Origin: Aurantiochytrium sp. KH105
Lineage: Eukaryota > Sar > Bigyra > Thraustochytrida > Thraustochytriidae
Assembly (NCBI GenBank): GCA_003116975.1
Contig: BGKB01000024.1
Span: 248,001 to 312,000, forward strand
Direction of reading: 5' to 3'
DNA length: 64,000 nucleotides
In this document: piece after piece, positions 1 to 64,000 of the stretch
Numbering within the stretch: the first letter of the stretch is position 1
Layout: each line of letters opens with the position of its first letter
Position numbers and translations under genes: made by a program
Notes under the pieces: generated by a model
Told to the model about the DNA's origin: nothing
The model's input: only the letters and a program-made list of their open reading frames with translations
Database searches by the model: none

Positions 1-890
1 ATCTAAACGCGCTGCGCTTCACAAGCTTGCTCTCGATTGTGGGCATGTTTTATCTCTTGTACCTGCTCGTTTCCTCATATGTGGAGGCCTCGCGGCACAA
101 GGGGCTTGCGCCTGCGAAAGAAATCCGCGTGGCGACGCTCTCATGGGGCGTCTTCTCGGCCGCGCCCGTCGTCAACGTGGCTTTCATCGCTCACTACAAC
201 GTGCCCCGATTCTATCAAGAAATGAAAGAGCGCTCGATTCGCAAGTTTGCAACGGCCGTGGCGCTTGCGCTCGGTCTTTGCGGCAGCGTGTACGTCTTGG
301 TGGCCCTCTTTGGATATCTTCACTTTGGTGAAGCCACCAAGAGCGACGTCTTGGAGAACTTTGGAAAGACATCGTTGAAGGGTACGCTTGGGCGAGTTGC
401 CATGGCGGCCGTGGTTCTCTTTACGTATCCTCTGGCATTCAACTCCTTGCGTGCGTCGGCGATTGCTCTTCTGGGCCTGTGCCTGCCGGCGCGGGACTTT
501 GCGAGGCGGCGCAATTTTTTGACACTCACGTTTGCGTTGGTCGCGCTGACTTTCATTCCTGGTTCCGTACTTTCGGACATTGGCATCGTCCTTGACTACA
601 AGGGCGCCATCCTTGGTGGTTGTATCGGCTTTGCGTTTCCAGCGTGGATGTTCCTCGCACGTTGTAATCCGTCGGCTCTTCCGGCTCGCTGTGCCAAGCC
701 GACCACGGACGAGAGTTCTCTGCAGCCTCTTGTGGGTGGGCATGCAGCCGGTCCGGGGTTCACGGGTTCTTCTGGAGAATTGGTTTTTTGGACTCGCGCG
801 AGCTATGCGTTTTTTACCTGGGCCTTGATTAGTGGCATTATGGGCGTGGCGGTGACAACGATCAATCTCGTGCGCGCGCCTTCTCACTAG
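1..890 (+). CDS. amino acid/auxin permease family transporter, C-terminal part (5' end outside window)
   Basis: The frame is open from the first bases (codons start at position 3) and ends at TAG 888-890, so this is the C-terminal ~295 residues of a larger protein. It has about six hydrophobic segments. The stretch reading FIAHYNVPRFYQEMKERS followed by a run ending in VALFGYLHFG matches the AAAP/SLC38-type pattern, where a polar loop with a conserved Asn/Pro precedes a long TM helix and a GYxxFG motif. Family members are proton- or sodium-coupled amino-acid transporters of the plasma membrane or vacuole. The substrate cannot be read from sequence. The next recognisable gene downstream starts more than 2 kb away. 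Confidence 0.75.
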   Translation, partial: LNALRFTSLLSIVGMFYLLYLLVSSYVEASRHKGLAPAKEIRVATLSWGVFSAAPVVNVAFIAHYNVPRFYQEMKERSIRKFATAVALALGLCGSVYVLVALFGYLHFGEATKSDVLENFGKTSLKGTLGRVAMAAVVLFTYPLAFNSLRASAIALLGLCLPARDFARRRNFLTLTFALVALTFIPGSVLSDIGIVLDYKGAILGGCIGFAFPAWMFLARCNPSALPARCAKPTTDESSLQPLVGGHAAGPGFTGSSGELVFWTRASYAFFTWALISGIMGVAVTTINLVRAPSH

Positions 891-1346
891 GCCTTCCTTA
901 GTAGGTCTACCCATTTCCATTTCTTAGAATTTATATTTTTGGCCATCAACCAGTTCACTCGTATGTTTGATGAATTCTCTTCTCGTTTGATCGATTCTCT
1001 TTTCATTTGCCAACGGCAGCGAGCATCTTTTCTTTACGGCGGTGCGCGCGCCCTTGCGATGCGATTCGCGACTTTGAGCTGTTTCGCAATGACTTTGACA
1101 CAACCTTCAGAGCAGAGCTTGCATTACAACAGAAGTCGCTCGCCAAGCGACTTTCCCCCGCAATCTACTTTGCAGTCTCAGTCACAGTAGCAGCAAAAAT
1201 TGTGTTGGTTCTTTGTTTTTCAACGTGATGCTGCCACGAAGGGTCTCGGCGTGCAGAGAACTCGCGCAATGAAAGCGACCCCGTCGAGAGGAGACCATGG
1301 CGCAATACTGCGATGTTAATCGCTATAGTCCAAACTTTGGGGGTCG

Positions 1347-1703
1347 CTAACAGTATCCATGTGAAGCGCGACGAGACGCCTCTCCCCGCGCAAAAATGGA
1401 TCCGAGACGAGATTGTTGGAGCATCAGCTCCGCAAGGGTGGACTTCAGTGGCTGGCTTTGCCCACGAAGGAAAATCTGCGGGTATGCATATTTAGTCTCG
1501 AAAATGCAAAGTCCCTGAAGGTATGCTGCTTCACACATTCGGTACAATAATCGGTTGGCCAGGCCAGCATCGATTCTTCCGCAGTTGAAAAGGTTGAAGC
1601 AGAGCCGAAGTTCGCGAGCCTCCTTGAAGTCTTTCGCCGGCATCAACACACGGAAGGACAAATTTTCTAGAAAAAAAATAGGCCTATCCCTGGCTAGCCA
1701 CAT
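1347..1703 (-). CDS. possible small protein or gene remnant, 118 aa
   Basis: ATG at 1703-1701 and TAG at 1349-1347 enclose 118 codons. The composition is protein-like (balanced acidic, basic, aromatic and Cys residues), unlike the Arg/Ala/Pro-rich chance frames of the GC-rich spacers. No domain is recognised. The ATG lies inside the repeat cluster, just next to the outer inverted-repeat core CCCTGGCTA, so the frame may be a chance product or a remnant cut by the repeat element. There is no supporting neighbour. Confidence 0.25.
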   Translation of the reverse strand: MWLARDRPIFFLENLSFRVLMPAKDFKEARELRLCFNLFNCGRIDAGLANRLLYRMCEAAYLQGLCIFETKYAYPQIFLRGQSQPLKSTLAELMLQQSRLGSIFARGEASRRASHGYC

Positions 1704-2129
1704 GAAACCGAACGAAAAACCGAACGAAATTTCATTTGCCTGATCTCTTCCAGCGCGCTCAAAATTAACTCGCGCGCCTTGAAATTAAGCACAGGGAAGG
1801 ATCTCTGCCCGTAGATTGCTGTGCCAAATTTTAAAGGCTTGGGAACCAGTTTTGGTCAAGGGGTAGGGAAAACTAGATTTGGGGGAAGGCGGCGGAGAAG
1901 CGGCCTATTTGGCCAGAATAGACCGATACAGTGAGACCGAACGAAATTAATTAGGAGTAATATGACTAAGACTGTGTTAGGTGAGTTTCGCCTAGCCAAA
2001 TTTTAAATTGCGTTGCGCTCGGGTGATCAAGATTTGCCGGGCTCCAAATGAGAGCACAATTGCTTAAATGAGCGAATGAGCATGCCAGGAGGTGCTGCTG
2101 AGTGACNGACCGAGGCAGACTGGAGCGCG

Positions 2130-2231
2130 ATGCCAGGCGACAAGCCGGCGTCGTTTCCGGACGACAAGCAGCTCAAGACCAAGCTCGCCAACATGAAGCA
2201 TGCCCTCAAGAAGCAGAGGTCGGAGGTTTGA
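2130..2231 (+). pseudogene. coding-like island, possibly an exon fragment
   Basis: The frame starting ATG 2130 and ending TGA 2229-2231 encodes 33 residues rich in Lys/Asp (contains DDKQLKTKLANMKHALKKQ). Codons are strongly C/G-ending like the host genes, and the same frame is open upstream to a TGA at 2103-2105 across the ambiguous base N2107. It looks like a piece of a helical coding exon stranded in the repeat element, but it is too short to assign. Confidence 0.2.
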
Positions 2232-2732
2232 CGACTTGCTGACCCCAGACGTAACGATAAACAAAGATCATTCCGATGCATTTGCGCTAATCCAACTCTT
2301 CTACCCCGTCCATGCAGTACGTCCATGGCCTTGTCACGCCCTCCACGCCTCCGCAAGGCCCGCACGCCCGCCCAGGGCCTCGCAGGTCCCGGTTCTGCCT
2401 GCTTGTTCCCTATGATGCTTGCTGATGATTAGCTGCTGATTAGGTGTTTGCCGGGCCGAAGCAACTTTGCAGAGACGGCCCGCACGCCCGCGCCCTTCCG
2501 GCCGGCGTCCTCCCTCGGGGGGGCGCGCACGCTGCCGCGGCCGCGCGCCGATCGAAGCAAAGCCGGACAGGGCTGATGCCCAGAACCTCTGGCAACAAGG
2601 AGAGGCCAGGTGGCACTTTACTCGCGAACTCCGTGTTAATTAAGTTAATGCAATGCCTCGCGTGTTTGCCAGAGATTTCGTTCGGTCTCACTGACCCAGC
2701 CTGCCGCCGGATCGGGGAAACTATTTCGCCGA

Positions 2733-2763
2733 AAATTTCGTTCGGTTAGACCGAACGAAATTT
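2733..2763. repeat. perfect 14-bp hairpin palindrome
   Basis: AAATTTCGTTCGGT at 2733-2746 is followed after three bases (TAG) by its exact reverse complement ACCGAACGAAATTT at 2750-2763. It is the tightest member of the ccgaacgaaat repeat set and lies directly inside the right outer arm of the putative element. Confidence 0.85.
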
Positions 2764-3187
2764 AGCCAGGGCTATAGTATCAAAACATCTAGTACTGAAA
2801 TGGTGCGCGCTGGCACGCGGCGCTCCGTCGGGGCCGTCGGGGCCGGAGTCCGTGGCAACTCTCTGCCTTCCGAGTCATGAAGAACTCCCAGAAGAAGCAA
2901 GGTCGGCTTCATCTAGAGAAGCCAGTCGGCCGGCGAATGTGCTTCTCTCCCGAGCGCATCGGTCTTCCGAGCTTAGTAGCCAGGTGGACGTTTCTCTCGA
3001 TAGACAGACAAATCTTGTTTTTCCCACGACGCGAGCGAGTGACCGCGCGAGCGAGCGAGCGAGCGAGCGAGCGAGCAAAGGAGACAGCGAAGGAGCGAGC
3101 CTGGGTCCGTACAGGGATCTATCGCGCGCGTTGGTGCTAAGGCTCGAAGCAAGTAACGTCGGGAGAGAAGTTCCTTTCACGCGGAAC

Positions 3188-3739
3188 ATGGAGCAGGTCG
3201 GGGAGGCCACGTCAAAGCATGCCGCGCCAAGCTCAACGAGGGAACCTGAACGTCACGAGCAGGAAGGCCAGCAGGACGGCCAGCGGCAGGGCCAGCAGAA
3301 ACAGCAAGAACAGGAGTCAAAAGTTGCTGACGCCGCAGGAGACCAGGCCGGTGCGGAAGAAGGGGAAAGCAACAACAAGTTCGTTGTCGTTGTCAATGCA
3401 AAGGAGAACAAGCCTATGCACAACGCCTTGGTTCATGTTTTGGATCTCAAATCCAAGGTAGTTGTACAGCAATTCTTGGTGTCTCGTAACAAGGAGAACC
3501 AACTTTTACTCCGCGAATTGCCAGGCTTGGTTCGAGGAATTGTGTTTACGACGGCATCTGTGATCCAGCACCACCAGAACAAAAGCAAGCTCGTTTTCCT
3601 CTTTACGAGCAAGCGAAGCGACCTTCAAGACAAGTATTTATTCCGCATCACAGCAGAGGGTTCCTTTGTTGACTCAAAGCTGGTATCCACCTCAATGGGT
3701 GCGGTCCATGACCTTCTCAACGACGGTGCGGGAACTTGA
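3188..3739 (+). CDS. unrecognised 183-aa protein, paralogue of the product at 15797
   Basis: The first ATG of this frame is at 3188; the frame upstream is open but has only non-ATG starts and a (GAGC)n run, so it is probably 5' UTR. Residues 1-60 are polar and Gln/Glu-rich. Residues ~62-180 form a predicted beta-rich unit. Its second half contains VIQHHQNKSKLVFLF and a run ending in MGAVHDLL. These align by eye with AIQHRSNRSRILFFF and GGARNDL in the 345-aa protein at 15797, with the same spacing. No catalytic motif is seen. Function is unknown; a ligand-binding or protein-binding beta-sandwich is one guess. It is convergent with the gene at 4274-6229. Confidence 0.6.
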   Translation: MEQVGEATSKHAAPSSTREPERHEQEGQQDGQRQGQQKQQEQESKVADAAGDQAGAEEGESNNKFVVVVNAKENKPMHNALVHVLDLKSKVVVQQFLVSRNKENQLLLRELPGLVRGIVFTTASVIQHHQNKSKLVFLFTSKRSDLQDKYLFRITAEGSFVDSKLVSTSMGAVHDLLNDGAGT

Positions 3740-4273
3740 GCGTCCTCGAAATGAAGAAAGCACGAGGGAGAGAGGTGGCGGGTGCGTGTTAGTCGCGTGG
3801 TCGAAACTCTTTTATTATCTTTTACAAATTATCTTTTACAAATAATAGCATGAAATCGATGATTGGGAAATCTTATTTTGCAAATAGAATTTTGGAGAGA
3901 AAGGATTAGTTTTTTTCGAGAAAGAAATTGATTCTATGTATAGGCCTATCATTTTCTACTTGTGCTCACCAATTTGGCTTTCGTGACTGTCGATTGCATA
4001 TTGAGAAAATTTGCGGGCTCAAAATCTGTGGGCTCAAAATTTGCGGGCTCGCTCAACGGGCAAAATGTAGCGAAAAAGGTAGCTCCCGTACTTTGCAGGC
4101 TTGTCTCGAGTGTAGAAAGGATTTCGGTAAACGCAACTTTCAATGGAGGATCAGGCAGGGTGGTCTCAGATTTTTGTTTTAAACATAAGGGTCAAAAGCT
4201 CCCAGAACAGGGAGGAGGAAATTGGCGAGGGAGGAGCTCGCCGAGCCTAAATTCAAATGAGCCATTTGCAATG
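3740..4273. other. convergent intergenic spacer with a short tandem repeat
   Basis: This AT-rich spacer lies between two converging genes. It carries one TAGGCCTAT palindromic word at 3941-3949, about 200 bases past the upstream stop. It also carries three imperfect 15-base tandem copies of a unit like tgcgggctcaaaatt at about 4011-4052. No gene is seen. Confidence 0.6.
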
Positions 4274-6229
4274 TTAACAGCCGTTGACCTGAAGAGCGGC
4301 GCGGTTAAGAGCTTCTTGTACCTCTTTAATGTCCACTGTCCCGGCAGGCATAATTGATGCAAGCTCGCAGGCAAGCTTTTCCGCAAACTCACGAGTGAAC
4401 GATTGAGGTACGTGCATGGCACCTTGCGTGGAGGAAGAAGACTCATCAAACGCGAATTGATTTGTGCAAGCTGGGCAGCAGCCACACGGTTTCCGATAAA
4501 GAGGGCTGGGATTCTCAGAGCACGAAAGGAAGGTTGGAAGCGACGCTGAGGAGGATGTCCTGCGCTGGCGCTTGCAAGCGGTGCTACGTGGCGTGCTCGA
4601 GGGGGCGGGTCTCTTCGAGTTGAGCCGTGGCGTCGAGGAAGCAGAATGCATTCCAATTATCCCTCGCCGGGTGAGACGTGCCGTACGAGAGCTCTCCACT
4701 TGATGAAGTGCAAGAGGGACTCGTTCTCGCTTTGGAAGGCCTTGCCCTCGCTTGACGACAGTATTGCGCGCGCTCGCATGCTCGATAGGGGGAGCTGGTA
4801 TCGACTGGTTATGCTGGCTTTCAGCGATTTCGACCTCCTCTCGAACATCAGAGACACCATTCCGGATGGCGTGCAGAGTTTGGGGTTTTCCGCATGGAAA
4901 TGTTGGCGAAAAAAACCATTTTTTCAGATCCTCGAGGTTGCGCTGGTGGCTTCGCATGCGCCGAATGGCAAGTTTCTCGCGATCGCCCTTGCCAAGCCAG
5001 TTGGAGCGCAGCTTTGCTCGAAAGCGTATCGGCAATGAGACAATGGGCTTAACGTCTGCACCCTCGCGAGAGAGACCGCGCTTGGGTCGAATCACCATCC
5101 TGATCGAGGTCACATTGAAGGGGATCGACGCGACGAAGCTAAGCAGCACGAAGCCGTCCCGGAAGGCACTACGGCAGGCGGTGTAGGGCACCGACCTGCC
5201 GCGTCCGCGGATCTTGGTCTCTGGGCCAAGAGATCCAGATTTGCCACGAACGGCTCTCGGGGACCAGCATTGAAGCAGGGTACCAAATGACGGTGCAGAT
5301 GCCTCCTGGCCATTGGCCTCCTCACTCTTTTTCTTCACCATCTTCTTCTTCTTGTTGTCCAACGTGATTTCCTCAACAAATGCATTCTGCTCGAAGAGGG
5401 AGACGGTGAAATCCTCGGGGCCAGCGCCTTGCCAAAGACGAAAGAGAACCAGCGTCTTGGTCATGGATGGAAAAGACTTTCTCGACATCGAGTTGTAGAC
5501 CTGGGCTGCCGGCTCGACGATAAAAGACCCGTATGGGACGAGCGCCTCAAGTTCACGAAGCGCGTCACTGGAGATGCTTCTTTCGACGCAAGAGAGGTTG
5601 AAGGTAGGCGCTTTCTGGTCAACTTTAGAGCTCTCGCACTCGTCTTCGTGATTGCTCTTCTCCGAAGCGTCATCGGACGCAGGGGATGCGGCGCGTTTGG
5701 GCTCAGCGTGATGAGACAGCACTTTCGTTTGACGCTCGCCGCTGAAGAAGTTGGAATTGTGTTCAGAAGATTCGCTGCTTGCAGAGATGCTTTCCAAAAG
5801 AGCTGGAGCTGTCCTGGCCGTGGTAAGCGAAAGGCCTCCACTCTCGCTCGTGGTGAGTGGGACCGAGCTTACCGAGACGAGATCAGATGACAAGTTGCCT
5901 CCAAGGAGGGTAGCCTCTCCAAATGCCGGCGTGGGAACGAAGCTCTCGGGAGGGCGAAATGCCCCGCTTGGGTCTCCGTACGCTGCTCCAGCAGCAGCGG
6001 CAGCAGCAACAGCAACAACAGCAGCACCAGCCGCATTATCCACGCCAAGGTCTCCTTCCCACATGAAGATCTGGGCGTCGTTGGGATTGCCTGGGATGAT
6101 GTTCTCGATCATGAGGTCGTCATTGTCCAAGGCTGCGCCCGCGACGAGCGATGTCGCGTCGTCGTCAACGCTTTGCATGTCTGCCCGCTCGAAGTCGCTG
6201 CCGTACAAGGCGACAATCTCCTTCCTCAT
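4274..6229 (-). CDS. unrecognised 651-aa nuclear-factor-like protein, distant paralogue of the product at 12118
   Basis: ATG at 6229-6227, TAA at 4276-4274. The N-terminus (1-60) is acidic, followed by an Ala-rich run (65-83) and Ser-rich acidic sequence. Residues ~230-385 form a beta-rich unit, interrupted by a Lys-rich loop (292-302). A basic helix-like segment follows (399-440, IRFRAKLRSNWLGKG then many Arg). The C-terminal third is Ser/Arg-rich, with a bipartite-looking basic patch and a CGCCPAC cysteine cluster. The beta unit plus basic segment lines up with residues ~123-330 of the protein at 12118. The layout (acidic tail, folded core, basic segment) resembles a transcription regulator. 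That is inference; no known DNA-binding family was recognised. Confidence 0.65.
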   Translation of the reverse strand: MRKEIVALYGSDFERADMQSVDDDATSLVAGAALDNDDLMIENIIPGNPNDAQIFMWEGDLGVDNAAGAAVVAVAAAAAAGAAYGDPSGAFRPPESFVPTPAFGEATLLGGNLSSDLVSVSSVPLTTSESGGLSLTTARTAPALLESISASSESSEHNSNFFSGERQTKVLSHHAEPKRAASPASDDASEKSNHEDECESSKVDQKAPTFNLSCVERSISSDALRELEALVPYGSFIVEPAAQVYNSMSRKSFPSMTKTLVLFRLWQGAGPEDFTVSLFEQNAFVEEITLDNKKKKMVKKKSEEANGQEASAPSFGTLLQCWSPRAVRGKSGSLGPETKIRGRGRSVPYTACRSAFRDGFVLLSFVASIPFNVTSIRMVIRPKRGLSREGADVKPIVSLPIRFRAKLRSNWLGKGDREKLAIRRMRSHQRNLEDLKKWFFSPTFPCGKPQTLHAIRNGVSDVREEVEIAESQHNQSIPAPPIEHASARNTVVKRGQGLPKRERVPLALHQVESSRTARLTRRGIIGMHSASSTPRLNSKRPAPSSTPRSTACKRQRRTSSSASLPTFLSCSENPSPLYRKPCGCCPACTNQFAFDESSSSTQGAMHVPQSFTREFAEKLACELASIMPAGTVDIKEVQEALNRAALQVNGC

Positions 6230-6294
6230 TTCTTTTTAAGTCCGAAATGCTCTTTCCCCCCGGTCGCGAAGTCCACGTATTGCAGCGCTATAAT

Positions 6295-6440
6295 GTGCTG
6301 CGATGTGCTATGCGCTGTGTGCTATGATGTGTTGTGCTGCGCTGCGCTGTGCTGCGCTGCGCTGTGCTGCACTGCGCTGTGCTATGCTATGCTATGCTAT
6401 GCTGCGCTATGATGTGCTGCGATATGCTATGTTATGTCGT
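6295..6440. repeat. TGCTATG/TGCTGCG microsatellite
   Basis: About 145 bases of interleaved tgctg, tgctatg and gctgtgc words, just upstream of the minus-strand gene that starts at 6229, so it lies in that gene's promoter or 5' UTR. Confidence 0.8.
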
Positions 6441-7650
6441 GCTGCGCCCGCGGCGCTGCGCTGCTCTCTCGCAGCGACGCTCGTCGCGGCGATAAAGGCT
6501 TTACTTCGCCGCCTGCCCGCCTGCCCGCTTGCGCGCGCTCGCGCACGCGCGCACGAACAACCTGGCCCAAGGCAGGCGAGGCAGGTGGTTTCCCGCGCCC
6601 GCCAGCTCGCGGCCAGGCCGCCTCGCTTTCCGCGCACACCTCCGTCCCTGCGAGGACTGGCGGCGCGAGAGCAAGAGCTCGTCCCCGCTGCTGAGCTGCT
6701 CCTGCTGCTGCCGCTGCTCTCAGAAGGCCGTCGCGGCACCTTCCGGCTGGCTTGCCTGGAGGCGGCCTGCAGCACCTTTGGGCGTGCGGAGGAAGAGGCT
6801 CCGCTCGGCCGGCGCGGGCGCGCTCTGCCGCCGCGGCTGCCGCCTGCGACGCGCTTCGCGTGCGTGCTCGAAGGTCTCGCGGGCGAGCTCCAAGGTCTCG
6901 CGTGGGTTGAAGTGAGATTTGGATTTGCTGATGTGGTCTTGTCTCGCCCCTCGCCTGGTCCCGATCCCTGCTTGCTTGCTTTGGCTTGGTTGTTTGTTTG
7001 CTTGCTTGCTTTCGATAAGTTTTAAAGACTTCTTGTTTGGTGGCTGCTGGCGAGGTCTCGACAGACGGGGTTGTTCGTCTACGCACCCGCCGCGACGATT
7101 TGGCGCGAGGCGGGTGCAGCGCGCGAAGAAGAAGCCGAGCTCGCCGCGGCGGGGAGGCGTCCGCCCGCCCAGCCCAGCCAGCATGCAGCGCGCGAGGCGG
7201 CGCTCGAGACGCCGCTGCCGCCCGCCACGCGTTGACGATCTCTCGCTCGCTCGTAAAGTCCAAAACAGGCTTGCTTGTCTTGTCGAAGGAAGGCACACGC
7301 GCACCAGGAACGTGAAGGGGAAGGGAAGGGGGAGCCCCCTGCTCCCTACAGCGGACATCCCTTCATTTTCGTCTCCCACAGCGTGTCCTCGTCCGGGAAC
7401 CCGTGCCCCGCATACCCGCAGCCTACCCGCAGCCTAGCGCCCGCGCCCTCGGCGAGTTTGCGCAGCGAGTTTGCGCAGGCAGCGCGTCGCGCCTTGGCCG
7501 CCGCGAAGCAGCAGCTGAAGCCTCCACCAACCCACCATTGCTGACCACCTGGCTGCATCGCCGCTCCCGAGCCGGTATGTACGTGCCTGGCCACCCGGCG
7601 TAGCCACCGCCGCGCACAAGCCGAGCCCGGCTGAGGCTGGCTCCGACTTT

Positions 7651-7658
7651 CTTGCTTC

Positions 7659-7740
<82 letters not shown>

Positions 7741-7755
7741 CGCTTGCTTGCTTGT
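7651..7755. repeat. (CTTG)n microsatellite
   Basis: More than 20 tandem copies of cttg, with a few single-base variants (for example tact near 7686 and cgct at 7741). Confidence 0.9.
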
Positions 7756-10685
7756 CGCAGGAACGACCAAGAGAAAGAGTCTACGAGGAGATACTAGACA
7801 AGGTAACAATTCAGACTCGAAGCCGGGTAACTCTGATTATAAAGCACTCTTCGAAGGGGAGTCGAGTAATTATGATTAAGGGGCAGGCGAACTACCCACA
7901 GTCCCTTGCCTACTCATCGTAGCGCGGACTTCGTCCATAGCGCCTGAAAGCCTGCGCAGACCGGGTTGGGCTTCGGCCCTTGCCGAAGGGCCTGCGCCGC
8001 GCACTATCAAGGCGTGCATGTACGTGCAATACATGCATGTGCAGACGCTCAGTCCCTCCGCGCACTTCACGACCGGCCATTACGCGCGATTTACAGCTCG
8101 GCCGTTTTAAGCTCCCTCCCTCGCTCCCTCCCATACAGCCAGCCACCCAGCCTGCCTGTCTGCCAGCCTGCCACCCAGCCACCCAGCCACCCAGCCACCC
8201 AGTCCGAGCGTGATCAAGGTAGCGCGCGCCCGTCCCGAAGATCCTTCGATCGATCGGCGCCCCCTCGCTCGGAGTCGCTCGAAGCTGCCGCTCGCAGTCG
8301 CTGCCACTGCTGGCATGGCTGGCCGCGATCTTGGCGCAGGGATCCTGGCGTTTTCTTTCCTGGGCCGGCCCCACCGACGCCCCGTGTGTGGCCACTGCGG
8401 GCTTTCGCAATGTCACGAAGTCGCGCGGCTGCTGCGCGATCGTGTATACACACACACGCGCGGCCCACCGGCTCATGCACGCGATACGGGCGAAGCGAGA
8501 GCGCCGCCTCGATGGCGACGCAAGAGACGCGGCCGTCTCGCCGAGCCTTTGGCAGCCTGGTGCATGTCCCGGCTTCGCACCGTCCTGCTCTCAGCCGGCT
8601 GGGCCATGTCCGTCGCCGATCGCAGCCAGCCCTGGCAGACTCGCGCAAAAGAGCGGTGCGGATACAGTCCAAACGAAAACTCGAGTCTCCGCTCCTCTTT
8701 ACACACACAAAATTAACTTATAATAATAGCGCAAAGCAACGGACGAGACATTCGACAGCGCGGGGCAGCCAGCCTCTCTGCCAGACGCACGCCGCAGCGC
8801 CCTTCTTCCGCCGGCCAGGGAACGGACGCGATCTTCGTTCGCGTGGAAAAGGGCCGGCGGCCGCGCCCCGCGCGCCTCCCGCGCCTCGCGGCCGCCAAGA
8901 AGATGCCGCCCGCGCGAGGCCGCCCACGCGTGGCGAGCTGACCGGCCCCTGTCAGGGTCAACGGCGCGAGCCTTCAAGTCTTGTCTATCCGCTGCTTTTC
9001 GCTGTCCGGCCCCAGTTGCACCCATGGCCACCAGTGTCATCGCCCCTACTAGGAGTAGTACTACCCACACCCGAGTTGGGTAAACCATCGCGCGCGAGTT
9101 CTCTGTGGGTCCCGGAACCGTGTGATGCACACACTTCACCTCACACACCTCCCGTCCCCCACCGCTCGTTCCGGTACCTTTCTTCTCCGATGCCGCCGCC
9201 GTCTCGTCTCGCCCGCCCTTCGTGGCCGGGACGCGAGCGGGGCTGTCTTCGTGCTGCAGAGCGAGCGCCCCGTTCCCTGGCAGCAAGCAGGGCAGGCCGC
9301 CTTCGCGTCTCCGGTGGCAGCCCGACACGGCCCCTGCCCGTCCTCGCCCGCGAGGTGGCACGAGCTGCGACGCTTCCACTTTTTCTATAGAGAGGGACCC
9401 GGGAAGGGAAGGAAACACGAAGGCGGATGGCCGGCGGGGACACCACACGCCAGCTGCGGGCCGCTTCTGCGGAGTGTCTGCAGGGCCGGCGGTATTGCAG
9501 ACACACCGCACGGCCCCAAGCTGTGGGTGCATGTGGGCGTGCGCGGGGCGGCCCCCGCTCGGCTCCGGGCTCCCCTCGTTTCTTTCCTTTTCCTCTCCTG
9601 CGGCGCCTTCAACCCGAAGCGCCAGGCGGCGCTTCGCCTCGCTCGCTCGGCATGCCTGCCTGCCTGCCTGCCTGCACCTCCATGGCCAGCAGCCAGCAGC
9701 CGATGGCCGCAACAGCGAGAGCAACGTGCGCGCAGAGCCAGCCTCCAGCGCAAGCTACTCTTCGCCAGCCAGCCAGCCAATCAACCGACCAACCAGCCAG
9801 CCACGTGGCCGATGCTGAATAAGAACTCAAGTTCTACGAGGTGCCGGGTGCCGAGTCAAGGGCGTGAACAGCCGAGCCAATCTTTTCGGGATCAAGGCAA
9901 CGCCAGCGAAAAGATAACGAAGCCGAGGTATCGCGCTCGCTTTGATCTCGCCGCGGCCGCTGTCGCTTTTAGGCTAGCCGCCGGCCGGAGGCGCGATTCT
10001 GCTGTCGCGGCCGCGGCCGTAATTCAGGTCGTGCCGGACTCGGAGGAGAAGGCGATGATTCGCGCTCTTTTGTAATACCGGGCGGAGCAAATTCGTGGCG
10101 AGTCGTCGGGGCACACGTCTCGCTCGCTTTAGCTGGCCGGCCTGGAGATGATGACAGCCTGGGAAACCTGTCAACTCGCTCGCTCGCTCGCTCGCTTGCT
10201 GACGGGCGGATTGCGTGCGTCTGCGTGCGTCTGCGTGCTGCCGCGCGTCGCTCGCGATTCACGAAGATGCGTCGCCGCTTGCGCAAAACTGGCGCGCCAA
10301 TGCGCAGAGTGAAGAAGAATTCGGACGGCGGCTTGGAAAGAGAAGAGGAGGAGATTCCGGCCAGCAAAGAGAATGCCGACACAACGCAGACCGCTCACGT
10401 CGCATCGCGCGCGCTCTTTCTGCGTTGAGGACACACGATTTACGGCGGGAAAGCCTGCGCGGGTGCGTCCGGAGACATGATTTTCGGCCCTCGCGACGGC
10501 CGACAACGTGGTCGCCACCTGCTTGATCGGCGGCGCAGAAGGAGCTGAAAGGCTGGAGCCGGGACGGGCTGGCCGAGCCACGTACTTGATAAACGCAGCA
10601 GGACAGCGCTTCCCGGTCTCGACAGCACCCGCCAGATCGCGGCGGCCAATTTCGAGAGTCGTCACCGAGTTTGCCTGGACATCAT

Positions 10686-11160
10686 TCATGCATTCGTTGC
10701 AAAAGCAGAAGCAGCAGGAGCAGCAGCGGCAGCCTGGCAGATGCACCAGCAGAAGTAGCAGAAGTAGCAGCCAGAAACACCGGCCAGAAACACTAGCCAG
10801 AAACACCAACCAGAAGCACCAGGAGCAGCTGCAGAAATAGCAGAAGTAGCAGAAGTAGCAAAATGAGGACAAAGAGCAAAAGCACCAACCAGAAGCAGTG
10901 GAAACAGTAGGAGCAGCAGAAGCACCAGCAAAAGCACCAGCCAGAAGCACCAGAAGCACCAGCAAGAGCACCAGCCAGAGCACCAGCCAGAGGCACCAGA
11001 AGCACCAACCAGAAGTTCCAGCCAGAAGCACCAGCCAGAAGCAGCAGGAGCAGCAGAAGCAGCAAAAGTATAACAGAAGTAAAGCAGAAGTAAGAGGGAA
11101 AAGGCAGCAGAGAAATCAAGCAACAGCCACCATGGCCAGAAGCAGCAAAAGCAAGAGGTA
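10686..11160. repeat. degenerate CACCAG/AGAAGCAG minisatellite
   Basis: About 475 bases of imperfect tandem units of the type agcaccagccagaagcacc, all in the same orientation, giving strong purine/pyrimidine asymmetry between strands. Frames through it read as Leu/Trp/Val-rich or Gln/Lys-rich low complexity and are not considered genes. Confidence 0.85.
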
Positions 11161-11828
11161 AAAGCAGCGGTGAAAGCAACACTTGGCACCTCTTTAAAAT
11201 GTTTAATTCCCACATTATATAGACTGTGGCCAAAACCTACTGAGTGGAGTCAGTGGCCACAGCTCATTTTGACATCGCGAAACACTCGTATTGTAGCTAA
11301 TCCTTCTATCCTCTACCATAGGCAAAATATCGCGAGCAAATGCATGGTGTCCCGCAAGTTCACCTATAAAGACTGAGCAAAACGTTTCGTGCTGTGGGTG
11401 TGGGCTGCGCGAACGTTTCTCATTGAGAACATTGCCGTTTTTGCCCGCCCCAACGGCGCGCGCTCGAGCCCTTGCCGTCCCAGTCCCCCGGCGCGTGTAC
11501 GCACGCACGCAGGCAGGCACTGCTCGCGCCACCGCGCGCAGAGACGCGGACGCGCGCGGACACGGGCAGGCCGGCGAGCAGCCGCCCCGCCCCGCCCCGG
11601 CCGCGCTGGCGGCGAGAGAGAGGCCGCGCTAGCCTCTGAGGCGGCGCGTACAGAATAAGCAAGCACGCAAGCAAGCCAAGAATCTCTCCACTTGCGCCGG
11701 GACGCGCAAGTCAGGAATAGCGACCCGGAAAGTGCGGTAAAGGGAGGCCGCAAGTGCACCAACCGGCCCGGTCCTGCCCGGCTCGTCGCCTCGAGCAGAC
11801 CCGAGTGCCGTGGCGTGCGAGCCGAGCT

Positions 11829-11868
<40 letters not shown>

Positions 11869-11870
11869 CG
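11829..11870. repeat. (CAGG)n microsatellite
   Basis: About ten tandem caggcagg units, 250 bases upstream of the ATG at 12118. Confidence 0.9.
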
Positions 11871-12117
11871 CGCAGACGCGCGACGCGGACGCGGCGTCGT
11901 GTCACCGCCCGCCCGCCCGCCCGCCCTCCTTGCGCCGTCCGGCCTTGCCTCGCCATCTCCCGCCGCTCGGCGCCGGCGCACAGCGCGAGCACATTATTCC
12001 TACCAGCGGCGAGCGACGACGCGAGCAACCAACCACCAAGCGAGCGAGCGGTCGCAAGGCAAGGCCCAAGTGCCGGCCGCTCCTTTTCCCCTTCTTTCCG
12101 CGGCTCCAGACGGCACC

Positions 12118-14136
12118 ATGATGGCCCCGTACGCAGACGAGGACCACATGATGCAGGCCAACCCGGACGCCTTGCCGACGATCATTGCCAAGCAAATCGT
12201 GCTCGACGAAGACATTCCGGGCGGGACGTCGAACAGCCTTCGCGAGCTTCTTGACCTACAGGACGCAGATGGCGGCGTGTACGAAGCGCATGCGGTCTGC
12301 GACGCGACGTCGCAAAAGAAGGACGCTGAAAAAGACCCAGCCCCAGCGTTCGACGTAAGCACAGCCCTTCCCGAGGACAAACAGCTCTTGGACGTCATCG
12401 CACAGTCCATGCCGCAAGACGACAACTCGCTGGACGTGCTCATTCAGCACGAACCTCCTTGCGAGGTTTTTAAGAGTCTGGCGGGTCGATCCTGGCTCCT
12501 CTTCACCTCGCTCTTTATTCTGCCTCGTGGCGTCGACTTGCATTACACGTTGTCGCGCCTCGCCATCGACCTTGTCCGGGGCACAGAGGTCGTGCAGACC
12601 TTTGTTACGCAAGGCTGGCCGTCGCAAAGCGACTCTCGTCTTAATTTGGTCGAGATTGGAAGGCAAGGCGGACAGCGATCCACGCCCATCGCACAAGTTC
12701 AAGTTGTTCTCGGTCCGCACGAAGTCGGCACTCCGGCGTGCATTCTCGTTGTCATGCAATGCGACCGCGACTCGAGCATCTCGCGCAGAAAGAACGTATT
12801 CCATGCTGTGGTGCGCCTTCGCGACCCCGAGCGCGCAAGTTTAGAATCTTTTGAAGACGTGATCGAGGTCGATGCTGCGCGCCAGGCCGCGGACCTGCTC
12901 GAGCGTGCAGATGTCCAGGCGCGGGCTGCGCTTGAGGCGCCCGCGCGCGTTGAAAACTGCGCGCGCACGCTCGAGTTCAAGATTTTGAGCAAATTCAACC
13001 ACCAATTCGTAAAGGGCGGAGGCGAGCGCCGCAGAGAGGTGATTCGCGAGCACGACAAGCGCTACAGCGATCAGCGAAGGTGGGCCATGGAGCACTTTTC
13101 ACAAACCGGCATCTTTGAGCCGCCTTTTGTGCCCCGCGACCTCAAGAGCTTTGTGCTCTTTTGCGAACAAAGGGAAAATGGCCTGCCCGATGACATTCAC
13201 GCGCGGCGCCTGATGCGCTTATCGGTCTCGCCCAAGACGCCTCGGGGCGTCAAGCGTTCGCACCTGGCAGCATCAGCACCAGCATCAGCAGCAAGTCTTG
13301 GAGGAACGCCCAAAGCACCGGCGTTGTCCCCGCCAGGATTGCACGGGGCGAATTCTTCGGCAGAGGCGCTCACGCAGCTCCGAACAGGACGTTCGCGAGT
13401 TTCGCCAGGCGCGCGAGCGTCAGGGTCGCGATCAGCAGGACCGCGGCGGGGTGGCAAGCAGGCGGAGCGCAAGCGTCAAGTGGTTCTCGAGCACCGTGTG
13501 CTCGAGTCTTGGGAGTCGCTGGATGACCACCACAAGCTTTCCGTGTTTTTCCGCATTTGTCCCGACCTTGCTCGACTTGGGACGCTCTTGGGCACCTTTT
13601 CTCCGCTTGGAGCGCCAATGGCAGCCACGGGCGGCGCCATGGGCGGCCCCCTCGGCGGCCCCATGGGTCCTCCGGGCGGGATGATGTCCTCGTTGGCTGC
13701 GGTCATGTCCAGTACTAACCCGAGTGGTGCTGCAGATCCCTCTAGCACTAGCAGCGCCAGCAATACATTTAATAATAGCATCGTCCAGCGAGATCAGCAC
13801 CAGCAAGATCACCCTGACGAGCGCCATCAAGAGGGTGAGCAAGGTAAATTAGATGCACGAGTGATGACGGGGCGAGATCAAGATGGCGAGGCTCTTGTAA
13901 GCCTTAAACGTCGGCGCGAGGCCGACAACGAGGCCGACAACGAGGCCGACGAGGACAACGACAACGACAATGACAACAACACGGAACAACGACCCTCCTC
14001 CGCGACGTCGCAGACGCAGCGCGAGGGCCAAGATTGGGCCAACCCGGAATCGCGCCACGCGACCGGATCCGCGTCCGGTCCCAAACAAGGCGAACCTGTA
14101 CTAGAACCGCAAACTGGTGCCGAAAATGACCTGTGA
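12118..14136 (+). CDS. unrecognised 672-aa nuclear-factor-like protein, distant paralogue of the product at 4274
   Basis: Start chosen at ATG 12118, in the context cggcaccATGATGG; the open frame upstream has no ATG and is low complexity. The N-terminus is acidic. Residues ~123-250 are beta-rich. Residues ~285-325 hold LEFKILSKFN and a basic run with ERRREVIREHDKRY, matching in order and spacing the basic segment of the 4274-6229 product. A Lys/Arg-rich patch (~440-450) precedes a helical segment with WESLDDHHKLSVFF. A Met/Gly/Pro-rich run follows (~500-525), then an acidic Asn/Asp/Glu repeat (~600-622) near the end. It is probably nuclear by composition, but the family is not recognised. Confidence 0.65.
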   Translation: MMAPYADEDHMMQANPDALPTIIAKQIVLDEDIPGGTSNSLRELLDLQDADGGVYEAHAVCDATSQKKDAEKDPAPAFDVSTALPEDKQLLDVIAQSMPQDDNSLDVLIQHEPPCEVFKSLAGRSWLLFTSLFILPRGVDLHYTLSRLAIDLVRGTEVVQTFVTQGWPSQSDSRLNLVEIGRQGGQRSTPIAQVQVVLGPHEVGTPACILVVMQCDRDSSISRRKNVFHAVVRLRDPERASLESFEDVIEVDAARQAADLLERADVQARAALEAPARVENCARTLEFKILSKFNHQFVKGGGERRREVIREHDKRYSDQRRWAMEHFSQTGIFEPPFVPRDLKSFVLFCEQRENGLPDDIHARRLMRLSVSPKTPRGVKRSHLAASAPASAASLGGTPKAPALSPPGLHGANSSAEALTQLRTGRSRVSPGARASGSRSAGPRRGGKQAERKRQVVLEHRVLESWESLDDHHKLSVFFRICPDLARLGTLLGTFSPLGAPMAATGGAMGGPLGGPMGPPGGMMSSLAAVMSSTNPSGAADPSSTSSASNTFNNSIVQRDQHQQDHPDERHQEGEQGKLDARVMTGRDQDGEALVSLKRRREADNEADNEADEDNDNDNDNNTEQRPSSATSQTQREGQDWANPESRHATGSASGPKQGEPVLEPQTGAENDL

Positions 14137-15796
14137 TGATTGACATGAATCCTTTTGTTTGCAACATTCTTGGGGTTCGTCGGACTGTCTTCCATCGGAG
14201 GGTTGATAAGATCGATGGGTGGGCCACGAGTCCAAGTCATTACTACCTCTCGTCGCTCTCTTTCGCTTCTCCAAGCTCGCGCGTTCTCCGTCGTCGCAGC
14301 TCCTTGATGCGCAATCGTCACGCACTTGCGTGCGTCGCTCACGACGGTGAACCGGCGCGGGCGCTGGCGCACTGCGCGTGCCGTGTGCGTGTGGCCGAGG
14401 CGCTGGACCCGCATAAACGTTCTCCGCGCGGCCGCCGCCACCCGTGGCAGAGTTCCCTGCCTGGCAGGCCGACGAGGATCGCGACGATGGCGAAGAGACC
14501 GCGCGCGGATCCAGCACAGCGTGCTCGAGCACAGCCCCCACGCGCAGCGCGCGAGGGCGCCCTGGCGCCGCGGCGGCGAGAAGACCAAACGGCGAATCGA
14601 AGTGAGCGATCCCCTCTTGTCGCAGAACGACTTGGGCCTCTCCACGCGACAGTCGCTTCGCAGGGCACGTGTGTGCAGCAGCAGCAGCAGCACGCAAGCA
14701 AGCAAGCGAAAGCAAGCTAGCAAGCGAGCGACGGCAGCCCACGCGGGTCCGAGGAGAACGAAGATACTACACACGTCAAGATGCCCGCGCCGCGTCCAGC
14801 GCGCGATTGCAGGCCGCAAAAGAGACGCGGCTCACGCGCACACCCCCCCCCCCCTGCGAGTCAGTCAATCCTGATTGTGACCTCCGCGATTCGTGGCCTT
14901 CTCGCGCGGGCGGCCAAGTGAACATTCGCGGTAAACTGCACTTGCCCGCAGCACCAGCCCCCCGCAGCAGCGGTTTCCAGCGCCAAGGAAGGTTCATGGC
15001 AAGTACGGGAACCGCAGGCGCGGCGGGGAACCGCAGGTGGTACCGCAGCTCGTGGCTGCTGCTGCTGCTGCTGCTGTTGCTCGAGCGGAGCGGGAGAGGA
15101 GGATTTGAACGCGTCCGGCCAGGCTGTATCACGATTTTTCGTGACACAGAACCCGTTCGGGAAAGATCCTGCGCGCGAAGGACTCCGCGCACGACGGCCA
15201 CGCTCGCACGCGCGCGCGTACGCACGCGCGCGGGGGCGAGGGCTCGCGGTGGTCTAGGACTTGCGGAGAAGGCTAGGGTGGTGGATCGAGCTGATTCCGG
15301 CCTGGATCAAGACAAGCAAGGGCGACGACCACGCCGACGACGACGAAGAAAAAGAAGAAGCAGGGAGACAGCGCGCAGGCCTGCGCTGCATGCCAAGGCG
15401 CGCCGCGTGAGGTAGCGCCGAGTGGACGACGTCTGTCTGGACCGATAAAGCCTGGGCGGGCGACACGCATAGCCCGGAGTCGCGCTCGTACAACAATTAG
15501 AAACACGTCACACAGCACTCGCAAGGCCGCAGCCGTGTCTCCTCTATTCTGGCAAGCGGGTCCGGGCTCGGGCTCACGCCCGGCCCGTCCACCTAGCACG
15601 TCCAAATTGAAGCAGCGCAGAGAAGAAGGAGCAACGTCGAGAAGGAAAAGGAGGAGGAGGAGGACGACGCAGACATCGAGCAGGACCTAGACCAAGACGA
15701 ATTCTGCACACTGACAAAAGGAATTTCGAGACGAACGCCCTATTTCGGAACGAACGAGCGAGTGTTGCCTCTTTCATCGGTCTTGATTGAATCACC
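14137..15796. other. 1.7-kb GC-rich spacer
   Basis: No convincing gene. It contains CAG/AAGC repeats (14675-14730), a C12-type run (~14843-14856), a CTG run (15056-15077) and an 11-bp imperfect hairpin with arms CTGTATCACGA (15124-15134) and TCGTGACACAG (15139-15149). The word at the left arm recurs near 38.2 kb. The last ~200 bases are Glu/Arg-frame purine-rich and probably 5' UTR of the next gene. Confidence 0.55.
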
Positions 15797-16834
15797 ATGC
15801 AGGCCATCACCAAACCGCTCATGAACGGGAAAGCTCGGCTCGAGCAAAAACAACAAGCAGGCGCAGATATCCAGCTCCATGAGTGCTCCGAGGCAACGAG
15901 TGGCGGTACAGACTCTGAAAATGCAGTCGTCGCACGCGAGCTCTGGCCCGAACTTTGCGACCGTCTCCTCTGGTTGGGCGAAAAGGCCGAGGGGATGATC
16001 GAGTCCAACTCGCTCCACGCATTGTCGAATGAACCTACATCCGCGCCCGGCAAGGGAGCCGGCCGCGAATCCATCCCCCATGAAGGGGATCCACAGACGA
16101 CACCCAAGGGTATGCGCCGCTATGTCCTTCTCGTGGAAACCAAGGACGAGAGCGAGATTTCCTTCTTGCACATCAGCGTCATTGACAAGACCCCCAAGGG
16201 TCGCGGGACGCTCATGGAGTTTGTGCTCACCACGCAAGATGGAAAAATTAAACTCTTGAAAATGCCAAACGCGCAAGAGCAAGTCTTTGCCTCGGGATCT
16301 GCCATACAGCATCGCTCGAACCGCAGTCGCATTCTCTTCTTTTTCGTTGCGCAAGAAGGAATTCCAATTGAAGGCCACATCAAGTTTCGCGTGCTCTCTG
16401 CCAACGGCACCTCGATCGAGTCCTCTCCTGTGCCCGTCGGAGGTGCTCGAAACGACCTGCCTTCTGCACCGACCGGTTCTGCGACGGCGGCGACGAAGAC
16501 GAAGACGCCTTCTGCTTCGAACACGCCACCGCCATCTGTCCCCTCTCCTCCGCTTCCTGTTCAAACCAAGGTGGCTGAATATGATGAATCCAAGCAGCAC
16601 GAGTCTGAACTTCATCGTGTGGGTGCTAAGCGCGAGCGATCAAGCTGCACCGACGACTTTGCTGATAACCGAGAATACATGCAAGAACATGACAATGAAC
16701 TTGGACGCCTTCAGCACAGCAAACGCGCACGATTGTCCAAGATTCAGGACTTTTTCCAGCGCATCGATGAAACCACCAAGGATCTGCTCCGTATGGGAAG
16801 GCAGCTCTTTGACTCGACGGACATCTATCTCTGA
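15797..16834 (+). CDS. unrecognised 345-aa protein, paralogue of the product at 3188
   Basis: ATG 15797 in the context atcaccATGCAG; TGA 16832-16834. Residues 1-105 are polar. Residues ~107-220 form a beta-rich unit, with RRYVLLVETKDESE at its start, AIQHRSNRSRILFFF in the middle and GGARNDLPSAP at its end. It is followed by a Thr/Pro-rich linker and a helical C-terminus (~295-345, SKIQDFFQRIDETTKDLL) that could form a coiled coil. The beta unit matches the 183-aa product at 3188, which lacks the helical tail. No enzymatic motif is seen. Confidence 0.65.
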   Translation: MQAITKPLMNGKARLEQKQQAGADIQLHECSEATSGGTDSENAVVARELWPELCDRLLWLGEKAEGMIESNSLHALSNEPTSAPGKGAGRESIPHEGDPQTTPKGMRRYVLLVETKDESEISFLHISVIDKTPKGRGTLMEFVLTTQDGKIKLLKMPNAQEQVFASGSAIQHRSNRSRILFFFVAQEGIPIEGHIKFRVLSANGTSIESSPVPVGGARNDLPSAPTGSATAATKTKTPSASNTPPPSVPSPPLPVQTKVAEYDESKQHESELHRVGAKRERSSCTDDFADNREYMQEHDNELGRLQHSKRARLSKIQDFFQRIDETTKDLLRMGRQLFDSTDIYL

Positions 16835-17740
16835 AGACCATAATCTCTGAAGCTTATTGAGATCTTTCCTGCCACTCTCTTCGCCGTCCTTGAGCTGCAG
16901 GAATAACTTCAACGTTCAACTTATAGCTTTCCAACGATGCTTTTTTGCAACGTTGACATCCTGGAAACAGAAAACTATGAAAACTGTGATGAAGTGCGTT
17001 CTCTTGTTCCATCTCAAGGAAAGTCTTTGTTAGCTCGAGTGTGTGCTAACTGACCTTTTGTAGGCCTATGGTCGGTGAAAAGAACCAAAAAAAATTAAGC
17101 TGGTGACTTGCAAGCTGCATCCTCAGCCTCGTCCTTTCCATAGCACGCGAGGCTTGCAGTCCCTCTGACTGATGAAAAATGACACACCGAATTTCTTTCC
17201 TCATTTCCCGCAAAACTCGGATGGGATGCATTCGTTCGTATCCAGATAACTGCTCCTACGATGAGTCATCAGCATAATGCAGAGGTTAGGCCTATTTTTT
17301 ATTTTTGGTCCGTGTGCACCGTCCCGCGCGCGCCAGCGTGTGCACACACTCGGCCTTCGCCCAAACAAACACCTAATACACCCCTGCGCGCGCGCGCGCG
17401 CGTCGGCGCGGCAGGCAGGCAGGCGCGGCAGGCGCAAGGCGCAAACCAGCAACCCCCTCTCTCCCCCCCCCCCCCTTCCCTCGTCCGCGCGGGCGCCACC
17501 GCGGCACGCTCCGTCCGCGCGCGCGCCCCGTGGAGAACGCGCCAAGGCCGCATCGCATCAGCAGCCAGCCCAGCCAGGCTCTCCCATCTCTCCCATCTTT
17601 CCTCCCCTCGCCTGAGTCTCTCTCCCTCTCTCTCTGCTTTCTCGTCCCCCTCTCCGCCGCAGCCGCTCGCTCGCGCCGCTTCTTCACGTCGCCTGCCCGC
17701 CCGCCCGCCCGCCCTCGCTCCCCTCGCCGCCCTTGCCGCC
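16835..17740. other. spacer and probable 5' UTR of the ROCO gene
   Basis: Holds two TAGGCCTAT words (17061-17069 and 17287-17295), a (CG)n run (~17386-17404), a C-rich run (~17466-17476) and pyrimidine-rich sequence up to the ATG at 17741. An in-frame ATG exists at 17261, but the 160 codons between the two are low complexity. Confidence 0.5.
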
Positions 17741-20700
17741 ATGGGCCGCATCGAAGGCAGCGTGTGGGGCGTCGCGCAGTCCGCCGACCTCGTGCTGGCC
17801 GCCAGCACGGACGCGTACTTGCGTGCATGGAGCAAGAAGGACAGCGCCCTCGTCTTGGAGATGAAGACGCCCAACAACAAAGGGGCCTACACTGTGGCCG
17901 TGCAGGGCAACCTCGCCGCCGTGGGGACTGACAACGGCGGCCTCTTCCTGATCGACCTGGCCACCGCCTCCGTCCTGCACGCCCTCCAGGGCCACACCGG
18001 CATTGTCTGGAGCGTCATCTTCGACGGCAACGAGATCATCTCCGGGTCGTTCGACCAGACCGTCCGCGTCTGGGACAAGATCAGCGGCCGAGAGACCTTG
18101 AGGATCGACGCCGGGGCGAAGGTCTTCGGCGTTGCCGCCCACGAGAACCTGCTCGTGGCCGGGTTGAAAGACAACACCGTGCGCGTCTTCGACCGGGCCA
18201 GCGGCGGCCCACGCCACGTCCTCACGGAGGCGACACGCGAGGTCAAAGCGGTCGCGATCGACGCGCAGCGCATGGTGAGCGGGTCCGACGACTCCAAGGT
18301 GAGGGTCTACGCCGTGCCTTCCTTCCAGCTCGTCCGCGTCCTCGAAGGACACACCAGCGTGGTGCGCTCTGTCGCGCTCGAGGGAGACCGCATCGTGAGC
18401 GGGTCCGCCGACCACACGGTCAGACTCTGGGACGCGCGCAGCGGAGCGAAGCTGCACGTCTTGCAAGGACACTCGTACGTTGTGAACTCGGTCTCTCTCT
18501 TGGGGTCGGAGATCGTGAGCGGATCTTGGGACAAGAGCGTGCGCATCTGGGACGCGGAGACGGGCGCCTCGACGCGCGTGCTGGACGGCACGGAGGCCGT
18601 GCGGCCCATCGAGGAGGTGCTCGGCGGCCCCGCGACGACTGCGGCGGCAAAGGAGGCGCTCAAGGCGGCGCTGGTGAACGGGGACCCCGCGGAACTGGGC
18701 CGCTGCAAGCTCATGGTCGTCGGCCAGGGCGCCGCCGGCAAGACGTCCACGGTGCGCTCGCTGCTGGGCATGCCGCCCGTGCCGGAGCACATCTCGACGG
18801 TGGGCGTCGAGCTCAAGCGCACCGATGCAGAGTCGTGGCGGGAAGAGGAATTCGACAGCGGATTTGAGAGCCAGGCGTATCGCGTGGCGGCGCTGCGCAT
18901 GGCCGCGCAGGAGCAGGCGGCGAGCAAGAAGCGACAATCGCTGCCCAGGCGCGTGTCTCGCGGCATTGTAGACGTCGTCCGTCGACGTTCTTCTGCGGCG
19001 CGGCCCTTCGTCGCAGAGGTGCAGGTGGAGCTTGTGCCCGAGGCCGAGATGGCGCAGCGGTTCGAATATGCGGAGATCGAGGACATGGCCGGCCAGACGC
19101 AGTCGGGTCAGAAGATCAAATTTACGATCTGGGACTATGCAGGTCAGGACGTCTTTTACGCGCTGCACCACATTTTCCTCACGCGCGAGGGCGGCGTCTT
19201 CATGCTCGTCTTTGACATGCAGGAACTCCTCACCGAGGAAAACAAAGCTTTGGGGTATCTGCGCTTTTGGCTCAACTCGATCAAGCTGCACGCGCCCAAA
19301 GCCCCTGTTCTTTTGGTCGCAACGCATTACGATCAAGCTTCCAGCAGCCTGCAAGCCGTCGAGCGAATTCTCCAGTCCCTTTTTCGTAAGCTGCGTGGAA
19401 TCAAACTGGTGAAAAACAGTGGCGCTCGGCTGAGTTTTTTCCCCATTGACAACATGAGTCCCGCAGCGAACCGCGCTGCCGATCTGCGCGCTGCTGTGGA
19501 GAAAGCGGCATCCAGGCTTGAGGCTGTGTCGCAAAAGATATCGCTGCGCTGGCTCAAGGTCTTGGATGATCTCATGAAACTGAACTGCGACCACGTTCCC
19601 TTTGCCAAAGTGCAGGAATTTGCGACCAAGTACCATGCTGGCGACCAGACAGATGAGCTGCTCAAGTTTTTCCACGAGCTTGGTATGCTTGTGCATCTGC
19701 GCGCCACCGACACCCTGCACGACAAGGTCGTGCTCAATCCCCAGTGGCTTCTGGACAAGCTGGCCCGAGTCATTGCGGACGAGATCCACGTCCAGGACAT
19801 TCTCTACGACGAGCGGCTTTCCGACCTCGAACTTGAGGACGACTTTGCGCTCCTACGTCACAAGGGCATTGGTTCACGCGCCTTGCTCGGCTTCCTCTGG
19901 GACGATGAAGAAGTCGAATATCTCGTGGAGTTCATGCGCGGCGTCATGCTTCTGTCAAACTGGGATTTCCCGGAAGATGCCTTTACATCGAGCCGTCAAG
20001 GCGAGCCGCTCTATATTGTGAGCAGTCTGCTCAAGAACTCGACCGACGCTGATCTCGACGCAGAGATTGCGGACATGGACCCCGGTCTGACATGCGTTTT
20101 GGACTTTACCAAGTTTTTCCTTCCGGACGGCGTCTTTGCACGACTGCTTTCGCTTTGCGCTCAGTACAGTGGCAACTTTGGAGCCATCTCGCGCGCACCT
20201 CAGCTGGCAGGAAACCAGGCCATCATTCACTTTGGTCTCTCCGTCTTTGCGCTTGAGCAGACCCAGGACAAGATCTGGATCCGCGTAGAGCGCGACTCCA
20301 GAGAGCCAGCAAGCACGCTAAAGACGTTGGTGAGTATGTTTCGAGACGCCCGTGACGCAGTCTTTCAAGATTTGCCATGGGAGCTCCTTCTTCAGTCGCC
20401 GAAAAATGCATCCGTGCTGGTTTCTTACGATGAAGCTGCGCGAGGGTTTGCATCATCTGGCGTAGAATTTGTCAAGTCAGTGGGCACCAAAGTTGTCAAC
20501 GTTGCAGATTTTGAGCCATTCTTTCGAGACGGGTCGCTGACAGAAGACGAGAAAGACACCGGGACCATCGAGCAGGCGTCACTTCGAGACTTGCCTGCAG
20601 GTCTCCAATACCATGTCTTTTTGAGCCACCGACAAGTGGACGCCGGCGACACATGCAATCTCATCTTTGAAAAATTGCAAAATCGAGGTCTCAAGGTCTG

Positions 20701-21037
20701 GTTTGATCAGGAGAGTCAGGGCAATCTGGCAGAGGACGCCATGCGTCGTGGGATTCGCGCGTCAAAGTGCTACCTTCTTTTTCTCTCCAAGACAGTCTTC
20801 GAGGGCGCGGTGCGCATGGAGCTCGAGACGGCGCTACAAGAGGAGAAACCTATCTTGCTTGTGCACGAGAGCGACCCGAATCGAGTCGGCTTCGACACCT
20901 TTTCCAGTTACATCAAGTCGGCTCCGAATGCTGCCAAGCACCTCTTCCGCGAGACGGAGTCCATGCCTTTTCAGCGTCGCTTATACTTGGCCGAAGCCTT
21001 TTACAAGGAGCTCATTGCACGAATTAATGCCATTTGA
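17741..21037 (+). CDS. WD40-ROC-COR-TIR protein (ROCO family, TIR-bearing)
   Basis: Start taken at ATG 17741 in gccgccATGGG; 1098 aa, TGA 21035-21037. Residues ~1-290 are seven WD40 repeats of a short type (IVSGSADHTVRLWDARSG). A ROC GTPase follows: P-loop GQGAAGKTS (~326), DYAGQD (~463), and THYDQ in the NKxD position (~528). An insert of ~140 residues lies between P-loop and switch. COR spans ~575-800 (VVLNPQWLLDKL ~663). The C-terminus from ~955 is a TIR domain (YHVFLSHRQVD, GLKVWFDQES). Glu1027 in RMELETAL aligns by eye with the SARM1 catalytic Glu in the alpha-C helix, so NAD hydrolase activity is plausible. ROCO proteins act as GTP-regulated dimeric switches; a TIR output suggests a sensor of stress or infection. 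Confidence 0.85.
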   Translation: MGRIEGSVWGVAQSADLVLAASTDAYLRAWSKKDSALVLEMKTPNNKGAYTVAVQGNLAAVGTDNGGLFLIDLATASVLHALQGHTGIVWSVIFDGNEIISGSFDQTVRVWDKISGRETLRIDAGAKVFGVAAHENLLVAGLKDNTVRVFDRASGGPRHVLTEATREVKAVAIDAQRMVSGSDDSKVRVYAVPSFQLVRVLEGHTSVVRSVALEGDRIVSGSADHTVRLWDARSGAKLHVLQGHSYVVNSVSLLGSEIVSGSWDKSVRIWDAETGASTRVLDGTEAVRPIEEVLGGPATTAAAKEALKAALVNGDPAELGRCKLMVVGQGAAGKTSTVRSLLGMPPVPEHISTVGVELKRTDAESWREEEFDSGFESQAYRVAALRMAAQEQAASKKRQSLPRRVSRGIVDVVRRRSSAARPFVAEVQVELVPEAEMAQRFEYAEIEDMAGQTQSGQKIKFTIWDYAGQDVFYALHHIFLTREGGVFMLVFDMQELLTEENKALGYLRFWLNSIKLHAPKAPVLLVATHYDQASSSLQAVERILQSLFRKLRGIKLVKNSGARLSFFPIDNMSPAANRAADLRAAVEKAASRLEAVSQKISLRWLKVLDDLMKLNCDHVPFAKVQEFATKYHAGDQTDELLKFFHELGMLVHLRATDTLHDKVVLNPQWLLDKLARVIADEIHVQDILYDERLSDLELEDDFALLRHKGIGSRALLGFLWDDEEVEYLVEFMRGVMLLSNWDFPEDAFTSSRQGEPLYIVSSLLKNSTDADLDAEIADMDPGLTCVLDFTKFFLPDGVFARLLSLCAQYSGNFGAISRAPQLAGNQAIIHFGLSVFALEQTQDKIWIRVERDSREPASTLKTLVSMFRDARDAVFQDLPWELLLQSPKNASVLVSYDEAARGFASSGVEFVKSVGTKVVNVADFEPFFRDGSLTEDEKDTGTIEQASLRDLPAGLQYHVFLSHRQVDAGDTCNLIFEKLQNRGLKVWFDQESQGNLAEDAMRRGIRASKCYLLFLSKTVFEGAVRMELETALQEEKPILLVHESDPNRVGFDTFSSYIKSAPNAAKHLFRETESMPFQRRLYLAEAFYKELIARINAI

Positions 21038-21944
21038 TCGACCTCCTGAGATGAACATAAATAGATTTGTTGATTGTTATGCATGGTAGGCCAGTGCTCG
21101 CGTGTGATTTATCATCAGCGAGCGAGCGTGGTGAAGTGAAGAAATGTCGAAAGATGGCGTCGTGAGAGAGTCAAGTAGGCCTATCCTAATCAGGGCATTT
21201 ATTCACTGCGGCTTGCTTTCCTATGAAAGAGAGGATCTCAAAGGCGGTCGCGTCTGACTTTTGCAAGCGCCTTTTATTTATGTTAACGAACAAAGATGTG
21301 GTGAAACCAATTCACAGTTATTGAAACGGACGCTTTGCGTGCAGACGAATGACAGCAATCCCCATTTCCAACAACGAAGAAACCGGACTTTGAGATCTTT
21401 GCGAGCCACACAGACTCATGAATGTTCGACGCCTGCAATTGATTGGCTTCCGCTGCGAACCAGCGCATCTTATCAATGACCCACACGTTCAAGACTCCTC
21501 ACCAACAGACAGCATCGACTAGACTTGGCATGCTCGAAACCAAATGCTACCCTCGTCCTAGGTGCCAGCACTACAGCAACCAGCCACACCCATAAAGGCG
21601 CATGGCGCGGCCAAAGGCGATCTCGAACGTCTTCAACAACCTGCATACCCTCTTCGACGAAGAGCCCACTCGAACAGCCCGGAAGAGACCTATCGCAGCC
21701 GAGACGCGCAAACGGGGCGCGGCTTGGGCCACAAACTCAAGGCTGGCGCCGCGGCCGCTCGGGCGCCAGACGCGCGAGACCGCGCGAGGCCGCGCGAGAG
21801 CGAGGGCGTGTGCTGCGGCGGCGCGCGCGCGCGGGCGAGGGCGCGGGCGGCGGCCGCGGAAGACGGCCTGCGTCGAGCGGCGCGGCGACCCGGGCGCGGA
21901 GCGACCTCGACCTCGACCTCGCGTCGCGGGGAGCGAGGGCCACC
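21038..21944. other. spacer with SmD1 promoter and 5' UTR
   Basis: Contains a TAGGCCTAT word (21176-21184) 139 bases past the ROCO stop and a TATA-like ccataaaggc at ~21591. An ATG at 21602 opens a 191-codon frame in a different register that overlaps the SmD1 start; it becomes Arg-rich and is not taken as a gene. Confidence 0.5.
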
Positions 21945-22304
21945 ATGAAGCTCGTGCGCTTTCTTATGCGGCTCGTGAACGAGACGGTCATCATCGAACT
22001 CAAGAACGGGACCGTGGTGGCTGGGACCATCACTGGCGTGGATATGAGCATGAACACCCACCTCAAGTCCGTGAAAATGACCGTCAAGGGCCGCACGCCC
22101 GTCCTGCTCGACTCGCTCAGCATCCGAGGCAACACTATCCGCTACTATATCCTCCCCGACAGCCTGCAGCTGGATAACCTCCTCATCGACGACACTCCCA
22201 AGCAAAAACCTGCCCGCGCATCGGGCCCCGGCGGTCGGGGCGGCGGCGGTCGCGGCCGGGGTCGCGGCCGTGGTCGTGGCCGAGGCGGTCCAAGACGTTT
22301 CTAA
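21945..22304 (+). CDS. SNRPD1: small nuclear ribonucleoprotein Sm D1
   Basis: 119 aa from ATG 21945 (gccaccATGAAG) to TAA 22302-22304. It has the complete Sm fold: Sm1 motif ([16 protein letters not shown], with the DxxMNxHL-type loop seen as [11 protein letters not shown]) and Sm2 motif ([14 protein letters not shown]). The GR/RG-rich C-terminal tail (GRGRGRGRG then RRF) is typical of SmD1 and is normally the site of symmetric Arg dimethylation and SMN-type binding. SmD1 is part of the heptameric ring on U1, U2, U4 and U5 snRNAs in the spliceosome. Length and order match the family closely. It is intronless here. Confidence 0.96.
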
Positions 22305-22409
22305 ATCTTCGTTCTTCCCTTTCGCAATTCAATATGATGCACTTGCGCGAGCGGCAAGGATGTAGACCAATCATCAAACGGAAAGACGCGATACAGACTC
22401 ATTCTCTTT
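22305..22409. terminator. convergent 3' spacer, 105 bp
   Basis: SmD1 and the MBOAT fusion gene end tail to tail with only 105 bases between stops, so their 3' UTRs almost certainly overlap. No clear polyadenylation hexamer is seen. Confidence 0.4.
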
Positions 22410-25400
22410 TTACATTGACGAGGCATCATGAATGTAGAGGGCGAGGGCGCCCACGTTCGGGTGTTGGAACGCAATGTCGGGGGGTAAAGTCAAGTCAACG
22501 CCGCACTGCTGCAGACGTGCTTCGAGCCCAGCGGCAAATTGCACCGCTTCGAGGGACGAAAACGACGACTTGCCGCCATCGGCGCCCATGAGCACCTCGT
22601 CGAGTGACTTTTGCAAAACCTCTTCGTCCAATTGCCCTGCCTCTTCATGCCGAATGTCCCTAAGCTCATCAACACTCTGCAACTGTTTTTGCTCTTGTTC
22701 TTGCTCCTGATTTTGTTCATGTTCTTGCTCTTGCGCTTGCAAGACCTCCTGCTTGCTCGCAGCAAGAGTTCCGGCGACCATGATGCACTCTACAATGCTT
22801 GCATACGTGGGATCCAAAAGCAAGTCGCCAAAAGCCATGCCAGCATCTGTGTCCGTGGCGCTTTCCGAATCCTCGAAAAGAGCGAGGTCGGCTGCCCGTC
22901 CTTGAAATCGCGTCGCCCGAGCAAGCGTCGCGTCCTGCGCATTCACCAGCGCAGCGACGGCACGACGGCGAATCTTGCCGCTCGATGTCTTGGGCAAGAC
23001 GCCAGCATTGACAACAATCACCTCGAAAAGACTCACGCGCTGCTCGTTCAAGACATGCTTGTATGCCATCTGACATGCTCGCCGGACGACTGTCTCCCCT
23101 GATTGCCCCGCCTCGCGACGCAATTCGGCAACAAGAACGACTCCAGACTCGTTTGCAAAGGCAGCGGACGAACCGGGACGCAAGGCTTGGTGTGCTTGTT
23201 CCGCAGTAGATTCCACATCTTGCGGATAAATGTTGCGACCATCGACAATGATCAAATCTTTGCAGCGGCCGCAGATAAATAGCTCTCCGTTGCGCACAAA
23301 TCCCAAATCACCCGTGCGCAAAAATGTGTCTTCTCGGTCACCGGTTTCGGAAACGCCCTCCGGATCGGCCGTCGCGCACTGCGCTAAAAATACCTCTTTT
23401 GTGGCCTGCGGATTTGCCCAGTAGCCGTCCGCGACGCTAGGGCTTCGCAACCAGATTTCGCCCACGCGTTCTTCCAGGTGAGAAGACGTGTAGGCACGAC
23501 CCGTGCCGGGGTCAACAATTCGCACTTCAACGCCTTCGTACGCGTCACCACACCCCACGAGCACAACAGCTTCTTTGCTACTACTGCTGCTACTATTTTG
23601 GGTGCTGTCAGATCCAATGTTGCAGTCCGTGACCTCGACACGATGTTGTGCGAGCGCAGCTCTATTTACGCGCAGCAGCGTCGGCGGGCGAAAACTCGAT
23701 CGCCCAGAGACCATAATAGTATGTTCAGCAAGCCCGTAGCAGGGAAAGGCGGCGCTTCGAGAGAATCCGAAACGCTCAAAGGCATTGGCAAAGGCGTCAA
23801 GTGTCTGCGCGCGCACAGGCTCGCCGCCGTTACCTGCAATACGCCAGCAAGATAAATCGAGACCCGAAAGCGCCTCGCCTGCAGCCGCTGCGGCTCGTGC
23901 CTTGCGAGCGGCGTAGCCATACGCAAAGTTGGGTGCTGCTGAAAAGCTCGCTCTGTAGGTAGAGATGGCACGCACCCATAACAAAGGATCGCGCATGAAT
24001 GCGAGTGGCGAAAAGCTCACGAGGCGAATTCCCGCAAAGACTCCGCTCAAAATGCACACGACCAGCCCCAGGTCGTGATATTGTGGGCACCAATTTACAG
24101 CAGTTTCTCCGCGGCCAGTGCACCCAAACGCTAGCTGGTTCTGAAACCCTTGTTCCATAATGTTAGCATGTGTGATGCGGACACCCTTGGGGTTTCCGGT
24201 TGACCCAGACGTGTACTGAAGGTAAGCTACTGCGTTAGGATCGCTGGCCCACGCACACTCGGGCGGAAGACGAGCCTTTGTCACAGCACTGCGCCCGAAA
24301 AATCGCGGCCACCCCCTCTTTGGGCCCAGTCCCACACGATGCCATGAAATGGCGCGCGAGCTCGCAGATTCCGTGACAGGTGCCTTATTCCGAAGCTCGG
24401 ACCGCGAAAATGCAAACACTCCGAACAACAGCCTGAGCCCGAGCAGAATTGCTGCAGTGGCCAAAACGTATTCAAGCCAGTGCGTAAGTCCCGACGAATC
24501 TGTTTCGTCTTTCCACTCTGCGTCGGGAAGCCACACATTTTGCCGCTTCACCTTTTTGGTTGTGAGCTTGATGTATGACAAGAGAATACCGACGGCAAGA
24601 GGAATCACGACACCGGCCACTGCACAAGCCAATGCACATGTCCACTGCAAGACTTTCCATGCCTGTGCGGCACGCCTTGCGAGCAAGAACGTAGTATCCG
24701 AAAGAATGAGACGTGGCGAGCAGTCATTCACGACCCCTTGAAAAACTGCATCGCGCCCCGTCTCTCCTGGTTTGGGCGGGTACACGGGCACAGCGATTGC
24801 CCCGGCGTACAGACAAGCAAAGAAGGCGACGACAAATTCTAGCCCTGGGGCAAATACAAGCACCACGCGGTCTCCTGGTTTCACGCCGTACGACGTGACA
24901 AGGCTCCACGCAAGTTGTGCGGCGCCTGCTTGAAGTTCTCCAAAGCTCAGGGTGCATTCGTCTCGTCCTTTTCCATCAAGCCACACCATGGCTGATTCGC
25001 TGCCGTGTTCATTTGCCCTGAGTGTAAGCACTTGAGCAATCGTCTGTGCACGCGTGCGCATTTCCTGTGCTCGCTGGCGAGCTTGATTGCGCAATTCCCG
25101 ATGTGTATCGGCGGCATCAAGTCGCTTTGAGAAAGACTGCGTTGCGGAATGAGTCAAAGGATTAGATGAAGACAGGACGGGAGGAGCATGGGACGCACGA
25201 GCCAACGCACTTGCTTTGTTCTTGCCGGCTGGCGCTTGGGAAGCTTCGTGCTCATCCCAAAAATATACGCCGGCGCGAATGCTCATCAAGAAGAGAATGC
25301 TCCCCAAGAAAACGACGGTCGGTCTGGAAAGTACGGGCCCATCATTGCGTTCAAGATTGGAAATGCCAAAGTCGCGCGCAATGGTCTCGTTCACGCTTTC

Positions 25401-26981
25401 GTCAACGAAGGCGCGACCAAAGAGAACAAGCGTTCGACTCATCTCGAGCTGCTTGGCTTGAGGTGCTTTTAGATTGAGCCAAAACGCAAGGAGCGTGAAG
25501 ATGCGCGCAGACCAAGAAAGACTGACCAACAAAAGACGCGGTGGCAAGGGGATCGAGGCCAACCAGGTTTGCAAACGCGTCATCTCCAGCGCCTCCTGCT
25601 CAAGAAGCACGAGAACGGCATTGACGGCGGCAAACATGACCCAAGCGGGGAACATGCCGTGCCAGAAAGCCATAAAGACAAAGGTAGCTACGACGCCCCA
25701 GCGTCGGTGGAACTTGAAGACGTCGCATACAGGGCCATAGATGTTTCCAAGGAGCCAGATGTGAACGGAGGCATTCATGTTGCGCCACATGTCCCCGACC
25801 GAAGTATTACGGAACGCGCAGCGCGGGAAGTTATCCGTGACCTCGATGCCGTCGAGGAGCGCCCACAAGCGGAAATACCTCCAGGTAAGTAGCATACGCA
25901 TGTAGGCCGAGAGAAAAAGCACCAGCATCGCGGCCGCAGTCTCGCACGAGCGCATTTGCTTGTGGACGTGGCGATGTGTGAACATGGATGCGAACCAGTG
26001 ATGGTCCAAGAATTCGCGAACGAGAACGGCGGAGACCAGCTTTCCTGCAAGAATAAAGCTCTTGCGCCACGGCACGGGAGCCACGCGCAGACGACCGTTG
26101 ATCACACGATAACGACGTTGCGTCTGGATGCAGAAAGCACGATATCCAATGATTGGCCCTTGCCATACAAGCGGGGCATACATGGCATATCGCAGCACGG
26201 CGAGCCATTCTGGAAGCAAAGGAGCTTTGCGTCGTTTGCCTTGAAGGACTTCCTTTGGGGATGGCGCAGCTCCTCCGGCTCCCCGAAGGAGTTCGCTCGT
26301 TGCAAAGTCAATGACACGAAAGAGCACGAAGCGCATGTTCGAGTGCCATTGGAGCCCGCCGGGGCCAAGATCGAAAAGCTTAAGAAATCGCACAAAGGGG
26401 TGTATTGAGGCAAGCGTCTCGTAGTGGCGTGTGGCGTCGTACACGTAGTCCTGAACTTGCCTTGAATTCAGGACGAGGCCGATATTGAGGGCCCAGACAG
26501 TCGCCAATGCGGCGACACGCACTTTGTGGGAAGAAGCGCTGCGTCCAGCGACTACGATCACGTAGTTAATCATAGTTTGGGCGGCCACAATCCAAAAGAA
26601 GAAGCCGTAGAGCTTCCACAGAAATACTGTGGAAAGGATAATGTCCAGGACGGCGTGGATGCGCACGGCCCATCGCGCGCTCACCTTTGTGGACCAGCGA
26701 AGCAAGATAAGGTCAACACCGCGCGAGATGGCGAGGAAGATGACAAGTGTGCCAAAGATCTCTGTGAAATGGGATCGCCACCAACGATGCTGGGGGTCTT
26801 GATCGTCCCGAACTCTCGCTTGTGTTGAAAAGGCCGTCAGAGGCATCCATGCGGGGCTCGTGCCTGGAATCTTGACCATATCATGGTACATGGCGCTGCG
26901 TTCCCCAAGCTCTTGCAGCGGACCTACCAGGAGCCCCAAGGCAACTGCTGTGAAGGTCGCTGCGAGCTGCAACGACGACAT
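22410..26981 (-). CDS. MBOAT acyltransferase - fatty-acyl-AMP ligase - acyl carrier fusion
   Basis: 1523 aa; start at the first ATG (26981-26979), TAA 22412-22410. Residues ~1-575 are multi-membrane-spanning with the MBOAT signature: RNMNASVHIWL and then FWHG, whose His441 is the expected catalytic residue. Residues ~645-1345 are an adenylate-forming domain of FAAL type: YTSGSTGNPKGV (~923), CPQYHDLGLV, WRIAGNGGEPVR, YGLAEH, RTGDLG, and the A10 motif KTSSGKIRR with Lys1336. A ~145-residue stretch between the first core motif and YTSGSTG carries two membrane helices (~781-804 and ~837-856), so the ligase is stapled to the membrane. A Gln/Glu-rich linker (~1415-1435) leads to a carrier domain (~1449-1520), with SSLEAVQF in place of DSL. 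Expected chemistry: activate a fatty acid, load the carrier, transfer to a membrane or lumenal acceptor. The acceptor is unknown. Confidence 0.87.
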   Translation of the reverse strand: MSSLQLAATFTAVALGLLVGPLQELGERSAMYHDMVKIPGTSPAWMPLTAFSTQARVRDDQDPQHRWWRSHFTEIFGTLVIFLAISRGVDLILLRWSTKVSARWAVRIHAVLDIILSTVFLWKLYGFFFWIVAAQTMINYVIVVAGRSASSHKVRVAALATVWALNIGLVLNSRQVQDYVYDATRHYETLASIHPFVRFLKLFDLGPGGLQWHSNMRFVLFRVIDFATSELLRGAGGAAPSPKEVLQGKRRKAPLLPEWLAVLRYAMYAPLVWQGPIIGYRAFCIQTQRRYRVINGRLRVAPVPWRKSFILAGKLVSAVLVREFLDHHWFASMFTHRHVHKQMRSCETAAAMLVLFLSAYMRMLLTWRYFRLWALLDGIEVTDNFPRCAFRNTSVGDMWRNMNASVHIWLLGNIYGPVCDVFKFHRRWGVVATFVFMAFWHGMFPAWVMFAAVNAVLVLLEQEALEMTRLQTWLASIPLPPRLLLVSLSWSARIFTLLAFWLNLKAPQAKQLEMSRTLVLFGRAFVDESVNETIARDFGISNLERNDGPVLSRPTVVFLGSILFLMSIRAGVYFWDEHEASQAPAGKNKASALARASHAPPVLSSSNPLTHSATQSFSKRLDAADTHRELRNQARQRAQEMRTRAQTIAQVLTLRANEHGSESAMVWLDGKGRDECTLSFGELQAGAAQLAWSLVTSYGVKPGDRVVLVFAPGLEFVVAFFACLYAGAIAVPVYPPKPGETGRDAVFQGVVNDCSPRLILSDTTFLLARRAAQAWKVLQWTCALACAVAGVVIPLAVGILLSYIKLTTKKVKRQNVWLPDAEWKDETDSSGLTHWLEYVLATAAILLGLRLLFGVFAFSRSELRNKAPVTESASSRAISWHRVGLGPKRGWPRFFGRSAVTKARLPPECAWASDPNAVAYLQYTSGSTGNPKGVRITHANIMEQGFQNQLAFGCTGRGETAVNWCPQYHDLGLVVCILSGVFAGIRLVSFSPLAFMRDPLLWVRAISTYRASFSAAPNFAYGYAARKARAAAAAGEALSGLDLSCWRIAGNGGEPVRAQTLDAFANAFERFGFSRSAAFPCYGLAEHTIMVSGRSSFRPPTLLRVNRAALAQHRVEVTDCNIGSDSTQNSSSSSSKEAVVLVGCGDAYEGVEVRIVDPGTGRAYTSSHLEERVGEIWLRSPSVADGYWANPQATKEVFLAQCATADPEGVSETGDREDTFLRTGDLGFVRNGELFICGRCKDLIIVDGRNIYPQDVESTAEQAHQALRPGSSAAFANESGVVLVAELRREAGQSGETVVRRACQMAYKHVLNEQRVSLFEVIVVNAGVLPKTSSGKIRRRAVAALVNAQDATLARATRFQGRAADLALFEDSESATDTDAGMAFGDLLLDPTYASIVECIMVAGTLAASKQEVLQAQEQEHEQNQEQEQEQKQLQSVDELRDIRHEEAGQLDEEVLQKSLDEVLMGADGGKSSFSSLEAVQFAAGLEARLQQCGVDLTLPPDIAFQHPNVGALALYIHDASSM

Positions 26982-28252
26982 TGCCTTTGCTCGTGCCACC
27001 TGGCCAAGGGATTCTTGCGCCCAGAGTTTGCGACCTGATGACCAGACTTTTGAGAAAATTCAAGAGAGCGCGTCTCCAGCGCTGCGCGCCGCCAGAGCCC
27101 GTGTCCACCCTCCTCCACCCCCTCCCCCCTCCCCTCTTCCTCGACGCCGCCTCCCCGCGCACAATGCCTCTCCCTGCCCGACCGATTTGCACCGTTTTGG
27201 AGCGAGATGCGCCGCGCCCTGGCTGCCCCCCGGCCCTCCCTCTTTCCCCGCCCCGCGGGGGGGGGGCATCCGGCACGTCCCTCCTACTCCCGCGCTTTCC
27301 CCTAGCTGCGGCCTAGACCCGCGACAACCAGTTATATCCTAGAAGGTATAGCCGAGGATATACCGTGTTTCCTGGGTGCACCAGGCCGGGCGGAGAAGTA
27401 AGTACGGCAAGTGCGCTATCGCGCGGCGGCGCAGTGTGGCGGCGGCCATAGCCCACTGTGCGCCGGCGGCGGCAAGTGCAACATAATCCAGTCTGCGCCC
27501 TGCCCGCGTCGCGGCGGCGGCAAAGCCCAAGCCGCGAGCGCGAGCCCGAGCCCGCCCGAGCCGCCCGCGCCAGCGCGCCCGCGAGCCCCGGCCTCGAGCG
27601 AGCGCGCGCGCTCACGCGCTCACGCGCCCACGCGCGAACCCGCGCCCTGGCTGCCTGCGCGGCCTGCCCCGCGTCGGCGGCGCGAGCCTGGCATCGATCG
27701 CGCGACGACGAGCCGCGGCGCGTGCCCTCCATTCCATCCCATCCCATCCCATCCATCCCATCCTCGCTCGCGGCCTCCGTCCCGTCCGTCCTCGAGCCGT
27801 CCCGGCGCGGAGCCCGACGGAGCTCGCGCTCGCAGCCGCCGCGCCCGCGCAGGCCGCGTCGCCTCGCCGCCTCGCAGCGGCCGCGCGAGTCGTGCACACG
27901 ACGCGACACGCGCGCAGGCAGAGAGGGAGAAAGAGAGGCCGCGCCTCCTCGCCTCGCCGCGCCCGCCTCCGCGCACGTGCGTGCACGCGCGGAGCAGGCA
28001 GCGCGCGGCACGTGCAGACGCCGAGCCCCGCGCGGCGCCGCTGCGGCGAGGCCGGCCGGCCGGAGACGCGCGCAGCGCTCGGCGCGCGGCGCCTGCCTGG
28101 CGGGCCCCTGGGTCGGAGATCGAGACCGAGATCGCGCGCACGGAGAGAGAAGGAGCAGAAGCGGGCGGGCGGGCGAGCGGGGGACCCCGACGCCGACGGG
28201 ACGCGCGGACGCGTGCTAGCTAGCTAGCTAGCTTGCTTGCGTGCTTGCTTGC

Positions 28253-28294
<42 letters not shown>

Positions 28295-28451
28295 GCGCCG
28301 TCCGCATACCCGGCGTGGACAGCGAGCAGGCAGGCGGCGCAGGCCGACAGCCGCGCGAGGTCGTGCACACGCGCGCACACGTACGGACGGACACGGCGCA
28401 GGCCGCGGGCAAGCGGAGGTCGAAGGAGGCCGAGAGGGGGAGAAGGAGACG
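26982..28451. promoter_or_regulatory. 1.5-kb divergent intergenic region
   Basis: Separates the divergently transcribed MBOAT fusion and PAK-type kinase genes, so it must hold both promoters. Most of it is extremely GC-rich. An inverted repeat lies at ~27330-27362 (TATATCCT with AGGATATA, and inside it GGTATA with TATACC). A (GCTA)n-(GCTT)n-(GCGT)n microsatellite at 28214-28292 lies in the kinase 5' UTR. No ORF is credible. Confidence 0.5.
28214..28292. repeat. compound (GCTA)n/(GCTT)n/(GCGT)n microsatellite
   Basis: Tandem tetranucleotides that shift from gcta to gctt/gcgt and end as pure gcgt repeats, 160 bases before the kinase ATG. Confidence 0.9.
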
Positions 28452-29774
28452 ATGAGCGGGCGCACAGACGAGTACGACGAGGAGGATAGCTACGACGGCG
28501 AGGCAGAGTCGCAACGCAGCTCGTCGTCGGCGAGACTCAAGGCCCTGCGAAAGAGGTCCATCAAGCTCAAGTTCAGAGTGCCCAAGAGCCTCGAACACGG
28601 CTGGGGCAAGGCGCAAGGCCTCTTTCGGCAGAGCACCACAGATGGGCCCAAGGAAATCGGGACCCCGTTCAACTTTCAGAAACACGACCACGTCGAGGTG
28701 GACCCGAAGAGTGAAACCGGCTTCAAGGGCCTCCCCACGGAGTGGGAGGACGTCTTGAAAACGAGCGGAATCACCAAGGACGATGTCCAGGAAAACCCAG
28801 AGGTCGTTCTGGATGTGCTCCGCTTCCACTTCCAAGGGCCCAAGCCGCAGCTTCCGAGCAAGTCCGTGCTCAAGGCGCTCATGATGGAGAAATGGGAAAT
28901 CAAGACGATGGACCCGAACAAGATGTTCCGCAAAGAAAAGAAACTAGGCGAGGGCGCCGGTGGTGTCGTCTACAAGGTCACGGATCTTCGCACGGGCGAG
29001 ATCAAGGCCGTGAAAATTGCCCCCATGGACGAGCTCGTGTACATTAAGCAGGAGATCGCTATTCACGCCATGGCAGAGCACGCCAACGTCGTCCAGTATG
29101 GCGAGGCCATTGCTTGGCAAGAGTCCATTTGGATTTCCATGGAGTATATCGACGGCGGCAACCTCTACGACCTCGTCGGGGACAAATTGCCCAAGTGGCC
29201 CGAGCCGCTCATGGCCTACGTGTGCCAGCAAATTCTCATCGCGTTGGCGCATATGCACCGCAAACACCTGCTGCATCGCGACATCAAGAGTGATAACGTG
29301 CTGGTTGGCTACAACGGCATCGTCAAACTCGCCGATTTCGGCTTTGCCATTGCCGTCACGCGCGAAGAGTCCAAGCGCAAGAGTCTCGTCGGCACCCCGT
29401 ACTGGATGGCGCCCGAGGTGATCAAGCAGCAAGACTACGACGCCAAGGTTGATGTTTGGAGTTTGGGAATCACTGCCATGGAGCTTGCCGAGGGAGATCC
29501 GCCTTTCATGGACGAGGTCCCCCATCGCGCGCTCATGCTCATTGCCTCGCAAAAGGAAGGTCCCAAGCTGAAGAAGCCGAATCGCTGGAGTGAAGAGTAC
29601 AACACCTTTCTCGCGCGTTGCTTGGCCAAGGATCCTGCTGAACGCTGGAGCAGCGAGCAGCTCTTGCTTGAAGACGAGTTCATCAAGACTGCCGCGACTC
29701 GGGCCGAGTTTTCCACCTGGGCCACCCAGATTCTCAACGGCAAGAAGAAAGGTAGCAAGAAGGCAGACCCATAA
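28452..29774 (+). CDS. p21-activated (PAK/STE20) protein kinase with CRIB domain
   Basis: 440 aa; ATG 28452, TAA 29772-29774. A basic patch (KALRKRSIKLKFR, 30-42) precedes a CRIB/PBD motif (IGTPFNFQKHDHVEVD, 69-84, then FKGLPTEWEDVLKTSGI). The kinase domain (~159-411) is complete: GEGAGG loop, Lys188 (VK), HRDIKSDN (275-282), DFG (295-297), GTPYWMAPE (314-322). The GTPYWMAPE and DIKSDN strings are typical of the STE20/PAK group. PAKs bind active Rac/Cdc42 through CRIB and control actin and MAPK signalling; the basic patch probably aids membrane binding. It lacks the long Pro-rich N-terminus of animal PAKs and no PH domain is present. Confidence 0.93.
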   Translation: MSGRTDEYDEEDSYDGEAESQRSSSSARLKALRKRSIKLKFRVPKSLEHGWGKAQGLFRQSTTDGPKEIGTPFNFQKHDHVEVDPKSETGFKGLPTEWEDVLKTSGITKDDVQENPEVVLDVLRFHFQGPKPQLPSKSVLKALMMEKWEIKTMDPNKMFRKEKKLGEGAGGVVYKVTDLRTGEIKAVKIAPMDELVYIKQEIAIHAMAEHANVVQYGEAIAWQESIWISMEYIDGGNLYDLVGDKLPKWPEPLMAYVCQQILIALAHMHRKHLLHRDIKSDNVLVGYNGIVKLADFGFAIAVTREESKRKSLVGTPYWMAPEVIKQQDYDAKVDVWSLGITAMELAEGDPPFMDEVPHRALMLIASQKEGPKLKKPNRWSEEYNTFLARCLAKDPAERWSSEQLLLEDEFIKTAATRAEFSTWATQILNGKKKGSKKADP

Positions 29775-30188
29775 GCAGCACCGTATCTGGTGACGTGCGA
29801 GTGTGGTGGGCCTTTCTTTTCTCTTTTTCTTTCTTCGTTTACCTCTTCCTTCGTACGCCGTGTTTTCCTACTTGCCTGTTCCGAGTCTGCGTTCTGTGTT
29901 TCCATCTCTACATGACCATTCAAGCCAGCTTGCGCAATCCTTTTCCCTACACGCATGAAAATCGAACAGGCGGGCCAGCATCTTGGGCCTCTCCATCAAT
30001 CCAATTAGCTACCTACCATTCGTTTCCAAATTTATAATCATTTTGCTAACTTTGCGTTTTTCTGTTTGCTGAGTGAACAACATCGAGGGGCAAATAAAAA
30101 TCTGAAAAGGGGGGGAAAGTCGATTTCGTGGAAACCAGACAATCACAACTCTTTGTCAAATTTTGGCTTTCTCCGTTTGAAGCCGGGT
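29775..30188. other. convergent 3' spacer
   Basis: 414 bases between the stops of the kinase (+) and the nucleotidase (-). Pyrimidine-rich after the kinase stop, then AT-rich around 30030-30070. No gene is seen. Confidence 0.5.
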
Positions 30189-31412
30189 TTACGGGCAAGG
30201 TGTCGTCGCAGCAGCTATGCCATGCGCGGCAAGGTGCTGGCAAATTTTGGTGCTCAGGGCAGGGTCGCGCGTTGCCACAAAGCCCTCGTCATTCTTGAGT
30301 TTACCTCCTTCGTAAATTATGGGCTCCCCCAAACGATTCAAGACGGCGCCACCCTGCGCAAGAATGAGAGCGGTGCCGGCGCATGTGTCCCATCTGCACG
30401 TGCCTGCGCGAGGAAAAGAGTAAACACCCACCTCGCCACGTACGACCATTGCAAACTTGAAGCCAGCACCCGACGCATGTACCCAGGCGTTGTCGACGAG
30501 TCCCAGACTGGCAAGCTGCTCCAAGGACTCAAGTACAAGTCCTTTGGAACGACTTTTGGAAACTACAACCTTGCGCGGATTCGCGCATTCTGTTGGAATC
30601 GCCTTGAGAGCATTCGGCGTCGCGTCTTCGTGCAGAAAGACACCGCCAACGCAGGACCCGCCAAGCAACATGCTGCCCCCAAAAACAGAGCAAATAATTC
30701 CGCCCACGGGCGTTCCATCGACAGCAATGCCCACAAGCGTTGTCACATACTTGAGTGCCCCGCTGATGAATGACCGCGTACCGTCAAGAGGATCGACAAA
30801 CACGATAACTCTGCCGAGGTCCACCTCCGCATCTTCGTCGGAAAGCGAGTCGTTTTGGGCGGCAAGAAGACTTGCAAAGTCAATATTCGGTGCTGCAAAC
30901 GAACGCGACGCTATCTCATCCTTGTCATCTTGCACAGCATCCCCCTCGTCATCCGCGTCATCAGCGTCCTCAGCTTCAGCGGCACCAAGACCAGCCTCGT
31001 GCTCTTCGCCGACGATGCGAATGCCGGGGAAACTGGCGCGAAGGCCCTGCACCAGCACAAGCTCTGCCTCGCGATCAGCAGCTGTCTGAGGGTCAAAGCT
31101 CGCCGCGTCCTTGTTCACGGTCGCGAACGCGCTGGGACCTTGGCCATGTATCCCGGCAATCAACACTCTCGCTTGCAGCGCTAGTTGCGCGCTCCGTGCG
31201 AGTACATCCCGGACGCGAACGCGCGTCTCGTGCTGCGCGCCGCGACCTGTACCTTCCCCTTCCGCCACCGCTTCGGCCATCTCTGCGTTTGGTTTGATCG
31301 GATTTCTTTGCGAGTTCGGATTTCTTTGCGGATTCGCTGTAAGTCCGAGCTCGAGCTCGGGCATTGAGACAAACCACACTCTGCATGCTTTTACTGGCAT
31401 CGGCACGGCCAT
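30189..31412 (-). CDS. 3'(2'),5'-bisphosphate nucleotidase / inositol monophosphatase family
   Basis: 407 aa from ATG 31412-31410 to TAA 30191-30189. The three Mg/Li-dependent phosphatase motifs are all present: IVGEE (residues 133-137), DPLDGT (207-212) and WDTCAG (341-346). BPNT1/HAL2 enzymes remove the 3' phosphate from PAP made by sulfation; other family members act on inositol phosphates. The PLDGTRSF string and length favour the BPNT type, but the substrate is not certain. An acidic insert of ~50 residues (145-195, Asp/Glu-rich) follows the first motif. The N-terminal ~45 residues include NPQRNPNSQRNP from a short DNA repeat; later ATGs (e.g. MPELELG or MAEAVAE) could be the true start. 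Confidence 0.82.
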   Translation of the reverse strand: MAVPMPVKACRVWFVSMPELELGLTANPQRNPNSQRNPIKPNAEMAEAVAEGEGTGRGAQHETRVRVRDVLARSAQLALQARVLIAGIHGQGPSAFATVNKDAASFDPQTAADREAELVLVQGLRASFPGIRIVGEEHEAGLGAAEAEDADDADDEGDAVQDDKDEIASRSFAAPNIDFASLLAAQNDSLSDEDAEVDLGRVIVFVDPLDGTRSFISGALKYVTTLVGIAVDGTPVGGIICSVFGGSMLLGGSCVGGVFLHEDATPNALKAIPTECANPRKVVVSKSRSKGLVLESLEQLASLGLVDNAWVHASGAGFKFAMVVRGEVGVYSFPRAGTCRWDTCAGTALILAQGGAVLNRLGEPIIYEGGKLKNDEGFVATRDPALSTKICQHLAAHGIAAATTPCP

Positions 31413-31760
31413 GATCCTCCTTGTCAAGACGGCAAAAGGGGCGATTTCGAAATAAGGGGTCTTTAGCGGAATTCATTGCTTTGCGAAGAACGACATTAAA
31501 GGATGGCATTGACGCTAGTAGAACCGGATTCATCACGTGAGGTCTGTTCTAGTCCATCATTTACGATGCAAACAGTCAAACCTTTCAGGTCATCGACACC
31601 TCCTCGCAGGGGGGCACAATACTTTTGTCACGATGCTTAAGCGTGTACTGATTCGTAAAGAAGTTGTTTCAGAGTAATGCTGATTCGCATGCAAATCGGG
31701 CTGCAGATTTGGGTTTCTAACGAGGCCGACGATAGGTCAAAGATTTTTAAACTTTTTTGC
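31413..31760. other. 348-bp intergenic spacer
   Basis: Lies between the start of the nucleotidase and the end of the TIR-NACHT-WD40 gene, both on the minus strand. AT-rich towards 31740. It must hold the nucleotidase promoter; no clear element is seen. Confidence 0.45.
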
Positions 31761-34700
31761 TCATTCAATTTCATGTAAAATGTGTACGACTCCACTCGCG
31801 TCGACTACGACGTGACAGTTCTCCCATCGAGCTGCGATTCGGATTGGCTGATCCGTGGTGAACCCTACCCCTTCGCCAAGATCCACAGACGTTTTGTTGT
31901 CGCCGATCTCATAGATCTTTGGCTCTGCTTCAGAAACGTTTGCTTCATTGTTCTCACCAATCTCATAGATCTTTGGCTTTATTTCAGAAACGCTCGACTC
32001 GTTGCTTCCCGACATTTCGTCCGCTGTGTCCAGCTCTCCGCTCGTCTCGTACGCAGCATGCATCCAGAACGACTCTTCGTCCGTTGTATCTGACTCTTCG
32101 TCCGACTCGTACTCAAAATCTAGCTTGCGCATCGATTCGTTAATTTCTTGTGATAATTCGTCGTGCTTGAGAGCCATCGGGCTAGAATGTTCGTCTCCCT
32201 CGAGAGTTTGTTGGAGCTCGCCCGTGGTAGCGTTCCAGATGCGTGTTTTGTTCCATGACCTGGCCACGATTGTATCTTTGTTGATGGTCACATTTTCGAA
32301 ATGACCGACATGCCCCTCAAGAACATACATCTCCTCGCCTGAGTTCGTGTCCAAAATAAAAAACATATCGTCCGCGAACTGAGCTCCGATCATGTCGCCC
32401 ACAATGTTAAAGTTTGCATGCTTGAATGCGCCGAGCATCTTGCCCGACGTAGCGCTCCAAAGAAGTGTACTGTTTGATTGATCTTGTACAGTCAAAAGCT
32501 GACCCTTGATCGCCACGCTGCTAACCTTCCCGAGAAATCCCTCGAGAACGTGCATGAGAACACCCGTCGAAACGTCCCAAACGTGCACTATATCCAAGAA
32601 CCAGGCTACGACAAACGTGCCTTCAATCTTGACATCCCAATCAGGAGCAACTTGATCCTCGAGGACGCAGTGCTCCTCGCCTGAAGTTGTGTTCAAAATG
32701 CTCAATGCCTGGTCCATAGACTCAGCTACAATAGTGTCACCCTCAATCTCTTCGAGACGTCTGAACACGCCCAGCGCCGTGCCTGACGTTGCGTTCCAAA
32801 AGAAAAGTCTCTTTGATTCGTCTTGCACAGCAATGATTTGACCCTTCACCATAACGCGCGAAATCTGATCAGAGTGTACTTCGAAAACATGCCGGAGTGC
32901 CCCCGACACAGAGTCCCATAGATGCACTGTGTTCATGGACCAGGCGACAATAGAGTTGTCCTCAACTTCCTTGAACTTTTCGTATTCCTCGAGTTTCTCG
33001 CCTGACTTAGAGTCGCAAAACACATTCATAGTATCATTGCTCAAAACGATGAGTCGACCTATGAGCTTCACGGTTTGGACCCAAGAATACTCGTCGAGGT
33101 TAACCTGAGTCTTGCCCGACTTAGCGCTAAGAATACGCAACTTCTTGGAATACCGTGCAGCAACTCTGTCGCCATCAAACTCCCCGCACATTCTGTATGC
33201 TCCTTGCATCTCGCGCGACTCGTCGTTCACTAAAAGCTTCTTCTTGACATCTCGCGAAACGATGTATCGGTCCTTCCACCCCTTCAGTCTCAAAATGATG
33301 AGTCGTCCTTTTAACCGCACGTCTCGGACCTGCGCAGAATATTCGTCGAAATTGTGCTGAATCTTGCGCTGGATCTCGCCAGACCTAGCATCCAAAATGC
33401 ACAATCTACCCCGCGACAGTGCAACAATTCTATCGTCTTCAAACTCATCGAAAACGCTTGTGTATGCTCCTAGCATCTCGCCTGTCGTGGTACTCCAGAC
33501 GAGGCTCTCATAAACGTCTTGCAAATGAACGAATTCGTGCTTCTTTCCCACGCTCAACATGATGAGTCGGCCTATGAACCGCACGTCTCGGACCTGCGCA
33601 GAACATTCGTCGAAATTGTGCTGAATCTCTCGCTGGATCTCGCCAGACCTAGCATTCAGGATGCACAACCTATCCCGCGATAGTGCAACAATTCTATCGT
33701 CTTCAAACTCATCCAAAACGCTTGTGAATGCTCCTAGCATCTTGCCCGACGTGATATTCCAGACAAAACTCTCGTTATCATCTCGCGAAACAACGAGTTG
33801 GCCCTTCTTCGTCAGACCCGAGACTTCGGAAGTGTGCCTTGTGATGTTGTACTTCTCCTCTCCTGGCTTTGCTTTATAGACGCGCAACGTTCTGTCATCC
33901 GATCCAGACACGAAGATAGTTCCACCCTGAGTTTCCCCGCCCTGAATTTCCCCGCCGTGAGTCGGCACGTCCTGAGTTGCCACACTGTTCACGATCGAAA
34001 AGTGTCCTTTAAGAATATACTCTTGCTCGCCAGACTCAGCATTCCAAACACGCAATGTCTTGTCGCTGGAGCCAGACAAAATCTTGCCGTCCTTTATGTC
34101 AACAGCGCGGACCTCATCAGAATGGCCTTCGAGGGTGAGCAGATTCTTGCCAGTCGCAACGTCCCAGGTACGCACTGTTTTATCTTTGGACCCAGACACG
34201 ATGATGTTGCCCTCAATTGCCACACTATTGACCTCATCAGAGTGCCCTTTAAGTGTGAAGTTCTCTCTGCCCGACATAGCGTCCCAAACACGCACTGTAT
34301 TGTCATCGGAACCAGACACAATGTAGTTGCCCTTAATTGCCAAGCTTCTTACGGAACCAGCGTAGCCTTGAAGTACCCGTCGTTCCTCACCCGACTCTGC
34401 GCTCCAAATGCGAATTGTCCCGTTTCTGGATCCTGACACGATGAAATCTCCATCTATTGCCACACTCAAGACTTCGGAAACGTGTCCTTGTAGAATATAT
34501 TTCTCATCGCCTGAAATGATGCTCCAAACGCGCACCGTTCTGTCGTCGGATCCGGATACGATGATATCGCCATTGATTGCCACACTCCGCACAACATCAG
34601 AGTGTCCCACGAAGACTCGCTGCTCCTTGCCCGATGTACTGTTCCACATGCGAACTGTTGTATCCTCAGACCCCGACACGATGACATCGTCCTCAATCGC

Positions 34701-37610
34701 CACGCTCGTTACGGAACGACTATGCTTCTTGAGAACGTGTTGCAAGGGGTCACGAGGATGTGTAAGGCTCGCACAGAGGGGTTCCAGCCAGGGGGCTGCA
34801 GGTGGCTCTAGTTTCTGTAGCAGAGGATCATCTGAATTTTGGCCAAAGCGTGCTAGGATCTGTGACGCGAGCTCCTTGGGGTTGTAGCTAAGGACATGCA
34901 CTGCTTTGCTTAAAAAGCGAGGGGTGTTGCTCTCGGGCTTGTCATATATGTGAAGGTCGACGCAGTCCCGAATAAGGTTTCGAATTGTGGTGTATCTCTG
35001 TGCCTCGTCGGCATCGATAGAGAGGACGCTTTGTATCCAAGTTGAATCATTCAGGAGCTCAAATGCTGCAGCCTGGTTTCCGCTTTCGACGCTATGGAAG
35101 ATTGCATTTCGGATCGCAAAGTGGTCCTCCCGTGAGCTGCGGCAATATTCGGCCAGGAGCTTGTGCCCTTCTTTTTCCGTAAGGGAAAGATCTCCACTGA
35201 GGTCGGCAGCAAGAAGCCAGTCTGCCATTCTTTTATGAATGAGAGCCACACGGTGATCGCCTCCTCGGTATAGAAGGTTGCGTGCATCTCCAACGATCTT
35301 TTTCGTTTTGTTTTTTGACTTGTTCAGAATCGCACTGATTTGCTCCTCACTCAGTGGCTCACGCGCCGTCACGATGGGAGTCAGGAGTGTGCGGTATGCA
35401 TCTTGCCCGCCCATCTTGTCTCGCAGGCGCCGAAAGTACTCTTCAAACATGCCATTGAGTCCGTCGGGAACGACATCTTCCTGAGAGATATCCTCAAAGT
35501 TGAGTAATTTCCCCCCGTTTTCTTTTTGGATTCGCTCTAGCGTATCGGGCAGGAAGCTTGCCCAGAGAAAGAGACCTTCTGATCGTTTCGACAGAAGGCC
35601 GGCGCATCTTTTCGCGTCCTTCGGGTCCACCACGTCGCTCATGTCTTGCAGCAAATGTTCAATGTGCAGCTTGATATCACGAAAGTTTTCGCTGTCCTTG
35701 AGCTCCAAAACCTTACAATTCAGATTGTTGCCGATGACGCCGCGCTCGATGCCGCCCTCAGGACGTGTGCTCACGATCAAGCTTAGCCATGTGGGCATCA
35801 TCTCTTTCCAGGTTCGAATGATTTTGCGCAAGAGCTCATCGCTTTCGCTGCACTCGTCCAGAGCGTCGAGGACAATCACTTGCCGTTCTTGCTTTGCTTG
35901 CTTTGAGTTCAGGTTGTCAAGCGGGTCAACAAGCAAAATTTTGAAAAGATCGGCCAGCTTATTGTCGCGAACACCCGTGAGATCCAATTTATCAAGCTCC
36001 TCAGCAAAACCAGGCACGGTAGCACAAAGTTGCCATGCAATGCTTATGATAGATTCCTTTGGTAGCGTCGCATTTCCCGCGTCGTGTTGAAAAAAGTGGT
36101 ATGCCGCCACGTGAATGGGCGTTCGATTCTTCTTGCTTTGGCGCCATTGCTTTCGTACTTGCCATGACTTTCGACGCTCTGTCGCGGCACCATCCTTGGG
36201 TCTGGAGACATCATCACCATCACTGTCAATATTGAGAGCGCCTCCACGGCGGCACAGCTCGGCCATGATAACGCTCTTTCCGACACCACCGTCGCCTACG
36301 AGGATGAACACCGAAGATTTCCCCGTGTCATACCACTTGCAAAGCTCGTCGATTATCCAGCTTCTTGTACCAACAGTGAAATTTTTCGCCTTGCCCTTGG
36401 CCCACACTTCGGAATTGTACGGTGTCAAGACGCCTTTCAAATCTCGCATCATGGGCGGCAGGTCGGCCGACGCTTTCGGTGTATTCATACGCTCGCGAAT
36501 GGCGTCAGCGAGGTCTTTGACAGTCTCGTCAGACACAGATGTGACGACAACCGGCTTTGTTCGCGAGAGACCCAGCTGGAATGCCCCGGTCCATCCTGTA
36601 TTTGGTCTGGTCATTCTTTTCTCCAGCGCAGCGACCACAATTCGGTCAAAGCGATGGTTCCCGGCGTAGCCAAACTCCTTCAGGCAGTTGTCTGCCCTAT
36701 CGCCTTTGTTGATCTTTTCCATGTATCTTTCGGTTGCGAGGACGATGAAGACCTTCGAATTGTTAATTCCACGTGCCATACTGTTATTAATGCCTCGTTT
36801 AACATGTTTCTCGTCGATCCATATCTTGAGCTCGTGATCCTTTTCCAGGCGTCTTGCAATTTCCTTCGCCTGATCGTGCACACCCCACTCGTGAGAGATA
36901 AAGGCGTGGAACGTCTCGACAGGCTTCTCACCTTTTGCCGCTTCCTGGATGTGGCTGAGAAAAGACGGAATATTGCTCTGGTCACCGTCACAAAAGCCAA
37001 AGAACAGATCGTTGGCCATACAAAAGCCGAGTTGACCACGCCAGGACCTTTGCTCAAGCATACGTTTTTCCACAACGACTGGAAAAAGTGCGTCTGGGAA
37101 TTTACTGCTGACTGCCTCGACGAGCGCTTCATTATCTTGTAAGGCTGCACTTACCATCATTGCCACAGCAGTGGGAGGTCTGGCTTCAAGTTCTTCTTGA
37201 ACCTTTGCAGCCTCGCTGAGGGTACGCACAGATTTTAGGCTGGGCTTGATGGCATCGAGGAACTGCTCTGCCACAGCTTTGTCCTTGGGATCGTGAACGA
37301 TCAGAACAACAACCTTTTTCGCATCCTTCTGCGATTTCGCGGCCACTCCATTCCCTCGTGGTCGCTGCGAAGCCGCGCCTCTGGCGGATTCTGGTTGCTG
37401 CGGAGCCGCATCCTTATTGAATAAATCAATCCTGTCTTGAATGCTCGGCATTTCGGCCCTGTCGCAAACTTCAACGTTCGCCGGCCCGTCGAGTTCGGGA
37501 TGGTGGACGGCTACACTCCCCTCGTCCGCCTCGCTAGCCGCCCTTCGCGCCACCGTGAGCGCGGGTCTCCGACTGCCATTACGGGCCCTTCCTCGTCTCA
37601 GCGATCTCAT
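31761..37610 (-). CDS. TIR-NACHT-WD40 receptor (NLR-like STAND ATPase)
   Basis: 1949 aa from ATG 37610-37608 to TGA. Residues ~99-228 form an alpha/beta unit (KKVVVLIVHDPKDKAV) that may be a degenerate TIR-like fold. A clear TIR follows at ~231-353 (ETFHAFISHEWGVHD, ELKIWIDEKHVKRG), with Glu312 in NCLKEF at the alpha-C catalytic position. The NACHT-type ATPase has Walker A GDGGVGKS (439-446), Walker B VIVLDALDEC (~579-588) and SLIVSTRPEGG (sensor). A helical region leads to WD40 repeats from ~958 to ~1870: first seven or eight canonical, then several degenerate ones with a near-identical 88-codon duplication. Such STAND proteins sense ligands through the repeats and oligomerise; the TIR would be the signalling or NAD-cleaving output. 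The last ~80 residues are acidic. Confidence 0.87.
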   Translation of the reverse strand: MRSLRRGRARNGSRRPALTVARRAASEADEGSVAVHHPELDGPANVEVCDRAEMPSIQDRIDLFNKDAAPQQPESARGAASQRPRGNGVAAKSQKDAKKVVVLIVHDPKDKAVAEQFLDAIKPSLKSVRTLSEAAKVQEELEARPPTAVAMMVSAALQDNEALVEAVSSKFPDALFPVVVEKRMLEQRSWRGQLGFCMANDLFFGFCDGDQSNIPSFLSHIQEAAKGEKPVETFHAFISHEWGVHDQAKEIARRLEKDHELKIWIDEKHVKRGINNSMARGINNSKVFIVLATERYMEKINKGDRADNCLKEFGYAGNHRFDRIVVAALEKRMTRPNTGWTGAFQLGLSRTKPVVVTSVSDETVKDLADAIRERMNTPKASADLPPMMRDLKGVLTPYNSEVWAKGKAKNFTVGTRSWIIDELCKWYDTGKSSVFILVGDGGVGKSVIMAELCRRGGALNIDSDGDDVSRPKDGAATERRKSWQVRKQWRQSKKNRTPIHVAAYHFFQHDAGNATLPKESIISIAWQLCATVPGFAEELDKLDLTGVRDNKLADLFKILLVDPLDNLNSKQAKQERQVIVLDALDECSESDELLRKIIRTWKEMMPTWLSLIVSTRPEGGIERGVIGNNLNCKVLELKDSENFRDIKLHIEHLLQDMSDVVDPKDAKRCAGLLSKRSEGLFLWASFLPDTLERIQKENGGKLLNFEDISQEDVVPDGLNGMFEEYFRRLRDKMGGQDAYRTLLTPIVTAREPLSEEQISAILNKSKNKTKKIVGDARNLLYRGGDHRVALIHKRMADWLLAADLSGDLSLTEKEGHKLLAEYCRSSREDHFAIRNAIFHSVESGNQAAAFELLNDSTWIQSVLSIDADEAQRYTTIRNLIRDCVDLHIYDKPESNTPRFLSKAVHVLSYNPKELASQILARFGQNSDDPLLQKLEPPAAPWLEPLCASLTHPRDPLQHVLKKHSRSVTSVAIEDDVIVSGSEDTTVRMWNSTSGKEQRVFVGHSDVVRSVAINGDIIVSGSDDRTVRVWSIISGDEKYILQGHVSEVLSVAIDGDFIVSGSRNGTIRIWSAESGEERRVLQGYAGSVRSLAIKGNYIVSGSDDNTVRVWDAMSGRENFTLKGHSDEVNSVAIEGNIIVSGSKDKTVRTWDVATGKNLLTLEGHSDEVRAVDIKDGKILSGSSDKTLRVWNAESGEQEYILKGHFSIVNSVATQDVPTHGGEIQGGETQGGTIFVSGSDDRTLRVYKAKPGEEKYNITRHTSEVSGLTKKGQLVVSRDDNESFVWNITSGKMLGAFTSVLDEFEDDRIVALSRDRLCILNARSGEIQREIQHNFDECSAQVRDVRFIGRLIMLSVGKKHEFVHLQDVYESLVWSTTTGEMLGAYTSVFDEFEDDRIVALSRGRLCILDARSGEIQRKIQHNFDEYSAQVRDVRLKGRLIILRLKGWKDRYIVSRDVKKKLLVNDESREMQGAYRMCGEFDGDRVAARYSKKLRILSAKSGKTQVNLDEYSWVQTVKLIGRLIVLSNDTMNVFCDSKSGEKLEEYEKFKEVEDNSIVAWSMNTVHLWDSVSGALRHVFEVHSDQISRVMVKGQIIAVQDESKRLFFWNATSGTALGVFRRLEEIEGDTIVAESMDQALSILNTTSGEEHCVLEDQVAPDWDVKIEGTFVVAWFLDIVHVWDVSTGVLMHVLEGFLGKVSSVAIKGQLLTVQDQSNSTLLWSATSGKMLGAFKHANFNIVGDMIGAQFADDMFFILDTNSGEEMYVLEGHVGHFENVTINKDTIVARSWNKTRIWNATTGELQQTLEGDEHSSPMALKHDELSQEINESMRKLDFEYESDEESDTTDEESFWMHAAYETSGELDTADEMSGSNESSVSEIKPKIYEIGENNEANVSEAEPKIYEIGDNKTSVDLGEGVGFTTDQPIRIAARWENCHVVVDASGVVHILHEIE
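33316..33750. repeat. 264-bp tandem duplication inside the WD40 coding region
   Basis: The sequence from 33316 recurs from 33580 (offset 264 bp, exactly 88 codons) with only scattered differences over ~170 bases and weaker similarity across the rest of the unit. Both copies stay in frame, so repeat number in the receptor has changed recently. Confidence 0.85.
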
Positions 37611-39302
37611 ATTGCACGTGCTGCTGCACGCGCTGCTACTGCACGCGCTGCTGTTGTACACACTGCTGCAGCTGCTGCACGTGCTGTCCAATTCGCGTTT
37701 TGTCAGCTGCCAGCTGCAGCTCCTGGCCCCAATTCGTGTTTTGCTTCCCACGTTTCGCGAGGGAGAATGGGCTCTTGGGACGGGAACCTCACGCTCGGCT
37801 GCTGCGCGGACTCACGGTCACAGGCGCCCCGCGATTGTCGTGCCGTGTCCGTTGGTGCGATCTTTTCATTTGTTCTCCGCGCGATTGCTGCCGCGCCAGC
37901 TGCAGCTGGCTGCTGCACCCAGTAGCCGCCTCCCGCGATCACGGCTCTGATCACGGCTCGCGATGCCTGGCCGGGTCGCCTCGGCTCGGTGGTGGCGGCT
38001 CGCACGGCGCCGATCTTCGAGCATGTGTTTGGGTGAGTGAGGTTCATGGGCGTGCTTCCAGGAGGCACGGTTGTGAGAGTCTGGACGCGCGGGGTTCATG
38101 CGGACTAACAGTAAGGTGTCGCGGGCGAGCAGCCTGGCCGGCTTGGCTGCCAAGGATCGCGAATTTCGTGATACAGGAGAACGAGACCGAGGATGAGTTC
38201 GCCCTCAAGTGTGAGCCGACCGTAAAAGTTTCGCGCGAAGATCAAAGGCGACAGCCAGCCAGCTTCTTGTCGCGAACCGTCCTGGCCGGCTTTCATGGAT
38301 CGCGAATTTCGTGATACAGACTCTCGGTGTGCGCAAGCATGGTCAAGAAAGTGGGCCGATGGGCAGCTCATCGCCCTGCCATGGTATAAGTTGGCAGGGC
38401 GGCTCAGCAAGGCGCTCAATTCCAGGAGCAGCAAGCCTTTGAGGTCGGAGGAGAAGGAGGCAGGGATCATGATTTCTGGCGAAGGGCGCGACTTCAACGA
38501 GGCATCGCTGCGTTGTGTTGAGTCTGCGCGCGCGTGGCCAACGCCAATCTAAGAGCGTCCACTTGGCCACACAACTCTCAGAACATCTGTTGCAAAAACA
38601 TGCAATAGGATCAAGTTTGGACACCACGCCGTGTTGATGTGAGATAGCAGGAAGTTGCATTGTGAAGGCGTGCGAGAATGGCAGTCTTTCTCTTCAAATT
38701 TCACCCATAAGCTCTATTTTGAAAGTGTAGTCGGCGTCGTTGTTTTCCACGGCTTGTCTGGCAGGAGACGATGGGCCTAGATACCATTCGCAGAAGTTGC
38801 GTCAATTTGGGATTGTATTGCAAAGCTTAGATTTTCACCTTACAGGGGGAACAGCTCGCGAAGCTCATGGAGAGCGTTGTCTAGCTGCATCATGCTCAAT
38901 TCTCGACGATAGACACCATCCCTGTCGCCACAATGGGCAAATCTTTATAGGCCCTCCATATAATTGGACGCGAGCGTCATTTCGAGCTGTTCTGGTTCTC
39001 TGCGGATGACGTCGCTGCATGCGCTTGGCCTTTCATGGTCTGTTCACATTTCTAGCGTGACTACGATGCAGCATGCTGACATCGGCAGGAGGGCGATTCC
39101 AAGTCTGTAGAACATGTATACACGCTCATATCTTTCTCTTTGCGAGTCAGGCTGAGAATACTGTTCGCCAGGTAGTCCAAGGCCTAACTCGCCCATACCC
39201 GATCTGTTCACCATAAATCTCGGAGAAAGCGCACGTGCTTGGAGATGGGGCTCATCCACGAGCTACAAATTCACATCGTATTTTTCTGCCTTTATTCATT
39301 AT
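37611..39302. other. 1.7-kb spacer upstream of the NLR-like gene
   Basis: The first 80 bases are a CTGCTGCACG-type repeat (37618-37685). A 23-base word ending in TTCGTGATACAG occurs at 38154-38176 and again at 38297-38319, each preceded by cctggccggctt (38133-38144 and 38281-38292). From ~38580 the sequence becomes AT-richer, towards the 3' end of the coiled-coil gene. No credible gene is seen. Confidence 0.5.
38133..38319. repeat. duplicated short element with 23-bp identical core
   Basis: Two copies, 143-148 bp apart, each made of cctggccggctt followed by a 23-base core that starts ggatcgcgaa and ends ttcgtgatacag. The reverse complement of the end, CTGTATCACGA next to ccggccagg, occurs at 15116-15134, so it is a dispersed family and not a purely local duplication. 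Confidence 0.7.
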
Positions 39303-41636
39303 TTACGAAGAGTGCTCAAGCAAAGACTTCAACACCCGAAATTGCTCCAAGGGGGCAGCATCGTCAAAGCCAAGCAAACGTGCCTCAATACTCGTGGGTG
39401 ATGGTGCAGGCTCAGACTGACCCTCTGCATTACATGCGCGTTGAAGTTCTTCTCCTCTTTTCGCCTGCTGCTGTGCCTTTTCTGCCTGAACCATCTTGGA
39501 CGCACGCTCAAATTGCTCTCTTGCCTGCTGCAAAACCTGCTCAGGGTCGCGGATCTGAGCCTCGGCGGGCGTCACAGGAGACATCGATGGCGGACGAGGC
39601 GGTGGAGCGCGGCGAGGCAAGTTCAAGTCTGCCGGACTCGGAGGTTTGCCTGCATTTGGGGCCGTGAGCGACTGATGGTGCGCACGAGACGCTGTGCTCG
39701 CTCGACGACCCTTTGCGGCTTCGAAATGAAGCTGTCCATCCGAGGAAAGCGATACCTGATCAGAGACTTCATTGCAACTGCCATCCTGGGTCTGGGATCG
39801 GCGGTGCGCCACGCCAAGCTTAGGACCCACAGGAATGGTGACGCGATTTGTCCATTTGGAGGTCCCACTGCTCTGCTGCGCGCGCTCCTTGCGCTCGCGC
39901 TCCTCACGGGCACGACGCTGACGCTCGAGATATGCGTCAACGCCAGGCTTCTTCTTGATGTCGACTGCGCTATCCGGGCCTGCCGTCGTCGCAGGAGGAG
40001 AGGTTCCGTTCGAAGCAGTGGGTTCGTTAGAACTCGCCCTGCGACCACGAGAGGAGCGTTTGGCATTAATTTTGGGAGCAAAAGTGTATTCTTCGCTGAG
40101 CCCCTGGGCGTCTTGCTGCATGCGCTGCTGTGCAAGGCGCTGCTCGCGACGCGTCTGCCAGTCCTTGAGACGGTCCACCACGTCCAAGCGATTGGATTTA
40201 CGTTCCTCTTCAACGGGATCAAAGTGCGTAATGTGAGGTTTGAAGGTGCACTCTTCAACCTCGACTTGAGCACGCTGCCTCTGGGCCTGGGACTCCAATG
40301 TAGATCGTCTTGCCTGTCGCGAAGTGTATTCTTCGTAGAGACGGTTGTGGGTTGTTGATGTTGCTGTTGAGCTCGCAGCAGAAGGAGCTTCGCTCTCATT
40401 CATACTTCTTCCCTCTTGATCATGGGTATGCTGATCACGTGCAAGGCGCTTTGAGTGCGCATTGATGCGAGGCTTGAATGTGAGGTCTTCTTGTTGGGAC
40501 ATGGCGAGGCGCGCGTGTCGCCGCGAGAGAAGCTCACGGTCCTGGTTCAAGAGTCTATCCATCGAAGACTGGCCCAGGTCCGCAACGATTTGTTTGGTCT
40601 TGGCACCGAGGCGGGGCTTGGCCTGCATCCGCAATTTCTTGTTCTCTTCCTCGATGGCTCGCTCGCGAGCTTGTTTGGCCTCGAGCGCGCGTTCATAGAG
40701 GCTTTCGGCGTGTTTGGCCGCTTGAGAGGTATGCGATATATCGCTTGCGCGGCGAGAGCGGGATCTCTCTGCCCCGGCGCTGTCTCCTTGCCGCCCAGAA
40801 TTTTGTGTTTGGCTCGGTGTGCTCATGCGGCGGGCCGAGGGCACGTCGCCAGGCGATGATCGATTTGAGGCCGATGGCGGGCCCCGGTTCGGCGATGGTG
40901 CATGTTTCTCTTGCTGCTGTTGTTGTGATTGTTGTTGTTGCTGCTGCTGCTGCTGCTGTTTTGTGCGCGCCTGTTGGTAGAGTCTGTCGGTAATATTGCC
41001 GTCGCGGACGAGCTCCGCTGCCTGGCGGGTGATTGCGGGACGCGCAAGGACTGTGCCCTCGTAGTGCTCCTCGGCGAGAATTTCGCGGCTAACGCGCTTG
41101 AGCTCGGCGTCTGCATAGAGGGCGAGACCAACGTCAGTCTCCCGTCCTCGATTCTGGGCAAGCATCTCGCTGCGCTTGTTGATTGTGGGTTTTGGCTGAA
41201 GACCTTCTGTGGCTTTGCGCTCTTCATCACGCATTCGTTGTGCCTCCCGTGCTTGACGCCGCTCGAGGTACTTTCGTGCCCTGTCGGCCAGGTTTTCTGC
41301 GCTAACATCGGCTCTGTCGCTTATCTGGGACTCCTCGCCGCTATCCATACTGCTCATACTAGGTCCACGTCGGCGACGTTCGCCACCGAGCACGCGAGAC
41401 CGATCGGCGGAAGCTGCGAGCGCAGATTTTGCCGCCGCCTGCGCCTGAGCAGCAGCAGCAGCAGCTGCTGCTGCTGGCGTGAGCGCAAGGTCTGCGTTGC
41501 GAGACGCTTCACGGTGGTGCATGGCGGCGGCTTCGACGCGCTCTTGCTCCTTGGCGGCGAGCACGGCCTGGTCAATCCTACGCAGACCCGCTGCTCGAAC
41601 CTTTTCCGCAAACTCCGCGCCGGCCTCGACGTCCAT
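39303..41636 (-). CDS. coiled-coil protein with repeated F-x-P-x-I-N motifs
   Basis: 777 aa from ATG 41636-41634 to TAA 39305-39303. It is mostly charged helix (Arg/Glu/Gln-rich), with an Ala run near residue 53 and Gln runs near residue 230. A short motif recurs: LQPKPTINKRSEML, TVLARPAITRQAAEL, LRMQAKPRLGAKT, TFKPRINAHSKRLA, TFKPHITHFDPVEE, TFAPKINAKRSS. Similar F/L-x-P-x-I-N repeats are common in uncharacterised cytoskeletal or flagellar proteins of protists, so an axonemal or microtubule-linked role is possible, but this is inference. The gene is divergent from the transposase gene. No enzyme domain is present. Confidence 0.75.
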   Translation of the reverse strand: MDVEAGAEFAEKVRAAGLRRIDQAVLAAKEQERVEAAAMHHREASRNADLALTPAAAAAAAAAQAQAAAKSALAASADRSRVLGGERRRRGPSMSSMDSGEESQISDRADVSAENLADRARKYLERRQAREAQRMRDEERKATEGLQPKPTINKRSEMLAQNRGRETDVGLALYADAELKRVSREILAEEHYEGTVLARPAITRQAAELVRDGNITDRLYQQARTKQQQQQQQQQQSQQQQQEKHAPSPNRGPPSASNRSSPGDVPSARRMSTPSQTQNSGRQGDSAGAERSRSRRASDISHTSQAAKHAESLYERALEAKQARERAIEEENKKLRMQAKPRLGAKTKQIVADLGQSSMDRLLNQDRELLSRRHARLAMSQQEDLTFKPRINAHSKRLARDQHTHDQEGRSMNESEAPSAASSTATSTTHNRLYEEYTSRQARRSTLESQAQRQRAQVEVEECTFKPHITHFDPVEEERKSNRLDVVDRLKDWQTRREQRLAQQRMQQDAQGLSEEYTFAPKINAKRSSRGRRASSNEPTASNGTSPPATTAGPDSAVDIKKKPGVDAYLERQRRAREERERKERAQQSSGTSKWTNRVTIPVGPKLGVAHRRSQTQDGSCNEVSDQVSLSSDGQLHFEAAKGRRASTASRAHHQSLTAPNAGKPPSPADLNLPRRAPPPRPPSMSPVTPAEAQIRDPEQVLQQAREQFERASKMVQAEKAQQQAKRGEELQRACNAEGQSEPAPSPTSIEARLLGFDDAAPLEQFRVLKSLLEHSS

Positions 41637-42313
41637 GACTGCCTCTCTCGCAACTTCCTCGGGGAGCGTCGCCCGCCAACCTCGAACCTCGTCCCTCCTG
41701 GGGTTCTACCCGCCGGCCTTCTGCAAGCTTTCGCCAGGTCCGAGTGGAGCTGCGAGCTCCTCCAACTTGACCGTTTTACACGCCAGCCAGCTTTCTTCTT
41801 GTTTTGCCTTTTTTTTTTTTTTTTCGTATTTTGTGTTGCGCAGAATGGGCCTGATATCCCGAGATAACTTGTAAAGGCATCATGATTGGAAAGTGACTTT
41901 GTAACCTTGAGAACGTGGTGCTTCTATTAGAGAATGTTGTATATTCCCCTGAAAGTGCCTTTTAAACCCTCTATTCCGTCTCTTACTACATCTGCAACAC
42001 GAGCAATGCCACTGGGTCTGGCTGACTGGTCTTGCAGACGTGCCTATTTCGCTGAGATGTTGCCCTTTCTGACAGCAGAACCAAGGCGCCTTCGTGGGGC
42101 CAATACTGCGCGCAAAAGCTTCTGCAGGTCGCTTGTGTCGTCGGGCTCGGCTGGCGTTTCCTTTGTGCACAGCCTCCCAGCTCCATACAAGCCCCGCGCT
42201 CACGCGTGAGCTTTGGGCAGCAGCATCCTGGCGCGTCCATCTAAACATCGCCACCTAACCATCGCCCACAACCTGGCCAGTGGCGCAGAGAACGTGAGCC
42301 GAAGAGCACGTCG
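41637..42313. promoter_or_regulatory. 677-bp divergent spacer
   Basis: Separates the coiled-coil gene (-) and the transposase gene (+). It includes an 18-base T run (41807-41823 region) and CCCCTGAAAGTGCC at 41947-41960, followed by a TTAA at 41962-41965. AAGTGCC recurs in inverse at 46484-46499, beyond the transposase gene. It could hold the left end of the transposon, but no convincing terminal repeat was confirmed. Confidence 0.4.
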
Positions 42314-43990
42314 ATGAAAGGCATGAAGCGATGCTCCGCGTGTCACCAGATTGGGCATTTGCGTCCAAACCACTCAGACTGCTTGCAGAATAAGAAACGT
42401 AAAGCAAACGCTGAGGCGTTGTCTCCAGCCACGGAAAAACGAGCAAGCCTGACGGTCAATACCAACGTTGACAATGCTTTGTCCAACCTTGGCTCCAGCT
42501 CATCTTCATCTGCAACGGGCCCAACCACATCAACTTCGTCGTCAACAGCTTCAGCTCAAGGAGCACCCGGAACGGCCTTTCACCTTTCCTGGACCAAGCT
42601 GCGCCAGGAATTGCCGAAGCTCGTTTCGCGGGAGGAAGCAGTGGAGCTTTGCGGCGTTGATGACCTGGCCCAGCGTCACATTGATTCCATCGTCGACAAC
42701 CTCGACAATCTTTGTCGTGAACAGGGTACTAAAGACCAGGCGTGGTGCGAGTCAAGACTTTTCCTCACCATTATGGGGTCGGAAGCCCAACATCATTTAC
42801 TTCGCTCAATGCAAACGAGCATGAGAATTGCAGGTGTCACCCCCGTTGTCACGGAGTGGGAGCTCCTTGCCTTCCTTGCCCAGCTTCTGTTGCTCACAGG
42901 GCAATGCAAGACGGACAAGAAAACAGCCTTGGAGGATATCCAATTGATCATGAGAACGCGAAGGCTTCCCGGTGTGGAGGCACTTCTCTCCTTGAATCGC
43001 TTCAATATTTTGCTGAAATACCTCAGAGGGTATCCTCCGCGGGCTTCAGGAAACGCGTCCGGTCACGAGGACGAGACAGATATGGCCGCTAAGATGCACC
43101 CTCTGGAAGAAAAACTTGCCAGCGTTTCGCTACGACTGTTCGCCAACAAGAGCCTTCGGATCACCATTGATGACAGAAACCGTGGCACTGTCTCTGCAGG
43201 CAATCCGATCAACACATATCGTCCACGCAAGCGGCACAAGAACTGCGCCGGCTCAGCTGCAAGTGCAGACGCTGTCTTTCGTGTCAAGCTGTTCAGTCAG
43301 CTTTATGATCGCAAGTGCAACCAGGTTGATGTCCTAAAAAACATTCTCAACCGGATCAAGGAGGCCAACAGCGGTGATGTTGCTGGGATTCAAGTCTGCC
43401 TTGACGGAGATTATCCTTCGAAAGCTCTTTATAGACTTTGCGCAAAGCTTAGTTACGATCTTATTGTGCTCAATTCGACAGAGCGGCAACAAGGAAATCC
43501 ATTTCTGTCGCAGACTGCTTCCAAAGATCGACGAGCTAGCTACGCAAAGCGTGGATGGTCCACAGCGAACCTCAACCTTGAAAGAGAATTCGTTGTTGAG
43601 GATGCACCGAAGCTTGGCGACGAGATTTTTGCTGCAAGAAAGAGTCTAACTCGCGGTAGCGGCCGCGCCGAGGTCATTGCTCATGCTTTTGCTGTTCGTG
43701 AACACGGGAACATGAATCGTTCATATGTTCATCGCTTTGTCTCTATCCTCCCATCAGAGTTGGAGGAGGCCTTTCGGAACACCTTCGTCTTCGAGTCCTA
43801 TGGTCGCGTGACTGAACGTGTTGCACAATCGATGTTGTTTTACCCTCTCTGTCGCTCGTCAAACCGGCAGGTCTTTTCGTTCAAGTCCTTTCCATATGAT
43901 GAATACGGCTCTGATGAGCAAAGTCTTGCAGACATTCACCTTGACGACGAGAGTGAGGATGAGGATGAGGACGAGGAGGAGGAGGAGCCG

Positions 43991-44085
43991 GACGAGGACC
44001 AGGACGAGGGCCAGGACGAGGACCAGGACGAGGGCCAGGACGAGGACCAGGACGAGGACCGGGACGAGGACCAGGAGAGCGGGGA
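43991..44085. repeat. 24-bp coding minisatellite (DEDQDEGQ)
   Basis: In-frame tandem units of gaggaccaggacgagggcc encode an acidic Asp/Glu/Gln linker between the second catalytic Asp region and the nuclease domain of the transposase. Confidence 0.85.
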
Positions 44086-45514
44086 TACTGCTTTGACGAC
44101 CTCTCTGGGAGTTGGTACCGAGGAGGATATCGCAGCTCGTGAAGAGCACCGGACCACTGTGCAAAATATCCCTAGTGACAGAGCTGACCCCGGGAGTGTC
44201 GTAGACGTGCACTTCGTTTCCAATGAGCTCCCAACAAGTGCAATGCGAAAGGTCATTGAATCAGATATTCCTCAGCGAGAAGACGTCGAGGCGCACATAT
44301 TGTCATCGGTGAAACCTTTGACAGCAGGTCAGCGATGTGCAGATTGGTTCATGTTCAAAAAGTTCATGGTTACTGGTACGGCAGCTCAAGGTATTGCCAA
44401 GGAGGACCCTGGGTGCAGGTCTGTTCTGTACAAGGACCTTTCATGTGTAAAGCCTGCGAAGATACTGACCTCAGAAGTTCTCAGCAAGATGCTTTGCGCC
44501 GAGTGGTTCCATGTCAAGAAACAGGAAGGCAGCAAATCAAACCGGGCGATGGTGATTGGTACCATAAACGAGTCTGGAATAGTCCGTCAATTGCGCGAAC
44601 AAACCTTCGTGGACGCTGTTTTCGAGGTTGGCCTTGTCCAGAAGAAGGGGAGGCCTAGTCTCGGGGTGAGTGCCGACAACATTATCGTCATTCGCCCACC
44701 CGGTGAAGTTAGCGCTGCCGCACGCATCATCGCACCGCTTGAGATCAAGACGAAAGTCTCGACGCGCACAATTGACCGCCCAACATCTGTCTCTGTCTCC
44801 AGGAAGTTTGGACGGTACTTTTCGTGTACCGTGGGCTCGTCAAAGTGGTTTGAGGCCGTGCCAGCGGAGCATCGTGGCCAGGTTCTTCATCAGGCAGCCG
44901 TTTTTGATTCCGACTTTGGAGTATTTTGCATAGGTACCACGAAGACAGTCGATTACGTAGTCCTCGTTCGTCATCCTCAGGAGGTTCGACAAAAATGGCT
45001 CCGTGCATTTGAGGATGTTGAATGTCGATTCCTGAATTGGGCTTTTGCGACCTCACCCGTACTACCGTCAGCCATCCCCGATGCGTTCCAAGAGGAGGAC
45101 CGAGGGGTTATAGCCTCCCATCTTCCTCTCTGGAACGCGTATCACGCGCGTTTGAAATCAGCAGGTGTCTTCGTACCTGTTCGGTTGGCGCGTTCGCTGG
45201 TGCAGTTTCATTACAGCGCTTCAAAGCAAGGGGTGGGTGGCATCGATGAGTACTCGCAACGCTTCGACTACCGCGCTCTAAAGACAGGCCGGGAGGCGAA
45301 GGTCGTGCTCGGTTTGATCACCGACGTGCTTATCAACTCGCTCATGGTGTGGAGAATCAAGACTGCGAGGGATGAGCTTGGCAACAAACAGTGCGGCTTG
45401 AGCAAATTCCTTCGAGAGTGCTCAAGAAGCTATCCCTTTACCAAATTCTTGCGAAATGTTGCCATTGGTCTTCTTGCAGAAGCGAGTAGACTCAGGGGTG
45501 ACACTTCAGGTCTC

Positions 45515-45664
45515 AATCACGAAAATTTGGCCGGTGTTGGGCATCTGACCGAGGACAATGACGCTCATCCTACTACTGACAGGATCACCAACCACGAAAA
45601 CTCGGCCGGTGTTGGTCATTTGATCGAGGACAATGACGCTCATTTTACTACCGACAGGATCACC
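45515..45664. repeat. 75-bp in-frame tandem duplication
   Basis: Two copies (45515-45589 and 45590-45664) encode 25-residue units NHENLAGVGHLTEDNDAH and NHENSAGVGHLIEDNDAH plus their tails, near the C-terminus of the transposase before the Cys-rich finger. Confidence 0.9.
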
Positions 45665-46063
45665 AAAGCTGAGCACTTGACGCTGAGGATCCGGGACAAA
45701 AAGCGAGATATCATGAGCATTGCGAATGATAAGAGTGTAAAGAGACTCCGACTGAGTCACGGAAATACCCATACAGAGGTTGAAACCACCCAGAGAAGGT
45801 GTGTTGTTTGTGGAGAGAAAGCCCGAAGGCTTTGCGATTTCTGCAATGTTGTCCTCCACGTTAGGTTGCGGCACTCGACAAACCAGAAAAAGACCTGCTG
45901 GCGACATTGGCACGAGGATAAATTTCTTCGTCGCCCTAACTTGTCTCATCATGCCCGATCCCCAAATATCTCTCCACATCATTCGGGTACAAGCACTCCG
46001 CAATCTTCAGTCCATTCGGGCGCAAGCACACCATGCTCTCACAACCATGAACAGGCGTCTTGA

Positions 46064-46822
46064 GGTTAGGTTCTCTCTAGGGCCCTTGTCAGCTCAGCTC
46101 AGCTCAGCTCATGGGAGTGACATGTCAGCTACATGCTCATTCAACACAGATTTGAGACGTCAGTTGCCTCTATTTTGTCACTTGTCATCGTTTGCCAGTT
46201 CTTTGAAGCCCAGAGTTTACGTCGCTATAACAATATCTCAACTCTTCGCCCTCATCAAGCATTTTCGAAGCAGAAGTCACCTTCGGTCACCACCAACAGC
46301 GGAGTAGTGTGACGTCTGTAACCTTTCTTTTTGGCTGTTTGCATAACCGATTTGATAATCATTTCGTGTCACCTGCTTATTTAGTATCATTTTGGAGGGC
46401 ACTTTAACATACTAATGCCAAATTCTTTTGTTTCGGCACCACCTGGGGCCGATGAGGCAAATTATAGGAAAACGTGGTATAAAGGCACTTAGAAGTGCCA
46501 CACGCGGTTCCTGTTTTCGGGATACTATACGTAGTATGTTGGGAAAGTAGAGAATGGAGGCCATTCTTGACTTTCGAGCTTCCGATGAAGACTTGCGGCG
46601 GGCGCGAATTCTTCACTTGAGAAGGGGACCGCGCGGCGGCCACCCATCGTGGACAGAGCGCAGTTCTTTCTGGTCGCGCGAGGGGACAGACTCGCGGCGC
46701 CAGCAGCGAGGGCCTCGATCGCGCGCAGGCGGCAGAGAACGAGAGAGAAGGAGAAGGCGACAGCGACGCAGCAGGAGTGCGCCAAGACGCGTTTCGAGGA
46801 GACGGAGCGGCAAAAAGCAGCG
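46064..46822. other. spacer between the transposase gene and SURF2
   Basis: Contains five tandem agctc units (46089-46110), an AT-rich stretch and a TATA box at 46478-46483. The palindrome GGCACTTAGAAGTGCC lies at 46484-46499. Bases 46555-46822 are GC-rich and open in two frames without good protein character; they are probably SURF2 5' UTR. Confidence 0.5.
46478..46499 (+). promoter_or_regulatory. TATA box with adjacent palindrome, probable SURF2 promoter
   Basis: TATAAA at 46478-46483 is followed at once by GGCACTT-AG-AAGTGCC (46484-46499). It is 340 bases before the SURF2 ATG, in a locally AT-rich island. Confidence 0.4.
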
Positions 46823-47800
46823 ATGGCGCGCAAGGAGGAGATGGCGTCGAAGAAGCGCAAGACGCCCGGCAGCACCGCCAAGGAGCCCAAGTCGGCGGTG
46901 AAAAAGGCCAAGACCCCCGGCAAGAAGGCAGAAAGCGCGAAGAAGGTGAAAAAGAGTGTTCCGAAGGACCCGCTGCAAGCTTTGCTGGACACGCATTCGT
47001 TTCTCGAGCGAGTTTCGACCTCGTATGGCGACAAGATCAAGTAAGTCTGTTGCAGTTTCCTTGGAGAGTCTTTTTGCAGCAGGAGAGAGCAAGAGTAATT
47101 GATGAAGAGGGGAAAATGGCATTGTAAGAAAGCCGCTGTTCCTTGAGGCTAACAAAATCGCTGGAAATGATGACAAACGCACAGATGTAGCATCACAGAG
47201 CACGAGATGCCCCCGAAGGCAGAAGTCGTCGAAAAGCATTTGGGTTCAAAGAAGTTGCTTCAAGCACGTGAAAAATGGTGGTCTGACGACTGGGCCGAAA
47301 AGTACGAGCCGGAAATTGTAGCACACAAGCACAACGACAAAAAGCTGTACTGCACCATAACAGAACAGAGCATTAACAAGATCCCAGGCGAGGTGGAAGC
47401 GCACGTGAACGGCAAGCGCTTCAAGAACCTTAAAAAGTCAAAGGATGCCAAAAAGGCCAAGCAAGAGGCCCTCCTTGAGAAACGCAAGGCTCGGATTGCC
47501 AAGCGAATTGCCGCTCGCAAGGCCGCAGCTGCTGCCAAGAACGGCGGCAAGGAGACCACGGACGATGCGTCGGCTCCTGAAGAGGAAGCGGACGTTCTCG
47601 ACGATCTCGAAGACGAGTCTAGTGACGAAGAGGATGATGAGCTCGCCGAGTTGGAGGACAGCAATGACGACGAAGACGAAGAGGAGGAAGAAGAAGACGA
47701 AGAAGAGGAGGAGGAGGAGGAGGAGGAAGAGAGCAAGCCTTCGTCCCCGCCACGTCGTGCGGCTGCGGTCGCATCGCGACGAAGGAGAGGTAACAAGTAA
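46823..47800 (+). CDS. SURF2: surfeit locus protein 2 homologue (two exons: 46823-47040, 47185-47800)
   Basis: The spliced product is 277 aa. Exon 1 ends ...atc aa at 47040 and exon 2 begins a tgt agc at 47185, giving DKIKCSITEHEMPPK across the junction. The continued frame matches SURF2: CSITEHEMP parallels the family CxLTGHELP, and YEPEIVAHKHNDKKLYCTIT plus INKIPGEVEAHVNGKRFKNL parallel the vertebrate second half. First in-frame ATG is 46823 (gcgATGGCG). The N-terminus is Lys-rich. The C-terminus is a long Asp/Glu run (~205-260) and an Arg-rich end (RRRRGNK), consistent with a nucleolar protein. SURF2 function is poorly defined; recent work on the family links it to ribosome assembly (5S RNP). 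It converges on the SWEET gene with 85 bases between stops. Confidence 0.85.
47041..47184 (+). other. spliceosomal intron of SURF2 (144 bp, GT-AG)
   Basis: Donor GTAAGT at 47041 and acceptor CACAG ending at 47184. Splicing is required to continue the conserved frame, since both unspliced frames hit stops. This is the only clear intron in the window. Confidence 0.85.
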
Positions 47801-47885
47801 AAAAGGAAAAGAGATTCGGACTCCGTTTGTTCTAAATCAGTTGCTGCTTTTAATCTTTGCGTGTTGGGAACGCTACTATTGATGC
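47801..47885. terminator. 85-bp convergent 3' spacer
   Basis: SURF2 (+) and the SWEET gene (-) end tail to tail. The spacer is AT-rich (ttgctgcttttaatc) and must hold both transcript ends. Confidence 0.4.
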
Positions 47886-50009
47886 TCAAGGGCGCGAAGG
47901 CGCATCAGCGTTGGGAGCCATGGAAGCTGCACGCTGGCGCTGTTCGCTTGCCTGAAGAATGTTTCCTGGGCCGTTCATGTCGTACGAGCTGGCACGCACA
48001 GGCATGGTGCGCATGCTTCGCTGAGAGCGGGCACGAGACATTTGGCCATAGGCCGAAGGCGCGAGGGAAAAACCGTCACTGCCAAGCGCCGGTGGTACAG
48101 GCACCGGCTGATGCATAGGGGACGGGTTCGGCGAAGGATGCATGGGCGGCGTGGGCTGCAGAGGCGGCGTAGGCTGCATAGGTGGCGTGGGCTGCATGGG
48201 CGGCGTGGGCTGGCCCGGTTGCATCGGGTATTGCGGCGAAGAATTCGTGGGCGAGCCCGAAGGCACTGCCGGAGGGCGGTATGAAGTCCCGACCTGAAGA
48301 TCGGGCCGGGGCGGCTGCTGGTGCGGCGGCACCATGCCCGGGGGCGGTCCACCTGCGGCACCGCCAATCTGATATTGTACCTGAGGAATGGAGCTCATGG
48401 GCTGCTGCATCTGGAGCTGGCCCGCCCCTTGCTGCAGTTGTTGCTGCTGCATCTGCATGAGCTGTTGACGCTCGAGCTCCTGCTGTTTAAGGAGGTTGGC
48501 CCGGTCCTGCACCTGCTGCTCCTGCAAAGACCTGGCGGGCTGGCCCTGGATGGGGAGGTTCTGCATGGGTTGCACGTAGACGTTTGAGGTCGTCATCGAC
48601 GAAGGCGGGAGCTGCTGCGTGTTCTCCGGGAGCGGCGGCATGACGTGAACGTCCTGGGGAGCGAAGCTCGGCGAAGGGTTCGGGGCAGGTGGGGCGCGCC
48701 TCGGGATCATGGACGGCGAGTCGAGCGGGGGCACCGAGCCATCGTCGGTCGAGTGATCAGACTGCGGCTGGTTGCTGTCGTGAGGCGAGAGCGGGGCCTT
48801 GTGGACACCCGGGTGGAGGCGGTCGCTTTGGCCGCTCTGCGCAGACACATTCGAGTAGACGCGATCGCGGTTCGAGGCGCTAGAGTATCCCCGGTCGCGG
48901 TTCGAGGCCGAGGAGTAACCACGGTCCCGCTGGGGAAAGGCGGCTGCAGCCGTAGCGGCGGAAAAGTTGCTGCCAGGCTGCATGGACAGGCGGCGCGTGG
49001 ACCCAGCAGCAATGGTATGCGGGCTTCCGGCATAGGGCGCAGAAACGCTGTGATGGAACTGGGGCTGCTGCTGGAAGTGGGACGGGTTGAGGCCGAGATC
49101 GGGGTGTCGCGCCGAGGAGCTCTTGATGAGCGGCATTTGCGCGGCCTGCTCGTCGGTGATGGCGGTGACGGCGGGCGGGATGTTGGATGCGGCTTCAGAG
49201 GCCATGCTCTCCGTCTCGTAGTTGGTCTGGTAGGCAGGGTACTGGCGCGAGATGATGGTCTCGCCGACGGAAGGAGGACGTGACTCGGAGACCATGGTGG
49301 TGCCATTGAGCTCAAACTCGGTCTTCATGTCAAGCTCTGGGGTGGCCTTGCGGGGCAGGATAACTACAAGTGCGGCCTGGATGAGACCGAGGAGCAGACC
49401 AAAGAGGTTGGGAATGAGCACGAACATGTCGCCGGTGAAGCCCGCGTAGATGATCCACATAAAGGAGGAAGAGACTTGACCGATGAGAAAGCCCATGTTG
49501 ATGGAGACGCTGTTGTGCTCACGAATGACTTCGCGCACCGTACTGAGCGGCGCGGCAAACATGAAGAGACTCATGCACATGGCGCCGATGCCGACCACTT
49601 CGATGGCAATTTCGGGCACGTAGCGCGCAACCACGGAGAATCCGATCCAGAGCGTGATGAGCGCAATGGTGAGGATCTCGAGGCGGTGAAAGATGGATGA
49701 GTGGGGCGCGTATCGGATCGAGGTAAAGAGATAAAAGGTACTCATGAGGATGCCGAAGCCATTGGCCACAATGAGGTACGGGTCTTCCTTGACGATTCCG
49801 TAGATGGTGTTTCCGAGGCAGTTGGCGAGCGTCCAGGGAAAGAGCGTGGCATTGAGCCTGCCGAGGTCGCCGGCCTTACGGGCGGCGAGGATGGCAGGGA
49901 GAGGTCCGACGAAGAGGACGATGGCCAGGAGCGTGCCGAGGGCGGGCGCGACGATCTCGACGACGATCGTGAGCGCCTCGTTCGTGTACTCGGAGTCTAC
50001 CTCGCTCAT
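47886..50009 (-). CDS. SWEET (MtN3/saliva) sugar transporter with long Gln/Pro-rich tail
   Basis: 707 aa from ATG 50009-50007 to TGA. Residues ~1-225 contain seven hydrophobic segments in two triple-helix units; the second has APLSTVREVIREHNSVSINM, the classic SWEET loop. The first unit has LFVGPLPAILAARKAGDLGRLN. SWEETs are bidirectional uniporters for sugars at the plasma or vacuole membrane. The tail (~240-707) is more than twice the size of the transporter itself: Tyr/Ser/Arg repeats (DRGYSSASNRDRGYSSAS), Gln runs, and PTPPMQPTPPMQPTPP repeats. It is likely disordered, cytosolic and phospho-regulated. The tail is unusual, since known SWEET tails are short to moderate. Confidence 0.88.
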   Translation of the reverse strand: MSEVDSEYTNEALTIVVEIVAPALGTLLAIVLFVGPLPAILAARKAGDLGRLNATLFPWTLANCLGNTIYGIVKEDPYLIVANGFGILMSTFYLFTSIRYAPHSSIFHRLEILTIALITLWIGFSVVARYVPEIAIEVVGIGAMCMSLFMFAAPLSTVREVIREHNSVSINMGFLIGQVSSSFMWIIYAGFTGDMFVLIPNLFGLLLGLIQAALVVILPRKATPELDMKTEFELNGTTMVSESRPPSVGETIISRQYPAYQTNYETESMASEAASNIPPAVTAITDEQAAQMPLIKSSSARHPDLGLNPSHFQQQPQFHHSVSAPYAGSPHTIAAGSTRRLSMQPGSNFSAATAAAAFPQRDRGYSSASNRDRGYSSASNRDRVYSNVSAQSGQSDRLHPGVHKAPLSPHDSNQPQSDHSTDDGSVPPLDSPSMIPRRAPPAPNPSPSFAPQDVHVMPPLPENTQQLPPSSMTTSNVYVQPMQNLPIQGQPARSLQEQQVQDRANLLKQQELERQQLMQMQQQQLQQGAGQLQMQQPMSSIPQVQYQIGGAAGGPPPGMVPPHQQPPRPDLQVGTSYRPPAVPSGSPTNSSPQYPMQPGQPTPPMQPTPPMQPTPPLQPTPPMHPSPNPSPMHQPVPVPPALGSDGFSLAPSAYGQMSRARSQRSMRTMPVRASSYDMNGPGNILQASEQRQRAASMAPNADAPSRP

Positions 50010-50665
50010 CTTGCTGCTTGGGCGCGTGCGACTACTCTACTCTACTCTACTCTTAGAGGTCTGTCTGCCCGACCCACAAGCTAGCTCTGCGCTGCGCTGT
50101 GCTGCGTTGTGCTGCGCGTCCGCTCTCGTCTTGTTCTGCGGCGCGTCCCGGGCTTTCCTTTGCTCGGCCGCTCGCTGCCGCGTCACTCTGAATGAAGGAA
50201 TGAACGAATCAGCCAGGAGTTGTCTTGGCCTAGCGAAGCTAGCTAGCTAGCTAGCCCTCCTCCTCCTCTTCCTTTCCTGTCTGTTCTGTCTGTTGCCGTC
50301 GGCGGGGTCCCTGTTTCTTTTGTCTGTTTGTCGCAGGAGCGTTCGCGTGCAAAGCGCACCTGAAGGCCGTAAGGCTGCGCGGCTGCGAGGGCTCGCTCGT
50401 TCTCGCGCGCGCCGTGCGTGGGGAAGCGGGGCTTCCGGGGCTGCGCGGTCTCGTGCTGCGTGAGCTCCTCCTCGCCCTGTCGCCGTCGGCCGGGTGCCGA
50501 GGCTTTTGCCGGTATGAGTGACGACTCTACCGTCTCCGGTTGTGCGACTGATTGATCGATCGAAAGATTGATTGATGGATGGAGCGACTGACTGACTGAC
50601 TGACTGTCCGCTGACTGCCGGCCGCCTGCGTGCGACTCTGCCTGCGTGTCTGCGTATCTGCCTGT

Positions 50666-50699
<34 letters not shown>

Positions 50700-50740
50700 A
50701 GCAAATCGGCGCAGGGCGCGGCACTCGCGCGAGGAGTTCT

Positions 50741-50853
50741 TTCTTTGCTTCTGCTTTTGCAATTTCTTCTTTTTTTCTTTTTCCTTTTTCCTTTTTCCTT
50801 TTTCTTTTTCCTTTTTCCTTTTCCTTTCCTTTTTCTTTTTCTTTTTCTTCCCT
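50741..50853. repeat. polypyrimidine (CTTTTTC)n tract
   Basis: About 110 bases of nearly pure pyrimidine on the + strand, built of ctttttc and cttttc units. Mirror-symmetric tracts of this kind can form triplex DNA. Confidence 0.85.
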
Positions 50854-52889
50854 TTTACGTTGACGAGGCCCACGAATGAACTTCGAAACAGCGAAAGAAT
50901 GAACGATGGGGCGTGCGTGCGTGCCCTGGAGGCCTGCTTCCTGGGCTTCCTTCCTGGGAATGCCGGCGCCACTTCCTGGGCTCTTCCTCCCTCTGCGCCA
51001 CGCTGCACGACCGTCGAGTTCTTGCCGTTTGCCTGCCTCCTTGCTTGCTCTCTCTGGCTGCTCGGTCGGCCGGTCGGCCAATCGGTCGGTCGTTGGCGAG
51101 CTCCGTCGCACGGTCGCTGCAGCCGCCCGGATGGATGGATGGACGGGGCGGCTTGGCTCCGAGTCCGCGTCGCTGTCGCTGTCGCTCGGCGAGCGAGCGA
51201 GCGAACGAAGGGAGGGTTCGACGAAGCCCGGCGAGGCGCGAGGGCCAACAGCCCTCCGTGCCTGCTTTCCTTGCTTCCTTCGCGCCTCTGCAGCTGCTGC
51301 TCGCGTCGGGGGCACGCTTCCTGCCCGAGACCAGGCGAGGACCTGGTGGCGCTCGCGCACCAGGCGGCGGCGCGGCGCGGCGGCGCGACGTCAACAGCAA
51401 GTCCACACGCAGACGTGACACGCGCGCGGATCCCGCTCGGTTCGCGATTTGAATTCGAGCTGCAGCTGCTCTGCTGCAGCTGCTGCTGTTGCTTCGTGGC
51501 GGTATATCGCGATTTGCACTGCGCGCAAACCCGATTAATTTGACTGCGAGTGAACGAAGGACCGAACGAGGACTCCGACTCGACGCTTCTCATGACTCAT
51601 CTCATCCGGGCCTGGCTGCCGCTGCCGCTGCCGCTGCCTCGCACGCTTGGCAGGGCGCGCGCCAGGCCGCGCCGCGCCTCCACCAAGCACGCGAGCGAGG
51701 CCATGGACTTTTTTCAAAACGCCCGTGGTGTGGCACGCGACCGGGACCAGGACTCCGCTCGAGCGGGAGGGAGGGAGCTGGCGATCGATCGATGGATCGA
51801 TTAGTCGATCGATTCATTGGCACGCACGTAGCAAACAGACGCCTGCCGCTCGCACGTCGACCAACGGTCGGCAGCAAGCAATCGCAAGGAAAGTCCGGGC
51901 AAAGAACTTGACTTCCGCGGTCAGGTCCCTGCCATGGGCGAGATCTATGGAACCTTGCCGTCGCTGCAGCAGCCACATGCCACTGCCACTGCCAGAGCCG
52001 CAGCTAACAGCAGAAGCAAAACAAGCAAGCAAGCGAGCGAAGTCGTCGACAGCGAGCTCGTTGGCGGCTCCGACTTCGCTCGGAGCCCGTCGTCTGCACT
52101 CACAGTAAGCGGCCATGGCACGGATCGGGCATAGCATGGCATGCGACGGCGCGGTGCGGACTGCACTGCGTGAGCGACTGGCGCGTCGATGACGAGCATC
52201 GTCCGGCCTCACCGGCGTGCTGCAGGCTGCAGCTGCCAGGCTTGCAGCTCCAGCTGCATGTGCAAAAACGAGCTGCAGCAGCACGGCAGGCTGAGGAGCA
52301 GTGCGGCGGAAGCTATGAAAGATATTTTGGGCTGTGTGTATCTTAGATAGACATCCACGATGAACACGGCCTGCTTCAGTCAGCAGCAGCAGCAGCGTGC
52401 GGCCCTCCAGGCGGTTTTCGGCCGAGGTGGGGAGGGAGGGACTGGTCTCCACGCCCAGGGGGGCGACTGTCGAGAAGGGCGGAGAGCGGCCCCAAAACTC
52501 GCGGGGAATCGAGGACGGAAAATCGTGAGGCGACGCTCGGAAGTTTTGGTGGTGGTTTGGCTCGTGGAAAGCCGCGCTGACAAGGCATTTGCTCTCTTTC
52601 GTTCACTCCATCTTCATCATTTTCTCCGCACCGCAAGCCAAGCATTTTCTTGGTCATGTCGGCGACAGCGATGCATCCACAAGTCTGGGCAGGATAAAGC
52701 TCCATGAAAATAACAGCCACGTGGCATGGTCACTGCAACTCCGGCCAGCCTTGAATCTAGAACTTGACCCAGCCTGCACTGCTCTGGCAGCATTTCTACT
52801 TCGATTCTACGAGGTCAAAAATGAACCACGGAAGATAGGCCTAGTGCGATTGGGCGAGAGCCACGCCACACTGCCACAGCCAATGGTCA

Positions 52890-52919
52890 GATGATGATGA
52901 TGATGATGATGATGATGAT
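52890..52919. repeat. (GAT)10 microsatellite
   Basis: Ten uninterrupted trinucleotide units between caatggtca and cactcgctg. Confidence 0.95.
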
Positions 52920-54435
52920 CACTCGCTGTCAAAGCCCAATCCACTCCAAGGCACAAGCTTGCCTCGGAGTCGCAGTCACAGTTGCAGTCGGGTGCACCAT
53001 TTCGTCGACGACACGGCGAAGGTCCTTCCGTTTCAGGCAGATAGGATGCTTTGGGATGTCCGAGGCGCGCGCAGGCCATGAAGGAGGCCTAGCCCGGAGA
53101 CGCTCTCGGCGCGGCCAGTCGGCCACACTGGCAGTTAGTTTTGCAGGCTTATAGCTCCACGTCCTTGCACGAGTTCCTCGCCGGCGCCGAGGGCGCAGAA
53201 AAAAAAGAGCGCAAAAGGCCAAGCAGGCACAGCCCGCGCTGCGGGGACACGTAATGCGGCCGTCTCCCGCCGCGCCGCTGCGGGGGCGAACGCTGGTGAC
53301 GGTGGTCGGCGCTTACTCGGCGCTGCGGGAAGCTGTGCGAATTTGGTGCGGGGCCGGCCGCCCCATATGCTGAAAGTATCTTCTCGCGTTGCGGCCAGAG
53401 CAGCTGCCAGGCTGCTGCTGCAGCTGCTGCTGCAGCAGGAGAGAGAGGACGACGCCCTGAGCCTGACGGGCAAGATCGCAGGAGCCTGGCGGCGCGCCGC
53501 AGCGGCCGCTTTTTCCTGACCTCTGTCGCTGCGCACGGTACGGCCGGTTTCGCCAGCGGTATAGCGGCATCCCCAGGGACAACTTTGGAAAGTGCACACT
53601 GCGCGTCATCAAGATAGCATGCACGCTAGGCCTATCTTTCTTTTCTTTCTTTTTTTTCTTTTCTTTTTTTTGGGGCGGCCGAGGTCCAAGTCCTCAGCCT
53701 GCAGTAATAGCGACCACTGCGAGGCCGTGGTCGCTCTCCGCCACGATGTCAGCGTGAGGGCCCGACAGCACCTAGCTGCTGCTGCTGCTGCTGCTGCTGC
53801 CAGAATGTTCCCCGCCTTCTGGCCCGCACGCGCTGCGCTGTGCGCCGCGAAACCTCCCTGCAAGCCCTGACCGTGAAAGTGACAAAAGGAAAAGAAAAAA
53901 AAAAGTAGGAAAAACTTGTGAGAAAATGTAAAAAAACAAAAGAAAAGTAAAAGGAAGTCAGGAACCGCGCGGAACCCGCGAGAGCCTCGACGCCGCGGAC
54001 CAGACGCAGAACCAATGCGGAACCTATTCCTTAGACTGCGCAACGCAAATTAAAAAACTGCGCAACGCATCCGGGGACGGAGAGAGTGTGTGCGAATTTT
54101 GGGGGTGTGCATGGGTGCGCGAGGACCCCCTGCGCGCTGGAGCGGGCGGGCTTTCGGGCAAGTGGGTTATCGCGCGTGCGCAAGTGGAGAACGGCGGCGG
54201 CAAGTGGAGAAAAAAGACCTGTGAAAGGGCGGCCGAATGAAAGAATGAAAGAAAGGCGGGAAAAGAAAGCAAGCCGAATTTGAACTCCGCGCGCGCGCGC
54301 ACAGCTCGCGCAGGCAGAGCAGACTTTATCGGCCTGCCGCAGCGGCGCGGCGACCTCGGTGCGGCGGTGCGTCGCGGTACGTAGCGCAGGGGCGCGCGAA
54401 CAGCTTCGCGTTCCTCCCTCTCTTCCGCGCGCGCG

Positions 54436-54437
<2 letters not shown>

Positions 54438-54466
<29 letters not shown>

Positions 54467-54467
54467 C
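54438..54467. repeat. (CT)n microsatellite next to a (CG)n run
   Basis: About 13-15 CT units directly after an alternating CG run (54428-54441), about 460 bases before the calpain ATG. Confidence 0.85.
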
Positions 54468-54926
54468 GCGCGCCTCGGGCCGAAGTATTATAAAGAGTGA
54501 GCACCCGACCGCGATTGGGTTCGAACTGCGTCTCGGGCGCCCGCGTCAGGGCCGTCCTCCCGGAACTCCGCGGCCGCATCTCTCGCTCTCGCTTCCGCTC
54601 TCGCCCTCGCTCTGCCAGCGCGCCCCCGCGCGCGCGCGCGCGCGCTCCGAGCGCAGCTATCCTGACCGCCAGAAGGGGGCCGCACGCAGAAGGGTAAATA
54701 AAGAAGAAGCAGCAGACAGGCCGGGCGCATCTGCGCCGACCGTGGGAGGGAGGAGACGCAGCTCCCTCCCTCCCTCCCGACCTACCTATCCACTCATCTA
54801 CCTGTCTGCGTCTCTCCGTTCTTTCCTCTCTCTATCTCACCCGGCTTGCCACGCGCCTTCGTTGAGACGTCTTGAGACGAACCTGGTCTCTGGCGGGCCG
54901 TCGTGCGAACTTTGTGCAAAAAACGC

Positions 54927-57900
54927 ATGGACGACGACGACGCCGTTGACGTTGACTATTTGCCCAGCCCCTTCCCGAAGATGATTGCCAGCATGCGGGA
55001 AGATGTGCAGCTGTGCATCATTGGGGTCTGCTTCGCAACTGCAATGTTCGGAATCGCCTTCACACTGGAACGCGTCAAATATCGATGGTGGCTCATCCCA
55101 GGCCGAATAGGGGCACTCTTGTGCAAGTACGTGAGAGCGGATTATCGATGGTCTCTCCGGCTCTTTCACTGGACCCTCGTCGCCGCGCAAGCTGCATTTT
55201 TCGCGTTTATGCTTGGCACTGCGGCGCTTTTTGCGTCCATGTTGGCACTCTCGTGGACCGCATCTTCCTGGGGCGATTTTGTTCAAAATTCCTTTTCGGG
55301 GATCCTCTTTTGCGGGTCTTGCTTCCTTGGCGTCCTTGGAGGCCGCCTCTGGCATCACAACGCCGCCACGCTCGCGGCCTCCCTTAATGTTGTGCAACGA
55401 AGTTGCGACCCAGCGCCAATTACGAGCGCAGAAAACGCAATGCGAAACACGCTCACGGTCATTGGAGTAGTCGCCGGGACCCTGGCACTCCTTTCAGACT
55501 TTTTCCTTATTCCCTTTGGGCGCTGCTCCGAGCAAGCAACGCCTCAAGATCAAGCCGAGGCGGTTTTTTGCGAACAAGTTGCATCTCATCCCTGGCTCAT
55601 TGTTGATGTGTGGTGGCCGTTGTCTGGCAGCTGGGTGCCCATGACGCTCTCTGCCTGTCTCCTTGTGTCGGCGCTCTACTTTGCCGATCTTTACATTCAT
55701 GCCTCGCACGATATTGTTATTGAGGCTTATTCACACCAGGCAGAGCTGAGAATGCGTTTTGCCGGCGTTCGATATGCTAGCCGTCGCCACAGCGTTATCT
55801 TCGCTGGTGCCGATGGGTCTTTGTCAGGCCCATCGAGCCCTAATGACGACGAGGACGCAGACGATTGCAGGGTACTCGTCAACGATGAAGCTCGTATCGA
55901 CAACGACGACGACGACGACGACGAATCCGACGACGACGATGATGATGATGATAACAGTGATGATGACGACGACGATGACGATATCGACCTGGACGAAGAC
56001 GACATTCATGTCCACGAGGCTTCCGGAGATCTCAGAAAAATATCTGGACGCAGCGCCAACCCAATACAACAGCGCCACGATGCTCATTTGCTAGAAGATA
56101 GAAGAAGTGGGAAAGGTAATGAAGCAACACACAACATCGAGCATCGAGGTCTTCAAATCGAGGCCGATATGGCTGAAGATCTATGGCTAGAATGTGCGGG
56201 GCCAGCCAAAATCAAACCTCAAAATGGTGCTGCCTCTATTGCTGCTGCTGCACTGCCGCAGCCGCCCCCGCCGCCGCCACCGCCGCCGCCGCCACTGCTG
56301 CCGCCGCCTTTAATAACGCCCATGACTTCGCCTTCCACGTCGTCAACATCAGCTTCACGCGAAAAAGAGACCAAATTGCCTCCCTCGCACACTACAGCTG
56401 ATATCCCGTACTCGCTTGCTGATATTCAAACAAAGCTCGCCAGGTACAGGCGTCGTCTCAAGCGTAACTTCATCACGCTTTACGTGCTTTCCGTCCTGGT
56501 TCTTCTCGCTCTCGCGGGAACGCACATGTATTTCACCGGCAAATCCTTCCTCTTCTTCGAATGCATTGCCATCTTCCTCACGGACCTTCTTTTCATTTCC
56601 AAATTCTACACATCTCATGTTTCGCGCGTCTTTAGCGACATGGAAATTCACGTTGGCGGCATGGAGGCCACGCCTCTTGCCATTGTTCTCTTGGTTGTTC
56701 GCGCTGTGCTCTTTTCCACACCGAGTCAGGGCTGGTTCGTCGCACAGAGCATTGCCTGCCTCGTTGGCATCTGCTACCTTATTTGGAATCTCATGCCCTC
56801 CTATCTCGCTTCCGATGTTCACGCCGATCACGCTCGCGAACTTCGCCGCTTTGCCCGTCACTGGAGGAACAAGTCCTGTGGCACTTTCCTCTCGTCCGCT
56901 CTCGTTGCCTATTCTCGCGAGATCGTGGGCCTTGTGCTCTTTGCCTACTTTTCGATTCTCACCTGCATTGTGGCACTTCCCGAGGCCACTGCTCGCCTTC
57001 ACTTCGCCACGCGTACACACAACGGTATTATGGTTTGCCACATCAACGGGACGCTCGTTCCGCTTTGGGAATTTGGTCTCACATGCATCATCTTTGCCTG
57101 CTGCTTCGGCCTTCACATGGCCGAATCGCTACAGAGACCCAAGATACCTGATTTCCGATACCTCCGTCTCCTTTGCATTGTGTTTGGCGCAGATTTGGCC
57201 TTTGCCTACTTCATCAGCTGGTCGCACCTCTTTCCCGGCTTGGGTGATTTCTTCTTTGTCAACGTCGTGGTCTTTTTTCCGGCTGTTGTGTCCTGCGTCT
57301 GGGGCCACCGTCTCTGGGTTACTGCAGACTACGTCTTTCTGAAGCATGACGGCTCGAAGAGGGATTGGATCATGATCGTCTGTTTTGTCACGGCCAACAT
57401 CACCGTCTTCAGCGTGCCCCCCGTCGTGCACTTCACAATGGGCGCCGATGCCTCGCGTGTTGCCATCCCCGTCGTCGCCTTTTGGTCTTTCATCTACGGT
57501 TTGCTGGCTGCACAATGCTGGTGCAATACACTTCAGATCTCGGGAAACAGGCAGCTTCATGTTCTCTTTTCACTTCACTTAGTCATGACTATCGCGGAAG
57601 CTGTACTCGGGAGCCCGAATGCTTTCGTCAGTCCTGCTCTCACCAGCGCCGTCTTCATCGGCACTCTTTACCATGATCATGACAGAATGACTTTTGCGTC
57701 GGCCGTTGCCGTTCTTGCGGCGTGCAGCTCGGCCGTTGTCACTGCTCTCGCTGCACCGTCGACCGCCGATGCCACGGTCGTGTTCTCTCTTGTCCTCGTG
57801 CTCTGTCTTTGGGTTGCATTTTTCGTAGCGGCCTGGCAGCCGTTGGCGCTGCAGCCTTCCATCGTTCCAGTCTTTGTCATTCTCGGGGTCGCACTCTTCA

Positions 57901-60791
57901 TGATCCTCAAGCTCGCCGACCCATTTGTGCACTTTTGCCTGTTGGTCGTTGCCATTGCACTTGCGCTGGTATCTGGGGTCTGGCGTTTTCTTGCACAGCG
58001 AAATCAGGGCTCTTCTTTTAAACGCATGGTTCTCTCCTCATCTTTTCTCGGTGTGCCCGCTGTCGTCTACACCGTCAACCAAAAGGGTGGCGATCTTCGC
58101 ATTCGCCCTTTTGGCCGCAGTGGCATCATGATTTACACGCTTTTCGTTGGTCAGATTCTCACCTACCTCTGCAGCGCCTGGCTAAGCTCCAACATCGGCA
58201 CTGTTACCAGCTCGCTCCTCTATTGCGTACTCTTTGTCTTTGTTCTCGAGCGCTCCTTGGCACGGCTCGTGCGTTTTCGACGAAACTTTACAGCGCTTCA
58301 GCTGCAAGGACTCGAAAATATTTTCGAGGCCGCCGTGAATGTTGCCGTCGAGCGCAGTGTTGAGATTTCACAGCAAGCCATTATGTCCTCCTGGCTCCGT
58401 GACGAGCGCCCCACGGCCTTTGCGCGCGACGCCTCTCGCCTTCTCAAAATGTTGCCAGACCCGAAGACGGACTACGAGAGCCTTGATTCGGATCTCTCTT
58501 TTGGCGCCGAAGCTGACGCCAGCGTCGACACCAGCTTTATGATTCTCCGCACGCCTAAACAGCTCATGCAGTATTATGCGCACGTACAGGCCATCGAACT
58601 CGAAAACGACAAGCATTCGCGCGACGGAATCCATTTTCGTGCCCTCTTCGACGAGCTCCTCGTCATGTGCAGTGCGCTCATTCGCAAGAGCGGGCCCAAA
58701 GCGCTTCCCGAGCCCCATCAAGACGACCGTGTTGACGCCCCATGGCTAAAGCAAGAGGCCAAAGACCCGAATCGTACACCCCGATCGTCGGGGGCTCTGG
58801 GCAGCGTTCCACACCAACGACCATTTACAGAGGTACAGGAATCTTCTGTGAGCACTTCATCCAATAACAGCCGAGAAGACGATGAACCGACGCATCAGCG
58901 ACCTACCACCAGCGTCATTGATGAAAACGAAAAGACTGTATCATCGACGAACAGCGATGGCGAAGAAGCGCTTTGCAGCAAGGATGCTTGCACAGAGAAA
59001 GCTGTAGACGGCGGTCCCCAAGATTGTGGTGAACGCCCCGAGACACGTTGGTCCGATCCGGAGTTCAGCCCATCCATGGAAAGCATTTGCGGGATGGAAC
59101 TCGGTCTGGAGCTTGACAATTGTGCACCCGTCATAGAAGAGGATATCGAATGGTGGCCCGCCTTGGACGAAAGTGATGTTACAACGGCCGGAGATTCAAG
59201 CCTCGGGAACCTGGCCGAAAAGCCCGTTTCGCTCGTATACGAACCCAGGGATGTTGTCCAAGGCGCTGTGGGAGACTGCTGGCTGCTGAGCGCCATTAGC
59301 GTCGTGGCGCTGTGGCCAGATCTCATGGCGCGTGTCATGCCGCGCCGGTCAGCCGCGTATCCCGGTCGCGCGCGTGTCAGTCTCTTTGTACAAGGTGACT
59401 GGCGCGACGTGGTGGTGGACGTCAGCCTTCCTTGCCTCATCGCGCAAAGCTGGGACCTAGACGGGAATGTACATGATGTGCCATCGGATTCTGAGCGTGA
59501 CCTCTTTCCTCTGCCCTTGTTTTGTCGCTCTCGATCACCCAAGGTTGTCTGGCCAATGCTCTTGGAAAAAGCCTTTGCAAAAACGTATGGCTCGTACGAG
59601 ATGCTTCGCGGGGGGCACGTACACGCTGCTCTCGTTGACCTCACAGGTGGGCTGACGCAGGTATTTCAATTGAAGCGCGACCTGGAGCTTGTCGCTTCTG
59701 GGGCATTGTGGAAACGTCTCAAGCGTTTTCGTGAAGAACGCCTTCTCTTGGCTGCAGGCACGGACGAAGACTGGCAAGGGCCAGACTATTCTCGTCGCGC
59801 GAATCGCGGCCGCGATGGCTCTGGTTACCACCATCCTCATCATGAAGACCATGATGATGAGGAAGACCTCGGCATTACTCCTGGCCACGCATATGCGATT
59901 CTTGATGTCGTTGAGGAAGTTGATTCACGTGGGCGTCACTGTCTTCTCAAATTGCGCGATCCGTGGGGCACCTCCAAATGGACGGGAGCTTGGAACAACC
60001 AGGACTCGGAGCGATGGACTCGTCGTATGCGCGCGCGCCTTCGTGTTGACAAACTTGAGGATGGCGAGGCGGAGGCAGCCAGTACAGCTGGGGGCGCTGC
60101 CACTTCGAGTGACTTTTGGATGTCGATGGACGATTTTGTCATTCAGTTCAAAGAGCTTTACGTGTGCCGTGTCTTTCCTGAGCGCAAGTCATGGCATCAC
60201 CGTCGGGAGTTTGGCACCTTTTTTGGCCGCAGAAGCAGGAAGTCTCATCGCGCCCACGCGTCGCATGAGGATGCACCCGTGTCAGCTCGTGTTTCCGTCC
60301 TTGCGCACGACAGTTTTGCTGCCGACGTTGAAGCGATGGCAGCCGCGCACCAGCGTGGCCACGATGGATACACGGACCAGTTCGCTCTGCGTTTGCATTC
60401 AAGTCGAAAGTATAAGCACGGCAAAGTGTACGTGTCCATTACGCAGATCACACCTCGTGGCGAAGAGGCCTTCATGACTCTTGCACTTCTCAACAACAGT
60501 GGCGAACGCGTTGCTGCCGACAGCGAAGTGCGCAACCACCAAGTCGTCGCTACGGCCGGGGCGTATCGCGACACGCGCGAGGTCTCGCTGGAGACTTCAC
60601 TTCCATGCAGCGAGACCAAATTCTTTACGCTGCTTCCCTCCTTGTACACGGACGTGGATGTCAAATTCACCATCAACGTGTACTCGGAGTGTGAAGTTGA
60701 GCTCAGGCCTTTGCGTTCGCCTTCTATTTCTACTACTGCGACATCGGCTGACCCCAACGCTACATCTGCCTCTATGGCGAATCTTCCGTGA
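54927..60791 (+). CDS. multi-membrane-spanning calpain (DEK1/TML-calpain type)
   Basis: 1954 aa from the first ATG (54927) to TGA. About five membrane helices (residues ~30-260) are followed by an acidic loop (~310-360, long Asp runs) and a polyproline run (~445-460). About 15 more helices span ~520-1130. The peptidase C2 core has Cys1451 in GDCWLLS, His1654 in GHAYAI and an RDPWGTSKWTGAWN block. Asp1678 stands where calpains have the catalytic Asn (RNPWG). A calpain beta-sandwich (~1815-1925) closes the protein. The architecture parallels plant DEK1, a plasma-membrane calpain that guides cell fate and shape. A large linker with Ser/Thr/Asp-rich sequence (~1270-1420) precedes the protease. 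The Asn to Asp change may lower or alter activity. Confidence 0.9.
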   Translation: MDDDDAVDVDYLPSPFPKMIASMREDVQLCIIGVCFATAMFGIAFTLERVKYRWWLIPGRIGALLCKYVRADYRWSLRLFHWTLVAAQAAFFAFMLGTAALFASMLALSWTASSWGDFVQNSFSGILFCGSCFLGVLGGRLWHHNAATLAASLNVVQRSCDPAPITSAENAMRNTLTVIGVVAGTLALLSDFFLIPFGRCSEQATPQDQAEAVFCEQVASHPWLIVDVWWPLSGSWVPMTLSACLLVSALYFADLYIHASHDIVIEAYSHQAELRMRFAGVRYASRRHSVIFAGADGSLSGPSSPNDDEDADDCRVLVNDEARIDNDDDDDDESDDDDDDDDNSDDDDDDDDIDLDEDDIHVHEASGDLRKISGRSANPIQQRHDAHLLEDRRSGKGNEATHNIEHRGLQIEADMAEDLWLECAGPAKIKPQNGAASIAAAALPQPPPPPPPPPPPLLPPPLITPMTSPSTSSTSASREKETKLPPSHTTADIPYSLADIQTKLARYRRRLKRNFITLYVLSVLVLLALAGTHMYFTGKSFLFFECIAIFLTDLLFISKFYTSHVSRVFSDMEIHVGGMEATPLAIVLLVVRAVLFSTPSQGWFVAQSIACLVGICYLIWNLMPSYLASDVHADHARELRRFARHWRNKSCGTFLSSALVAYSREIVGLVLFAYFSILTCIVALPEATARLHFATRTHNGIMVCHINGTLVPLWEFGLTCIIFACCFGLHMAESLQRPKIPDFRYLRLLCIVFGADLAFAYFISWSHLFPGLGDFFFVNVVVFFPAVVSCVWGHRLWVTADYVFLKHDGSKRDWIMIVCFVTANITVFSVPPVVHFTMGADASRVAIPVVAFWSFIYGLLAAQCWCNTLQISGNRQLHVLFSLHLVMTIAEAVLGSPNAFVSPALTSAVFIGTLYHDHDRMTFASAVAVLAACSSAVVTALAAPSTADATVVFSLVLVLCLWVAFFVAAWQPLALQPSIVPVFVILGVALFMILKLADPFVHFCLLVVAIALALVSGVWRFLAQRNQGSSFKRMVLSSSFLGVPAVVYTVNQKGGDLRIRPFGRSGIMIYTLFVGQILTYLCSAWLSSNIGTVTSSLLYCVLFVFVLERSLARLVRFRRNFTALQLQGLENIFEAAVNVAVERSVEISQQAIMSSWLRDERPTAFARDASRLLKMLPDPKTDYESLDSDLSFGAEADASVDTSFMILRTPKQLMQYYAHVQAIELENDKHSRDGIHFRALFDELLVMCSALIRKSGPKALPEPHQDDRVDAPWLKQEAKDPNRTPRSSGALGSVPHQRPFTEVQESSVSTSSNNSREDDEPTHQRPTTSVIDENEKTVSSTNSDGEEALCSKDACTEKAVDGGPQDCGERPETRWSDPEFSPSMESICGMELGLELDNCAPVIEEDIEWWPALDESDVTTAGDSSLGNLAEKPVSLVYEPRDVVQGAVGDCWLLSAISVVALWPDLMARVMPRRSAAYPGRARVSLFVQGDWRDVVVDVSLPCLIAQSWDLDGNVHDVPSDSERDLFPLPLFCRSRSPKVVWPMLLEKAFAKTYGSYEMLRGGHVHAALVDLTGGLTQVFQLKRDLELVASGALWKRLKRFREERLLLAAGTDEDWQGPDYSRRANRGRDGSGYHHPHHEDHDDEEDLGITPGHAYAILDVVEEVDSRGRHCLLKLRDPWGTSKWTGAWNNQDSERWTRRMRARLRVDKLEDGEAEAASTAGGAATSSDFWMSMDDFVIQFKELYVCRVFPERKSWHHRREFGTFFGRRSRKSHRAHASHEDAPVSARVSVLAHDSFAADVEAMAAAHQRGHDGYTDQFALRLHSSRKYKHGKVYVSITQITPRGEEAFMTLALLNNSGERVAADSEVRNHQVVATAGAYRDTREVSLETSLPCSETKFFTLLPSLYTDVDVKFTINVYSECEVELRPLRSPSISTTATSADPNATSASMANLP

Positions 60792-60945
60792 CGTAACTCA
60801 CTGTCAGAGATACGCACGCGAAAGGCACGAGGCTGTGTCGTCCCTCACGTTTGAAATGATACACGGAGAGCTAGCTGCCTCGACCTCTTTCTTCTCTGTA
60901 CTTTTAGAACTTGAACGAATTTGAAAAATCTTTATTTGTTTCAAT
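60792..60945. terminator. 154-bp convergent 3' spacer
   Basis: The calpain (+) and YIPF (-) genes end tail to tail. The spacer contains tttatttg and ttgaaaaatc AT-rich words, and both 3' UTRs must overlap here. Confidence 0.4.
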
Positions 60946-61956
60946 TCAGGCGGATCTGCCAAAGAACTTGAGCTTGAGAACCATGGCGAAGACGACGTGC
61001 AGGCCGATGACGCCAGCTAGCAAAGTTGCGGCCAATTTGCGTCCCTGTGGAGAGGTCTGGTCGCCCAGAAGTGACCCAGCATCCTGAAGTGGTTGCTCAC
61101 CCGACTCGGTATCCATTGGTGGCACGTAGCCGTCGTTTGATGTGGCGATGCGAGCCCAGAGGTTCCGCAGCAAAAACACTGCGGACCAGCCTAGTGCGAG
61201 GATGACGGCAGGCCATTCAAGCGCTGGCACGATGCAAACGACACAGGCCACGAGAAAGGGCGAAATGGAGTACCCGTAGACGCAAGCCAGCTCAATAAAG
61301 GTCATGTTGGCTGTCGACACGCCCAGATAGGTGAAGCATCCCCAGGCCACAAAGGGCATGGCCAGCGCAAATCCAAACACAAAGGAAGCACCAAGGCCAA
61401 GAACCTTGAAATCGTGCTGCCATTCTGTAGCTGAGGAGGAGTCATGATCGATCCATGATGCAAAGTTGCTCGTTGATGCAATAAGGAACACCAGTGCAGC
61501 GCATACCCAGAACGGTGCGTACAGGTCAGGACGCGCGTCGACGGCCTCGAAAAAGTCGTTCTTCCATGGCATAGCAACGCGTTTGAGTCGTTCCACCACG
61601 TCCTCGGTTGTCACGTTGAAATAAGGCATATAGTACTCAACCTTGAACGGGGCGAGAAGTCCTGTCGGCACGGGCGGCAGCTCGTACGTCTGCGCGGGCC
61701 CCATGCTCCCGCTGAGCCCGATGGCCGGGTTCCCCGTGCTGCCGCTCGCGAGCGAGATATCCGACGTGCTTGCTGCCCCGTCGTGCGCGTCAAAGTCCAC
61801 GAAGCCATCGCCTGCGGCCAGATCGCGCTGCACGGAAGCGTCTCCTAATGCGAACCCTCCCGCGCCGGGCCCCTGCGCCGCCAGGTTCACGTCGTCAAAG
61901 TCGGACGCCGCTGCGAACGGGTTGGCGGCGTCGTCTCCATCGTTCGTGAGCGCCAT
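60946..61956 (-). CDS. YIPF1/YIPF2-type Yip1-domain protein
   Basis: 336 aa. Start set at ATG 61956-61954 (gaggagATGGCG); the frame is open further upstream, but that part is Arg-rich and overlaps the divergent gene. The N-terminal ~110 residues are acidic and Gly/Ala-rich. Then come LPPVPTGLLAPFKVEYYMPYFNVTTEDVVERLKR (typical of YIPF1/2 before the membrane part) and five hydrophobic helices, including PFWVCAALVFLIAS, YGYSISPFLVACVVCIVP and a last one near the C-terminus. Yip1 family proteins sit in Golgi or ER membranes and bind Rab/Ypt GTPases in vesicle traffic. Length and five-helix layout fit the family. Confidence 0.88.
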   Translation of the reverse strand: MALTNDGDDAANPFAAASDFDDVNLAAQGPGAGGFALGDASVQRDLAAGDGFVDFDAHDGAASTSDISLASGSTGNPAIGLSGSMGPAQTYELPPVPTGLLAPFKVEYYMPYFNVTTEDVVERLKRVAMPWKNDFFEAVDARPDLYAPFWVCAALVFLIASTSNFASWIDHDSSSATEWQHDFKVLGLGASFVFGFALAMPFVAWGCFTYLGVSTANMTFIELACVYGYSISPFLVACVVCIVPALEWPAVILALGWSAVFLLRNLWARIATSNDGYVPPMDTESGEQPLQDAGSLLGDQTSPQGRKLAATLLAGVIGLHVVFAMVLKLKFFGRSA

Positions 61957-62248
61957 CTCCTCCTCTCGCTCCTCTCCGGCCGCCCTGGCCTCGCAGCGCG
62001 CGGCGGCGAGGCGCGGCGAGAGCGCGGGCTGGGGCGTCCGCGCCGCGACGCGCTGCGGCCGCCGGTCTCTCTCCCGCGCTCGCGGCGGCTTCGCTCCTCC
62101 TGTTCTGGGACTGCCTGCCTGAACAGCCTGAGGAATCGAGTGAATCGGTTTGAACCTCGCTAAACTAGTCGTCTCGAGACGGCACCGGAGAAAGCAAAAG
62201 CGCAACTCCGCCAAGACCTGCTCCGCGCGCCGGAGCGGCTCGCGCGCC
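61957..62248. promoter_or_regulatory. 292-bp bidirectional promoter
   Basis: Lies between the ATGs of the divergent YIPF (-) and TFIP11 (+) genes. GC-rich without a TATA box; a shared promoter for two housekeeping genes is likely. Confidence 0.55.
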
Positions 62249-64000
62249 ATGTTCGTGCGCGGCGGCACGCTCGAGGGGTCGGCCGCAGCCAGCAGCAGCA
62301 GCAGCGGCGGCGGCGGCGGCGGCGGCGGCGGTCGCGACGTCGGGGCTGCGTTATTTGCGAAGAGCGGGAAAACCAGAGGTCTTGGCTACGCGGAGGACGA
62401 CGACAACGTCGAGGAGGAGGGCGAGGGCCACAGGGAGTATGATGTTGGCAATGGCGACGAGGAAAACTTTGAGGAAGAGGAGGACGGGGTCGACGAACTC
62501 GCTGAGGAGGATGAGGAGCTCTTCGCGGGCACGACGGGGAGGAAACGGCCTCGAAGGGACGATGCCGACGCCACGTATGGGATCTTCAACCCGGCGTATG
62601 GGGACGGCCAGGGTGCAAGGAGTCGCCGTCGTGGCCCGGAGAGCCGGGATCATCAAGTGAGCAGCAAACCCATACAATTTGTGGCCTCTTCAGCGCCGCC
62701 GCTCACGAGCGACGATCTGGCAGGAAAGAAAAGCTCATCGCAAGGCAGTGAAGAGAACGGAGCCGGTGCAAAGACAAAGTCAGAAGACGAAGCGCGCCAG
62801 GAAGAATTTCGTCGTCTTGTGCTCGGCGCCGATGGCATGTTGCAGAGCGATGCGGAAGAAAAGAAAAAGCAAAAGAAAGAAAAATCTGAAAAAACAGCGA
62901 ACCCCGCCGCTGCCTTGGATCCCGCCAAGGCACAGGCGTACGCCAAGTACGGCAAGGGTGGCTTTGCACTTAAGTTTATGCAAAAGTTCAACTTTACCGG
63001 AAGACTCGGCAAAAATGAGTCGGGAATCACCGAACCACTCGCAGTCAAGGCGCGGCCAGAACGCCTCGCGTTAGGAGGCGGTGGCTTCAAAGAGGCCACA
63101 ACGCTGGAGCAGAATAAACGCATTCATCGCGAGCAGTTTGGCGAGTCTGAAGCGGACGCGCGCCGTCGAAAACTCCGTGAACGCGAGCAGGAGGAAGAAG
63201 CAGAGCTTGCCGCGCTTTGGAAGCGCGTCAAAGACAAGCGCGCTACTTCGAGTTCTGGCAAAGGATCTGCTGGCAAGAAAAAGAATGGAAAAGGTGGCCA
63301 ATTCCGGACTGCGGCAGAGGTTCTTGCCGCACAAGAGGCGAAGCGATCGATTGGTGGTGCAACAGCAAAAACAAATAGCTTTTCTGCAGCCGTCAACGCG
63401 TACAAGATTACGGATATGCGCACTGCAACGCCCAAAGTCCGCAATGCAGGCGATGGACTTGATGGAGCTATGGAAATTGATGATGACCGCGATGGCGCAG
63501 GGAGCGTATCTTCTTCATCATCTTCTTCTTCGTCATCCTCGTCATCGTCTTCTTCTTCTTCTTCTTCTGCAGCGTCTGGTGCATCGTCTTCGGGATCGCG
63601 GGCGAGCGCGCGCTCAGGGACAAGCGTGATGTCAGCCGAAAAAGTCCAGCAGCTCGATCCGTCCGTGGGAGGCAAACTTGCACATGCCCTCAAAGCCCTT
63701 GTTGGTAGCGCGGAGACGGTGGTGAACCGGGAGGGGGTTCATGTGAAGCGCCTTGAGGCTGCAATTGCGGACAAAGAGGCCTCGCGGACGAAGCTTGGCG
63801 AGGCTGCGTCAAAGGCTAAAGCAGCTACGGCTCAGGCGAATGCTGCGCTCGCTGCACTCACTGAGGCCTTTGAAGTTGCTACCCGTGATGACTGTGCGTG
63901 GCCAGAGGCGGCGTCCAAGAGTTTGTCGACCTTGACATCCTACTGGGATGAATACCATCCTTTGCAGCGTGAGCTCGGGCGCGATAGCTTTCCATTTCTT
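62249..64000 (+). CDS. TFIP11: tuftelin-interacting protein 11 homologue, G-patch spliceosome factor (3' end outside window)
   Basis: ATG 62249 opens a frame that runs to the window end (584 codons so far). Order: a Ser/Gly repeat (residues ~14-27), an acidic N-terminal region with YGIFNPAYGDGQG, a charged helix, then a G-patch-like segment (~230-275, KYGKGGFALKFMQKF then GRLGKNESGITEPL). A helical region with EQFGESEADARRRKLRE follows, then a long Ser run (~420-445). The C-terminal part begins a GCFC-like domain (AFEVATRDDCAWPEAASKSL). TFIP11/Ntr1 recruits and activates the DEAH helicase PRP43/DHX15 through its G-patch to take apart the spliceosome. The G-patch is somewhat divergent, with fewer glycines at its start. 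Confidence 0.85.
   Translation, partial: MFVRGGTLEGSAAASSSSSGGGGGGGGGRDVGAALFAKSGKTRGLGYAEDDDNVEEEGEGHREYDVGNGDEENFEEEEDGVDELAEEDEELFAGTTGRKRPRRDDADATYGIFNPAYGDGQGARSRRRGPESRDHQVSSKPIQFVASSAPPLTSDDLAGKKSSSQGSEENGAGAKTKSEDEARQEEFRRLVLGADGMLQSDAEEKKKQKKEKSEKTANPAAALDPAKAQAYAKYGKGGFALKFMQKFNFTGRLGKNESGITEPLAVKARPERLALGGGGFKEATTLEQNKRIHREQFGESEADARRRKLREREQEEEAELAALWKRVKDKRATSSSGKGSAGKKKNGKGGQFRTAAEVLAAQEAKRSIGGATAKTNSFSAAVNAYKITDMRTATPKVRNAGDGLDGAMEIDDDRDGAGSVSSSSSSSSSSSSSSSSSSSSAASGASSSGSRASARSGTSVMSAEKVQQLDPSVGGKLAHALKALVGSAETVVNREGVHVKRLEAAIADKEASRTKLGEAASKAKAATAQANAALAALTEAFEVATRDDCAWPEAASKSLSTLTSYWDEYHPLQRELGRDSFPFL

Follow-up and report, generated by a model that had tools for sequence, protein, structure and literature searches.

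In the bacterial Dlt system, which D-alanylates teichoic acid, an adenylating ligase (DltA), a carrier (DltC) and an MBOAT transferase (DltB) work in series on D-alanine as three separate proteins, and DltC docks on DltB at its cytosolic side, as described in part of PMC11035591. All MBOATs save bacterial DltB use acyl-CoA according to section 32 of a 2023 review (PMC10213974). Escherichia coli Aas is one chain in which a carrier-loading ligase feeds an acyltransferase; the portion of PMC11416262 that describes it gives a peripheral protein without predicted membrane helices, a 203-residue transferase domain that is not an MBOAT, and an ACP that is a separate protein. According to section 10 of PMC8460268, the eukaryotic protein DIP2 combines two FAAL-like domains with a DMAP1-binding domain; no MBOAT or carrier is reported there. 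The same paper, whose main text does not contain the term MBOAT, mentions in one part that FAAL-like domains occur in bacteria as fusions with lysophospholipid acyltransferases and in plants as fusions with HemY and catalase. Bacterial FAAL-carrier pairs supply assembly lines for polyketides or peptides rather than an MBOAT, and MBOATs of the HHAT/GUP1 type have no fused ligase or carrier.

The window, by which we mean the whole 64,000-nucleotide stretch of Aurantiochytrium sp. KH105 that was analysed, contains on its minus strand a single open frame of 1,523 codons (22410..26981; ATG at 26981, stop at 22410) that needs no intron. The preliminary description had proposed that it encodes one polypeptide with MBOAT, FAAL and carrier parts, and this is borne out by the open frame, the order of the Pfam domains, a second copy, relatives and a transcriptome protein that crosses the MBOAT/ligase junction. 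Pfam places MBOAT (PF03062; residues 254-486, 25524..26222; E 5.7e-21, 75.6 bits against a cut-off of 27) and AMP-binding (residues 655-1188, E 3.1e-55) in this order, followed by the DIP2-like AMP C-terminal domain (PF23024; 1242-1343, E 5.4e-8), which DIP2 has also, and by a PP-binding row (PF00550; 1475-1517, E 0.028) whose 15.1 bits lie below the cut-off of 20.8. Among these four Pfam families there is no Aas-style acyltransferase domain (which in Aas is PlsC-type), an MBOAT being present instead, and the layout is not that of DIP2, with one FAAL and no DMAP1-binding match. Each part comes from a known family; their assembly appears to be new. We found no description of the MBOAT, FAAL and carrier architecture in the open-licence PubMed Central literature and, as had been suspected from the outset, no described eukaryotic enzyme with such a layout there. 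In the part of PMC6353168 that brings together Hondaea and MBOAT, the latter is named just in a figure legend. The comparison with Dlt that had been drawn stands for the flow of work, although here there is a single chain, a fatty acid and a FAAL. Because the MBOAT is nearest to HHAT and GUP1-like proteins by sequence, and because the ligase is not of the DltA type, Dlt is an analogy of work flow and not of descent. In function E. coli Aas with its ACP is a second near parallel, and the protein here would differ in its parts from either system.

A protein search with residues 640-1523 scored 7994 candidates, of which 7357 passed. Among the best 120 of these, MBOAT and AMP-binding occur together in four proteins: P0002, an annotated Hondaea fermentalgiana protein, and the metagenome proteins P0005, P0006 and P0008, which are respectively 45% identical over 68%, 42% identical over 99% (N-terminus missing) and 41% identical over 99% of the ligase-carrier region. 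P0003, of 990 aa, is 53% identical over 100% of that region; it starts within the final portion of the MBOAT and continues through the insert to the carrier. Its MMETSP label presumably marks a transcriptome project. The taxid in its header (87120) leads to the fungus Rhizopogon, though the organism name starts with Auranti-, and the name is followed here. An MBOAT-only profile gave no match at E 1e-3 among 7997 candidates scored in the protein collection; against prokaryote genomes the MBOAT profile gave 54 pattern matches and the full profile 14 against viral contigs, none of them confirmed. No bacterial MBOAT-FAAL fusion was found within those profile searches. In a tree built from 40 of 118 extracted ligase domains (the own-genome loci L018 and L020 yielded no domain and were left out) the fusion ligases form one clade with support of 100/100. 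The free FAAL of the host appears as its sister, weakly (91/82, on a long branch). This free protein (L022:1493-4219 on contig C89, with a second copy on C18) is a FAAL-carrier with a GMDS site and without the helix insert; its C-terminal tail is Cys-rich and could be lipid-anchored.

We propose that the fusion protein is probably an acyltransferase that works as a single chain embedded in the membrane and independently of CoA. Its FAAL part would adenylate a free fatty acid with ATP to give acyl-AMP, a prediction that the sequence supports well. The acyl group would then move to a phosphopantetheine arm on Ser1476 of the chain's own carrier, and the loaded carrier would dock at the MBOAT's cytosolic mouth, either in its own chain or in a partner chain. 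There His441 and Asn403 would transfer the acyl group to an acceptor accessible from the bilayer or the lumen. For a GUP1/HHAT-like MBOAT a lysolipid, a glycosylphosphatidylinositol-type lipid or a secretory protein would fit best as acceptor. Both termini of HHAT are cytosolic according to part of PMC4319003 and the MBOAT model matches HHAT up to the last HHAT residues, so the ligase and carrier should start on the cytosolic side. Confidence in the two structure models is intermediate (pLDDT 67.2 and 63.8; pTM 0.60 and 0.63). The sequence of activating, holding and transferring set out in the preliminary description stands in its layout and reaction order as far as these were tested here; the reactions are predicted ones.

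With slightly less assurance, we lean towards regarding this protein as the first eukaryotic MBOAT fed by a carrier in the same chain and not by acyl-CoA, with its ligase anchored in the membrane by a helix hairpin within the catalytic fold. One protein would then lead, independently of CoA, from a free fatty acid to an acylated lipid or protein. If this is true, such a eukaryotic MBOAT, joined to a FAAL and a carrier, would be an exception to the acyl-CoA rule as given in that section of PMC10213974, and a eukaryotic FAAL would take part in acylating lipids or proteins, a role that differs from those described for DIP2 or the plant proteins. According to part of PMC6353168, the glycerolipids of thraustochytrids are rich in DHA, and a dedicated route that brings a free fatty acid to a single acceptor without entering the CoA pool could, if real, bear on how these organisms sort fatty acids. 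As the three parts are joined in a single polypeptide, one purified protein could serve for an assay of the transfer from carrier to MBOAT.

The MBOAT acyltransferase part is full-length and spans residues 1-590 (25212..26981, minus strand, as for all features of the gene), with its last predicted helix at 554-582. The closest MBOAT sequences found are HHAT, whose family profile matches at E 3.9e-13, and the host's own paralogue L023, presumably GUP1-like by its motifs, and not DltB. By fold HHAT, which is among the closest, ties with DltB; Foldseek TM-scores of the model to HHAT are only about 0.5-0.6. NCBIfam gives no family for this part. The Pfam score, the fold and His441 (25659..25661), which lies at the position of HHAT His379 and is identical in four of four aligned MBOAT parts (the query and three relatives), agree on a multi-helix MBOAT core with a conserved histidine. 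The FWHG signature noted earlier is present at 439-442, but the four parts read FWHG, VWHE, YWHG and LWHG, so that WH alone is constant. The catalytic Asp339 of HHAT is absent: in the HHAT alignment its place is taken by Asn403 (25773..25775), again identical in all four parts, and HHAT D339N is inactive. DltB has His289 where there is Asn here, and one passage of PMC11035591 writes Asn289.

Two residues at the CoA-phosphate site of HHAT, Arg336 and His343, correspond to Arg400 and His407 (Lys and Gln in P0005), and because they are largely kept, the MBOAT part may still use CoA. The GG of the CoA loop is absent from it, as it is from several CoA-using MBOATs. The retention of Arg400 and His407 would suit a reading, unlikely in our judgement, in which the fusion serves location only: the FAAL-carrier would feed another partner, such as a polyketide-type or PUFA synthase, and the MBOAT would use acyl-CoA. 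The free FAAL-carrier of the host with its GMDS site could be taken in the same direction, as could two 4476-aa frames in the host genome that match the ligase weakly (E 4e-5 and 9e-5). However, the fusion, the insert and the carrier remain together across 41-53% identity, and known FAALs occur with carriers, stand-alone or fused (in the relevant part of PMC8460268), both of which speak against this reading.

The C-terminal carrier domain (residues 1456-1523, 22413..22616) is assigned from the Pfam row below cut-off, from hhalign and from the helices in the model. PP-binding scores reach 15.1 bits for P0001, 13.9 for P0002 and 20.6 for P0003 against the cut-off of 20.8, P0005, P0006 and P0008 have no row at all, and NCBIfam gives one unrelated weak row. 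The C-terminal carrier that had been claimed is thus recovered by profile-profile comparison, but Pfam is under cut-off or silent in six of six proteins. In hhalign a profile of five tails matches 66 FAAL-linked carriers at 81.4% (E 1.2e-5), with Ser1475-Ser1476 placed over Asp-Ser, whereas ten control windows of the same proteins are all below 1%. These 66 come from those among 115 other proteins in which an A10 motif was recognised and the carrier site is DS, so they were chosen for DS. Helix II with the putative attachment serine aligns to the carrier DSL.

The predicted phosphopantetheine site is Ser1476 (22554..22556), within Ser1475-Ser1476-Leu1477. The reading of SSL in place of DSL proved correct: both serines are identical in the query and in all four relatives aligned with it, where the site is Ser-Ser-Leu/Ile and the carrier domains are only 35-61% identical to that of the query. 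A rough motif scan of the collected proteins shows that FAAL-linked carriers are mostly DS, so Ser-Ser is unusual, and DS is commoner than SS behind bacterial FAALs. Among solved structures the Pks13 ACP is the nearest relative, with a weak match (E 0.025); it reads LSSRDAV and its SSR aligns with the site, and unrelated FeoB rows follow at E 0.08-0.1. According to the part of PMC9900942 on the mycobacterial Pks13 structure, the arm is seen on S38 with R39 next to it, and the FAAL FadD32 loads ACP1; a legend there calls ACP1 DSL-type, while the S38/R39 numbering and the PDB sequences give SSR. FadD32 and Pks13 ACP1 are therefore a case of a FAAL loading a carrier with a Ser-Ser site, as predicted here. 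The idea that SSL marks an inactive carrier was considered and rejected on this precedent and the hhalign match. The host genome has six matches to PF01648 (phosphopantetheinyl transferase), apparently three pairs.

Judged from its sequence, the carrier is degenerate. In another reading the FAAL passes acyl-AMP straight to the MBOAT acceptor and the C-terminal domain is a relic or scaffold that is never loaded, for which the weak carrier score and the replacement of Asp by Ser at the site would speak. We consider this improbable, since Ser1475-Ser1476 is kept in all five proteins although the domain has diverged to 35-61% identity, and since Pks13 ACP1 provides a precedent.

The ligase is in two parts. 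The first (residues 655-775, 24657..25019) is recognised from residue 655 by PF00501 and by phmmer matches to the FAAL structures 7r7g and 3kxw. The second (residues 906-1345, 22947..24266) contains YTSGST, GRCKDLIIVDGRNIYPQD and PKTSSGK, which we take to be motifs A3, A8 and A10. The catalytic lysine of A10, Lys1336 (22974..22976), is identical in all five aligned proteins, and the FAAL core motifs listed in the preliminary description are confirmed with it. The ligase has an ANL fold nearest to FAAL structures, and the model predicts the FAAL-specific helix at 992-997. Equated by motif and equal spacing, without residue-level alignment, the CoA-blocking residues W224, M231 and F279 of E. coli FAAL correspond to Trp964, Leu971 (Leu for Met) and Phe1019. 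NCBIfam lists a PKS/NRPS model first and FAAL models next, with none of the 25 listed reaching cut-off. On these sequence features the ligase is classed as a FAAL and not as an amino-acid ligase of the DltA type.

A ligase that makes acyl-CoA for local use by the MBOAT is very unlikely given the FAAL fold, the CoA-blocking residues and the NCBIfam order of PKS/NRPS and then FAAL models, albeit all below cut-off. The record name of the Hondaea protein, 4-coumarate--CoA ligase 4, would favour it, but this name appears to have been assigned automatically.

Between the two ligase parts of this putative FAAL there is an insert of about 105 residues (776-880, 24342..24656), which is present in all five aligned proteins and is absent from the host's free FAAL. 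AlphaFold gives two long helices, 763-803 and 835-863, around a short strand hairpin, and an invariant Pro-Asp-Ala-Glu lies between the helices. Hydropathy as proof of membrane helices was dropped, as windows of the soluble ligase roughly equal the insert in hydrophobicity on both the Kyte-Doolittle scale and a biological one. The assignment of the insert rests instead on the alignment, the predicted helices and the absence from the free FAAL. Of the two membrane helices that had been described within the ligase, the helices are predicted and the insert that holds them is present in the five proteins, but that they cross the membrane is only likely. The loop of the insert is rich in Lys and Arg and fits a lumenal loop badly. 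The probable role of the insert is to hold the ligase at the membrane beside the cytosolic mouth of the MBOAT.

The host genome (76 Mb, 367 contigs) contains a second copy of the gene on contig C13 (L009:2005-6864), open in the same frame throughout and identical to the window copy at 1470 of 1523 residues. Differences between the copies fall 28/23/75 by codon position (dN 0.016, dS 0.069, dN/dS 0.23). The same kinase gene adjoins both copies (438/440 identical) and most other genome matches are paired, from which we infer that the copies are two haplotypes. Over 1262 aligned residues P0002 shares 1250 (99%) with the C13 copy and 1222 with the window copy, identities by which the source of the window would probably be Hondaea or an organism very near it. 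Its gene model removes 37 and 224 residues as introns (C13 copy residues 469-505 and 550-773). Both, 111 and 672 bases long, keep the frame, contain no stop codon and can be placed as GT-AG introns, and both fall inside conserved domains. Splicing of the larger would delete the final MBOAT helix together with the initial FAAL part, a region that P0003 retains; P0003 spans just the last few residues of the smaller. The Hondaea introns may be annotation errors or exitrons. The layout of P0003 means that one transcript crosses the MBOAT/ligase junction in a related species, so that a transcript across this junction, of the kind that had been called for, is already seen in this relative. The second copy, the Hondaea protein, the three metagenome proteins and the Aurantiochytrium transcriptome protein agree, and the three-domain gene is thus real and conserved, neither a gene-model nor an assembly artefact. 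Two adjoining genes read as one, or a misassembly, can be dismissed: the Hondaea model does excise 37 and 224 residues, but both stretches are multiples of three without stops, the frame is open in two copies, P0003 crosses the junction and includes the region of the larger intron, and P0003, P0005, P0006 and P0008 all oppose a two-gene reading.

Finally, there are other long frames in the window. A WD40-Roc-COR-TIR protein, an immune-receptor-like layout in a protist, is encoded at 17261-21037 on the plus strand. The 1996-aa frame at 31761-37751 (minus strand) has an NPHP3_N domain, which we take to be NACHT-like, and many WD40 repeats. The frame at 47886-50009 (minus strand) encodes a SWEET/MtN3 sugar transporter domain, and the 1962-aa frame at 54903-60791 (plus strand) has a calpain protease domain at residues 1446-1756.
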